From Actinomyces sp. oral taxon 170 str. F0386 (GTDB lineage Bacteria; Actinomycetota; Actinomycetes; Actinomycetales; Actinomycetaceae), in contig NZ_GL882526.1 in the NCBI RefSeq assembly GCF_000195595.1, positions 1 through 46,814 of the forward strand: a DNA stretch of 46,814 nt. Reading direction: 5' to 3'. This document shows, piece after piece, positions 1 through 46,814 of the stretch (positions are counted from its first letter, which is position 1; each line of letters opens with the position of its first letter). Under the pieces are notes generated by a model. The model saw only the letters and a program-made list of their open reading frames with translations. It searched no databases and was not told the origin of the DNA. The position numbers were made by a program, and so were the translations under genes.

Positions 1-1
1 C

Positions 2-742
2 GATTCGCCGGGGTCCCTGGGCGCTGCTGCCGTCACCGAGCCGGCACGCCCCTCCGCCTCGCCCTCCGCGACCGGCCCGGCGGCCGCCGTCGACATGGCC
101 GACTCACCGCAGCTGTCGACCGAGGCGACCCGGGCGGTGCGCGCGGTCCAGAGGGCGACCCGCAGACCCCGCCAGTGGGCCCGGCCCACGCTCGGTGACG
201 AGCACGCCTGCATGGTGGTGGCCGGGATCGGCTTCGACGCCGGGTTGGTGGCCTCCACGCGCCCGGCCCTCAAGGCGCGGGTCGGCTGGGGCGCCTACGC
301 ACTGGCGGCCATGGAGAATCTGGGCTCACCGCGCATGGACCTGGTGCTCAGTCTCCTGGACGACACCGGCGCGCGGCGCGTGGAGCGTCTGAGGGCCCGT
401 AATCTGCTGGTGGCCAACGGCGGCCGGCTCCCGGCCGGGATCACCCTGCTGCCGGAGGCCCGCACCGATGACGGTCTGCTCGACGTCGCCGTCATCGACA
501 CGGTGGCGGGTCTGGCGGGCTGGGGATCGCTGGCGCTCCAGGTGCTGCCGCCCTACGCGGCGCGCTACTCCGAGTCGGGCCGCTCGCTGGGGCGGGTGAT
601 GCTGCGGCGCGGCGGGGAGGTGGCGGTCCAGCTCTCGGCGCCGGCCCTGGTGGAGGTCGACGGCGATCTTCTGGTGCCCACACGGGGCATGCGGGTGCGT
701 CTCGATCCCGGGGCGCTGCTCATTCGCCGCCCGGCCGCCTGA
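2..742 (+). CDS. Diacylglycerol kinase-like lipid kinase, C-terminal part
   Basis: The reading frame is open from base 2, so the gene starts outside the window and only its C-terminal part (about 246 codons) is seen. After a Pro/Ala-rich stretch without clear homology come the C-terminal hallmarks of the DagK/YegS lipid kinase family: GIGFDA, then a segment with LLVANGGRLPAGITLLP, then ARTDDGLLDVAVID, and near the end VEVDGD. The nucleotide-binding N-terminal half (GGDGT motif) is not present in the window. Family members phosphorylate diacylglycerol or a related lipid at the inner membrane leaflet, in phospholipid recycling. The Pro/Ala-rich linker between the two halves is longer than usual. 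It converges with the amidohydrolase downstream. Confidence 0.8.
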   Translation, partial: DSPGSLGAAAVTEPARPSASPSATGPAAAVDMADSPQLSTEATRAVRAVQRATRRPRQWARPTLGDEHACMVVAGIGFDAGLVASTRPALKARVGWGAYALAAMENLGSPRMDLVLSLLDDTGARRVERLRARNLLVANGGRLPAGITLLPEARTDDGLLDVAVIDTVAGLAGWGSLALQVLPPYAARYSESGRSLGRVMLRRGGEVAVQLSAPALVEVDGDLLVPTRGMRVRLDPGALLIRRPAA

Positions 743-825
743 GACGAGCCGGCCGTCAGGCATGGTCGCGCGGAGGCAGGGGACCGCCCACGCCGGCCGT
801 CCGCCTCAGCGACGCAGTCCCTTGC

Positions 826-2241
826 CTACTCCTCCCAGAAGCCGGCGACGTCGATCACACCGCCGGTGGCCTCGAAGTCGGCGCGCACGGAGCGGCGCAG
901 CTCGGCGTCGTGCAGCCAGTCCAGGGCGACGGCGGCCAGCCCGTAGGCGCCGTCGAGCGCGGCCGCATCCCCGGTGGAGGCGCCGGCGGCCTCGGTCATG
1001 GCGCGGGTGTGGAGGGCGACATCGGGCCGGTCGGTGACCTTGATGAGCGGGTGGATGCCGGGCACTCGCTGGGAGACGTTGCCGAAGTCGGTGCCGGCGG
1101 CGATCGTCTCGGGCAGGACCCCGGCGGGTAGGGGGTCGCGGCCGCGCTCGCGCTGGGAGCGCACCCAGGAGGTGAGCAGGGGGCCGTTGTCCCGCACGGG
1201 AACCTCGTTGCTGTCCTCGGAGGTGAGGATCTCGACGCCGGTGCCCGTCATGAGGGCGGCGCCGTGGATGACCTCCTCGACGCGCTCAGCAATCTCCTTG
1301 AGGGTCTCGAGGTACTTGGAGCGCACCATGATGGACAGCCTGGCGCGCTCGGGGATGATGTTGGCGACCTGGCCGCCGTCGGTGATGATGGCGTGAAGGC
1401 GATCCATGGGGAGCATCTGCTGGCGCAGCAGGCCGATCCCGGTCAGGGCCAGGGTGGCGGCGTCCAGGGCGTTACGGCCCATGAAGGGCTGGGAGGCGGC
1501 GTGGGCGGGCACGCCGTGGAAGACGACGTCCATCCGGCGCACACCGAGCCAGGTCTGGTGGGTGACGTCGTAGGCGTAGGAGTGGGTCTGGATGGCGGCG
1601 TCGACGCCGTCGAGCATGCCGCGCACGGCCAGGACCTCCTTGGCGGTCGAGTTCTCCTCTGCGGGCGTGGTCTGCAGGACGACGCGGCCGGGCAGGGCGT
1701 TCGGACGGACCTCGGCCAGGGCTGTCAGGGCGAGGAAGGCGCCCACCGAGTTGGCGCACATGACGTTGTGGCCGCAGCCGTGGCCGATGCCGGGCAGGGC
1801 GTCGTACTCGGCGAGGATGGCGATGGTGCCGGGAGCCTCGTCGGAGCCGCCGGCAGCCGTGTCAGTTCCGGTGGTCCCGGAGATCTCTGCGCGCAGGGCG
1901 GTGTCCATGCCGTAGACGCCGACCTCGGGCTCGATGCCGCGGCGGCGCAGGAGCGCGGCGACCGTGGCCACGGCGTGGTGCTCCTCGTAGCCGGTCTCGG
2001 GGTGGTCGTGGATGTCGTGGGAGAGGTCGATGATCTGCGGGGCCAGCTCGTCGACGACCTCGCCCAGGGCGGCGCGCAGGTCAGCGGGGGCTCCGGCGTC
2101 GTCGGCCAGAGCCTCGGCCGGGCCGGCAGAGGTACGGCGCTCCTCGGTCTCGGCGGCCATGCGCTCCTGGATGGCACGGGAGGGGATGGTGGGGCGGGTC
2201 AGGTCGTTCAGGTCACGCATAAGGTAATCATGCCCAGCCAC
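826..2241 (-). CDS. M20 family (M20D-like) metal-dependent amidohydrolase
   Basis: A 471-residue protein of the M20D/AbgB/IAA-amino-acid hydrolase type, which hydrolyses an N-acyl or amide bond of an amino-acid conjugate with two metal ions. Visible motifs: HDIHDHPETGYEEHHA (about residues 76-90), AEYDALPGIGHGCGHN (144-159, with the Cys-His metal site) and TTPAEEN (near 215). A dimerisation domain with PAHAASQP follows. The true substrate cannot be read from sequence. The listed start is a GTG; an ATG seven codons later (2220) is an equally good choice because no strong ribosome site is seen for either. It is not the M20C type that includes allantoate amidohydrolase, so it should not be assigned to the allantoin island further along. 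Confidence 0.85.
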   Translation of the reverse strand: MAGHDYLMRDLNDLTRPTIPSRAIQERMAAETEERRTSAGPAEALADDAGAPADLRAALGEVVDELAPQIIDLSHDIHDHPETGYEEHHAVATVAALLRRRGIEPEVGVYGMDTALRAEISGTTGTDTAAGGSDEAPGTIAILAEYDALPGIGHGCGHNVMCANSVGAFLALTALAEVRPNALPGRVVLQTTPAEENSTAKEVLAVRGMLDGVDAAIQTHSYAYDVTHQTWLGVRRMDVVFHGVPAHAASQPFMGRNALDAATLALTGIGLLRQQMLPMDRLHAIITDGGQVANIIPERARLSIMVRSKYLETLKEIAERVEEVIHGAALMTGTGVEILTSEDSNEVPVRDNGPLLTSWVRSQRERGRDPLPAGVLPETIAAGTDFGNVSQRVPGIHPLIKVTDRPDVALHTRAMTEAAGASTGDAAALDGAYGLAAVALDWLHDAELRRSVRADFEATGGVIDVAGFWEE

Positions 2242-2247
2242 CGCCCG

Positions 2248-2360
2248 TACTGCACGACCCTTAGCTGCTATTCGTTGACATATAGCCGTACTCCACGGCG
2301 GTCCGGGGCTCGTGCAGTGCGGCTAGCCCCCGGCCAGTAGGAACTGAACGTCGTGCAGTA
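2248..2360. repeat. Inverted repeat flanking the amidohydrolase leader
   Basis: TACTGCACGAC (2248-2258) and its exact reverse complement GTCGTGCAGTA (2350-2360) frame about 90 bp upstream of the amidohydrolase. A third, partial copy (CGTGCAGTG) lies at 2311-2319. They could be regulator sites or ends of a lost element. Confidence 0.35.
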
Positions 2361-2404
2361 GGCACCGAGGCACAGCTCCTCGAGCACGCTCAGCCTCCCA
2401 GCAC

Positions 2405-2995
2405 TCAGTCCCGGGGCGCGGCAAGCCGGCGGGCCGCGTCGACGACGACGGCGCGCTGGCGATCGTGCGCCTCCTCGTCCAGGGGCCCGCACAGCATCCG
2501 CGCCACCTGGGGCACGGTGGACCACCAGCCGGTCAGCGACATGATCATGAGCATGAGCGCACCGGGGTCGACGTCCCGGGTCAGGGCACCGGAGTCCTGA
2601 CCGCTGCGCACCCCGGCGATCTTGCGCTGGTAGTGCTCCCGCCGCAGCTCCTCCTCGGGCACCTCGTCGTCGAAGGCGAGGGCCTCCCAGCACAGCAGCC
2701 GAATGAGCTCGGGGCGTTGCCGGTGGTAGTCGTACAGGCGCCCGGCGTAGTCGCCCACGTCCTCCCCCTCGTTGAAGGCGGGTGGCACGGCCTCGGCCGC
2801 CCTGGTCAGCTCGTCACGCAGGACGGCGGAGAACAGTCGGTCCTTGGAGCCGAAGTAGTTGTAGACGCGCTCCTTGTTGACCCCCGCCCGCTCGGCGATC
2901 CGCTCGATGGTGGTCCCAGCGGGTCCACGGCGGGTGAACTCGGCCGTGGCGGCGTCCTTGATCTTGCGCTTGGTCCCCTCGGTGTCCCAGGCCAT
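2405..2995 (-). CDS. TetR family transcriptional regulator (of the divergent MFS pump)
   Basis: A 196-residue TetR repressor. The N-terminal helix-turn-helix is clear (TTIERIAERAGVNKERVYNYFGS, split here as TTIERIAERAGVN then KERVYNYFGS, about residues 28-50), followed by a helical ligand-binding domain with a typical C-terminal segment. I chose the ATG giving MAWDTEGTKRK; the open frame continues 15 codons further upstream but those residues (Gly/Arg-rich) look non-coding. It is divergent from the MFS gene with 115 bp between them. That gap holds two copies of an inverted repeat suited to a TetR dimer, so it very likely represses the pump and itself until an inducer binds. Confidence 0.85.
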   Translation of the reverse strand: MAWDTEGTKRKIKDAATAEFTRRGPAGTTIERIAERAGVNKERVYNYFGSKDRLFSAVLRDELTRAAEAVPPAFNEGEDVGDYAGRLYDYHRQRPELIRLLCWEALAFDDEVPEEELRREHYQRKIAGVRSGQDSGALTRDVDPGALMLMIMSLTGWWSTVPQVARMLCGPLDEEAHDRQRAVVVDAARRLAAPRD

Positions 2996-3035
2996 GACAC
3001 TCCGTCTCCCGTGTCCGCGAGCGCCGGCGGCAAAC

Positions 3036-3053
3036 TCCAACGCTACCGTTGCA
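3036..3053. promoter_or_regulatory. TetR operator copy 1
   Basis: TCCAACG-CTAC-CGTTGCA, the same 7-4-7 architecture as the copy at 3081 with one mismatch. It overlaps the -35 hexamer (TTGCAA) of the MFS promoter and lies 41 bp in front of the regulator start. Confidence 0.6.
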
Positions 3054-3077
3054 ACTACTCCTCCAGTCTACTAGGGT
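3049..3077 (+). promoter_or_regulatory. Promoter of the MFS pump gene
   Basis: TTGCAA (3049-3054), a 17-bp spacer and TAGGGT (3072-3077). Transcription would start near 3084, inside the second operator copy, which fits simple repression. Confidence 0.5.
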
Positions 3078-3080
3078 CAT

Positions 3081-3100
3081 TTCCAACGCTTACGTTGGAA
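3081..3100. promoter_or_regulatory. TetR operator copy 2
   Basis: A perfect inverted repeat TTCCAACG-CTTA-CGTTGGAA just upstream of the MFS ribosome site. Its centre is 46 bp from that of the first copy. Size and symmetry are typical of TetR sites. Confidence 0.7.
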
Positions 3101-3110
3101 AGGGATTCTC

Positions 3111-4361
3111 ATGTCTCGCGCACACCGGTCCGATCTGCATCCCGACGTCGCCCACTCCCCCGAGCCACCCGCCCAGTCGACGACTCGGCCGACCTCTCCC
3201 GCCTACCCCGCCGGCAGCAGTGCCACCGCGACCCTCGTGGTCACCGCGCTGCTCGTTCTGACCCAGCTGTACGCCGCCATCCCCCTGCTCGCCCCGATCT
3301 CGGCCGACCTCCACGGCAATGCCACCATCGCCCTGTCGACGGCCTTCAGCCTCACCTACGCCGCGGGCTTCCTCATCTGGGGGCCGGTCTCCGACCACTA
3401 CGGCAGACGGAGGATCATGGCGCTGGCTCTCGGGATCCTCATCGCCTCCACCGTCTGCTGCGCCCTGGCGCCGTCGCTCCCAGTCCTCGCGGCCCTGCGC
3501 GCGATCCAGGGCCTGAGCGCCTCCGGCTTCGCGCCCGTGGCCCTGGCCTACCTGTCCGAGGCCCTGGAGCCGCCCAGGCGGGCCGGGGCGATCGGGGCGA
3601 TGTCGACGTCGTTCCTCGTGGCGGGCATCGTCGGCCAGGTCCTGGCCTCACTGGTTGCGCTGCACCTGGGGTGGCGGTGGTTCTTCCCCCTGTGCAGTGG
3701 GCTGCTGGCCGTGGCCCTGACGGTCGTCCTCGCCGTCGTGCACGACGCCGCTCCCGCCTCCGGCCCCTCGGGCTCCTCCCTGCGGGGACAGTTCGCATCA
3801 CTGGGGCGGCTCGCGGTCAGGCCCGCGGTTCTGGCGCTCAGCCTGGCGCACGTCACGCTGCTCATGGTGTTCGTGGCCATGTACACGGGGATCGGCGGTC
3901 ACCTGGAGGCGCTGGGCCTGCGGCCCACGTCCATCATCCTCGTCCGCCTAGCGGCCCTGCCAGCCATGTTCCTCAGTCTCGGTGCGGGCCGGCTCGCCGC
4001 GAGGTGCTCCTGGGCGCAGACGGCCCGGCTCGGCTTCGGAGTGTCGGCGTTGGGCATGCTCGGTGAGGCCCTGCTGGCGGGGAGCCTGGCTGGCCTGGTG
4101 GCCTGCAGCGTCGTGTACGTCGCCGGGGTCGCGCTGGCCGCGCCGGCGATGATCAGCCTCTACGGGCAGGTATCCGCCCCCAACCGCGGCAGCGGCATGG
4201 CGCTCAACGGGTTCATCCTGTTCGTCGGCACGAGTGCCGGCCCACTCCTGGCGACGTCGTCGTCCACCTTCTGGGTGCTGGCCCTGACGCTGACCGGGGT
4301 CCTGGCCGTGGCGCTCCTCGCGGTCACCGGTTTCAAGGCACTGGCTGACGCCGACCACTGA
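3111..4361 (+). CDS. MFS drug-efflux-type transporter
   Basis: A 416-residue major facilitator with about 12 membrane segments. The loop between helices 2 and 3 carries the classic motif GPVSDHYGRRRIM (about residues 90-102), and the following helices hold LRAIQGLSASGFAPV, close to the drug:H+ antiporter type. It is preceded by a charged, Pro-rich 45-residue cytoplasmic tail. The ATG has AAAGGG seven bases upstream. The substrate is unknown; control by the divergent TetR suggests that export of a toxic or signalling compound is induced by that compound. It ends 36 bp from the convergent efeB. Confidence 0.85.
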   Translation: MSRAHRSDLHPDVAHSPEPPAQSTTRPTSPAYPAGSSATATLVVTALLVLTQLYAAIPLLAPISADLHGNATIALSTAFSLTYAAGFLIWGPVSDHYGRRRIMALALGILIASTVCCALAPSLPVLAALRAIQGLSASGFAPVALAYLSEALEPPRRAGAIGAMSTSFLVAGIVGQVLASLVALHLGWRWFFPLCSGLLAVALTVVLAVVHDAAPASGPSGSSLRGQFASLGRLAVRPAVLALSLAHVTLLMVFVAMYTGIGGHLEALGLRPTSIILVRLAALPAMFLSLGAGRLAARCSWAQTARLGFGVSALGMLGEALLAGSLAGLVACSVVYVAGVALAAPAMISLYGQVSAPNRGSGMALNGFILFVGTSAGPLLATSSSTFWVLALTLTGVLAVALLAVTGFKALADADH

Positions 4362-4397
4362 CGCGAGCCGACCGCGGGAGCCGCCTTCGCCCCGACG

Positions 4398-5912
4398 TCA
4401 GCTGAACAGCGAGGCGGCCACCATGGTGTCGCCCTTCTTGATGCCCGGCGGGATCGCGAACAGGGCCGAGGCCTCATGCTTGAGGTACTCCTGGAGGGCG
4501 TCGCTCTTGGTCATCCGGTCCAGGATCGGATAGAAGTTCGTCCGCGGATCGCGCACGAAGGCGATGAAGAACAACCCGGTCTGCAGCAGCCCCAGCGAGT
4601 CGGAACCGTCGGTGTAGTTGTATCCGCGGCGCAGCATCCGGCGCCCCTGGTTCTGCTCGGGTGAGACGACGGCGATGTGCGCGTCCGCCGGCACGAGTGT
4701 CTCACCCTTGTCGTCCTTGGCCTCGTAGTCCACGGCCGTGAACTCCTCGGAGGACTTCGTGGGGTTGGCGATGCTCAGCGGCGCCCCGTAGCGCTTGTCG
4801 CGCCCCATGGTCTGCTCCTGCTCGATGAGCCGCAGGCGGTCCCAGACCTCGGCGAGCATGTGGATCCGGCGCGCCACGTAGTAGGTGCCGCCCGTCATCC
4901 ACTCCGCTGCGGCGTCGTCGCCCTTCTGGACCCACAGGTGCTCGTTGAGCTGGTCGTCGGAGTCCTCGGCCTTGATGTTGTTGGTGCCGTCCTTGAACCC
5001 GAAGAGGTTGCGCGGCGTCTCCTGGTCCACGGAGGTCGACGACGTCCGCCCGTACCCGACCTGGCTCCACCGCAGGGCGGCGGTCCCGAAGGCGATGCGG
5101 GTGAGGTTGCGGATCGCGTGGACGCAGACCTGGGCGTCGTTGGAGCAGGCCTGGACGAGCAGGTCTCCGTCGGACTGGGCGGCGTGAAGCTGGTCGCCGG
5201 AGAAGGAGGGCATGCCCTCCTTGAGGATGGCCGGCATCCTGGCGGCCAGGCCGAAGCGGTCGTTGCCCTCGGCGTCGACGAACAGGCCCTTGCCCACCCC
5301 GAAGGTGATGGTCAGGCCGTTGGGCTTGTAGCCCCAGGCCTCGCCGGTGTCCTTGGGCGGCAGCTGCTTGTTGGAGCTGGGCTGCCCGCCGACGAGCTCG
5401 CCGGAGGTCATCTGCTCGGCGGCCACCGCCCAGTCGGACAGGAGGGTCTTGAGCTCCTCGACGTCGGTGGTGGAGACGTCGAAGGCGGCGGTGAACATGT
5501 TGTCCTGGGCGGGAGTGGTGATTCCCGCCTGGTGGTCACCCCGGAAGGGGTAGACGGTGAGGATGGCCTCCTCGGGTCGCTGCGACGCCTCCCAGGCGCG
5601 GCCGCCGGCCACACCGGCCAGGCCCGCGAGCGCAGCGCCCAGGCCCGCTCCGGTGAACATGGCGCGGCGGCTGGTGCCCTTTGCGCCGGACCTGCCGGGC
5701 TTGCCCAGGTCTCCGGGCTTCCCGGCCCTTCCGGGCTGCTCAGAGGCATCGGGGGTCTCGGGTTCTCCCGAGGCGCCGGAGGTCTGCGGGCCGTCGCCAG
5801 GGCTCTCCGACGTCGATCCCTCCGGCTCCTGCTTCGCCTGCGCCGCCTCCGGCTCGGTCGCGTCGTCCGCGACCGGGGAGGTCTCCGACTCGTCGGCCGG
5901 CTTGCCACTCAC
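4398..5912 (-). CDS. efeB: EfeB, Tat-exported DyP-type haem peroxidase of the iron uptake system
   Basis: A 504-residue dye-decolourising peroxidase. The haem-binding signature GFKDGT sits at about residues 305-310, and the likely proximal haem ligand is His351 in the segment YYVARRIHMLAEVW. Export is by the Tat route: SRRAMF at 81-86 precedes a hydrophobic, Ala/Gly-rich stretch. In EfeUOB systems this peroxidase oxidises Fe(II) or strips iron from haem outside the membrane. The start is GTG with GAAGGAG six bases before it. Odd feature: about 80 residues of acidic, Pro/Ser/Gly-rich low-complexity sequence come before the twin-arginine motif, whereas Tat signals normally begin within 30 residues of the start. 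It is the last gene of the operon, 43 bp after efeO. Confidence 0.92.
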   Translation of the reverse strand: MSGKPADESETSPVADDATEPEAAQAKQEPEGSTSESPGDGPQTSGASGEPETPDASEQPGRAGKPGDLGKPGRSGAKGTSRRAMFTGAGLGAALAGLAGVAGGRAWEASQRPEEAILTVYPFRGDHQAGITTPAQDNMFTAAFDVSTTDVEELKTLLSDWAVAAEQMTSGELVGGQPSSNKQLPPKDTGEAWGYKPNGLTITFGVGKGLFVDAEGNDRFGLAARMPAILKEGMPSFSGDQLHAAQSDGDLLVQACSNDAQVCVHAIRNLTRIAFGTAALRWSQVGYGRTSSTSVDQETPRNLFGFKDGTNNIKAEDSDDQLNEHLWVQKGDDAAAEWMTGGTYYVARRIHMLAEVWDRLRLIEQEQTMGRDKRYGAPLSIANPTKSSEEFTAVDYEAKDDKGETLVPADAHIAVVSPEQNQGRRMLRRGYNYTDGSDSLGLLQTGLFFIAFVRDPRTNFYPILDRMTKSDALQEYLKHEASALFAIPPGIKKGDTMVAASLFS

Positions 5913-5955
5913 TGTCTGCTCCTTCCGGGGTGTCCGGGTTGCTCGTCGCTGAGGC

Positions 5956-7284
5956 TCAGAGGACGGTTCCTGCGACCTTGGACAGCGACTCGCTCAGGGC
6001 GTTGACGGCATCGGAGAATTTGCGCTGCGTGTCGGTGTAGGAGGTGTCCGACGGCTTCTCACCGGCATCCTTCTGGACCGAGGCGATGGTGGAGTAGTCC
6101 GGGTAGGTCTTCTGCCCCTCGGCCGTCTGCCCCGTCGCCTGAGCCGCAACGAGGTCCTCGACCGTCTTGAACTGGGTGGTGATCTTCTCGGCGAGCTTGG
6201 CATCCTTCTTCTTCATGAGGTCCTCGACGTTGCCGTAGGCGACCTTGGCGCCCTCGAGGTTGGCCTGGAAGTCGTAGAGGTCGGTGTGGGAGAAGGTCTC
6301 CTCCTCGCCGAAGATCTTCGTCGTGGCAACTTCCTCCAAGAGATCGGAAGCGCCCTGAGCGACGTCCTCGAGCTCGAGCTCGAACGTCTTGCCATTGGCT
6401 CCGGTGATGGTGCCGTAGACGAGGTCGTAGAGCGACTTGGTGTCGGCGTTGAGCTGGTCGGCGACCTTCTGGCGAGCGGCGTCGTCGGCGAACTTGAAGG
6501 GGCTGGCGGGGTCCTGGGCCCACAGGTCGGCCTCGATGCGGTGCCATCCGGTCCAGCCGTCGATGATCTCCTTGTCGGTGACGGCCTTGCCGGCGCCGGC
6601 GGCCAGGTTCTGGACGCGGGTGTCCAGGGCGGCGTCGAGGTCACCGGCCTCCTTGATGCCGAAGGACTCGGCGGTGGGCTCGATGCGCTCGTAGTACTGG
6701 CGCGCCAGCGGGTAGAGGCTCTGGGCGGTGGCGGTGTCGCCGGATGTGTAGGCGGTGACGAAGCTCTGGGTGGCGGTGAGGAGCTGGCCGGCCTGGTCTC
6801 GCACGTAGGCGGTGTAGTTGGTGATGGCGGCCTCGCGCGCCTTGGCCTCATCGGCGCTGACGTCGACGTCGGCGCCCTTGGTGATCTTCAGCTCGGTGAC
6901 GCCCTTGAGCTCGCCGACCATGTTCGGCTTGCAGGCGGCGTAGCAGGTGCCCTCCTTGAGGGAGGTGGTGAGCTTCGTGGTGGTGCCCGGACCGATGTTC
7001 TCCTGCTCGGAGATGATCTGGAGCTTGTCCTCGGTGAGGATCTCCAGCTCGTTGGGCGAGGAGCCGGAGTTGGTGATGGTGAAGGTGACGACGCCCGAGG
7101 GGAAGGAGGTGGAGGACAGCTGGCAGGAGTCATCGGTGAGGGTCACCGTGATCTCCTGGGCCTTGCCGGATCCCGAGGCGCCCCCCTTGGCGTTCTTGGG
7201 GTTGTCGGCGCAGGCGGCCAGGCCCAGGCCCATGGCGGTCAGGGGGAGCAGGGTGAGCGCATTGCGTCGCGTGATGATCGGCAT
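5956..7284 (-). CDS. efeO: EfeO, iron-binding lipoprotein (cupredoxin plus M75 domain)
   Basis: The 442-residue periplasmic-side iron carrier of the EfeUOB system. The start is the ATG giving MPIITRRNALTLLPL, with AAAGGAAAG upstream; the frame is open 34 codons further upstream but without a ribosome site. A lipoprotein signal ends in LAAC (Cys25). A cupredoxin domain follows (about 45-145, with Cys-rich CYAACKPNM). Then comes an imelysin/M75 domain containing HRIEAD, the HxxE-type metal site of the family. The protein would sit on the outer face of the membrane, take iron oxidised by EfeB and pass it to EfeU. Confidence 0.93.
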   Translation of the reverse strand: MPIITRRNALTLLPLTAMGLGLAACADNPKNAKGGASGSGKAQEITVTLTDDSCQLSSTSFPSGVVTFTITNSGSSPNELEILTEDKLQIISEQENIGPGTTTKLTTSLKEGTCYAACKPNMVGELKGVTELKITKGADVDVSADEAKAREAAITNYTAYVRDQAGQLLTATQSFVTAYTSGDTATAQSLYPLARQYYERIEPTAESFGIKEAGDLDAALDTRVQNLAAGAGKAVTDKEIIDGWTGWHRIEADLWAQDPASPFKFADDAARQKVADQLNADTKSLYDLVYGTITGANGKTFELELEDVAQGASDLLEEVATTKIFGEEETFSHTDLYDFQANLEGAKVAYGNVEDLMKKKDAKLAEKITTQFKTVEDLVAAQATGQTAEGQKTYPDYSTIASVQKDAGEKPSDTSYTDTQRKFSDAVNALSESLSKVAGTVL

Positions 7285-7336
7285 CTGTCTTTCCTTTGAT
7301 GAGGAGGCGGTGATGGATGAGGGACTGTGGGGATGG

Positions 7337-8275
7337 TCAGGAGACCTTGCTCGTGTCGACGTCGGACGCGGCGTCACTGACGTCATCGGCGATCGCGTCG
7401 GTCTCGGCGGCGTCGTCGCCAGCGGCGTTCTCCTGGCGCGGAGAGGGCCGCGGCCCTCGGATCTGCAGGGTGAGCAGCGTCAGGACCGGCACGATGTAGA
7501 GGCACCAGCCGACGGCCTGCAGGACGGTGGGCTGGAGGTTGAACTGGAACATGGCCTGGAGCAGCACATAGAGCCAGTGGAGGGGCGAGGTGCTGGCCGG
7601 CAGGTAGGAGGACAGGTCCCAGGCATGGCTCATGATGCCGGGGAGGACACCGGCCTCCTGGAGGTCGCCGATGCCGTAGGCGACGATGCCGGCGGCGACG
7701 ACAACGAGGAAGTACCCGGTGGTGGCGAAGAAGATGCGGAAGTTGATGCGCACCGCGCCCTGGTAGATGAGGACACCCAGCACAATGGCGATGACCAGTC
7801 CCGTCACAACGCCTACCGTCGTCTGCATGATGGAGGTCTCGATGCTGGAGCGCACGGTGGCCCACACGAACAGGGCCGTCTCAACGCCCTCGCGCCCTAC
7901 GGCGACGACGGCGATCCAGACAACGCCCCAGCCGGAGCCGTCCTCAGCGAGGGCCTTGGACAGCGAGCCCTCCAGCTCGCCCTTGAGCTCGCGGGCATTC
8001 TTACCCATCCAGAAGATCATCCAGGTCACCAGGCCGACGGCGACGAATGACAGGGTGCCGCCGAGGATCTCCTGGCCCTGGAAGGAGAGGGTCTTGGGCC
8101 CCCAGGTCATGATGGCGCCGGCGACCAATGGGATCAGCGTCGCCAACCCGACCCCGATCCACAGCTTGGGCAGAGCATCCCGGCGGTCGGTCTTGACCAG
8201 GTAGGCGACGATGATGCTGACAACCAGCGCCGCCTCCAGGCCTTCCCTCAGGGCGATGAGCAGGTTGGCGATCAC
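7337..8275 (-). CDS. efeU: EfeU, FTR1-family iron permease
   Basis: A 312-residue membrane protein with about seven helices. It holds the two REGxE motifs of FTR1 iron permeases: REGLE (residues 10-14) and REGVE (128-132), each within a helix, which form the iron path. The GTG start follows GGAGG by four bases. It is first in efeUOB, 52 bp before efeO. An IdeR/DtxR-like box lies 41 bp upstream of the start, so expression should rise when iron is scarce. The C-terminal tail is acidic and cytoplasmic. Confidence 0.93.
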   Translation of the reverse strand: MIANLLIALREGLEAALVVSIIVAYLVKTDRRDALPKLWIGVGLATLIPLVAGAIMTWGPKTLSFQGQEILGGTLSFVAVGLVTWMIFWMGKNARELKGELEGSLSKALAEDGSGWGVVWIAVVAVGREGVETALFVWATVRSSIETSIMQTTVGVVTGLVIAIVLGVLIYQGAVRINFRIFFATTGYFLVVVAAGIVAYGIGDLQEAGVLPGIMSHAWDLSSYLPASTSPLHWLYVLLQAMFQFNLQPTVLQAVGWCLYIVPVLTLLTLQIRGPRPSPRQENAAGDDAAETDAIADDVSDAASDVDTSKVS

Positions 8276-8315
8276 TCGACCTCCATGTCACGAATTCATC
8301 TCGGATTGCTACGAC

Positions 8316-8334
8316 CAAGGCAAGCCTAGCCTGT
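8316..8334. promoter_or_regulatory. IdeR/DtxR-like iron box of efeUOB
   Basis: CAAGGCAAGCCTAGCCTGT matches 14 of 19 positions of the DtxR/IdeR consensus TWAGGTWAGSCTWACCTWA, including the whole central core. It is placed where it would block efeU transcription. Confidence 0.65.
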
Positions 8335-8350
8335 GGTGATCTGATCACCA
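8334..8350. promoter_or_regulatory. 17-bp perfect palindrome next to the iron box
   Basis: TGGTGATC-T-GATCACCA directly abuts the iron box on its upstream side. It has perfect dyad symmetry with a single central base. It may be a site for a second regulator of efeUOB. Confidence 0.45.
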
Positions 8351-8640
8351 AGGCCTCATGTTTGTCGTATTCCAGATCGGATGGAGCCAGGCTCCGCCAA
8401 TCACGCCGGCCCGCGCCACCTATGGGCCGACCTGCGCATTTGCCTAGCCGGGAGCCGGCGATCATCCGGCACGCACGCTCTTGGCCGGGCTCGCACTCAC
8501 AGTGCCTCAGAGTTCAACCACCCGGCCTGCACGCCTGTACTCGCACACCCCCACCCGCATGCGACGCCGACACGGGCGAAGACAAGGAAACGGGCGGTGC
8601 GCAGACAGAAGGAGCTGCTGCCCGCGCACCGCCCCGGGAA
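8351..8640. other. Intergenic stretch upstream of efeU, no gene seen
   Basis: Together with the sites on either side this forms a gap of about 440 bp between efeU and the lactose symporter. The sequence is GC-rich with CACCC-type runs. No frame shows recognisable protein features, and I see no RNA gene. Confidence 0.5.
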
Positions 8641-8696
8641 CGCGGGTGGGGGCGACGGCGTACCGTCCACCAGCCCCCTTCTCACCCCCACCCGCG
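8641..8696 (-). terminator. Candidate terminator of the lacZ-symporter operon
   Basis: CGCGGGTGGGGG (8641-8652) pairs perfectly with CCCCCACCCGCG (8685-8696). The 32-base loop contains a second small hairpin (GACGG-CGTA-CCGTC). It lies just beyond the symporter stop. There is no U tract, so if it terminates it is not a textbook intrinsic terminator. Confidence 0.4.
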
Positions 8697-8719
8697 AGTC
8701 CTGTGGGCCGCCCCGCGCC

Positions 8720-13572
<4,853 letters not shown>

Positions 13573-13644
13573 AACGAGATCTCCTCTCGTGAGGCAGCTC
13601 TACGGACAAGATTTTGATTCCACCGACCTCCGAGGAGGATCGAT

Positions 13645-13749
13645 ATGGTAACGTCATCACATAGTCAGGATGCGGATACCCCTGACAATCCTGATAACCT
13701 CGCGCCATGCCAGGGCAGAGCCGGGGCGCGCAGGGAGCGCCGTCGATGA
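13645..13749 (+). CDS. Possible 34-residue leader ORF coupled to the lacI-type gene
   Basis: ATG at 13645 has a near-perfect AGGAGG-type ribosome site seven bases upstream. The frame encodes 34 mostly hydrophilic residues (MVTSSHSQDADTPDNP at the start, Arg-rich at the end). Its TGA overlaps, as ATGA, the ATG that begins MSDVARLAGVS of the repressor. The strong ribosome site would otherwise have no purpose, since the repressor start itself has only GGGAG. It may be a leader that couples repressor translation. It is not recognised as a known peptide, and could be chance. Confidence 0.35.
   Translation: MVTSSHSQDADTPDNPDNLAPCQGRAGARRERRR
13646..13659. promoter_or_regulatory. LacI-type operator 2
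   Basis: TGGTAAC-GTCATCA matches operator 1 at 10 of 14 positions around the same central CG. Its centre is 92 bp away, on the repressor side, so it would support both looping and self-repression. Confidence 0.45.
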
Positions 13750-14732
13750 GCGATGTGGCCCGCCTGGCCGGCGTCTCGGCTCAAACGGTGTCGCGCGTGG
13801 CGGCGGGATCGGAGCACGTCCGGCCCGATACCCGCGAGCGGGTCCTGCGCGCGATGAACCAGCTCGGCTACTCCCCCAACCGCGCCGCCCAGGCCCTGCG
13901 CCGCGGCTCCTTCAAGACGATCGGTGTGCTGACCCAGCAGATCCAGCGCACCGGGGAGGCCCTGACCACCGCAGGCGTGCTGGAGGCCGCCACTGCCGCC
14001 GACTACGCCGTCAACCTCGTCCAGGTGGAGCGCCCTGCCTCCGACGACCTGCGCGAGGCCGTCTACCGCCTCTCCCACCAGGCCATCGACGGGCTCGTCG
14101 TCGTGCAGGCGGGCCGGGCCGGGCGTGAGCAGCTGGTGCTGCCACCCGCGATGCCGGTGGCGGTCTCGGACTCCACGCTCGTGGACTACTACCCCTCGGC
14201 CAGCGCGGACCAGGCCGGCGGGGTGCGCAACGCCGTCAAGCACCTTCTGGAGCTGGGGCACCATACCGTCCACCACGTGTGCGGCCCCGAGGACTCCCAG
14301 TCCAGCCTCATCCGCAGGGCGACCTGGACCAGGACCCTGCAGGAGGTGGGACGAGAGGTTCCCGAACCGGTACCCGGCGGGTGGGAGGCCGCTGCGGGCT
14401 ACGAGGCCGGCCTTCGTCTGGCCGCGGACCCTGAGGTGACGGCCGTCTTCTGCGCCAACGATGAGCTGGCCCTGGGCCTCATCCGGGCCATGCACGAGCA
14501 GGGCCGGCGCGTGCCCAGGGACGTCTCGGTCGTCGGCTTCGACGGCTTGGCCGTGGGCGAGTACAGCTTCCCGCCGCTGACCACCGTGCGCCAGGACTTC
14601 AAGCGGCACGGTCGCGAGATGGTGGGCCTCGTGCTGGAGCAGGCGGACTCCGGGCCTCTGGATGGCAGCCGCAGCATCATCATCCCCACCGAGCTCCTTG
14701 TGCGCGGCTCGACCGCCCCGCCGACCGCCTGA
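13707..14732 (+). CDS. LacI/GalR family transcriptional repressor of the lactose operon
   Basis: A LacI-family regulator. The N-terminal helix-turn-helix and hinge are evident: SDVARLAGVSAQTVSRV, then a segment with RERVLRAMNQLGYSPNRAAQ, then the hinge helix ending ALRRG. A periplasmic-binding-protein-like sugar domain follows, with FCANDELALGLIRAM and DVSVVGFDG near the end. The listed ATG gives 341 residues. The ATG at 13746 (MSDVAR) is at least as likely, because it starts exactly at the conserved domain and is coupled to the upstream leader frame. It is divergent from lacZ and sits beside two dyad operators, so it should repress lacZ and the symporter until a galactoside binds. Confidence 0.88.
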   Translation: MPGQSRGAQGAPSMSDVARLAGVSAQTVSRVAAGSEHVRPDTRERVLRAMNQLGYSPNRAAQALRRGSFKTIGVLTQQIQRTGEALTTAGVLEAATAADYAVNLVQVERPASDDLREAVYRLSHQAIDGLVVVQAGRAGREQLVLPPAMPVAVSDSTLVDYYPSASADQAGGVRNAVKHLLELGHHTVHHVCGPEDSQSSLIRRATWTRTLQEVGREVPEPVPGGWEAAAGYEAGLRLAADPEVTAVFCANDELALGLIRAMHEQGRRVPRDVSVVGFDGLAVGEYSFPPLTTVRQDFKRHGREMVGLVLEQADSGPLDGSRSIIIPTELLVRGSTAPPTA

Positions 14733-14744
14733 GCGCGCCCCGGC

Positions 14745-15611
14745 TCAGCCGGCCTGCGGCAGGAGTATGGAGGCGCCCAGGGCGAAGGGGAAGCCGGGTT
14801 TGAGGATGCACTGGATGACCGGCTGCGCCATCTCCAGGACGCTATCGGCGTCGAGCCCCTCCTCGCCATTGGGTCCGGCCTCCGCCACGAGGTCGGAGTA
14901 GGGGATGGTGAGGTCGAGTAGGGCCATACCGTCCTGGTGGGTGGCGGAGTCCCAGGCGCCGCCCTCCATCTCCTGAAGAGTCCCCAGGTGGAAGCTCATG
15001 ACGCCACGGTCATCGACCTGCGCGGGCACGGACAGGATGTGGTGCGGCTCAGGGTCGCGCGGCGCGCGCAGAGTGAACAGGATGATGCCGCCGTCGCGGG
15101 CGGCGCGAAGCATGATGCGGCCGATGTGGATACCGAAGCTGACGACGTCGAAGACCCCCTCCATGGCCTTCTCGTAGCTCAGCGGCGCCTCCAGGGGGAC
15201 GGGGGCACCGTCGCCGGGGTCGTTGATGGCGCGGCGTCCCGACGGCGTCGCGGCCTTGAGCAGTAGAAGGCGGCCGGAGTCGGTCAGGGTGCCGGTCTCC
15301 ACCTGCTCCTGCCAGCCGGCCGGAGCCTGGGCTGGGCCGGGCTCGGACTCCACCAGACCCATGCCCAGGACGCTGGACAGGTCGGTGCCGTCAGCGGGCC
15401 GGTGCCAGGTGATGGTGGCGTCGTCGTGCCAGATGGGGACGACGCCGTTGAAGGGGATGCCGAAGCGCACGTGCTCGCGATCACCGTCAACGGGACGGGA
15501 CTCATCGACGTGGCTAGCACGGCTGACACGGCTGACGTGCCGGCCGGACCGAGCTGCCGGGCCAGCACTGCCAGTGCGATCGTCCTGCGGTCCTGCCAGG
15601 TACTCGCTCAT
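14745..15611 (-). CDS. Protein of unknown function coupled to an LssY_C membrane protein
   Basis: A 288-residue soluble protein that I do not recognise. It has no signal peptide or membrane helix. The first 45 residues are polar and probably disordered; the rest reads as alternating beta strands and loops with many acidic residues (for example a stretch with HVRFGIPFNGVVPIWHDD, and GIHIGRIMLRAARDGG). It starts within the stop codon of the upstream membrane protein gene (ATGA), so the two are very likely made together and may interact. It converges on the lacI-type gene with only 12 bp between stops. Confidence 0.7.
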   Translation of the reverse strand: MSEYLAGPQDDRTGSAGPAARSGRHVSRVSRASHVDESRPVDGDREHVRFGIPFNGVVPIWHDDATITWHRPADGTDLSSVLGMGLVESEPGPAQAPAGWQEQVETGTLTDSGRLLLLKAATPSGRRAINDPGDGAPVPLEAPLSYEKAMEGVFDVVSFGIHIGRIMLRAARDGGIILFTLRAPRDPEPHHILSVPAQVDDRGVMSFHLGTLQEMEGGAWDSATHQDGMALLDLTIPYSDLVAEAGPNGEEGLDADSVLEMAQPVIQCILKPGFPFALGASILLPQAG

Positions 15612-17023
15612 GAGTCCACCCTAACCGCCACCTGGTCACCCTGTGCACCGGCACGGGCGGCTCGACGCTCCTCCTTTCGGGCCCGTTCCCACTCGTGGAC
15701 CTGCCGGGCCGAGAGCGCCAGCAGGGCAAGGACCTGAAGAGCACTGGTGACGACCAGACCGAGGGTGGCCTGTCGGACCCCGAGGCTGGAGACCTGACCC
15801 ATGTCGGTGACAATGCCCAGGACGAGGGTGGCCATGAGGGCGATGCGGCCGTGCGGGTGCCCGTGCCAGGCAGCCACGCCCAGGGCGGCGGTGATGAGCG
15901 TCAGTACGGCGGACACCGCGGCGATGACAGCGACAACGACGGTGACCGCCTCTTGGTCCATGCCGGGGATCGGGGCGACCTCCAGCAGGTGGCTGACATC
16001 GATGCGGGCGGCGCGCACGATCTCGACCGCGACCATGAGCCCGATGAGCACCAGGGCGATGACGAGCTGGCTGGGGCGGCGACGTCGGGCCTCGAGGTCG
16101 GCGAGGCGGGCCAGGCGCAGGGAGAGCCCGGAGTCGGATCCGGGGACCACCTCGTTGAGATCGAGGACGTGGAGGGCGCCGTCGGTGACCACCCGGTCCC
16201 CTCCCCCGTTCTTGTCGTGGTAGGAGGCGAAGAAGTCCGGCCAGATCTCGAGCTCGGCGGCCTCGTTGGCCCATCGCAGGTCATCAACGACATAGTCGCG
16301 CTCGATGTCGATGTCGGCGTCGATCTTGTGGGTGACCTGGAGGGTGAGGACGCTCAGGCCGACGGCGCGGTCGTAGGTGGCGGCGGCCAGCCAGTCCACG
16401 TGCCCGCCGCCGGGCAGGACCCAGCCGTGCGGGCAGTACCAGAAGCGGATGTGGTGGCGCTGGGAGGGGTTGCCCTCGACCTCCTTCTGGTAGGCGAAGC
16501 TCTGTTTGCGCCCGAAGAGCATGAGGTTGGAGACCGGAGCGGCCGGGTAGGAACGGCGCAGCAGTGAGGAGACGATGATCCCCCAGGAGGTGCGCAGGGT
16601 GATGGGGTCGGCACGCACCCAGCCGGCCGCGACCATCGCCTCGTGGATGTCCTCCTCGTCGCCCTTGACGGCGAGGTTGACGGGGTCGCCCAGGAGCCCG
16701 TCGGGGGTACGGGTGCGACCGATGAAGTAGTCGGGCACGTAGAGCCAGGTGAGGACCTGGTGGAGACGCGGCAGGGCGAGGTAGGACAGGACCGCCCAGA
16801 ACAGCAGGGAGTTGACCACCAGCGCCGGCTCGAGGTGCCACCCCGAGCCGATGAGCAACCAGGCCAGCCACAGCGTGGCGACGGCGGCGATGGCGAAGAA
16901 GACGGAGTCGAGGACGTCGTCGACGCCCCAGGAGCGCGCGTCGACCTCCGACATCTTGGACGGGCCGTCCCGGTAGACGGGTGGCGCCGTCGGGCGGGGG
17001 CGAGTCTCCTCGGGTGTCGTCAT
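15608..17023 (-). CDS. Membrane protein with LssY C-terminal-like domain
   Basis: A 471-residue protein with two membrane helices near residues 35-85 and about four more after residue 330. Between them is a soluble domain with the features of LssY_C: LLGDPVNLAVKGDEED, AMVAAGWVRADPIT, FGRKQSFAYQKE and QRHHIRFWY. This domain occurs alone or fused to DedA or PAP2 membrane domains in other bacteria and has no settled function; a link to lipid or envelope processes is only suggested by those fusions. Here it is flanked by helices of its own. It is translationally coupled to the unrecognised 288-residue protein. Confidence 0.7.
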   Translation of the reverse strand: MTTPEETRPRPTAPPVYRDGPSKMSEVDARSWGVDDVLDSVFFAIAAVATLWLAWLLIGSGWHLEPALVVNSLLFWAVLSYLALPRLHQVLTWLYVPDYFIGRTRTPDGLLGDPVNLAVKGDEEDIHEAMVAAGWVRADPITLRTSWGIIVSSLLRRSYPAAPVSNLMLFGRKQSFAYQKEVEGNPSQRHHIRFWYCPHGWVLPGGGHVDWLAAATYDRAVGLSVLTLQVTHKIDADIDIERDYVVDDLRWANEAAELEIWPDFFASYHDKNGGGDRVVTDGALHVLDLNEVVPGSDSGLSLRLARLADLEARRRRPSQLVIALVLIGLMVAVEIVRAARIDVSHLLEVAPIPGMDQEAVTVVVAVIAAVSAVLTLITAALGVAAWHGHPHGRIALMATLVLGIVTDMGQVSSLGVRQATLGLVVTSALQVLALLALSARQVHEWERARKEERRAARAGAQGDQVAVRVDS

Positions 17024-17090
17024 GGGCTCACGCTACCCAAGGTGTCCGACGCCGGAGGGCCGGCTACCACCGCGAGCCGACGCCTCACAC

Positions 17091-17133
17091 GCTGCCGCGT
17101 CCTCCGAGCCTGCGGGGCGGAGGACGCGGCAGC
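17091..17133 (-). terminator. Strong stem-loop downstream of the lipoprotein gene
   Basis: A perfect 16-bp GC-rich stem (17091-17106 pairing with 17118-17133) with an 11-base loop, 55 bp after the lipoprotein stop. It has no U tract, and may end transcription or protect the mRNA 3' end. Confidence 0.5.
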
Positions 17134-17188
17134 AGAAGATGACATCGGCGGGAATCCCGACGCCGCCGAGAAGACAACGACGTCAGGA

Positions 17189-17902
17189 CTACTTCAGCAC
17201 GAGGTCCTGGGTGTCGGAGTACGCCGGGTACTGCTTGCCGGTCTGGGAGCTCTCTCCGTCCTCGCGGTCGTAGACGATGGTGGTGGTGCCCTCGGAGAAC
17301 GGCTTCAGCTTGGTCGTCTCCCCCACGGAGGCGAAGGCGAACCAGCCCTCCACCTTGCGGGAACCGCGATCATCAGAACCGAGGACCTTGAGGCCGTCAT
17401 CCTTCATGTCGTCCTCCAGCAGGCTCCCGTACTCGTCCGCCTTGAGGGAGGAGTCCCCCTTGTCCTGGAGCGACGTGGAATCTGAGAGCGTGCTGCTGTA
17501 ACCGATGTCTCCGCTGAACTCAAGCGTGCAGTGAAGCAGGTACACCGTGCCGCTACCACTGCTCTGCTTGAACTTCGGTGCCGCGTAGTCCTCAATGGCC
17601 TTGTCGCAGGTCTGCGTGAGACTGATCTGCTCGTCCTTGAAGGTCACCGGCTTGATCTCCTGGATCTTGGAGCCGGACTTGGTGGTCTCACCATCCTTGT
17701 CCTCAGAGCCCTTCGAGCTCTTGGAGTCCTTGGACGAGGTCGAGTCCGAGGACGCCGTGGAACCCGAGTCCTCCTTGGTGGGGCTGCTTGCGGTGGCTCC
17801 GTCGGATGAGGACTGGGCGATGTCCTGCTCATCGCAGGCGGACAGTCCGGCGGCCATGGCGAGGGCGGCGACGGCGGAGAGAACCTTGACGGTGGAGCGC
17901 AT
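17189..17902 (-). CDS. Secreted lipoprotein of unknown function
   Basis: A 237-residue lipoprotein. The ATG start follows AAAGGAA. The signal peptide MRSTVKVLSAVAALAMAAG ends in the lipobox LSAC with Cys24. A Ser/Thr/Lys/Asp-rich, probably extended linker of about 55 residues follows. The rest is a compact domain with two cysteines (in TQTCDKAIEDY and LLHCTLEF) that may form a disulphide. I do not recognise the domain. It stands alone between convergent or unrelated neighbours, with a strong stem-loop behind it. Confidence 0.75.
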   Translation of the reverse strand: MRSTVKVLSAVAALAMAAGLSACDEQDIAQSSSDGATASSPTKEDSGSTASSDSTSSKDSKSSKGSEDKDGETTKSGSKIQEIKPVTFKDEQISLTQTCDKAIEDYAAPKFKQSSGSGTVYLLHCTLEFSGDIGYSSTLSDSTSLQDKGDSSLKADEYGSLLEDDMKDDGLKVLGSDDRGSRKVEGWFAFASVGETTKLKPFSEGTTTIVYDREDGESSQTGKQYPAYSDTQDLVLK

Positions 17903-18012
17903 GGGAGTTCCTTTCTGGCGCGCTGCGAACACCGAAATTGTGCACCGCATCAATTCTCCCCACTATGGGGAGACCACCCGGGGAAGTGCTCCCCACCTCC
18001 GGCCGCCTGCGC

Positions 18013-19020
<1,008 letters not shown>

Positions 19021-19213
19021 TCATGCTACGACGCCGGCGCCGGCCGGCAGCGACGCCCGACCGGTTGGCGACTGTGGCGCCCGCCGCCCCTGCGACGGCA
19101 AGCCCGTCCCGCTCCCTATGAGTCCAGTCGCTCGCCCCGCTTGAAGGGGACGGAGACGGTCTGCGTGCCACGCCTTCGCCACCAGTGACTTTCGGCTGAG
19201 AGCACTGAAATCG

Positions 19214-19867
19214 TCACAGGTTCCGACGCTGGTAGAGGCGCACCGAACCCGCGGCGGACACGGCGAGCACCGCCACCGCGATTCCCGGTCCGAACACCCC
19301 GGTCCACGCCGAGCCCGCCCACCGGATGATGGTGGCGGTCAGATCGGGGAACTTCTTAATCAGGAAACCGAAGGCGAACATCAGGGCCATGGTCGCGCCG
19401 TAGGCGTACATCCCCGTGCGCGTGTAGCCCAGGGAGAAGAAGAGGAGGAGCTGGATGGCGACGATCACGCCGAGCACCGCCACAGCCAGGCCCGCAACCC
19501 CCGCCACGGACAGGGGCAGAACCCCAGCCCCAGGGCCGCGCACGGCATCGTTGACCCGTGCGACGACAATGCCCACAAGGGTCGCGGCGACGGCAACAAG
19601 GACGACGTACAGGTAGCGGGCGATGACGAACTGCGCACGCGTCACCGGCAGGATCGAGTACATGGTGTCCAGGCGTGCGCGCTCGTCCTGCGCGAACAGG
19701 GAGGTGGGCAGGAAGGCGACTGTCAGGATGCACACGGCGATGGCCGGCGTCGCCCCGCCCATGGCGAGGTTCGCCGCGGAGATGATGGCCGCGACAACCA
19801 CGAAGCTGCGCAGCATGGTGTCATGGGCGGACAGCTCCGTGCGTAGCAGGTTCCAGGTGACGTGCAT
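19214..19867 (-). CDS. ABC-2 type exporter permease
   Basis: A 217-residue integral membrane protein with six predicted helices and no soluble domain, typical of small ABC-2-like permeases that pair with a GntR (YtrA) regulator and an ATPase. The start is the ATG giving MHVTWNLLRTELSAHD with AAAGAGG upstream. It is third in the operon GntR-ATPase-permease, 37 bp after the ATPase. The transported compound is unknown; systems of this design often respond to cell-envelope-active antibiotics. Confidence 0.8.
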   Translation of the reverse strand: MHVTWNLLRTELSAHDTMLRSFVVVAAIISAANLAMGGATPAIAVCILTVAFLPTSLFAQDERARLDTMYSILPVTRAQFVIARYLYVVLVAVAATLVGIVVARVNDAVRGPGAGVLPLSVAGVAGLAVAVLGVIVAIQLLLFFSLGYTRTGMYAYGATMALMFAFGFLIKKFPDLTATIIRWAGSAWTGVFGPGIAVAVLAVSAAGSVRLYQRRNL

Positions 19868-19904
19868 ATCAGTGCCTCTTTCGATGATTCTTCCGGTGCT
19901 TCTC

Positions 19905-20882
19905 TCAGTGTTTCTCGGCGAGCTCCGCAACGGAGCGAGCGTTGCGGCGATCGGGCTCCGGGCCACGGGTCATGGCCACGACGGCCTCGTCGATGGACGG
20001 GGGCTCGATGAGGACGTCGGGGCCGAAGACGGCGGTGTCTGCGGTCCTGATGAGCCCCGAGAAGGCGCCCGCCCCGTTGCGCCGGGTTCCGGTCAGGACG
20101 GCCTCGACCTCGGGGGTCAGGGCGGAGACGGGTCCGCGGGCCATCGCCCACTGCTCGACGAGGTCGGGCAGGGGCCCGGCGAAGCGGGTGCGACCGGCCC
20201 CGATGATGTGGAGGTGGTCGGCGATTCGCTCCAGGTCGGAGGTGATGTGGGTGGAGAAGAGGACCGTCCGTCCCTCGGCGACGAGGAAGTCGTGGAGGAT
20301 GTCGAGGACCTCCAGGCGCGCGACCGGGTCCAGGCCCGAGGTCGGCTCGTCGAGGATGAGGAGCTCGGGCCGGTGGGCGAGGGCGAGGGCAAGAGCGAGC
20401 TTGACACCTTGCCCTCGCGACAGGTCCTTGATCTTGACCCGGGCCGGCACGTCCAGCCGGGCCAGGAGGTCGTCGAGCAGGCCCTGGTCCCAGTCGGGGT
20501 AGAAGCGCCCCAGGCTGCGGGCGGCGGAGACGGCCGTCCAGTCCCGGGACAGTGCCAGGGAGTCCAGGACGACGCCGATGCGCCCGTGACGGGTCCCGGG
20601 GGCGCCGTCGAGCACGCTGATCGAACCGGCATCGATGCCGACCATACCAAGCATCGCCTTGATGGCGGTGGTCTTGCCGGCCCCATTGGGGCCGACGAAG
20701 CCGGTGACCAGGCCGCTGGGCACGGTCATGTCAAGGGGTCCCAGGGTGAAGGTCCCCTGCTGGCGCACGACGGCGTCCAAGCGGATGGCATCGGCGGGCC
20801 CCGGGCGGGCCGCGTCCGCGGGCTCCGGGCCGTTCATTCCTTCTCGGACGGCTTCTCGCCGGTCTTTGTCTCGTTGGTCCAT
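19905..20882 (-). CDS. ABC transporter ATP-binding protein
   Basis: A 325-residue ATPase. Walker A is GPNGAGKTT, the signature is LSRGQGVKLALALA, and Walker B is LLILDEPTSGLDP followed by an H-loop (FSTHITSDLERIADH). About 70 extra residues at the C-terminus are not part of the ATPase core. The ATG at 20882 has AAAGGA ten bases upstream and overlaps the regulator gene by 49 bp. The alternative ATG at 20837 overlaps the regulator stop as ATGA and would drop 15 residues. It powers the adjoining permease. Confidence 0.88.
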   Translation of the reverse strand: MDQRDKDRREAVREGMNGPEPADAARPGPADAIRLDAVVRQQGTFTLGPLDMTVPSGLVTGFVGPNGAGKTTAIKAMLGMVGIDAGSISVLDGAPGTRHGRIGVVLDSLALSRDWTAVSAARSLGRFYPDWDQGLLDDLLARLDVPARVKIKDLSRGQGVKLALALALAHRPELLILDEPTSGLDPVARLEVLDILHDFLVAEGRTVLFSTHITSDLERIADHLHIIGAGRTRFAGPLPDLVEQWAMARGPVSALTPEVEAVLTGTRRNGAGAFSGLIRTADTAVFGPDVLIEPPSIDEAVVAMTRGPEPDRRNARSVAELAEKH

Positions 20883-21241
20883 CGTTGTGCGGTCCTTTCG
20901 TGGAGGTCGGGCAAGTCGAGGCCGGCCAGGCGCGCGGTGGCGACGGCGTCGTCGAGCTGGGAGTCCAGCCGGGCGAGAAGTCGTTCGCGGGTCTCGGCCT
21001 CGTCCTGGGGGAGCACGAAGCTGCCGCGGCCGGCCTGGTTGGCGATGAGGCCGGCCGCTGCGAGGTCGTTGTAGGCGCGGGTGGTGGTGATGAGGGAGAC
21101 CTCGAGGTCCCTCGCGAGCCGGCGCAGCGAGGGCAGAGAGGTCCCGGCGGGCAGGTCACCGGACCAGATGGCTCGGCGGATCTGATCGACGATCTGCTCG
21201 TACATGGGGGTCCCGGACGTCCGGGAGAGGACGATGTGCAC
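20834..21241 (-). CDS. GntR family regulator, YtrA type
   Basis: A 135-residue regulator with only the winged-helix domain and a short dimerisation tail. The start VHIVLSRTSGTPMYEQIVDQ is the usual YtrA beginning (an MHI-type start in relatives), so I take the GTG at 21241. The HTH runs through PSLRRLARDLEVSLITTTRAY and GLIANQAGRGSFV. The GTG coincides with the predicted transcription start, so the mRNA is probably leaderless. It should repress its own operon (ATPase and permease) through the dyad that overlaps its -35 region. Confidence 0.85.
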   Translation of the reverse strand: MHIVLSRTSGTPMYEQIVDQIRRAIWSGDLPAGTSLPSLRRLARDLEVSLITTTRAYNDLAAAGLIANQAGRGSFVLPQDEAETRERLLARLDSQLDDAVATARLAGLDLPDLHERTAQRWTNETKTGEKPSEKE

Positions 21242-21247
21242 ATACTG

Positions 21248-21276
21248 TTTATATCGCACATGTACAGCATGTGCAA
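21248..21276 (-). promoter_or_regulatory. Promoter of the GntR-ABC operon, leaderless
   Basis: On the minus strand: TTGCAC (21276-21271), a 17-base spacer and TATAAA (21253-21248). The GTG start lies exactly seven bases after the -10 element, which is where transcription should begin. Confidence 0.6.
21256..21274. promoter_or_regulatory. YtrA-type operator
   Basis: A perfect inverted repeat GCACATG-TACAG-CATGTGC lies across the spacer and -35 hexamer of the GntR operon promoter, well placed for autorepression. Confidence 0.65.
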
Positions 21277-21848
21277 TCTCACACTCAGGATTCACGCCAG
21301 AGGCAGGCCGGCCGGGCCGGCGGTCCGACCAGGGCTGCGGCGGTGATGCATGGGTCGAGCCGGGCTCCAACGTTCGGCCCACACCGAGAGACCCGTATGA
21401 TCAGTGGCAACCTGAACGTTGCCGACGAAACGGCCTGCCGCGGCTGATCGAGCCGCCCACCGATCACCACCTGATCCCCAGCGAACGGATCGAACACGTC
21501 ACCCCGACGATACTGGCCACCCGGACGACCACCTCAGACAGCCCGGACACCTCCCGTAAACGGCCACAGGAACTCTCAACGACATCCTGGGCGCTCCGTA
21601 GGACAAGCAGCGACCCGGCGTCACCCACGACCGCTTCAGAGCAGACAAGCCTCCTTCGCATCCTTGAGAATCTTTCATAGACACACCGGTCACCTGCGTT
21701 CGCGTTGTCCACGACGGCACCCCGCGGGCTCACCTGCAGGCCCGTCATGGACGTCTTCATCTCAGAGGAGCCCGTCTCCATCGAGCGAGGACTCCGGTGT
21801 GGATCAAACAGCCGGACCCCCTGAAGGAGGAGAGGATTCTGGCCAGCG
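21277..21848. other. 570-bp stretch without a recognisable gene
   Basis: This lies between the divergent GntR and TetR operons. It has lower GC than its neighbours, and short open frames on both strands with unnatural composition. No ribosome site with a credible product was found. It may hold a decayed gene that I cannot identify. Confidence 0.4.
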
Positions 21849-21867
21849 AATGTTATTGACTAACATT
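21849..21867. promoter_or_regulatory. TetR operator
   Basis: A perfect inverted repeat AATGTTA-TTGAC-TAACATT spans the -35 hexamer of the TetR promoter. The half-site TGACTAACAT recurs at 21875-21884 over the -10 element. Confidence 0.6.
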
Positions 21868-21884
21868 TTGTGACTGACTAACAT
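21856..21884 (+). promoter_or_regulatory. Promoter of the TetR-ABC operon, leaderless
   Basis: TTGACT (21856-21861), a 17-base spacer and TAACAT (21879-21884). Seven bases later is the GTG of the TetR gene, so transcription and translation should begin at the same base. Confidence 0.6.
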
Positions 21885-21891
21885 CGCTTTC

Positions 21892-22491
21892 GTGAGTTCC
21901 CGTACAACAACCGCCGACCTGCTCCGTCGAACCTCCCTGAGGATGTTCACCGAGCAGGGATTCGATACCGTCCCGGTCACCGCGATCGCCAAGGCCGCCG
22001 GAGTCTCCCATATGACCTTCTTCCGCCACTTCCCCACCAAGGAGGCCGTGGTGGTGGCAGACATGTTCGATCCACTCATTGCCGAGGCGGTGCGCGCTCA
22101 GCCGCGGCGGTGGCGTCCGCTGACCCGGGCGGTGCGCGGCCTCATTGCGGCGATGGATCGGGAGTCGGCGCGCGAGGAGATGTCCTCGCGGGAGTTCCGG
22201 GACCGTATCCGCCTGGCGGCTCGTACGCCGTCGCTGTCGGCTGCCGCGCGAGCCGCGAGCCAGGAGACCGAACGAGCCATCGCCGAGGCGCTCATCGTTC
22301 CGGGCGTCGACGACGCAGCGGCCAGGGCCGCAGCCGGTGCCGTCATGGGGGCCACCACCAGTCTCCTGCTCGCCTGGGCCGGTGAGAACAACGCGCCCGA
22401 CGCCGGAGCAACCGGTACGGCCACCAGTACCGACGGAGACGCGGTAACCGTTCTCAGTCGAGGTCTTCTCAGCCTCCTGGGGGAATCATGA
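21892..22491 (+). CDS. TetR family regulator of the downstream ABC exporter
   Basis: A 199-residue TetR protein. The HTH is in VTAIAKAAGVSHMTFFRHFPTK (about residues 30-51, two adjoining segments), and the C-terminal half is helical and Ala-rich. It starts at GTG with no ribosome site in front; the start coincides with +1 of a strong promoter, so the transcript is probably leaderless. It is first in a three-gene operon with ATGA overlaps at both junctions. A dyad operator covers its own promoter, so it probably represses the whole operon. Confidence 0.85.
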   Translation: MSSRTTTADLLRRTSLRMFTEQGFDTVPVTAIAKAAGVSHMTFFRHFPTKEAVVVADMFDPLIAEAVRAQPRRWRPLTRAVRGLIAAMDRESAREEMSSREFRDRIRLAARTPSLSAAARAASQETERAIAEALIVPGVDDAAARAAAGAVMGATTSLLLAWAGENNAPDAGATGTATSTDGDAVTVLSRGLLSLLGES

Positions 22492-23312
22492 GCGCTACGG
22501 CAGCGCCGGTCCTGGAGGTCGTGGGCGTCCACGTCGCTCTGCAGGGGAAGTCTGTTCTGCGCGACCTCAACTGCTCACTCGCCGACGGCGAGTGCCGCGC
22601 CGTCGTGGGTCTCAACGGCGCCGGGAAGACCACGGCCCTGCGCGTCATCCTCGGCATGCTCCGCCCCAGGGCCGGGAGGGTTCTCCTGTACGGCCGCGAT
22701 ATCGCCTCCACCTCCAGGGATGTGTGGCGACAGGTGGGTCATCTGGTGGAGACGCCATTCTCCTACCCCGAGCTCACGGCCCGGCAGAACATCGAGGCGG
22801 CTGCCCGCCTCCACGGGGCCGATCCCGAGCACACCGGGCGGGCAGTGGAACGGATGAGTGAGGTGCTGGCGCTGACCGGTTGGCTCGATGTGCCCGTACG
22901 CCGCCTGTCACTGGGGACGCGCCAGAAGGTGGGGCTGGTGGGAGCATTGGCTCATGAGCCGAACGTCGTCGTCCTCGATGAGCCGACCAACGGACTGGAC
23001 CCGCTCGCCGTCGTCGGATTCAGGGATCTGCTGCGGGAGGTGACCGGGCGCGGCGGCGCGGTGCTGGTGACCGGGCACCATTTCGATGAGCTCACGCGCC
23101 TCGCCGACCGGGTCGAGGTGCTGCACCGAGGGCGGATCATCGACACGATCGTGCCCGAGGAACCCGGCCGCCCCGGAGGCGCAGACCTCGAGAGAGTCTT
23201 CTTCGACGCCGTCCTGGCGGCGGACCTGGCCGCAGACAGCACTGCCCTGGAGTCGGGGGCGGGGCCGGACGCCCTCGCGGACACGAGCCGTGAACGGACG
23301 GAGGTCTCATGA
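22488..23312 (+). CDS. ABC transporter ATP-binding protein
   Basis: A 274-residue ATPase of the ABC-2 exporter type. Walker A GLNGAGKTT (about residues 43-51), signature RLSLGTRQKVGLV, Walker B VVVLDEPTNGLDP, and His in VTGHHFDEL. The last 40 residues are acidic and outside the core. It starts in the stop codon of the TetR gene (ATGA) and ends in the start of the permease gene (ATGA), so the three are translationally coupled. Substrate unknown. Confidence 0.88.
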   Translation: MSATAAPVLEVVGVHVALQGKSVLRDLNCSLADGECRAVVGLNGAGKTTALRVILGMLRPRAGRVLLYGRDIASTSRDVWRQVGHLVETPFSYPELTARQNIEAAARLHGADPEHTGRAVERMSEVLALTGWLDVPVRRLSLGTRQKVGLVGALAHEPNVVVLDEPTNGLDPLAVVGFRDLLREVTGRGGAVLVTGHHFDELTRLADRVEVLHRGRIIDTIVPEEPGRPGGADLERVFFDAVLAADLAADSTALESGAGPDALADTSRERTEVS

Positions 23313-24085
23313 TGGCCATGGATCGCAGTGCTCTCGGGATCGTGATCGGCCTGGAGGCCCGCAAACTGGCTCGGGCCACGGTGACGCGCGTGGCGACGAT
23401 CGCCGCTCTCACCCTGGTCATGGTCACCACGGCCGGCGGTTATGCCGCCGCGATGCATGCCGGAGACACCGACATGGGGCGGAAGGCGGCGTCCATGGTG
23501 ACCTCAGCGGGCTGGAGCGGCTATACCGGTCTGGGGGCGACGAGCGTGAGCGCGACGATTCTCCTGGCTGTGGGTGTGGTGATGTCCTGGAGTGTGGGGC
23601 GGGAGTTCACCGACGGAACCATTGTGGGCCTGTTCGCCATCCCGCCGTCCCTGCGAACCATTGCGACGGCGAAGATGGTGGTGACCCTGTCCTGGGCGGT
23701 TCTGCTGGGAGCCGGCGAGGCGACGCTACTGATGACGGCGGGGTTACTGCTCGGCCTGGGGGCGGCAGGAGCCGCCGGCTGCTTCGCGACGCTGTTGCTT
23801 GTCTCGGTGGTGCTCGGCGCCGGTGTCCTGCCGGTCATGTGGGCGGCGACGTGGTGGCGTGGCTACCTGGCCGGCATCGGGCTGACACTGGCGATCCTGG
23901 TCGTCACCAACCTGGCCGCCGGATTCGGCCTCGGCGCCTACACCCCATGGTCGATCCCGGTTGCCTGGACCATGAACCATGATGACGTCAGCGCATTGCT
24001 GCTGGTAGTTCCGATAGCGATCGCCGCGATCGGGGCCTGGCTCACCTACCGGTCCTGGGACCGCCTGCAGCTGGGCACCGATTGA
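23309..24085 (+). CDS. ABC-2 type exporter permease
   Basis: A 258-residue membrane protein with six helices and a short Asp-containing loop after the first two (SVGREFTDGTIVGLFAIP, the DGT-type segment common in ABC-2 permeases of this group). It is coupled to the ATPase gene by ATGA. It probably exports or removes an amphipathic compound; the cognate compound would be the inducer sensed by the TetR. Confidence 0.82.
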   Translation: MMAMDRSALGIVIGLEARKLARATVTRVATIAALTLVMVTTAGGYAAAMHAGDTDMGRKAASMVTSAGWSGYTGLGATSVSATILLAVGVVMSWSVGREFTDGTIVGLFAIPPSLRTIATAKMVVTLSWAVLLGAGEATLLMTAGLLLGLGAAGAAGCFATLLLVSVVLGAGVLPVMWAATWWRGYLAGIGLTLAILVVTNLAAGFGLGAYTPWSIPVAWTMNHDDVSALLLVVPIAIAAIGAWLTYRSWDRLQLGTD

Positions 24086-24547
24086 GCACGAGGCTGCTCC
24101 CGGCAGACGTTCAGACAGACGTCAGCCCACCCGGACGAGCCAGGGCGAGAGCGGTCAGAAGGACACGGATGACGCTGCGTCGACGATGAGCCATGATGTC
24201 ACCGTAAGGTCTCGGTGCGGCACACGGAACGGGGATCGCTCCCCTTGCCTCACTGTCCCGCGCAGTCCGGTCGGCACCCCGCTGCCATGCGGGCACCTGA
24301 GACCGCACCACGTGCGCCGACACGATCTCCTGGTCTCGCGCTGCCGTGCGGACGAACCGTAGATAACCTGGAGCCCGGACACGCGATGCGCCCTCACCAC
24401 CCTGGCGTCCTGAGAGTCACCGCGAGGCGTCGGCGCACGATGGGTACGCAAAACGTCCGTCTCGCTGTCCACAGCAACTGACATAACGTCAAGATTCTGA
24501 CACTAAGTCGTCGGCAAAAAACACATACCGAGGAGAATCGAGGCCGT
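24086..24547. other. 460-bp stretch before the catabolic island, no gene seen
   Basis: No credible coding frame; the only short frame with a hydrophobic core (27 residues, minus strand, near 24111-24191) lacks a ribosome site. Its right end should hold the promoter of the FCD regulator gene, but no clear -35/-10 pair is seen. Confidence 0.4.
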
Positions 24548-25234
24548 ATGGGACGCGATCGGGTCGAGAAGGCCATCACTCAGATCCTCGACTCCATCTG
24601 CGATGGAGTGTTCAAAGAGGAGTCTCCACTGCCTGCCGAGGCCGAGCTGGCCCGGTTCTTAGACGTGTCTCGGACAACGATGCGTGAAGCGATCAGGTCG
24701 TTGGCCGTTGGCGGAGTCCTCAAAGTCGTCCACGGCACGGGCACCTACGTCCAGCCCTACCGGCTTTGGCACGACCCTCGCTTCATCACCCACGTCGCAC
24801 TGCTGCGAAGCGATCACCATGACATCGAGCAGGAGGTGCTGGAGCTGCGTCGGATCATCGAGGTCGGAGCCGCCCGACTCGCGGCTCAGCGGTGCACGCA
24901 GGAGCAGCTGGAGTCGTTGGCTCAGTACAAGGCCGACTACGAACAGGCCCACGCTGAGGATGACATCGACAGGGCCGTGGATGCGGACCTCGCTTTTCAT
25001 GGGACGATCCTGGAGGCCACCGGCAACATCTATATCGCCTCGTCCCTGAACTCTCTGACGGAGGCCCTGGTTGCAGCCCGCCGACAGGCAGCCTCCGATC
25101 CCGCGTTTCGCAGTCTGGTCGTCACCCAGCACGTCGATGTTCTGGAGGCCCTCCAGGCCAAAGACCCTCAACGAGCCGCCGATGCCATGAGCGCACACAT
25201 GGCTCCGCGCCAGCGTCAGGAGGCGGAGAACTGA
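24548..25234 (+). CDS. GntR family regulator with FCD domain (FadR/UxuR type)
   Basis: A 228-residue regulator with an N-terminal winged helix (LPAEAELARFLDVSRTTMREAIRSL, two adjoining segments around residues 28-52, then HGTGTYV). An all-helical FCD ligand domain follows, in which Asp and His residues (for example FHGTILEATGN) form the metal-linked pocket that binds carboxylic acids. The ATG has AGGAG upstream. It is the first gene of the catabolic island and probably senses an acid intermediate such as glycerate or glyoxylate. The DUF1537 kinase follows 109 bp later in the same direction. Confidence 0.85.
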   Translation: MGRDRVEKAITQILDSICDGVFKEESPLPAEAELARFLDVSRTTMREAIRSLAVGGVLKVVHGTGTYVQPYRLWHDPRFITHVALLRSDHHDIEQEVLELRRIIEVGAARLAAQRCTQEQLESLAQYKADYEQAHAEDDIDRAVDADLAFHGTILEATGNIYIASSLNSLTEALVAARRQAASDPAFRSLVVTQHVDVLEALQAKDPQRAADAMSAHMAPRQRQEAEN

Positions 25235-25343
25235 GGGGCCTCAACCGCTCTGAGGTGTTATCCTGCCAGGAACACTCAGCGCTCCCGTCTTTGCAGGGTT
25301 CGTGCTGTGCGCTTACGCCAACGGTGACGTTAAGGAGATTGTT

Positions 25344-26789
25344 GTGCCCATGTACGAGGAGCTTCTCGCTCTTTATCCGCCGAGCCCAAGCTTCACGGCC
25401 GACGACGTCCGGACAGCCATCAAGGCCCGCCAGCATCCCGATCCGGTCTTCATCGTGCTGGACGATGATCCGACCGGCACCCAGTCCGTCACGGATCTGC
25501 CCGTTCTCATGGCGTGGGACGTCGAGGACTTTCAGTGGGCGCTGGCTGAGCATGCCCCTGCCATCTACGTTATGACAAACTCGCGCTCGCTCGATCCGCA
25601 CGAGGCGCGGCGCATCACCATTGAGGCCGTCACCAATGCCGTGTCCGCCGCCCAGGACCTCGATGTCACCCTCGCCTTCGCCACCCGCTCGGACTCGACT
25701 CTGCGAGGCCATTTCCCGCTGGAGCCCGACACGATCGCCGAGGTCCTGGCCTCATTCGGGCAGAACGTGGACGGGGTGGTCCTCGTACCAGCGTTCCCCG
25801 AGGCTGGTCGCATCACGGTGGGCGGCACTCACTACGCTCGCGTGGGTAAGGACTATCTTCCTGTCAGCCAGACGGAGTTCGCACGGGACGCGACCTTCGG
25901 GTACAAGACGTCACCCCTGAGCGAGTGGGTGGAGGAGAAGACTGGGGGCGCAATCCCCGCCAGCACGGTCTCCACCCTCAGCCTCACCAAGGTGAGAACC
26001 GACCCTGAAGGACTTGCCGGCGACCTGTCTTCTCTAGCCAACCGTCAGGTGATCGCTCCAGACATTGCGGCTGAGGAGGACCTGCGCGCGCTGAGCCTGG
26101 CTCTTATCCGAGCCGAGGACCAGGGACAGCACTTCATCTACCGGGTGGGTCCGCCGTTCATGCGCACGCGCATCGGCCAAGAACCTCGAGCTCCTCTGAC
26201 GTCGCAGGACGTCATGCGCATCCGGGACACCTCTGGAACACCGCAGCGCCCCACTGTGCCCGGCGGCCTGGTCGTTGTCGGGTCACATGTGGCTCTCACC
26301 ACCAGCCAGCTCGACGATCTTCGTTCCCACGTGGAACTGGCTCGATTCGAGATCGACGTCGCCACGGTCATCGACCCGGACGCCCGCGAGAAGCACATCC
26401 AAACGGTTGTCAACGAGGCGATCGCAGCTCTGCGGCAGGGCTCCGTCATCATCAACACCTCCCGCCGTCTTGTGGTGGGCGCGGGTGCCGATGAGTCCTT
26501 GGACATCTCTCGCCGCGTATCCGACGCCGTCGTTGAGACGATCCACAGGATCGTGGAGAAGGTTGTGCCTCGTTTCGTCGTCGCCAAGGGGGGAATCACG
26601 TCGTCGGACGTGGCGGCCCGCGGCCTCGACATCCGCCACGCCCGCTGCATCGGTCCGATGCTGCCGGGTATCGTCTCCCTGTGGGCGGCTCAAGACGGCC
26701 TGGCGCAAGGCGTTCCATATATCGTCTTCCCGGGCAACGTGGGCACGTCCGCCTCGTTGACCGAGGTAGTTCGCACCCTTGAGAGATAG
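25344..26789 (+). CDS. DUF1537 four-carbon acid sugar kinase family protein
   Basis: A 481-residue kinase of the OtnK/DtnK family. N-terminal VLDDDPTGTQS binds the sugar acid and starts the family signature; ATRSDSTLRGHFPLE follows. The C-terminal nucleotide domain has VAKGGITSSDVAARGLDI and a Gly-rich VFPGNVGT. Known members phosphorylate D-threonate, D-erythronate or 3-oxo-tetronate. I chose the GTG at 25344 because AAGGAG lies six bases before it; the ATG two codons later is possible. No aldolase or decarboxylase of a tetronate pathway is nearby, and the island has no glycerate kinase, so a three-carbon acid such as D-glycerate is a plausible substrate (inference). Confidence 0.85.
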   Translation: MPMYEELLALYPPSPSFTADDVRTAIKARQHPDPVFIVLDDDPTGTQSVTDLPVLMAWDVEDFQWALAEHAPAIYVMTNSRSLDPHEARRITIEAVTNAVSAAQDLDVTLAFATRSDSTLRGHFPLEPDTIAEVLASFGQNVDGVVLVPAFPEAGRITVGGTHYARVGKDYLPVSQTEFARDATFGYKTSPLSEWVEEKTGGAIPASTVSTLSLTKVRTDPEGLAGDLSSLANRQVIAPDIAAEEDLRALSLALIRAEDQGQHFIYRVGPPFMRTRIGQEPRAPLTSQDVMRIRDTSGTPQRPTVPGGLVVVGSHVALTTSQLDDLRSHVELARFEIDVATVIDPDAREKHIQTVVNEAIAALRQGSVIINTSRRLVVGAGADESLDISRRVSDAVVETIHRIVEKVVPRFVVAKGGITSSDVAARGLDIRHARCIGPMLPGIVSLWAAQDGLAQGVPYIVFPGNVGTSASLTEVVRTLER

Positions 26790-26801
26790 CCACTACCGAC
26801 G

Positions 26802-27638
26802 ATGACGCTCCTGAACCAGCGCAAGGCAGACCCGGAACTGAACCGCTCGTTGCCGGAACAGGCCGAGCCGGCGACACACGGCCAGAACCAGGGCCCCGTC
26901 ATCCAGTCTGTCGACCGAGCTCTTGTTGTCCTCGAAGAACTGGCCAAGGACGGGACGAGCTCGTCACTCGCTCTGCTCGCTCAACGTACGGGGCTGCCGG
27001 GCCCCACAGTCCACCGCATCCTGCGAACTCTGGCCTCGCGAGGCTACGTCATCAAGACGGCTCGGGGCGAGTACTCCATCGGAGGCGCCTTCTTCGCTCT
27101 GACGACAACCGCCGGTCGATCCGTGGGGGCCGCCCTCCAGGATATTCTTGACCGGCTCAGCCAGGCCACAGGCGAGTCGGTAGCAGTGGCAATGCTTGAC
27201 GCCGACGAGGCTCTGTACATCGCGCATCGCACATCGACACAGTCCATGCGTCAGTTCACGCAGGTGGGGAATCGAGTCTGCCTGCACGCCACCGGCGTGG
27301 GCAAGGTGCTCCTGGCATCCATGGACTCCGAACACCGTACCTTTCTGCTTCACCACATGAAGCTCCCGGTCTTCACCTCGCACACTCTGGCAAATCGAGG
27401 TGAGCTCCAAGCAGAGATCGAGCAAATCGCCTCACACGGCTACGCCATCGATAACGAGGAGCAGGAGCTGGGCGTTCGTTGCATGGCTATGGGCATTCCA
27501 GGCAACAGCCTCTTCGCAGCCTCAGTATCGGGTCCTCCCTCACGCATGAACGCAGAACACATGACCCATGTCATTCTTCCAGCACTGATGAGCGCCGCGG
27601 AGGAGATCGCGGCCACCCTGACCGTCACACAAGCGTGA
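26802..27638 (+). CDS. IclR family transcriptional regulator
   Basis: A 278-residue regulator. After a polar 30-residue lead comes the winged helix (VIQSVDRALVVLEELA, then LALLAQRTGLPGPTVHRILRTL as two adjoining pieces). The IclR effector domain follows with NRVCLHATGVGKVLLA and a C-terminal GVRCMAMGIPG. In enterobacteria the IclR-type AllR controls allantoin and glyoxylate genes through glyoxylate and allantoin. Its position here, beside allantoinase and glyoxylate carboligase, suggests the same job. It starts 12 bp after the kinase stop and is probably co-transcribed with it. Confidence 0.87.
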   Translation: MTLLNQRKADPELNRSLPEQAEPATHGQNQGPVIQSVDRALVVLEELAKDGTSSSLALLAQRTGLPGPTVHRILRTLASRGYVIKTARGEYSIGGAFFALTTTAGRSVGAALQDILDRLSQATGESVAVAMLDADEALYIAHRTSTQSMRQFTQVGNRVCLHATGVGKVLLASMDSEHRTFLLHHMKLPVFTSHTLANRGELQAEIEQIASHGYAIDNEEQELGVRCMAMGIPGNSLFAASVSGPPSRMNAEHMTHVILPALMSAAEEIAATLTVTQA

Positions 27639-27701
27639 TGCGCCGACGGGCGCCGGGGTACATCAGTCGAGGCAGACATGCTGGCGACGTAGGTGAAGGT
27701 G

Positions 27702-27947
27702 TCAGTGGGAGACCTTGTCAGCGAGGTAGAGGCCGATCGCGGCTGAGACGACCGTGGTCACAAGAGACAGTGCCATCGACACGAGGTTGCCGCCGAACAC
27801 CGACGCCACGAAGGCGACCATCGAGAGGATAGCAACGAAGGCCAAGGCCACCGAGGCGACAGTCAGCGGCGCGAAACGGTCGAGGTACTTGGCGTAACGA
27901 GGGTAGGTCACCTGCCGACGGGTGATCGCGTTGTCAAAAGTTGTCAT
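27702..27947 (-). CDS. Small membrane protein, unknown function
   Basis: 81 residues, two predicted helices (about 29-50 and 55-75), a basic, Tyr/Arg-rich N-terminus (RRQVTYPRYAKYLDRF) and a charged C-terminus (LADKVSH). The ATG has AAAGGAA in front. It is the only minus-strand gene within the island and lies in the gap between the regulators and the catabolic operon. Not recognised. It may belong to the island or be an older resident gene. Confidence 0.65.
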   Translation of the reverse strand: MTTFDNAITRRQVTYPRYAKYLDRFAPLTVASVALAFVAILSMVAFVASVFGGNLVSMALSLVTTVVSAAIGLYLADKVSH

Positions 27948-28253
27948 GGCGTATTCCTTTCACGAAACAAGGTCTCAGCGCTCATGCGGGCAGACTCGCC
28001 AGAAGGATGCTGAGGCCGTGCTCGCACAGCCTCGTGCGCCCCGAAGGACCTCGGGACGGCTCGAGTATAGAGTCCCAACCCCTCGCGACCTCACTTCCGG
28101 CCCCTCGGGCACCACCAGGCGTCCCAGTCGGGGTCATACCGCGAGAACGCAGCGTTTCAGGCCACCGGAACAGCCTTGGAGGAAGACGAGAACCGCTAGG
28201 GTCAAGACCCAGGGACATGAGACCTTATTGAGCACAACTGCATCTGTTTGAGC

Positions 28254-28289
28254 AGGTCAGAGCCGCTTCAGATATCAGATGTCTGACCT
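28254..28289. promoter_or_regulatory. Inverted repeat upstream of the allantoin operon promoter
   Basis: AGGTCAGA (28254-28261) and TCTGACCT (28282-28289) are exact reverse complements 20 bp apart. The inner TCAGA-TG-TCTGA (28275-28286) is a dyad on its own. Candidate activator or repressor site, 13 bp upstream of the -35 element. Confidence 0.4.
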
Positions 28290-28301
28290 CTGAGGAGAGT
28301 A

Positions 28302-28331
28302 TTGTGCTTCACATATGAACTGACCTACACT
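28302..28331 (+). promoter_or_regulatory. Candidate promoter of the allantoin operon
   Basis: TTGTGC, an 18-base spacer, TACACT. The start point would fall at about 28338, at the edge of the next dyad, leaving a leader of about 65 bases. Confidence 0.4.
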
Positions 28332-28336
28332 TGCGT

Positions 28337-28351
28337 TGTATGAAACATACA
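28337..28351. promoter_or_regulatory. 15-bp dyad at the predicted transcription start
   Basis: TGTATG-AAA-CATACA, perfectly symmetric. It lies exactly where a repressor (IclR or FCD regulator of the island) would block transcription. Confidence 0.5.
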
Positions 28352-28402
28352 TTCCATCATGCGAAATTTGCTGATGCGGATGTCGCCACACCTGGAGGAT
28401 CA

Positions 28403-29122
28403 ATGAGGATTCTTGCGGTCAACGTCAACACAACCGAGTCGATGACACACAGCATTACCGAGGCCGCCCAGGCGGTCGTCAGCGCAGATACCGAGATCGT
28501 CGGGGTCACCCCAACCTTCGGCGCCCCCTCTGTTGAGGGAAACATGGAGTCCTACCTGGCGGCCACCGCCGTCATGGACGCAGTCACCCAATACGACGGA
28601 GAGTTCGACGCCGTCGTTCTGGCCGGATTCGGCGAACATGGCAAAGAGGGACTGATGGAGCTCCTCAGCGTTCCCGTTGTTGACATGACCGAGGCTGCGG
28701 CTCACATCGCCATGCTCCTGGGCAGCAGGTTCTCGGTCATCACCACGCTCGATCGCGCGGTCCCACTGATCGAAGATCGTCTGTTGAGCTTCGGTCTGGA
28801 CCGACGGTGCGCAGCCGTCCGCTCCACCGGACTCGGCGTTCTCGAGCTCGAGAACGCCGATGTCGCCAAGCAGGCCATCACCGAGCAGGCACGGCTTGCA
28901 GTGGAGGAGGAACGGGCCGAGGCGATCGTGCTGGGATGCGGAGGCATGGCCGGACTGGACCGGGAGCTGAGCGAGCTCCTGGGAATCCCGGTCGTCGAGG
29001 GAGTGGCGGCGGGCGCAATGCTCGCCGAGGGCCTCGTGAATCTGAGGCTGACCACATCCAAGATCCGCACCTACGCGCCTCCACGCCCCAAGTCACTCGC
29101 CGGCTGGCCCTTACAGCCCTGA
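28403..29122 (+). CDS. Asp/Glu racemase superfamily protein, single-cysteine type (allantoin/hydantoin racemase-like)
   Basis: A 239-residue protein of the hydantoin/allantoin racemase branch: MRILAVNVNTTESMT at the start, PVVDMTEAAAH in the middle, VLGCGGMAGL near 178 and GIPVVEGVAAG after it. Racemases use two cysteines. The second is present (GCGG), but where the first is expected (ACF-type motif) this protein has LAGFGEHGKEG with Gly. The same substitution is known in arylmalonate decarboxylase, a non-racemising member. So it may be a racemase variant or a one-base lyase/decarboxylase. The ATG is chosen for GGAGG five bases upstream. It is first gene of the operon with carbamate kinase and allantoinase. 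Confidence 0.75.
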   Translation: MRILAVNVNTTESMTHSITEAAQAVVSADTEIVGVTPTFGAPSVEGNMESYLAATAVMDAVTQYDGEFDAVVLAGFGEHGKEGLMELLSVPVVDMTEAAAHIAMLLGSRFSVITTLDRAVPLIEDRLLSFGLDRRCAAVRSTGLGVLELENADVAKQAITEQARLAVEEERAEAIVLGCGGMAGLDRELSELLGIPVVEGVAAGAMLAEGLVNLRLTTSKIRTYAPPRPKSLAGWPLQP

Positions 29123-29166
29123 ACCCCCACCCCACCTCTCTCTCCAACTCCGTCCACTCACCAAGC

Positions 29167-29182
29167 GGCGCAACGTTGCGCC
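29167..29182. promoter_or_regulatory. 16-bp perfect palindrome before the carbamate kinase ribosome site
   Basis: GGCGCAAC-GTTGCGCC. In RNA it could fold as a 6-bp hairpin with an ACGT loop one base before the GAAAGGA site, and so affect translation. As DNA it could be an operator. Confidence 0.4.
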
Positions 29183-29197
29183 CGAAAGGAATCTATC

Positions 29198-30145
29198 GTG
29201 CAGACGAATAATCGAGGCATCGTCATCGCCGTCGGCGGGAACGCCCTCATCAAGAAGAAGAACCAAATCTCCACCGACAACCAATCCGAGGCGATCCGAG
29301 AGACCTGTACCTATATCGCCGACATCGTCGAGCAGGGGTACAACCCGGTCATCACTCACGGCAACGGACCGCAGGTGGGATTCCTTCTGCGCCGAGCCGA
29401 GCTGGCCCTCGGAGAACTTCCCGCCATCCCCCTAGACGTACTCGGTGCCGACACCCAAGGAGCCACGGGCTATCTCTTCGCCCGCAATCTGCGCAACGTA
29501 CTTACGGAGCGTAGTATCGAGCGTCACATCGCCGCCATCGTCACCCAGTCCGTTGTCGACCCCGACGACCCGGCTTTCGACTCACCGACCAAGCCCATCG
29601 GCTCCTTCATGGACGAGCAAGAAGCGGAAAAGCACCGGGTGGAGGACGGTTGGGTCGTTAAGGAGGACGCGGGTCGCGGTTTTCGCCGCGTTGTCGCCTC
29701 CCCACAGCCCATCGACATCATCGAGCTCGGGATCATCAAGTCGCTTATCAGCTCAGGCGTCATGGTGATCGCCGCAGGCGGAGGCGGAATCCCCGTCACT
29801 CGCGAGAACGGGACGATACGTGGTCGCGAGGCGGTCATCGACAAGGATCTGGCCTCATCCCTCCTGGCTAACAGCCTCGAGGTCGAGGACTTCATTATCT
29901 GCACAGCCGTGGATCAGGTCTACCTGGATTTCAACTCTCCGACCCAAAGGGGAATCAGCACGATGACCGCCGATGAGGCTGCCGGCTACCTGACGGCAGA
30001 GCAGTTCGGAAGCGGCTCCATGGCCCCCAAGATCGAGGCGGCTATCAAGTTCCTCGAAAATGGAGGCCAGCGTGTCATCATCACATCCCTGGACCGCCTC
30101 GCCGACGCCCTTGACGGCAAGGCAGGAACCACCATTACCAACTGA
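29198..30145 (+). CDS. Carbamate kinase (ArcC/AllK/YqeA family)
   Basis: A 315-residue kinase of the amino acid kinase fold: IAVGGNAL (residues 9-16), THGNGPQVGFLL, VIAAGGGGIPVTRENG, and DKDLASSLLA, which are all carbamate kinase hallmarks. It makes ATP from carbamoyl phosphate and ADP, releasing carbamate that decays to ammonia and CO2. The GTG start has GAAAGGA upstream. In arginine deiminase or oxamate pathways it follows a catabolic carbamoyltransferase; here the only carbamoyltransferase is the unusual one three genes downstream, which must be the supplier within this operon (inference). Confidence 0.92.
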   Translation: MQTNNRGIVIAVGGNALIKKKNQISTDNQSEAIRETCTYIADIVEQGYNPVITHGNGPQVGFLLRRAELALGELPAIPLDVLGADTQGATGYLFARNLRNVLTERSIERHIAAIVTQSVVDPDDPAFDSPTKPIGSFMDEQEAEKHRVEDGWVVKEDAGRGFRRVVASPQPIDIIELGIIKSLISSGVMVIAAGGGGIPVTRENGTIRGREAVIDKDLASSLLANSLEVEDFIICTAVDQVYLDFNSPTQRGISTMTADEAAGYLTAEQFGSGSMAPKIEAAIKFLENGGQRVIITSLDRLADALDGKAGTTITN

Positions 30146-30191
30146 GAATCAGGAGCAGACATAGAACTATTGACAGAAAGGCACCACCGAC

Positions 30192-31694
30192 ATGAGTACG
30201 CAAGTTTCATCAGCATCTCAGACACAACCCAAGGTCGATGTGGACGCCCACCTGATCAATGACGACCTGGCACCGGCAAAAGAACGCCACTGGTCATTCT
30301 TTTCTCTTTTTGCCATGTGGATGTCTGACATCCATTCCATCGGTGGGTACACGTTCGCAGCCGGACTATTCACCCTCGGGTTGGGAGCGGCGTACGTCTT
30401 CGCCAGCCTGTCTGTAGGTATTGTCATCGTTTTCTTCATTATGAACCTGGTCGGCTTTGCCGGTCAGAAGACCGGGCTTTGCTATCCCGTTCTGGCTCGC
30501 ATCTCCTTCGGAACCATTGGTTCGAATGTTCCCGCCCTCACTCGCGGCTTCGTAGCCATCTGTTGGTACGGAATTCAGACCTGGCTAGCATCTCGGGCTG
30601 TCATCGTGCTGGCCGCCGACATATGGCCGAACATCACCGACTACGGCCGACAGCGGTTCCTTGGCGAGAGCCTACTCGGCTGGGCTGCCTTCCTGCTCAT
30701 GTGGGCACTGCAGCTGCTGCTTCTGCGCAACGGCATGGAAACCATTCGAAAGTTCCAGGACTTCGCCGGCCCCGCGGTGTGGATCGTCATGCTTGTTCTC
30801 ACGATCTACGTTCTCAGGCAAGCCGGGTGGCACATCTCGCTGTCAGTCCCCTCCAAACCCGCCGAATGGGGGCCGGTGCACGCCTTCCTGGCTGCAATCG
30901 CGCTCACTGTCACATATTTCGCCACCCTCCTACTCAACTTCTGTGACTTCTCTCGGTTCTCACCGTCACGCAAGGCTGTTTGGATGGCTAATCTGTGGGG
31001 GCTTCCGGTCAACTTCATTGCATTCTCAGTCGTGTCCGTGCTTGTCACGGCAGGATCTAAGCAGATCTACGGCGAGTATATCTACGATCCCGTTGAGCTG
31101 GTTGGGAAGATCGACTCCCCGTTGGCGTCCGTCCTGGGTGCACTGACTTTTACAGTCGCCACCCTGGGAATCAACGTCGTCGCGAATTTCGTCTCGCCTG
31201 CGTACGACCTTGCCAACGCCTGGCCATCGAAGATCACCTTCGTTCGAGGAGGAATCATCTCAGCCGTCATCGCCCTGATCATTACTCCATGGAACCTCTA
31301 CAACAACCCCATTATCGTCAACATCTTCCTGGCCGCTCTGGGGGCGGTTCTGGGGCCGTTGTTCGGGATCATCATCGCCGACTACTATCTCTTGCGTCGA
31401 CAGAAGGTCCAGGTTTCCGAGCTGTTCAAGGCCAACGGCATGCACTCATTCAAGAACGGCTGGAATATGCGAGCTGTCGCCACTTTCGTTGTCACGTCCA
31501 TTCCCTCGATCATCGTGGCCGTCGTTCCGCTGTCATGGTGCAAGTTCCTCAGCCCCTTCTCATGGTTCATCGGTGCAGTGCTGTCATTCATCGTGCACTA
31601 CTACGTCTCCCGGAACGACCCTTACGTCATCAGAGCGGTTGAGGCCGCTTCCAAGGTGGATCTCGACGCAGATCTTGCAGCAGTGGCGCGGTGA
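30192..31694 (+). CDS. NCS1 family permease, probable allantoin/purine-type uptake (copy 1)
   Basis: A 500-residue transporter of the nucleobase:cation symporter-1 family with 12 predicted helices. The polar N-terminus LINDDLAPAKERHWSFFSLFAMWMSD (split over residues 21-46) leads into helix 1, and GICWYG-like FVAICWYGIQTWLASRA, VANFVSPAYDLAN and the following ITPWNLYNNP are family landmarks. NCS1 members import allantoin, hydantoins, uracil, cytosine or purines. Position directly before allantoinase points to allantoin. A second permease of the family lies at the end of the operon. Confidence 0.88.
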   Translation: MSTQVSSASQTQPKVDVDAHLINDDLAPAKERHWSFFSLFAMWMSDIHSIGGYTFAAGLFTLGLGAAYVFASLSVGIVIVFFIMNLVGFAGQKTGLCYPVLARISFGTIGSNVPALTRGFVAICWYGIQTWLASRAVIVLAADIWPNITDYGRQRFLGESLLGWAAFLLMWALQLLLLRNGMETIRKFQDFAGPAVWIVMLVLTIYVLRQAGWHISLSVPSKPAEWGPVHAFLAAIALTVTYFATLLLNFCDFSRFSPSRKAVWMANLWGLPVNFIAFSVVSVLVTAGSKQIYGEYIYDPVELVGKIDSPLASVLGALTFTVATLGINVVANFVSPAYDLANAWPSKITFVRGGIISAVIALIITPWNLYNNPIIVNIFLAALGAVLGPLFGIIIADYYLLRRQKVQVSELFKANGMHSFKNGWNMRAVATFVVTSIPSIIVAVVPLSWCKFLSPFSWFIGAVLSFIVHYYVSRNDPYVIRAVEAASKVDLDADLAAVAR

Positions 31695-31764
31695 CCTGCA
31701 GCAGCAGGCTCCCGATTCACCCTCATCACCGATACGCAATGCATCTCATCAAGGAGGATAGAAG

Positions 31765-33102
31765 ATGTCTACCACGGTCGCGGACCTATTGATCCACGCA
31801 GAAAAGACCGTTTTTACTGACGGGGTTCGTCCCGCCACGGTCGTCATCAAGGACGAGAAGATCGTCGCCGTCGAGTCCTTCGGGACGTCCGTGAACGCGG
31901 ACGAGGAGCTCAATGTTCCTCGAGGACAGGTACTTATGCCCGGCCTGCTGGACTCTCACGTCCACGTCAACGAACCGGGGCGAACCCAGTGGGAAGGTTA
32001 TGAGAGCGCCACCCGTGCAGCATTGGCCGGGGGAATCACAACCATTCTTGACATGCCCCTCAACTCCGATCCTCCGACAGTGGACGTGGATAATCTCGAC
32101 CTCAAGCGCACCGCCGCAACCGGAAAGCTCTCCGTCGACGTCGGCTTCTGGGGAGGCGCCGTTCCCGGCAACAAGGATGACCTCGCCGCTCTGTGGGAGA
32201 GAGGGGTCTTCGGCTTCAAGTGCTTCACGGCCCACTCCGGCATCGACGAGTATGGCTGTCTCCCTTACCGGGAGATCGAGGAGGACCTGGAAGAGATCTC
32301 CCGCCTGGGGGCGGTCATGATCGTGCATGCCGAGGATCCCGAGATCCTTGCCGGCGCCCCTCAGGAGTTCGGCCCCCGTTACGCGAGTTATCTTGCTTCA
32401 CGCCCACCGGAGGCTGAGAACGCAGCGATCGAGCACGTCCTCGATGCCGCTCGCAGGACCGGTGCCCGGGTCCACATCCTGCACCTGTCCAGCGCTCAGG
32501 CTCTGGAGCCGATTCGGCGAGCCAAGGAGGAGGGCCTGCGTGTGACGGTGGAGACGTGTCCCCACTACCTCACCTTCGCTGCCGAGAAGATCCCCGATGG
32601 TGCCACTGAGTACAAGTGCGCCCCTCCCCTGCGCGAGGAGGCCAACCGGCGCGCTCTGTGGGAGGGCCTCAAGAGCGGCATTATCGATCACATCGCCTCC
32701 GACCACTCCCCGTGCACGGTGGACCTCAAGCGCAAGGAGAGCGGCGACTTCGGCCAGGCCTGGGGAGGTGTTTCCTCAGTGCAGCTGGGGCTTCCAGCGG
32801 TATGGACGGCGGGGCAGGAGTTCGGTGTCGAGCTGAGCGACATCGCGCGTTGGTTCGCCGCCAACCCCGCCCGCACCTTCAAGGTCGACCGCAAGGGCTC
32901 AATCTGCGCAGGCAATGACGCCGACCTTGTCATCTTCGACCCGGAGGAGACCTTCGACGTCGACGTCGAGTTCCTTGAGCACAAGAACAAAATCTCCCCC
33001 TACCACGGACGGACTCTACGAGGCGTCGTCCACACGATCATTCTGCGCGGCCGCACCGTGGACCGCGATTCCATGCACGGTCGCATGATCGCCCGCGCAT
33101 GA
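31765..33102 (+). CDS. allB: Allantoinase
   Basis: A 445-residue cyclic amidohydrolase that opens the hydantoin ring of allantoin to give allantoate. The allantoinase-type signature is clear: MPGLLDSHVHVNEPGRTQWEGY (two adjoining pieces, residues 57-78), then TILDMPLNSDPPT. The carbamylated Lys is in GFKCFT (about 151), the metal His are in HVHVN and in HILHLSS, and the catalytic Asp is in ASDHSPC with W-GG-SSVQ after it. NKISPYHGR near the C-terminus also fits AllB. AAGGAGG precedes the ATG. It is the strongest pointer to the island's substrate. Confidence 0.92.
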   Translation: MSTTVADLLIHAEKTVFTDGVRPATVVIKDEKIVAVESFGTSVNADEELNVPRGQVLMPGLLDSHVHVNEPGRTQWEGYESATRAALAGGITTILDMPLNSDPPTVDVDNLDLKRTAATGKLSVDVGFWGGAVPGNKDDLAALWERGVFGFKCFTAHSGIDEYGCLPYREIEEDLEEISRLGAVMIVHAEDPEILAGAPQEFGPRYASYLASRPPEAENAAIEHVLDAARRTGARVHILHLSSAQALEPIRRAKEEGLRVTVETCPHYLTFAAEKIPDGATEYKCAPPLREEANRRALWEGLKSGIIDHIASDHSPCTVDLKRKESGDFGQAWGGVSSVQLGLPAVWTAGQEFGVELSDIARWFAANPARTFKVDRKGSICAGNDADLVIFDPEETFDVDVEFLEHKNKISPYHGRTLRGVVHTIILRGRTVDRDSMHGRMIARA

Positions 33103-33188
33103 GCGATCAGATTCTCACCACTCCATCATCTTCAAGCACATCACTCATACGTCATCACTCACCCCAACAACACGACTAGGAGTCACCC

Positions 33189-34184
33189 ATGTCCAAGTAC
33201 ATGCGTTCCATGAAGGGCCTCATCGACGCCGTCGACCACGTAGGCAAGAACTTCATCTCGATCAACGACATGTCCAACGAGCAGCTGCTGAACCTCTTCG
33301 AGCTGGGTAAAGAACTCGAGCTGTTCAATCGCAGCAAGGTCGACCTCTTCGACGACCGCATGCTCGCTCTCATGTTCTTCCAGCCCTCCACGCGTACACG
33401 CATGAGCTTCCAGACAGCCATGGAGCGCATGGGCGGCAACGTCATCGTCGAGGCCAACCCCAAGGTGACCTCTTCCGTCGCCAAAGAGGAGTCCATCGAG
33501 GACACCATGCGCTGCGTCTCGCAGTACGCCAACCTTATCGTTCTGCGGCACTACGACGAGGAGGAGGCCCGCCGAGGCGCCGAGTCCGCGGAGTGCCCAG
33601 TCATCAACGGTGGGTGGGGGCACTGGGAGCACCCGACCCAGGCGCTCCTTGACCTTTACACGCTGTGGCGCCGTTTCGGTCGAATCGAGGGGCTCAACGT
33701 GGCTGTGGTATCCCCCGACATGGTGGAGGCTCGCACCGGGCACTCCATGGCCTACGGGCTGGCCCGTCTGGGAGCGAACGTCACCATCGCCTCTGACTCC
33801 GACCGGCGCACACCGACCAACATCATCAATCGGATCCACGACGACCTGGGTGCCCAGGTGAGAGAGGAGTTCGACTTCGAGCAGGACTCCTTCAACGAGT
33901 TCGTGCGCGGCCAGGACCTCATCTACCTCCCGGGTTGCTCAGCCCCCGCCGGAGCCAAGGCGGAAGAGTTCAAGACTCTCATGGACCGCTACTTCGTCCG
34001 CTACGAGACCCTCAAGGACGAGGCAGAAAAGGGTCACAAGGTCTACGTGACCCACACGCTGCCGCGCCGTAAGGGCGAGATGGATCTGCGTATCGATAAC
34101 ACGGAGCACCAGCTGCATTTCCGCGCAATTCTGCAGTCGGTGTCGATCCGAATGGCCCTGCTCGCTTCCATTCTGGGCCTGTGA
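33189..34184 (+). CDS. Aspartate/ornithine carbamoyltransferase family protein, catabolic, substrate unassigned
   Basis: A 331-residue transcarbamylase. The carbamoyl phosphate site is complete: PSTRTRMSF (STRTR at 67-71), Lys99 in SSVAKEESIEDT and HPTQALLDLYT (148-158). The second-substrate side ends in THTLPRRKGEMDLRIDNTEH, closer to ATCase than to OTCase. Neither pyrimidine synthesis nor arginine genes are near; instead it sits between allantoinase and the glyoxylate genes in an operon with carbamate kinase. Such a pairing indicates the reverse, phosphorolytic direction (ureido compound plus phosphate to amine plus carbamoyl phosphate). E. coli YgeW, beside a hydantoinase-type and a carbamate kinase-type gene, is a comparable case. 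I infer allantoate or a product of it as substrate. Confidence 0.85.
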   Translation: MSKYMRSMKGLIDAVDHVGKNFISINDMSNEQLLNLFELGKELELFNRSKVDLFDDRMLALMFFQPSTRTRMSFQTAMERMGGNVIVEANPKVTSSVAKEESIEDTMRCVSQYANLIVLRHYDEEEARRGAESAECPVINGGWGHWEHPTQALLDLYTLWRRFGRIEGLNVAVVSPDMVEARTGHSMAYGLARLGANVTIASDSDRRTPTNIINRIHDDLGAQVREEFDFEQDSFNEFVRGQDLIYLPGCSAPAGAKAEEFKTLMDRYFVRYETLKDEAEKGHKVYVTHTLPRRKGEMDLRIDNTEHQLHFRAILQSVSIRMALLASILGL

Positions 34185-34191
34185 CCAGTCC

Positions 34192-34234
34192 GTTGTCTGC
34201 TGGGGGCGGGATGTCCCCGCCCCCAGCAGACAAC
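34192..34234 (+). other. 19-bp perfect hairpin between carbamoyltransferase and transketolase genes
   Basis: The stem at 34192-34210 pairs base for base with 34216-34234 around the loop ATGTC; it is mostly GC. It starts eight bases after the carbamoyltransferase stop. No U tract follows. It is probably a partial terminator or an mRNA-stabilising 3' structure that splits the operon into two expression levels. Confidence 0.6.
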
Positions 34235-34300
34235 AATCCACCAGCAAACAGCGGGGACGTTGCGACGACGTCGAGAGTAATCCCGCATCACGAAAGGAGG

Positions 34301-35125
34301 ATGATGGTGGACACACAAGAACTCGAGAAGCTGCAAGGCATTGCTCGGCAGTGCCGCCGGGACATTGTCAAAATGGTGCACCACGCAGGTAGCGGCCACC
34401 CGGCAGGATCACTGTCAGCAATTGACATCCTGGTAGTTCTCTACTTCCGCCACATGAATATCCGCACGGAAGAGCCCCAGTGGCGAGAACGAGACATGTT
34501 CTTCCTCTCCAAAGGCCACTGCACACCCGCCTACTACTCGGTCCTGGCAGCTCGCGGCTACTTTGACCATGACGAGCTCATGACCTTCCGAGACCTGGGC
34601 ACTCGACTGCAGGGGCACCCCTCCAACACGCACCTTGAGTGCGTCGACTCCTCATCCGGTTCTCTGGGTCAAGGACTGTCGCTGGCCAATGGGGCAGCGC
34701 TGGCGGCGAAGTACGACCTGCTGGACTCTCGTTACTACGTCATGCTCGGCGATGGTGAGATCCAGGAGGGTCAGGTGTGGGAGGCCGCAATGACGTCCTC
34801 CGACCACGATCTGGATAACGTGTGCGCCATTCTCGACGCCAACAGCATTCAGCTTGACGGCCCCGTTGACTCCGTGAAATCTCTCGGCGACATAGACGCC
34901 AAATGGCGTGCTTTCGGATGGCACGTCATCGATATCGACGGACACAACATGCAAGAGGTGGACGAGGCGCTCACTCAGGCCAATTCCACGATCGGACGCC
35001 CAACTCTGATCATCGCACGCACAGTCAAGGGCAAGGGCGTCTCATTCATGGAGAACACCTCGAAATATCACGGCCTCGCCCCCACGGACGAAGAACTCGA
35101 ACTGGCATTGGAGGAACTTCGATGA
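34301..35125 (+). CDS. Transketolase, N-terminal half (split enzyme)
   Basis: About 274 residues holding the thiamine diphosphate pyrophosphate-binding half: HHAGSGHPAGSLSAIDILV, LSKGHCTPAYYSVLA, GSLGQGLSLANGAALAAK and the motif GDGEIQEGQVWEAA with its Asp-Gly and trailing Asn (LDANSIQLDG). It forms one active site with the C-terminal half encoded next, which starts in its stop codon (ATGA). The start is uncertain within three codons: ATG ATG GTG follow a perfect AAAGGAGG, and the third (34307) has the best spacing. Transketolases move a two-carbon ketol group; hydroxypyruvate, which this island can make, is a classic irreversible donor. Confidence 0.88.
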   Translation: MMVDTQELEKLQGIARQCRRDIVKMVHHAGSGHPAGSLSAIDILVVLYFRHMNIRTEEPQWRERDMFFLSKGHCTPAYYSVLAARGYFDHDELMTFRDLGTRLQGHPSNTHLECVDSSSGSLGQGLSLANGAALAAKYDLLDSRYYVMLGDGEIQEGQVWEAAMTSSDHDLDNVCAILDANSIQLDGPVDSVKSLGDIDAKWRAFGWHVIDIDGHNMQEVDEALTQANSTIGRPTLIIARTVKGKGVSFMENTSKYHGLAPTDEELELALEELR

Positions 35126-36063
35126 CCGCGATGAAAGAACCGCGCGATGGGTACGCGCAAGCCCTGCTGGAACTGGGAGCCCAGCACGACGACGTATTCG
35201 TCCTCGATGGGGACTGCGCAACACCCAACTACACGATCCGGTTCCGTAATGCCTACCCGGAGAGGTTCGTCAACATCGGCATCGCCGAGTGCGACATCAT
35301 CGGCACCGCAGCAGGCCTGTCCCTTCTGGGAAAGGTTCCCTTCGCCAACGCCTACGCGAATTTCCTGACGGGTCGGGGCTACGACCAGATTCGCGTGTCG
35401 GTCGCATACTGCCAGCGAAACGTCAAGATCGCCGGACACAACGCCGGCACCACCGCCGCCCAGGAGGGGGCCACCCACCTGCCCCTGGAAGACGTCGGCC
35501 TCATGCGCGCCATCCCTGACATGACAGTGATCGTGCCCGCCGACGCCACCGAGATGCACAAGGCCACCTTGGCGGCTTACGAGTTCGACGGCCCGGTGTA
35601 TCTGCGTGTCGGCAAACTCCCGGTTCCGGAGCTCACCGGAGAGGAAACGCCTTTCACCATTGGAAAGGCAGTCACCATGCGAGAGGGATCCGACGTGACC
35701 CTCGTATCCACGGGCTGCATCCTCTCCGAAGTACTCAAGGCCGCCGAGATTCTTAAGACGGAAGGCGTGAAGGCCGAGGTGCTCCACGTCCACACCGTCA
35801 AGCCCATCGACGCCGAAGCGATCGTCACCTCGGCCACCAAGACAGGCGCAGTGGTCAGCGCCGAGGAGCACTCCATCCTCAACGGCCTGGGATCAGCTGT
35901 CGCCGAGGTTCTGGGCGAGAACCTTCCTGTTCCGCTGGAGCGCATCGGTACCCGCGACATTTTCGGACTTTCGGGAACCATGGACGAGCTGTTCGACTAC
36001 TTCGGACTGCGTGCCGAGAACATCGCTGACGCGGCGCGCCGGGCGATCTCTCGCAAGGCCTAG
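35122..36063 (+). CDS. Transketolase, C-terminal half (split enzyme)
   Basis: 313 residues with the pyrimidine-binding and C-terminal transketolase domains. The catalytic Glu that activates thiamine is in NIGIAECDIIGTAAGL (about residue 54). PFANAYANFLTGRGYDQIR, AGHNAGTTAAQEGATHLPLEDV and PADATEM are typical. Overlap with the N-terminal half as ATGA ensures equal synthesis. Split transketolases are common, but one within a glyoxylate/allantoin operon is unusual. It could add the ketol unit of hydroxypyruvate to glyceraldehyde 3-phosphate, giving xylulose 5-phosphate and CO2 (inference). A 1-deoxyxylulose-type synthase is less likely by motif and size. Confidence 0.88.
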   Translation: MTAMKEPRDGYAQALLELGAQHDDVFVLDGDCATPNYTIRFRNAYPERFVNIGIAECDIIGTAAGLSLLGKVPFANAYANFLTGRGYDQIRVSVAYCQRNVKIAGHNAGTTAAQEGATHLPLEDVGLMRAIPDMTVIVPADATEMHKATLAAYEFDGPVYLRVGKLPVPELTGEETPFTIGKAVTMREGSDVTLVSTGCILSEVLKAAEILKTEGVKAEVLHVHTVKPIDAEAIVTSATKTGAVVSAEEHSILNGLGSAVAEVLGENLPVPLERIGTRDIFGLSGTMDELFDYFGLRAENIADAARRAISRKA

Positions 36064-36119
36064 AAAGAACAAACGCGAACGCTTTCACCATCCGACATCA
36101 GACTGGGAAGGAAAATAGA

Positions 36120-37037
36120 ATGAAATCATCGCTACACGACTACATGAAGGTCGGACTCATACACTTTATGGCCTACCCCTTCGCTGCCAGCGGCGACGGT
36201 GATATTGCCAGAACGATTGAGGAAATCGCGGTCGACGACTTCTTCGACGCCATCGAGATCACACGCATCAATGATGTCGAGCAGCGCAAGATCGCCAAGT
36301 CGATCATCGACACTGCCGGGATGACCGTCGGCTTCGGCGCGCAGCCCTACATCCTCAAGGGAAAGCTCAACCTCAACTCCACTGATGAGCAGGAACGCGC
36401 CAAGGCCGTGGAGGTCCTCAAGGAAGCCGTCGATCAGGCCTACGAGATGGGCGCACGCAAGTTCGGCTTCCTCTCCGGACCGAAGCCGGCAACGGGGCAG
36501 GATGAGGCGCTGGCGCTTCTGGCGGACTCGATCACCCAGATCGGCCGCTATGCCGCGTCCAAGGGCGATCTGACCCTGTCACTGGAGACCTTCGACGACT
36601 CGACCGACAAGTGCGCCCTCATCGGCACCAATCGGCTGGCGGTGGAGCTCTCGCGAGAGGTTCGCAAGACCATTCCGGACTTCGGTCTGATGGTCGACCT
36701 GTCCCATCTCCCCATGCAGGGCGAGACGATTCACGAGGCTCTGTCCGTCACCGAGGAGCACATCAACCACGCACATATCGGTAGCTGCGTCATCCGCGAT
36801 CCCTCCGATCCGGCTTACGGCGACCTCCACCCGGCGTTCTCCCACCCCAAGGGCGAGTGCGGTGTACCGGAGGTACGGGAGTTCCTCCGGGGCCTGCTGG
36901 AGATCGGCTACCTGAGCGAGGACGCCCCGGAGCGGCCGGTGGTCTCCTTCGAGGTTCAGCCACTCGGGGGACAGACAACCGGGCCCGTGGTCGCCAACGC
37001 CAAGCGAGTTCTGCGCGAAGCCTGGCGCACCCTGTAG
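36120..37037 (+). CDS. TIM-barrel sugar isomerase/epimerase family protein (hydroxypyruvate isomerase role?)
   Basis: 305 residues of the AP-endonuclease-2-like isomerase fold. Likely metal ligands in order: Glu in LSLETFDD, Asp in LMVDLSHLP, His in NHAHIGS, and Glu in SFEVQPLG at the last strand. Hydroxypyruvate isomerase (Hyi) of gcl operons belongs to this fold but is about 260 residues, and this protein is longer and diverges in its motifs. Because the operon has carboligase and tartronate semialdehyde reductase, conversion between tartronate semialdehyde and hydroxypyruvate is the most economical role, but another sugar-acid isomerisation is possible. Ribosome site GGAAGGAAA upstream. 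Confidence 0.7.
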   Translation: MKSSLHDYMKVGLIHFMAYPFAASGDGDIARTIEEIAVDDFFDAIEITRINDVEQRKIAKSIIDTAGMTVGFGAQPYILKGKLNLNSTDEQERAKAVEVLKEAVDQAYEMGARKFGFLSGPKPATGQDEALALLADSITQIGRYAASKGDLTLSLETFDDSTDKCALIGTNRLAVELSREVRKTIPDFGLMVDLSHLPMQGETIHEALSVTEEHINHAHIGSCVIRDPSDPAYGDLHPAFSHPKGECGVPEVREFLRGLLEIGYLSEDAPERPVVSFEVQPLGGQTTGPVVANAKRVLREAWRTL

Positions 37038-37139
37038 CCGCCACCCTCATCAGTCCTCTCATTCTTCCGGAACGGCGCAGTCGCACCGGATAGACACCAC
37101 GGAAACACCCAACATCACACCATTCAAGGAGTACTCACC

Positions 37140-37556
37140 ATGACCATGCTCGAGATCACGGCCGGCGGTTTCACCTTCAAGGCCCGATACGAGGAGGACA
37201 GCGCCCCCAAGACGGTGGCAGCCTTCAAGAAGCACCTTTTGGGACTGACGTCCAAGATCATTCACGTTCGCTGGTCCGGACAGGCCGGTTGGATCCCCTT
37301 CGGGGATCTCGACCTGGGCCTGGAGCCGGAGAACGGCACCTGCTATCCCCACCCCGGAGAGATCGTCATCTACCCCGGCGGGGTGTCCGAGACTGAGCTG
37401 CTGATCGGCTACGGGTACGTGAACTTCGCATCCAAGGCGGGCCAGCTGGCCGGGAACCACTTCGCCACCATCGTCGAGGGCAATGAGCACCTTGCCGAGC
37501 TCGGGGAGAAGTTCCTCTGGGAAGGCGCCCAGGAGATCAGCTTCCGGGAAGTCTGA
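37140..37556 (+). CDS. DUF3830 family protein (cyclophilin-like fold)
   Basis: 138 residues with the DUF3830 pattern: APKTVAAFKKHL, HVRWSGQAGWIP, YPHPGEIVIYPGG, ETELLIGYG and NHFATIVEG. The family has a cyclophilin-like barrel and recurs beside amidohydrolases, racemase-like proteins and hydantoin or acid-sugar genes, but I know of no settled activity. It is too small to be a standard enzyme of the pathway; it could be a small lyase, isomerase or binding protein. AAGGAG precedes the ATG. Its fixed place between the isomerase and reductase genes suggests a true part in the pathway. Confidence 0.75.
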   Translation: MTMLEITAGGFTFKARYEEDSAPKTVAAFKKHLLGLTSKIIHVRWSGQAGWIPFGDLDLGLEPENGTCYPHPGEIVIYPGGVSETELLIGYGYVNFASKAGQLAGNHFATIVEGNEHLAELGEKFLWEGAQEISFREV

Positions 37557-37624
37557 CAGCCACAACCGGACAGAGGAAGAACAACTAGGCAACCACGACG
37601 GTCAACGACGACCGGGAGGAAGAC

Positions 37625-38557
37625 ATGACCGCGCACGACGATATTCAGACCATACGAACCGTGGGCTTTATCGGTTTGGGTTCGATGGGCCTGCCCATGG
37701 CGCTGAACCTGCTCAAAGCGGGTTTCGTCGTGCGCGGCCACTCCCGGAGCGCCGAGAGAACCCGTCTCTTCACGGAAGCCGGCGGGATCGACGCACCGGA
37801 TCTCGGCAGCATCCTTGAGAAGGCCGACGCCGTCATCACCATGGTGCCCGACGGCGACGTCGTCGAAGAGCTCATGGAGGCGCCTGACGGGATCGCAGCT
37901 CGAGCGCCGCGCGGCTGCCTCATGCTCGACATGAGCACGATCGCCCCCGACCAGGCAAGGGGCCTGGCCGCACGGTGCCGGGATCTGGGAATCGACTTCC
38001 TCGACGCACCCGTCTCAGGAGGCACCAAAGGGGCGCGCGACGGCAGCCTCACCATCATGGTCGGGGGCGAAGAGGCGACCTTCGCCAAGGCCCAGCCGCT
38101 CCTGTCCGCCATGGGCACCACCATCACCCACATGGGACAGGAGGGATCGGGCCAGGTCACAAAGGCCGCCAACCAGCTCATTGTGGGAGGCGCCCTGGCC
38201 GTCCTGTCCGAGGCCATCATCCTGCTTGAACACAACGGCGTGAACCCCGTCCACGCACTCGGGGCGCTTTCGCAGGGCCTGGCCGGCTCCAGGATCTTGG
38301 ACCTGAAGGGCGAGGCGTCCGTTTCTCGGAGCTTCAGCCCCACTTTCACCATCAGGCTGCACAGCAAAGACATGGGGATCGTCCAGTCGACCGCACGTTC
38401 TTCCGGCTGCTGCCTGCCTACAGCCAGTTCCGTAGCCCAGCTCTTCACCGCGGCAGAGGCCAACGGGTGGACGGACCTCGATCACTCCGCCCTACTCAAG
38501 GTCATCGAGCTGCTCAGCGGCACATCCAGTAACGATCAGAGAGAAGAACAGTCATGA
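37625..38557 (+). CDS. glxR: 2-hydroxy-3-oxopropionate (tartronate semialdehyde) reductase
   Basis: A 310-residue beta-hydroxyacid dehydrogenase. The Rossmann [16 protein letters not shown] opens the protein (residues 15-30); [22 protein letters not shown] is the substrate signature (two adjoining pieces near 124-145), and the catalytic Lys is in [12 protein letters not shown]. The enzyme reduces tartronate semialdehyde to D-glycerate with NAD(P)H. Its stop overlaps the start of the carboligase gene (ATGA), so the enzymes that make and use the aldehyde are produced together. A related 2-hydroxyacid dehydrogenase activity is possible by sequence alone; the coupling to gcl makes GlxR by far the best call. 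Confidence 0.9.
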
Positions 38558-40338
38558 CACACATGCGTGCAGTCGACGCAATCGTCCAGATCCTGGAGAA
38601 GGAGGGCGCCACCCAGGCCTTCGGGGTCCCCGGTGCCGCCATCAATCCTTTGTACTCCGCCATGAAGGAGCACGGTGGAATACGGCATGTCCTGGCGCGG
38701 CATGTTGAGGCCGCCTCCCATATGGCGGAGGGCTACACGCGCACAGTGCCGGGCAACATCGGGGTATGTATCGGTACCTCTGGTCCAGGCGGGACCGACA
38801 TGGTCACCGGCATGTACTCGGCCTGGGCCGACTCCATTCCCATCCTGTGCATCACGGGCCAAGCCAAGGTGGCCATGCTCCACAAGGAGGAGTTCCAGGG
38901 GGTCGATATCGCCTCGATCGCGGAGCCGGTCACCAAGATGGCAACGACGGTCCTGGAGGCGGCACAGATTCCGGGAACCTTCGCCAAGGCCTTCCAGCTC
39001 ATGCGGACGGGACGACGGGGCCCAGTTCTCATCGACCTCCCTATGGACGTTCAGATGGCCACTATCGATTTCGACATCGATGCCTACGAGCCGCTTCCCG
39101 TGCCGGTCCCAAGGATGTCGTCGTACCAGGCCAGCACCATTCTGGACATGCTCGATGCCGCGGAGCACCCGGTGCTGATCGCAGGCGGCGGCATCATGAA
39201 CGCCGATGCCTCCCATGAGCTGGTTGAGTTCGCCGAGTTCCTGGGAATTCCGGTGATCTCGACTCTGATGGGCTGGGGCTCGATCCCCGACGACCATCCC
39301 CTCGCCCAGGGGATGGCTGGAATCCAGACCTCCCACCGCTACGCCAACGCCACCTTCCTGGAGGCGGATCTGGTCATCGGCATCGGTAACCGCTGGGCCG
39401 CCCGCCACACCGGGGACCTCGCCTCCTACCGGGGCGAGCGCCGTTTCGTGCACATCGACGTCGAGCCGACTCAGATCGGCCGGGTCTTCCCCGCTGACTT
39501 CTCGTCAGTATCCGATGCCAAAGCGGCTCTAGATGTGCTTCTCGAGACTGCCCGCAAGCGTTACGGGCACCCGGTCGAGAGGTATCGGCAGTGGGTCAAG
39601 GAGTGCAACGAGCGCAAGCGGACGATGCTGCGCCGTACCCACTTCGACCAAGCACCACTGAAGCCCCAGCGCGTCTACGAGGAGATGTGCCGCGCCTTCG
39701 GCCCCGAGACTCGCTACGTCACCACGATCGGACTGTCCCAGATCGCCGCTGCGCAGATGCTGCATGTATACCGTCCGCACCACTGGATCAATGCGGGTCA
39801 GGCCGGCCCCTTGGGGTGGACAATTCCCGCCGCGATCGGCGCGGCTGTCGCCGATCCGCAGACACCCGTAGTGGCACTGTCCGGCGACTACGACTTCCAG
39901 TTTCTCATCGAGGAGCTGGCTGTGGCCGCGCACTTCCGCATTCCTTACGTTCACGTCATCGTCAACAACGCCTACCTCGGACTCATCCGCCAGTCCCAGA
40001 GGGCTTTCGACATGGATTATCAGGTCCAACTGTCCTTCAAGAATCTCAATGCACCGGAGACCGACGGCTACGGGGTCGACCATATCGGTGTCGCCGAGTC
40101 GCTCGGCTGCAAGGCGATACGGGCACGAACCCCTGAGGAGCTGTCGGAAGCCCTGCGCACCGCACGTCAGACAGCACAGACGTTCAGTGTTCCCGTCATT
40201 GTCGAAGCCATCCTCGAGCGCGTCACGAATATCTCTATGGGAGCTTCCGTTGATGCCGTCACAGAGTTCGAGGAGGTCGCAGAGAACCCGGCGCTCGACG
40301 CCCCTACGGCCGTGGCCCTGCAACAGGAGAGTAAGTAG
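38554..40338 (+). CDS. gcl: Glyoxylate carboligase (tartronate semialdehyde synthase)
   Basis: A 594-residue thiamine diphosphate enzyme. It joins two glyoxylates to tartronate semialdehyde and CO2. The N-terminal domain has [16 protein letters not shown] and [17 protein letters not shown], where a Val stands in place of the Glu that activates thiamine in related enzymes; that exchange is the known mark of Gcl. The C-terminal domain has [15 protein letters not shown] and [11 protein letters not shown], the thiamine diphosphate motif. Length equals that of E. coli Gcl. It indicates that the island's carbon flows through glyoxylate. Confidence 0.94.
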
Positions 40339-40406
40339 ACAGCCACACATGAAATCATCAGTCGAAATTCAAACTTCAAGACAAACGACTACTCAAGGAG
40401 AGTATT

Positions 40407-41894
40407 GTGAAAGCGCTCGAAGCGGACTACGACGATCTCCGGGAGGGTGATCCTCAAGGGCGGCTGTTCAATGACGATCTTGCCCCTGCCCGTGCCAGTG
40501 ACCGTCAGTGGAACAGCTATGCCCTGTTCTCACTATGGATGAATGACGCCCACAACGCCTCGAACTACACCTTCGCAGCAGGACTGTTCATCGGCACCGG
40601 CGCCATCGTGGGCATGACCCCCTTATCGATCGTCATCGGAGTGTTCATCGCAACATTCATCATCTTCATCGCCTGCTGCATATCCGGGCTGATGGGGTAT
40701 GAGACCGGAGCGCCCTACCCGGTCATCTCCCGCGTCACCTGGGGCGTGTGGGGTGCGAACTTCCCGGCCCTGGTTCGAGGGGTCGTCGCTATCGCGTGGT
40801 ACGGGATCCAGACCTATCTGGCATCCATCTCGCTGGAATTGCTGTTGATGCGGATCTTCCCTCCCATGCAGCACTGGACCGCGTCCTTCGTGGGGCTACG
40901 CCTGTCCGGGTGGGTGGCCTTCCTTATCCTGTCGGGGATCCAGCTGATCATCGTCTGGCGAGGCATGGAGGCGGTGCGTCACTTCCAGGGTGCTGCCGGA
41001 CCGATCATCTGGGTCATCATGATCGGCCTGGGAGTCTGGATGCTCTCCCAGGCAGGCTGGGACTTCAGGTGGACAGTCAACGCGGATAACGTCACACCCC
41101 CTATCGGCACGCAGCTCTACCAGATCTTCGTGACGGTGGGACTGACAATCGGGACGCTCGCGACCCTTATGCTCAACTTCTCCGACTTCGCCCGCTACGC
41201 ACCGAGTCGTCGCTCCGTGGTCATGGGAAATGTTCTGGGCCTGCCTCTGAACTGGACCGCCTTCGCTCTGACCTCGGTCTTGTGCTCTGCCGCTGCCATC
41301 AAGGTTTACGGCGAGGCCTTCCATGATCCGGGCGACCTGCTGTCACGCATCGACAACGACGTCGTCTTCTACGTGGTCTCGATCGCCTTCATCGTGGCTA
41401 CGGTCGGGGTGAATATTGTGGCGAACTTCGTCTCGGCTGCTTTCGATCTGTCCAACCTCAACCCGAGAAGAATCTCTTTCAGGGTGGGCGGAATCGTGTC
41501 CGTCATTGCATCGATCGTCGTGACTCCCTGGAACCTCTACGGAAGTCCGACGGCGATCAACTACTTCCTCGGTTCTCTCGGGGCGCTTCTCGGCCCCTTC
41601 TTCGGAATCCTCACACTTGACTACTTCTACTACAAGCGGTCACGAGTGGACCTGCGGGATCTGTACTCCCCCAATCCGGAAGGACGCTACTTCTACCGAG
41701 GAGGCCTCAATACCGACGCTCTGCTCGGATTCATTCCGGCGGCCATCGTCGCTCTGTGCATCGCCCTGGTTCCGGCTTTCAGCAAGGTGTCTCCTTTCTC
41801 CTGGTTCATCGCCGCACCATTAGGAGCCCTGTGCTACTGGATCGTGCAGACGCTGCGGGGCAACAAGCCCCTGCCCACCGGCTCCGGCGACTGA
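40407..41894 (+). CDS. NCS1 family permease (copy 2)
   Basis: A 495-residue relative of the other permease in this island: same N-terminal pattern (FNDDLAPARASDRQWNSYALF), same VAIAWYGIQTYLASISLE and IVANFVSAAFDLSNLNP, and 12 helices. The two differ through the helices that line the substrate path, so they probably bring in different compounds, for example allantoin and a related ureide, hydantoin or purine. The start is GTG with AAGGAG six bases before. It ends the enzyme operon and precedes the AEC carrier by 65 bp. Confidence 0.87.
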   Translation: MKALEADYDDLREGDPQGRLFNDDLAPARASDRQWNSYALFSLWMNDAHNASNYTFAAGLFIGTGAIVGMTPLSIVIGVFIATFIIFIACCISGLMGYETGAPYPVISRVTWGVWGANFPALVRGVVAIAWYGIQTYLASISLELLLMRIFPPMQHWTASFVGLRLSGWVAFLILSGIQLIIVWRGMEAVRHFQGAAGPIIWVIMIGLGVWMLSQAGWDFRWTVNADNVTPPIGTQLYQIFVTVGLTIGTLATLMLNFSDFARYAPSRRSVVMGNVLGLPLNWTAFALTSVLCSAAAIKVYGEAFHDPGDLLSRIDNDVVFYVVSIAFIVATVGVNIVANFVSAAFDLSNLNPRRISFRVGGIVSVIASIVVTPWNLYGSPTAINYFLGSLGALLGPFFGILTLDYFYYKRSRVDLRDLYSPNPEGRYFYRGGLNTDALLGFIPAAIVALCIALVPAFSKVSPFSWFIAAPLGALCYWIVQTLRGNKPLPTGSGD

Positions 41895-41959
41895 CGCACT
41901 TCTTGAACCACAGGCCGGTATCGACACCGCCCTGCTGACGAGAGGGAGGAGGTGAGCCA

Positions 41960-42973
41960 ATGCTGCTGACAACGGTGGCGCTTCTGGCTCCCCTCCTCCT
42001 GATCGGCGCTCTCGGCGTCGTGTCGGCGAGAAGCAGACATTTTCGCCAGGCACTGAACCCACTCAATGAGTTCGTCTTCCGCATCACTCTTCCCTGCTAT
42101 CTGTTCACCGTGATCGTCAAGGCTCCACGTCCTACTGGAGGTGTGCCTTGGCTCGTGCTGCTGCCCGGACCACTCCTGGCCGGCGCGAGCTTTGTCGTCA
42201 TCGGGTTCATCCTGCTGCGACGATGGCCCCGCGGGACCCTGAGGCACCAGCAGATCGGCGTGGTGGCGCTCTGCGCGACCTGGGGCAACGTCGCCTACCT
42301 TGGAGTGCCGATCGCCACCGGCCTAGCAGGCCCCGAGGCTGGACTACCTGCCGGAATCATGCAGCTTCTGCACAATCTGCTCTTCCTCGTGGGATACCCC
42401 GCGCTGCGTCGCCTCATCGGTCTCGGTGCTCACATGGGCCAGAGCCCCCAGACAGGGACATCGAACGGCCGGCCGTCACCGCGGCATCGCATCATCGGCG
42501 TGCTCACGGCCTCTTTCAACCCGGCCACCCTCGGTGTCGGAACCGGTGTGATCACTCAGATCATGTCCATTCCCGTGCCGGACGTCATCCTGACGACGAC
42601 CACGCTGTTGGCGGGCGCGACCGTTCCTTGCGCATTGTTCGTCGCTGGCTTGGCAGTCCCCGGAGCCCTTCACGCAGTCAGGCGGCGAACGGTACCCCTG
42701 TTCACCGTTCTTACGGCGGCCGGCATCAAGACGCTGCTTCTCCCCGCGATCGGGGCCCTTGTCCTACGGTTTGTCGCCTTCACCGACTCATCCACGGGAT
42801 CCGTGTGGCTTCTCAGCGCTCTCATCATGCTGGCAGTGCCCTCCGCCTCGGCCGCGCTCAACCTTGCTATCGCCTACGATCATGAACCCGATGCAGCCGC
42901 CTCGATCATCATCAGCACCATGCTGATGTTTCCTCTGACGCTCCCCATCATGCTGACCCTGAGCACGATGTGA
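41960..42973 (+). CDS. AEC family transporter (auxin efflux carrier type)
   Basis: 337 residues, ten predicted helices in two halves with a polar His/Arg/Pro-rich loop in the middle (about 155-180). VALCATWGNVAYLGVPIATGL carries the half-helix Asn/Gly motif of AEC carriers, and the second half mirrors it (PSASAALNLAIAYDHEP). AEC members carry malonate, malate or other organic anions. Here it may export or import an acid of the pathway such as glyoxylate, glycerate or oxamate (inference). The ATG follows GGAGGAGG; an upstream GTG at 41952 is a weaker option. Last gene of the island. Confidence 0.82.
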   Translation: MLLTTVALLAPLLLIGALGVVSARSRHFRQALNPLNEFVFRITLPCYLFTVIVKAPRPTGGVPWLVLLPGPLLAGASFVVIGFILLRRWPRGTLRHQQIGVVALCATWGNVAYLGVPIATGLAGPEAGLPAGIMQLLHNLLFLVGYPALRRLIGLGAHMGQSPQTGTSNGRPSPRHRIIGVLTASFNPATLGVGTGVITQIMSIPVPDVILTTTTLLAGATVPCALFVAGLAVPGALHAVRRRTVPLFTVLTAAGIKTLLLPAIGALVLRFVAFTDSSTGSVWLLSALIMLAVPSASAALNLAIAYDHEPDAAASIIISTMLMFPLTLPIMLTLSTM

Positions 42974-43056
42974 GCCTGCTGGGACGGCAAGGAGTGACGC
43001 CGTGTCACACATTGTCACGCATCAGTCCACCGTGCAGGGCACAGCGCTTCATTTCG

Positions 43057-43062
43057 TATGCT
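43057..43062 (+). promoter_or_regulatory. -10 element of the truncated restriction gene
   Basis: TATGCT with the GTG start exactly seven bases later at 43070, again suggesting a leaderless transcript. The -35 (TGCAGG, 18 bases upstream) is weak. Confidence 0.35.
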
Positions 43063-43069
43063 TCTCCCC

Positions 43070-43285
43070 GTGAGTCAGTCGCGCATCGCAGAGATTCTGG
43101 ACGGCCTGTACTTCGAGGCAAAGACGCAGCGGGGCAAGGGCACGAGCTTCGAGCGCCTGGTGCGCCAGTTCCTTCTTACGGATCCGCGCTACGCCGAGCG
43201 CTTCGACGACGTGTGGATGTGGTGCGACTGGCCGGACCGCAGCGCGCGCCCGGACCGCGGCATCGACCTGGTGGCCCGCGAGCAC
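43070..43285 (+). pseudogene. 5' fragment of a type ISP restriction/DEAD-box helicase gene
   Basis: About 72 codons remain. The fragment reads SRIAEILDGLYFEAKTQRGKG, FERLVRQFLLTDPRYAERF, DVWMWCDWPDRSARPDRGIDLVAREH, which is the N-terminal nuclease-like region (FERL, DxGIDLVA) of very large (about 1600-residue) type ISP restriction-modification or Mrr-helicase proteins. The similarity stops at 43285, where the IS481-like element begins. The remaining 1500 or so codons are not found on the other side of the element, so there was a deletion or rearrangement as well as an insertion. Confidence 0.75.
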
Positions 43286-44373
43286 TGTATGAGGTCATGA
43301 GTTTGGTGGCGTGTGCTGGGACGCGGGTGGTGGGAGGCTGGTTGTGGCAGGCGGTGTGGGGGGCGATGGTAGTTATAGCGGTGGTTCCACACCGCGACGG
43401 CGTCGCGGAACTGCCGCTTTGAGGTGTAGGTGCGCGCATAGAGGCACTCCTCGACCAGGATGCGGTTGTAGCGCTCGACCTTGCCGTTGTGACGTGGGGT
43501 GTGGGGGCGGATCCTCTGGTGGCGCGAGGCCAGGGAGTGATGGTCGCGGTGAAGGTCTGGGCGCGGTAGCTCGCCCCGTTGTCGGTGACCACCCGTACGA
43601 GTCTGATGACGCCGTGGGCGGCCAGGAAGGCCCGGGCGCGGCAGAAGAAGTCGATCGTGGTGGAGGCCTTCTCGTCATCCGGGGCCTCGGTGTAGGCCAG
43701 GCGGGAGAAGCCGTCGATGGCGGTGTGCAGGTAGGTGTAGCCGGTTCTGGCTTTTTTGTCCCGCCTGGAGGCCTTGGCCTCGGGGTCGGGCGCGTCCGTG
43801 GGCCCGCCAGCCGCCTCTCGGTGGGATGCGTCCGACCTTCTTGACGTCCAGGTGGACTATGCGGCCCGTGGAAGCGGGCCAGGATGGGTTTGCTGGCCCG
43901 GTTGGTCTGCCCGGTGGGGTCGGGTGTCGCGTCGGCGGTTCAGGCTGGCTCTGTCCAGCCAGCGGGTCACGGTACGTACCGACACCACTGTCCCGCGCTG
44001 GGCGAGCTCGTGGCTGATACGGCGGGCGGACCCTTGCGGGTGCGGCGTCAGTGCTCGATGAAGTCCACAGTCTTGGAACTGGTCTGGGTGGGGCGCTGGA
44101 GCGGTCCTCGAGTTCCGGGGCTCCGCTCTGGCGGTAACGAGCGATCCACTTGGACATCGCGGCGTGGGCGATACCGGCCTCGGCGACTACATCGGCGATA
44201 GGACGACCGGCCTGGACACGCATCACCAGCCGGTAGGCGGCCCTGAGGCGTCAACACAGCGTTACGGTGGGTCATGGCAGTGGGGCTTTCTCCTGCCAGA
44301 AGGATGATTCAGCACCACCCGTCCTGACGGCCCAAGCTCCGCTGCCCCCCACCCACGACTACAACCTCATAAC
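43286..44373 (-). mobile_element. IS481-like insertion sequence, decayed
   Basis: About 1.09 kb, the usual size of the family. The left end starts near TGTATGAGGTCATGAG and the right end, read inward, near GGTTATGAGGTTGTAG. They share TATGAGGT (43288-43295) and TGG/GTG-rich following bases as an imperfect terminal repeat. No target duplication can be seen, because the right flank is unrelated to the interrupted gene. Confidence 0.65.
43300..44275 (-). pseudogene. IS481 family transposase, broken by several frameshifts
   Basis: Read across three frames it gives a near full-length transposase. The start MTHRNAVLTPQGR leads to a winged HTH (VVAEAGIAHAAMSKWIARYRQSG), then ARRISHELAQRG and the catalytic core. 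The core includes IVHLDVKKVGRIP (first Asp), GYTYLHTAIDGFSRLAYTE and VVTDNGASYRAQTF (second Asp), and the Glu follows HTPRHNGKVERYNR. No single frame covers more than about 180 codons, so there is no active enzyme. Confidence 0.8.
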
Positions 44374-44639
44374 CCACAACACGTAGGAAGCAGGTCAAGA
44401 AAATTAGTGATGCCACTAAGAATGTAAACTATAGTATCAATCGAGTCAGGTGCATCATCAAACAAGTTAATGTCCATATTTGGCACCATCAGGAGAGTTA
44501 AGACAACCCTAGACACGTTCCCCCAATTCACTATAGTAATCCGAACATCAATAATACACCCCGAACAACCTTGCAAAACACCAGAAGGACCATCTGAAGA
44601 ATAATCTAATTTAATCAATAAAGCCTATCTGCCACAGCC
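44374..44639. other. AT-rich spacer, no gene assigned
   Basis: This region has far lower GC than the IS element beside it. A minus-strand frame of 83 codons (44618-44367) exists, but it begins at TTG without a ribosome site and ends inside the IS end, so I do not call it. Base composition changes abruptly at about 44375. Confidence 0.45.
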
Positions 44640-45506
44640 TTAAATACTGAAATCAAATGAATCTCGCTTGTTCAACATCAAGAGATTTATTTGATTACGG
44701 TTGGCAGTAACATTATAGGCCATTATTTTTTTATCATAAACAGTGAATGACAGCAATAACTTAGGATCACACTGACTCCCTACTACAATAATAGGCCTTC
44801 CTTTTAAAGAGTAAGTGTTTGCCATTTGTGCATTAGCTCGAAGTTCGATAGTTTCTGCTATAACTTTTTCTGACCCTCTAATTACAGACCCCGAATCAGT
44901 TATTCGGACAACGCCAGGATGAAGTACAGATATTAGCTGATCAACGTTTCCCTCCTGAGCTGCAGCAAGAAAAGCACTTACAACTCGCTGCACTTCACTT
45001 TCATTGAATTTACGTTGATTTAAACGAAACTCATTATTCCTTAAATGCTTGCGCGCTCGACTGGCTTGACGCCGAGCAGTCCCTTCGCTAACCTGTAAAA
45101 TTTTTCCTACTTCAGCAAAAGTAAAGTCGAATATATCGTGTAAAATTAAAGCAACTTGCTGCGAAGGGCTTAGTTTGGCTAAAATAATATTAAACGCTGT
45201 TTCAATATTGCAATTTAATTCCACACTACTTTCGGGCTCATATTCGCCTAACGAATGATTTATCAGATTATAGTCTGACTCAAACCTACGATTTCTCCTA
45301 AGATTATCTAAGCATAACCTTGTAACAACGGTAGTGAGCCAAGCTTCTAAATTAGAAATATTGTTCTTATCAATTTGATCATAACGAATCCATGCCTCTT
45401 GCATAATATCATCCACATCTAAAGAATTGTGCAAGAATCGGAAAGCCAACGCTCGCAGGTACTTTTCCTGCGAAGCGAAGGCATCCCAGTTCTGGTCGAT
45501 GGTCAC
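44640..45506 (-). CDS. ECF41-like RNA polymerase sigma factor with SnoaL-type C-terminal domain
   Basis: 288 residues. Sigma region 2 covers about 10-80 (AFRFLHNSLDVDDIMQEAWIRY, split pieces; WLTTVVTRLCLDNLRRNRR) and region 4 about 110-165 (LSPSQQVALILHDIFDFTF, then EVGKILQVSEGTARRQASRARKHL). A SnoaL-like domain follows (VVSAFLAAAQEGNVDQLISVLHPGVV and DSGSVIRGSEKV), matching ECF41/SigJ sigmas, where this tail controls activity in place of an anti-sigma factor. The usual DGGG of the tail is DSGS here. The GTG start overlaps the stop of the upstream small gene as GTGA. The gene is about 38-40% GC by eye, in a chromosome near 68%, so it is foreign. Confidence 0.85.
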   Translation of the reverse strand: MTIDQNWDAFASQEKYLRALAFRFLHNSLDVDDIMQEAWIRYDQIDKNNISNLEAWLTTVVTRLCLDNLRRNRRFESDYNLINHSLGEYEPESSVELNCNIETAFNIILAKLSPSQQVALILHDIFDFTFAEVGKILQVSEGTARRQASRARKHLRNNEFRLNQRKFNESEVQRVVSAFLAAAQEGNVDQLISVLHPGVVRITDSGSVIRGSEKVIAETIELRANAQMANTYSLKGRPIIVVGSQCDPKLLLSFTVYDKKIMAYNVTANRNQINLLMLNKRDSFDFSI

Positions 45507-45814
45507 AGATCGAACCCGTAACTACCGATCAACTCGATCACCTGCGGTATCGGATAGCCACCTTCGACGTGGGAGCCAATCACCTTCGGTAGAACTGCAG
45601 TTGTATCTAGATTTAGTAGTGGGTTGTTCTTCTCGTCTTCAAGTTCTATTAGAGCGACAAATTTGTTTGTGTCTTGTAGTCTCCAATATGCTAAACGAAC
45701 GAAATCGGGGTGCTCTTCTGTTAAAGTTGAGAACGCAGCCCTAACGGCAGACTCAACCTCTTTCGCACCAGAGTCATCTGTTGTGAATTCAATGAGTCGT
45801 TGCATATCGATCAT
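45503..45814 (-). CDS. Small protein, possibly antibiotic-monooxygenase-like barrel, partner of the ECF41-like sigma
   Basis: 103 residues, no signal peptide or helix for the membrane. The pattern (FTTDDSGAKEVESAVRAAF, HPDFVRLAYWRLQDTNKFVALIELEDE, VIGSHVEGGYPIPQVIELIGSYGFDL) suggests a ferredoxin-like alpha-beta barrel like ABM-domain or quinol monooxygenases, but the match is weak. ECF41 sigmas normally sit beside a gene for a carboxymuconolactone decarboxylase, oxidoreductase or epimerase; this protein occupies that place. It is coupled to the sigma gene by GTGA. An internal ATG at 45805 has better ribosome-site spacing. Confidence 0.6.
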   Translation of the reverse strand: MIDMQRLIEFTTDDSGAKEVESAVRAAFSTLTEEHPDFVRLAYWRLQDTNKFVALIELEDEKNNPLLNLDTTAVLPKVIGSHVEGGYPIPQVIELIGSYGFDL

Positions 45815-45849
45815 CTCCCTATCAATCTGCTTGGGTTACTTGAGAAGAT

Positions 45850-45879
45850 ATCGAGCAGGGCTCAATCACTCTGCTCGAT
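45850..45879. other. Hairpin in the leader of the sigma operon
   Basis: ATCGAGCAG (45850-45858) and CTGCTCGAT (45871-45879) are exact reverse complements with a 12-base loop, just downstream of the predicted -10 on the minus strand. It may act as a 5' stabiliser or operator. Confidence 0.45.
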
Positions 45880-45884
45880 CAGAC

Positions 45885-45911
45885 GACGCACCAGAAAGAT
45901 AGAACGGGACA
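45885..45911 (-). promoter_or_regulatory. ECF41-like promoter of the sigma operon
   Basis: On the minus strand TGTCCCG (45911-45905), 16 bases, CGTC (45888-45885). ECF41 target promoters are known for TGTCACA in the -35 and CGTC in the -10, so five of seven plus four of four bases agree, with suitable spacing. This fits autoregulation of the two-gene operon. Confidence 0.55.
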
Positions 45912-46030
45912 ACTCGATGGTGTGTTCATTCTCACATTCTAAAATGATGCATCATAAGCATTTTTTTGATATAGTTTATAGCTTTGTTGGTTGTGTAACT
46001 TGCGACACAAGCTTACAACTCATTGCTGTA

Positions 46031-46814
46031 GTGCTGAATAGGGGTGAAGGCGTCCCCTGCCCAATGGAAGTGCGCCTCCAGTCGCCTGGCACCCGGGTGG
46101 TACGGGCCCCGACGATGAACCGCAGCCTCGCCTCATCCAACGCGCTCAGGTTCGATACCGACAGCATTCCGGCGCCCGTTGACGACGGACTAACTCGGCG
46201 ATGCCGTGAGCGGCCTGGAAGGCCTCCACGACGGGGATGATCGTGGAGGTCTCGACCCGGTTACCCTCCCAGCATCCGACTTGGAGGGGGAACCCGTGGC
46301 GGTCGACCAGCAGGCCCACGATGACCTGGGGATCGACCCTCCTCTCCTTGCCAGTAACCCACCCGCCGCAGGTCATCCTCATGCTCGGCCTCGAAGTAGA
46401 GCGTGGTCACGCCTGCAGGCACAGGGACAGCCCCCTGGTGGCGGTGACGTGCTCGAACAGGGCCTGAGAGATCGCCTCCCGATAGCCCCGCTCCACGCAG
46501 TGTCCCAGGGAGCGGAACAAGGTCCGCACGCTGACCGCGTCCAGGCCTAGGTCACCCAGGACACGGGGGACCTAGGCCTTGGAGGTCGGCTCGATCAAAC
46601 GCGCCAGAACCATCTGCTCAAAAGCCCGATCACCACCAGCGGCGTCCCCCAGCCCCAGGTGGGTAGGCCCCGTGCAGGACCTCCAACTCGGCCTCGTCGT
46701 GGGCTGATCCCAGGGGTTCCACAATCCGGCGCACACCGCCGGACTTGGACACGATTTGCACCGCCCTGGCCCCCGAGGAGGTCCTGACCTTACGCAGAAA
46801 CGGGCTCACCACCC
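46031..46814 (-). pseudogene. IS1634 family transposase, broken and 3'-truncated
   Basis: The product begins at the right edge with VSPFLRKVRTSSGARAVQIV and an SAHDEAELEVL segment. Next come EQMVLARLIEPTSKA followed by an in-frame TAG, then HVTATRGLSL. VDPQVIVGLLVDRHGFPLQ and CWEGNRVETSTIIPVV follow in another frame, then NLSALDEARLRFIVGARTT in a third. LEAHFHWAGDAFTPI in yet another frame runs up to 46031, where the sequence turns AT-rich and the similarity ends. These are IS1634-type DDE transposase features. At least three frame changes, one stop and the missing 3' third make it non-functional. Confidence 0.75.

Follow-up and report, generated by a model that had tools for sequence, protein, structure and literature searches.

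The 13-gene run at positions 28403-42973 of the window (the whole 46,814-nucleotide stretch of DNA that was analyzed) is predicted to encode a ureidoglycine carbamoyltransferase (UGTCase) route, in which allantoate is cleaved by phosphorolysis and carbamate kinase acts downstream; we put the probability that this route operates through the operon at roughly 0.87. The original prediction had proposed that a carbamoyltransferase working in reverse could phosphorolyse allantoate, and had regarded the complete path as undescribed. The core idea is correct, but allantoate phosphorolysis is a known step: in 2013 it was both predicted and demonstrated by assay for Rxyl_2847, whose gene neighborhood matches (PMC4016543), and a 2015 review already flagged it as an energy source (PMC4581275). 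What seems to be new is the step after UGTCase, with a DUF3830 protein as the candidate.

All 13 genes lie on the plus strand with gaps of −4 to 102 bases between neighbors, and they have the appearance of a single operon of an Actinomyces-like bacterium. The genes named in the original prediction (allantoinase, an ATCase-fold carbamoyltransferase, carbamate kinase, a tartronate semialdehyde reductase (TSR)-like protein, glyoxylate carboligase (GCL), and NCS1 permeases) were all confirmed at the positions given; absent from its list were the allantoin racemase, the split transketolase, the TIM barrel, and the DUF3830 protein. The racemase starts at the ATG at 28403 with ggagga just 5' of it, and its match to PDB 5LFD spans residues 1 to 236 of 239, while the ATG of the C-terminal transketolase half at 35122 overlaps the stop of the N-terminal half. 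Neither NCS1 permease matched an NCBIfam permease model at cut-off; the first scored 279 bits against the allantoin permease model, under the cut-off of 620.

Features of the allantoin operon and its upstream regulator gene in the window (scores in bits)
Feature	Positions	Strand	Basis
IclR-type regulator, upstream of operon	26802..27638	+	PF01614, PF09339
Allantoin racemase (Asp/Glu/hydantoin racemase family), first gene	28403..29122	+	PF01177; PDB 5LFD allantoin racemase 312.6
Carbamate kinase, arcC-type	29198..30145	+	TIGR00746 389.5 (cut-off 358.25)
NCS1 permease, probable allantoin uptake	30192..31694	+	PF02133
Allantoinase AllB	31765..33102	+	TIGR03178 541.9 (cut-off 357.85)
UGTCase ortholog, ATCase-fold carbamoyltransferase	33189..34184	+	PF02729/PF00185; 203/331 identical to L091 (taken as Rxyl_2847)
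Split transketolase, N-terminal half	34181..35125	+	PF00456 187.7
Split transketolase, C-terminal half	35122..36063	+	PF02779, PF02780 (on longer ORF 34903-36063)
Xylose-isomerase-like TIM barrel, isomerase/epimerase-type	36120..37037	+	PF01261 68
DUF3830 protein, probably orthologous to Rxyl_2846 ("unknown")	37140..37556	+	PF12903 100.5 (cut-off 26)
TSR-like dehydrogenase	37625..38557	+	PF03446/PF14833; TIGR01505 312.5 (below cut-off 340.75)
GCL	38554..40338	+	TIGR01504 1002.5 (cut-off 711.2)
Second NCS1 permease	40407..41894	+	PF02133 284.5
AEC-type membrane transport protein, last of 13 genes	41960..42973	+	PF03547 75; 65-base gap 5'

The carbamoyltransferase was assigned to UGTCase (EC 2.1.3.16). 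It aligns end to end with L091 at 61% identity, with two gaps (7 and 1 residues). We took L091, in genome G015, to be Rxyl_2847 of Rubrobacter xylanophilus because the gene order fits Table 2 of PMC4016543 and 13 of the 14 published residue numbers fit; published R126 is a leucine in L091 itself and was excluded. The G015 neighborhood runs allB-DUF3830-carbamoyltransferase-arcC, followed by TSR and GCL. Among the 13 predicted substrate residues, 12 are kept in the window enzyme (S74, T75, R76, T77, H155, Q158, T298, L299, S102, K106, R189, and S258 in reference numbering), and reference K261 is replaced by A254, a position split evenly between Ala and Lys, 15 each, in 30 near sequences (the window and L005-L033). 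Among the matches listed in two genome searches, UGTCase family members were at least 62% identical, versus 26 to 43% for the others. Purified Rxyl_2847 converts allantoate and Pi to ureidoglycine and carbamoyl phosphate; allantoate was cleaved with phosphate or arsenate, and activity was undetectable without either (PMC4016543). The UGTCase reaction predicted for the window enzyme, assayed by others on this ortholog, is supported here by orthology, by the gene set, and by the lack of a match for most genes of the rival middle routes. At 9 of 29 near loci L005-L033 (L005, L012-L015, L020, L023, L032, and L033), some with only short stretches of DNA, no carbamate kinase gene was seen.

The window enzyme carries the motifs HTLP (residues 289-292) and GCS, and HTLP or HSLP is present in 80 of 80 loci. 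In Table 1 of PMC4016543, "pseudo-ATCase 1", the subgroup said to hold Rxyl_2847, is printed with HPLA and AIA/AIS/SIA, which the window motifs do not match; they agree instead with the "pseudo-ATCase 2" row. Since L091 also has HTLP and GCS, and H(T/S)LP is given as the characteristic UGTCase motif (PMC4581275), the row labels appear to be wrong as printed, and a reading of the enzyme as "subgroup 2", hence not UGTCase, was dropped.

A YgeW-type identity and an ATCase identity were both rejected. YgeW, of reductive uric acid breakdown, phosphorolyses a closely similar diureido acid, with carbamate kinase acting next (PMC12507026), and its cluster likewise holds a hydantoinase and a carbamate kinase. 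An activity of this kind on 2,3-diureidopropionate is nevertheless very improbable here: the YgeW models scored 30.9 (cut-off 500) and 29.9 (cut-off 453), far too low, the neighboring hydrolase is AllB above cut-off, GCL and allantoin racemase stand in the operon, and no PF00291 (YgeX) or PF07992 (YgfK) protein was found among the operon genes. The window enzyme would differ from YgeW in superfamily branch and in substrate. That the enzyme serves pyrimidine synthesis as another aspartate carbamoyltransferase is, in our view, the most improbable reading. The fold is that of ATCase, and UGTCase relatives often carry the name aspartate carbamoyltransferase in the sources, but GCS, which all 20 sequences of alignment A1 share, the window enzyme among them, replaces the aspartate-binding RxQ, the TIGR00670 score of 216.3 lies below the cut-off of 236.95, and PyrB (379.9 bits, cut-off 263) is encoded away from the operon. 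The host PyrB fell beside Rubrobacter in one tree on a branch of 6.2 that was flagged as long and unsure, and this placement was not used.

The UGTCase reading also agrees with what was found in the rest of the host genome, where the original prediction had proposed a search for conventional middle-route and ure genes. Ureidoglycolate lyase (AllA), the AllD family, and AllG had no match in the host genome, while the positive controls matched. Its four M20 proteins (DapE, a PRK07907 subfamily member, a TIGR01891 amidohydrolase, and one with no model over cut-off) include no AllC-like protein, the sole allantoate amidohydrolase model among the matches listed reaching 25.5 against a cut-off of 424. 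Allantoicase gave no match in the host genome, but no control genome matched either, so its absence is not established. A complete conventional gene set (AllC or allantoicase, AllE, then AllA or AllD) was not found in the host genome, with AllA, AllD, and M20 covered, and the expectation that no conventional middle route would turn up was borne out on these families. The ure search did find a gene, that for urease alpha.

The original prediction went further and allowed two ATP per allantoin, with the carbamoyltransferase acting a second time, on ureidoglycine, to give two carbamoyl phosphates. Such double action is chemically possible but unlikely. The visible product of the assayed ortholog at 37 °C was ureidoglycine (PMC4016543), and relatives that seemingly take a second carbamoyl phosphate encode a different enzyme, either a second carbamoyltransferase (Chloroflexota loci) or AllG, FdrA/AllF being seen in L060 among the AllG-type relatives. 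In addition, AllG is unmatched and urease present in the host genome, which besides this enzyme encodes only PyrB and two ArgF as carbamoyltransferases; with none to spare, a second phosphorolysis is unsupported and one ATP per allantoin is expected. Of the proposed phosphorolysis, the cleavage of allantoate and the use of carbamoyl phosphate by carbamate kinase are supported, and the second cleavage is not.

To ask what follows UGTCase, we compared 84 loci encoding UGTCase or a near relative, several of them near copies of one another. AllE was present in 41, DUF3830 in 21, a class V aminotransferase in 11, and none of the three in 11 (L042 lacks them within 10 kb on each flank); no locus has two. 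GCL was found in 20 of the 84 loci, every one with DUF3830. Before counting, we dropped tblastn matches covering 45% or less of the query or with E > 1e-8, as well as an aminotransferase match in L031 (25% identity), and left out the second copies L147 and L149-L152 (equal to L011, L033, L013, L014, and L015). The comparison across Actinomycetaceae that the original prediction had suggested gave UGTCase in 7 and DUF3830 in 8 of 121 genomes, the 8 including all 7.

This genomic association makes DUF3830 (PF12903) a good candidate for the next step, and we give just about even odds that it is an enzyme converting ureidoglycine to glyoxylate, urea, and ammonia. The main rival, to which we assign somewhat less than an even chance, is that ureidoglycine decays without an enzyme and that DUF3830 does something else, such as binding or stabilizing UGTCase or acting on another ureide. 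Ureidoglycine is thermally unstable, and a non-enzymatic breakdown at 60 °C was put forward by Barba et al. (PMC4016543). DUF3830 has no known activity on record, and in G047, which lacks UGTCase, the gene for a distant family member overlaps one for a class III aminotransferase. Against this, AllE or the aminotransferase occurs in 52 of the 84 loci and DUF3830 only where both are absent, and DUF3830 is strongly conserved: in L013-L017, L028, L032, and L033 it was the best conserved of the compared proteins, at 73 to 89% versus 60 to 68% for UGTCase. An alignment of 42 DUF3830 sequences has 37 invariant columns, including H42, R44, W45, E64, S83, E84, E86, K99, N106, and Q131 in window numbering, and their profile matches part of PDB 3kop (E 1.2e-5). 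No paper on DUF3830 by name was found in the literature searched.

If DUF3830 is this enzyme, the step would have a third solution, unrelated to AllE and the class V aminotransferase, and the gap that the 2013 work left in the UGTCase route would be filled; the small protein is a testable candidate. The pathway would then be modular, with the first cleavage constant and the ureidoglycine enzyme exchanged. On a tree of 65 rows (41 AllE loci, 18 DUF3830 rows, and 6 of 22 then-unlabeled loci, of which L057 and L060 were later shown to have the aminotransferase), two changes suffice for the AllE/DUF3830 swap and a single change is also possible, so the swap reflects few independent events. The 18 DUF3830 rows were the window, R. 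xylanophilus, and 16 loci, with L032, L118, and L148 left out.

In the host organism, we propose that the NCS1 permeases would bring in allantoin, the racemase interconvert its enantiomers, and AllB open the ring to allantoate. UGTCase would convert allantoate and phosphate to ureidoglycine and carbamoyl phosphate, from which carbamate kinase would gain one ATP. Ureidoglycine would yield glyoxylate, urea, and ammonia, with DUF3830 catalyzing or steering the reaction and spontaneous decay also occurring, and the urease encoded elsewhere could split the urea. GCL and the reductase would carry glyoxylate into C3 and pentose metabolism, a flow that the TIM barrel and split transketolase possibly join; the latter may feed pentose phosphates. 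Each of these reactions in the host, including the DUF3830 role, is inferred.

The R. xylanophilus purine route (Rxyl_2840-2854; PMC4016543) shares with the window the orthologous carbamoyltransferase, allantoinase, DUF3830, carbamate kinase, TSR, and GCL in one neighborhood. The window operon adds the allantoin racemase, two NCS1 permeases, the split transketolase, and the TIM barrel, and genes for uricase, HIU hydrolase, and an asparaginase-like protein are all missing from its 13. Its DUF3830 gene sits after the TIM barrel, with three genes between it and the carbamoyltransferase, unlike in other Actinomyces operons. The anaerobic allantoin pathway of E. coli (AllB, AllC, AllE, AllA/AllD, AllFGH, AllK) has in common with the window route allantoinase, carbamate kinase, a glyoxylate branch, and energy from carbamoyl phosphate, but in E. 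coli it is AllFGH that makes the carbamoyl phosphate, from oxalurate in the final stage rather than from allantoate (PMC11326118); searches of the host genome turned up no equivalent of AllC, AllA, AllD, or AllG. As far as the papers found go, allantoate phosphorolysis has been assayed in one thermophile. Actinomycetaceae such as Actinomyces probably use this energy-saving step, and if the group with 39 to 46% identity works alike, it would extend to eight further phyla.

For the fate of glyoxylate, a redox-neutral phosphoketolase fermentation (2 glyoxylate to acetate and 2 CO2 through GCL and transketolase, with the TIM barrel serving as hydroxypyruvate isomerase) was rejected for want of phosphoketolase: PF03894 had no match in any of the 16 searched genomes with UGTCase, the host included, and matched in 3 of 14 controls and, among genomes of the same genus that lack UGTCase, in 1 of 6. 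A hydroxypyruvate isomerase role for the TIM barrel is not supported, the model scoring 19 bits against a cut-off of 353.45; its PDB matches, all weak, were to ketose 3-epimerases. The upstream IclR-type protein is a possible regulator of the operon, and IclR-like genes occur at related loci too (L011, L013-L015, L021, L028, L033, L117, L118, and L148).

Comparison with characterized proteins revealed that the window carbamoyltransferase most likely cleaves allantoate phosphorolytically, as the original prediction had proposed; it is an ortholog of the ureidoglycine carbamoyltransferase (UGTCase) Rxyl_2847 of Rubrobacter xylanophilus. The step had been thought undescribed, but Rxyl_2847 was predicted and then assayed in 2013 by Barba, Dutoit, Legrain and Labedan: in the sections of PMC4016543 consulted, the purified enzyme converted allantoate with phosphate or arsenate to ureidoglycine and carbamoyl phosphate, and activity was undetectable when both were omitted. 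The reference we compared, from genome G015 (taken as R. xylanophilus), is probably the assayed protein itself because gene order and residue numbers fit. Its order of uricase, allB, DUF3830, carbamoyltransferase, carbamate kinase, IclR, tartronate semialdehyde reductase (TSR) and glyoxylate carboligase (GCL), a stretch that also holds an asparaginase-like gene, agrees with Table 2 of PMC4016543 as consulted. For the R. xylanophilus enzyme, a 2015 review (PMC4581275) gives 14 residues and an H(T/S)LP motif; all residue numbers but one match the G015 protein (13 of 14; R126 is Leu). The window protein is identical to this reference at 203 of 331 residues and keeps 12 of the 13 usable listed residues (K261 is Ala). 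Among Rubrobacteraceae, UGTCase was found in 5 of 39 genomes, at 62% identity.

Table 1 of PMC4016543, in the part consulted, assigns HPLA and AIA/AIS/SIA to pseudo-ATCase subgroup 1, said to include Rxyl_2847, and H[ST]LP and GX[SC] to subgroup 2, said to comprise a single organism. Since the motifs in the G015 protein are HTLP and GCS, in line with the motif in PMC4581275, and since a single organism could hardly yield the printed alternatives, the two motif rows appear to be exchanged. Taken literally, the table would exclude the window enzyme from the UGTCase subgroup; this reading was dropped, as the reference itself has HTLP/GCS.

All operon genes named in the original prediction are present and run in one direction, and the racemase, transketolase, TIM barrel and DUF3830 genes are additions to that list. 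This is a real, coherent allantoin operon around the step described in 2013.

Features of the window, of the strain's own genome (M20 proteins) and of compared loci (loci with UGTCase or relatives, and the DUF3830 locus of G047, carry L numbers)
Feature	Position	Strand	Remark
M20 protein, TIGR01891 amidohydrolase	window 826-2241		
M20 protein, DapE			above cut-off
M20 protein, PRK07907 subfamily			above cut-off
M20 protein, fourth			no model over cut-off
GntR/FCD regulator and four-carbon acid sugar kinase-like gene (SBD_N/NBD_C)	window 24548-26789		upstream of operon
Operon	window 28403-42973	+	13 genes, intergenic gaps -4 to 102 bases
Genes 1-5: allantoin racemase, carbamate kinase, NCS1 permease, allantoinase, carbamoyltransferase	carbamoyltransferase 33189-34184	+	
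Genes 6-9: split transketolase (two genes), TIM barrel, DUF3830	transketolase 34181-36063; DUF3830 37140-37556	+	
Genes 10-13: TSR-like protein, GCL, second NCS1 permease, AEC transporter		+	
DUF3830 of genome G047 (L156)	G047:C24:750963-751427		
Aminotransferase locus L060	10001-17244		
Other aminotransferase loci			L057, L064, L065, L073, L075-L079, L082

The prediction had set phosphorolysis against a complete conventional allantoate route, and neither AllA nor AllD was found in the strain's own genome (3.14 Mb, 76 contigs, 99.96% complete). Among 12 genomes with UGTCase (7 Actinomycetaceae, 5 Rubrobacteraceae), none had a ureidoglycolate lyase and two had AllG, which the own genome lacks; the E. 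coli control was positive in both searches. The AllD family, with four positive controls, matched in 2 of 13 genomes (the 12 plus that of locus L039), one above cut-off. Allantoicase was found in 0 of 12, but the controls were silent too, so its absence is not shown. The search for allC returned four M20 peptidases in the own genome; among the model matches listed for them, the only allantoate amidohydrolase model scored 25.5 against a cut-off of 424. Urease alpha, also to be looked for, was found (TIGR01792, 937 bits, cut-off 680), in this genome only among the 7 Actinomycetaceae. A second cleavage, which the prediction had allowed, is unsupported: apart from UGTCase the genome encodes three carbamoyltransferases, of which PyrB and one ornithine enzyme exceed their cut-offs and the last is classed as ornithine-type by its sequence only. 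The second phosphorolysis thus has no candidate enzyme, and we therefore expect one ATP per allantoin.

The fate of ureidoglycine was compared across 84 loci: the best 80 of 124 relatives from one scan of named genomes (29 at 56-90% identity, 51 at 39-46%), plus R. xylanophilus, a second Rubrobacteraceae genome, genome G097 and the window. AllE homologues were found in 41, DUF3830 in 21 and one kind of class V aminotransferase (at least 69% identical to the L060 copy) in 11; no two occurred together in any of the 84. Eleven loci had none of the three; of these, L042 alone is flanked by 10 kb on each side, and the rest have shorter flanks. In the 39-46% group, AllE lies on the same strand at most 300 bases upstream of the carbamoyltransferase in 31 of 51 loci, and all three AllE copies scanned (two Chloroflexota, one Pseudomonas) scored above the AllE cut-off. 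The AllE family is named for activity on ureidoglycine. In Bacillus, a class V aminotransferase that uses ureidoglycine and glyoxylate is known; the L060 aminotransferase reached no cut-off among NCBIfam models. Judged by the AllE name and the Bacillus precedent, a likely ureidoglycine enzyme is thus a regular part of UGTCase loci. The 11 aminotransferase loci, several with marine sample names, combine a UGTCase relative, carbamate kinase and the aminotransferase with an asparaginase-like gene (11/11) and AllG (10/11), and L060 also has an FdrA/AllF gene; a route through ureidoglycine aminotransferase and oxamate carbamoyltransferase is probable there.

Five loci from Chloroflexota and Spirochaetota (L023, L025, L026, L029, L030) hold, besides UGTCase, an AllB-like gene, AllE, a protein resembling ketol-acid reductoisomerase and a second carbamoyltransferase, which is OTC/AOTC-like; the L023 matches reach no more than 33% for AllB and 39% for the reductoisomerase. 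We infer that two carbamoyl phosphates per allantoin are plausible here, which resembles the original idea: AllE would give ureidoglycolate, the reductoisomerase-like protein would serve as ureidoglycolate dehydrogenase and the second carbamoyltransferase would act on oxalurate.

GCL was found in 20 of the 84 loci, always with DUF3830; in L021, the sole DUF3830 locus without it, the sequence stops inside the reductase gene. We propose that DUF3830 (PF12903) converts ureidoglycine to glyoxylate, urea and ammonia, glyoxylate being the suggested product because AllA was not found and GCL requires glyoxylate. Spontaneous decay of ureidoglycine, counted against such an enzyme, is a serious possibility at somewhat under even odds: ureidoglycine is described as unstable by itself in the consulted part of PMC4016543. 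Also counting against the proposal, the exchange of AllE for DUF3830 represents few independent events, since two changes on the tree, perhaps one, suffice. DUF3830 is the testable point of the UGTCase allantoin route.

Across 121 Actinomycetaceae genomes, UGTCase was found in 7 (at least 66% identity; the next match by E-value is 32% identical) and DUF3830 in 8, among them all 7 UGTCase genomes. The copy in the eighth, G047, scored 201 bits versus 94-105 for the others; it belongs to another subfamily, and its gene overlaps one for a class III aminotransferase. The domain family thus has further roles. DUF3830 was the best-conserved compared protein in L013-L017, L028, L032 and L033 (73-89% to the window; UGTCase 60-68%), was conserved similarly to UGTCase in the Actinomyces/Trueperella loci L005-L012 (79-90% and 82-90%), and was lower than UGTCase against Rubrobacter (53-55% versus 61-62%). 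Aligning 42 sequences leaves 37 columns invariant. A profile matches PDB 3kop in part (E 1.2e-5), an uncharacterised protein whose fold we take to be cyclophilin-like; the literature searched contained no paper on DUF3830 by name or on ureidoglycine together with "cyclophilin-like".

The operon was likely gained horizontally. Its G+C is 0.613 versus 0.686 for window 1-24000 and 0.63-0.69 for seven other stretches of the genome; UGTCase occurs in this genome only among 7 sampled from the genus, and its closest relatives among named genomes (90% identity) are in Trueperella pyogenes and 'Actinomyces sp. ph3'. In the latter two (L012 and L005), the operon is much alike, and carbamate kinase was not found in the 21 kb covered. 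The split transketolase and TIM barrel are kept in all eight loci L005-L012, including L007, L009 and L011, where the reductase gene was not found; phosphoketolase had no match in 16 searched genomes with UGTCase, this one included. The product of the four-carbon acid sugar kinase-like gene, with relatives only in L005, L010 and L012 among the best 80 of 124 loci, may phosphorylate the C3 or C4 acids at which the pathway ends.
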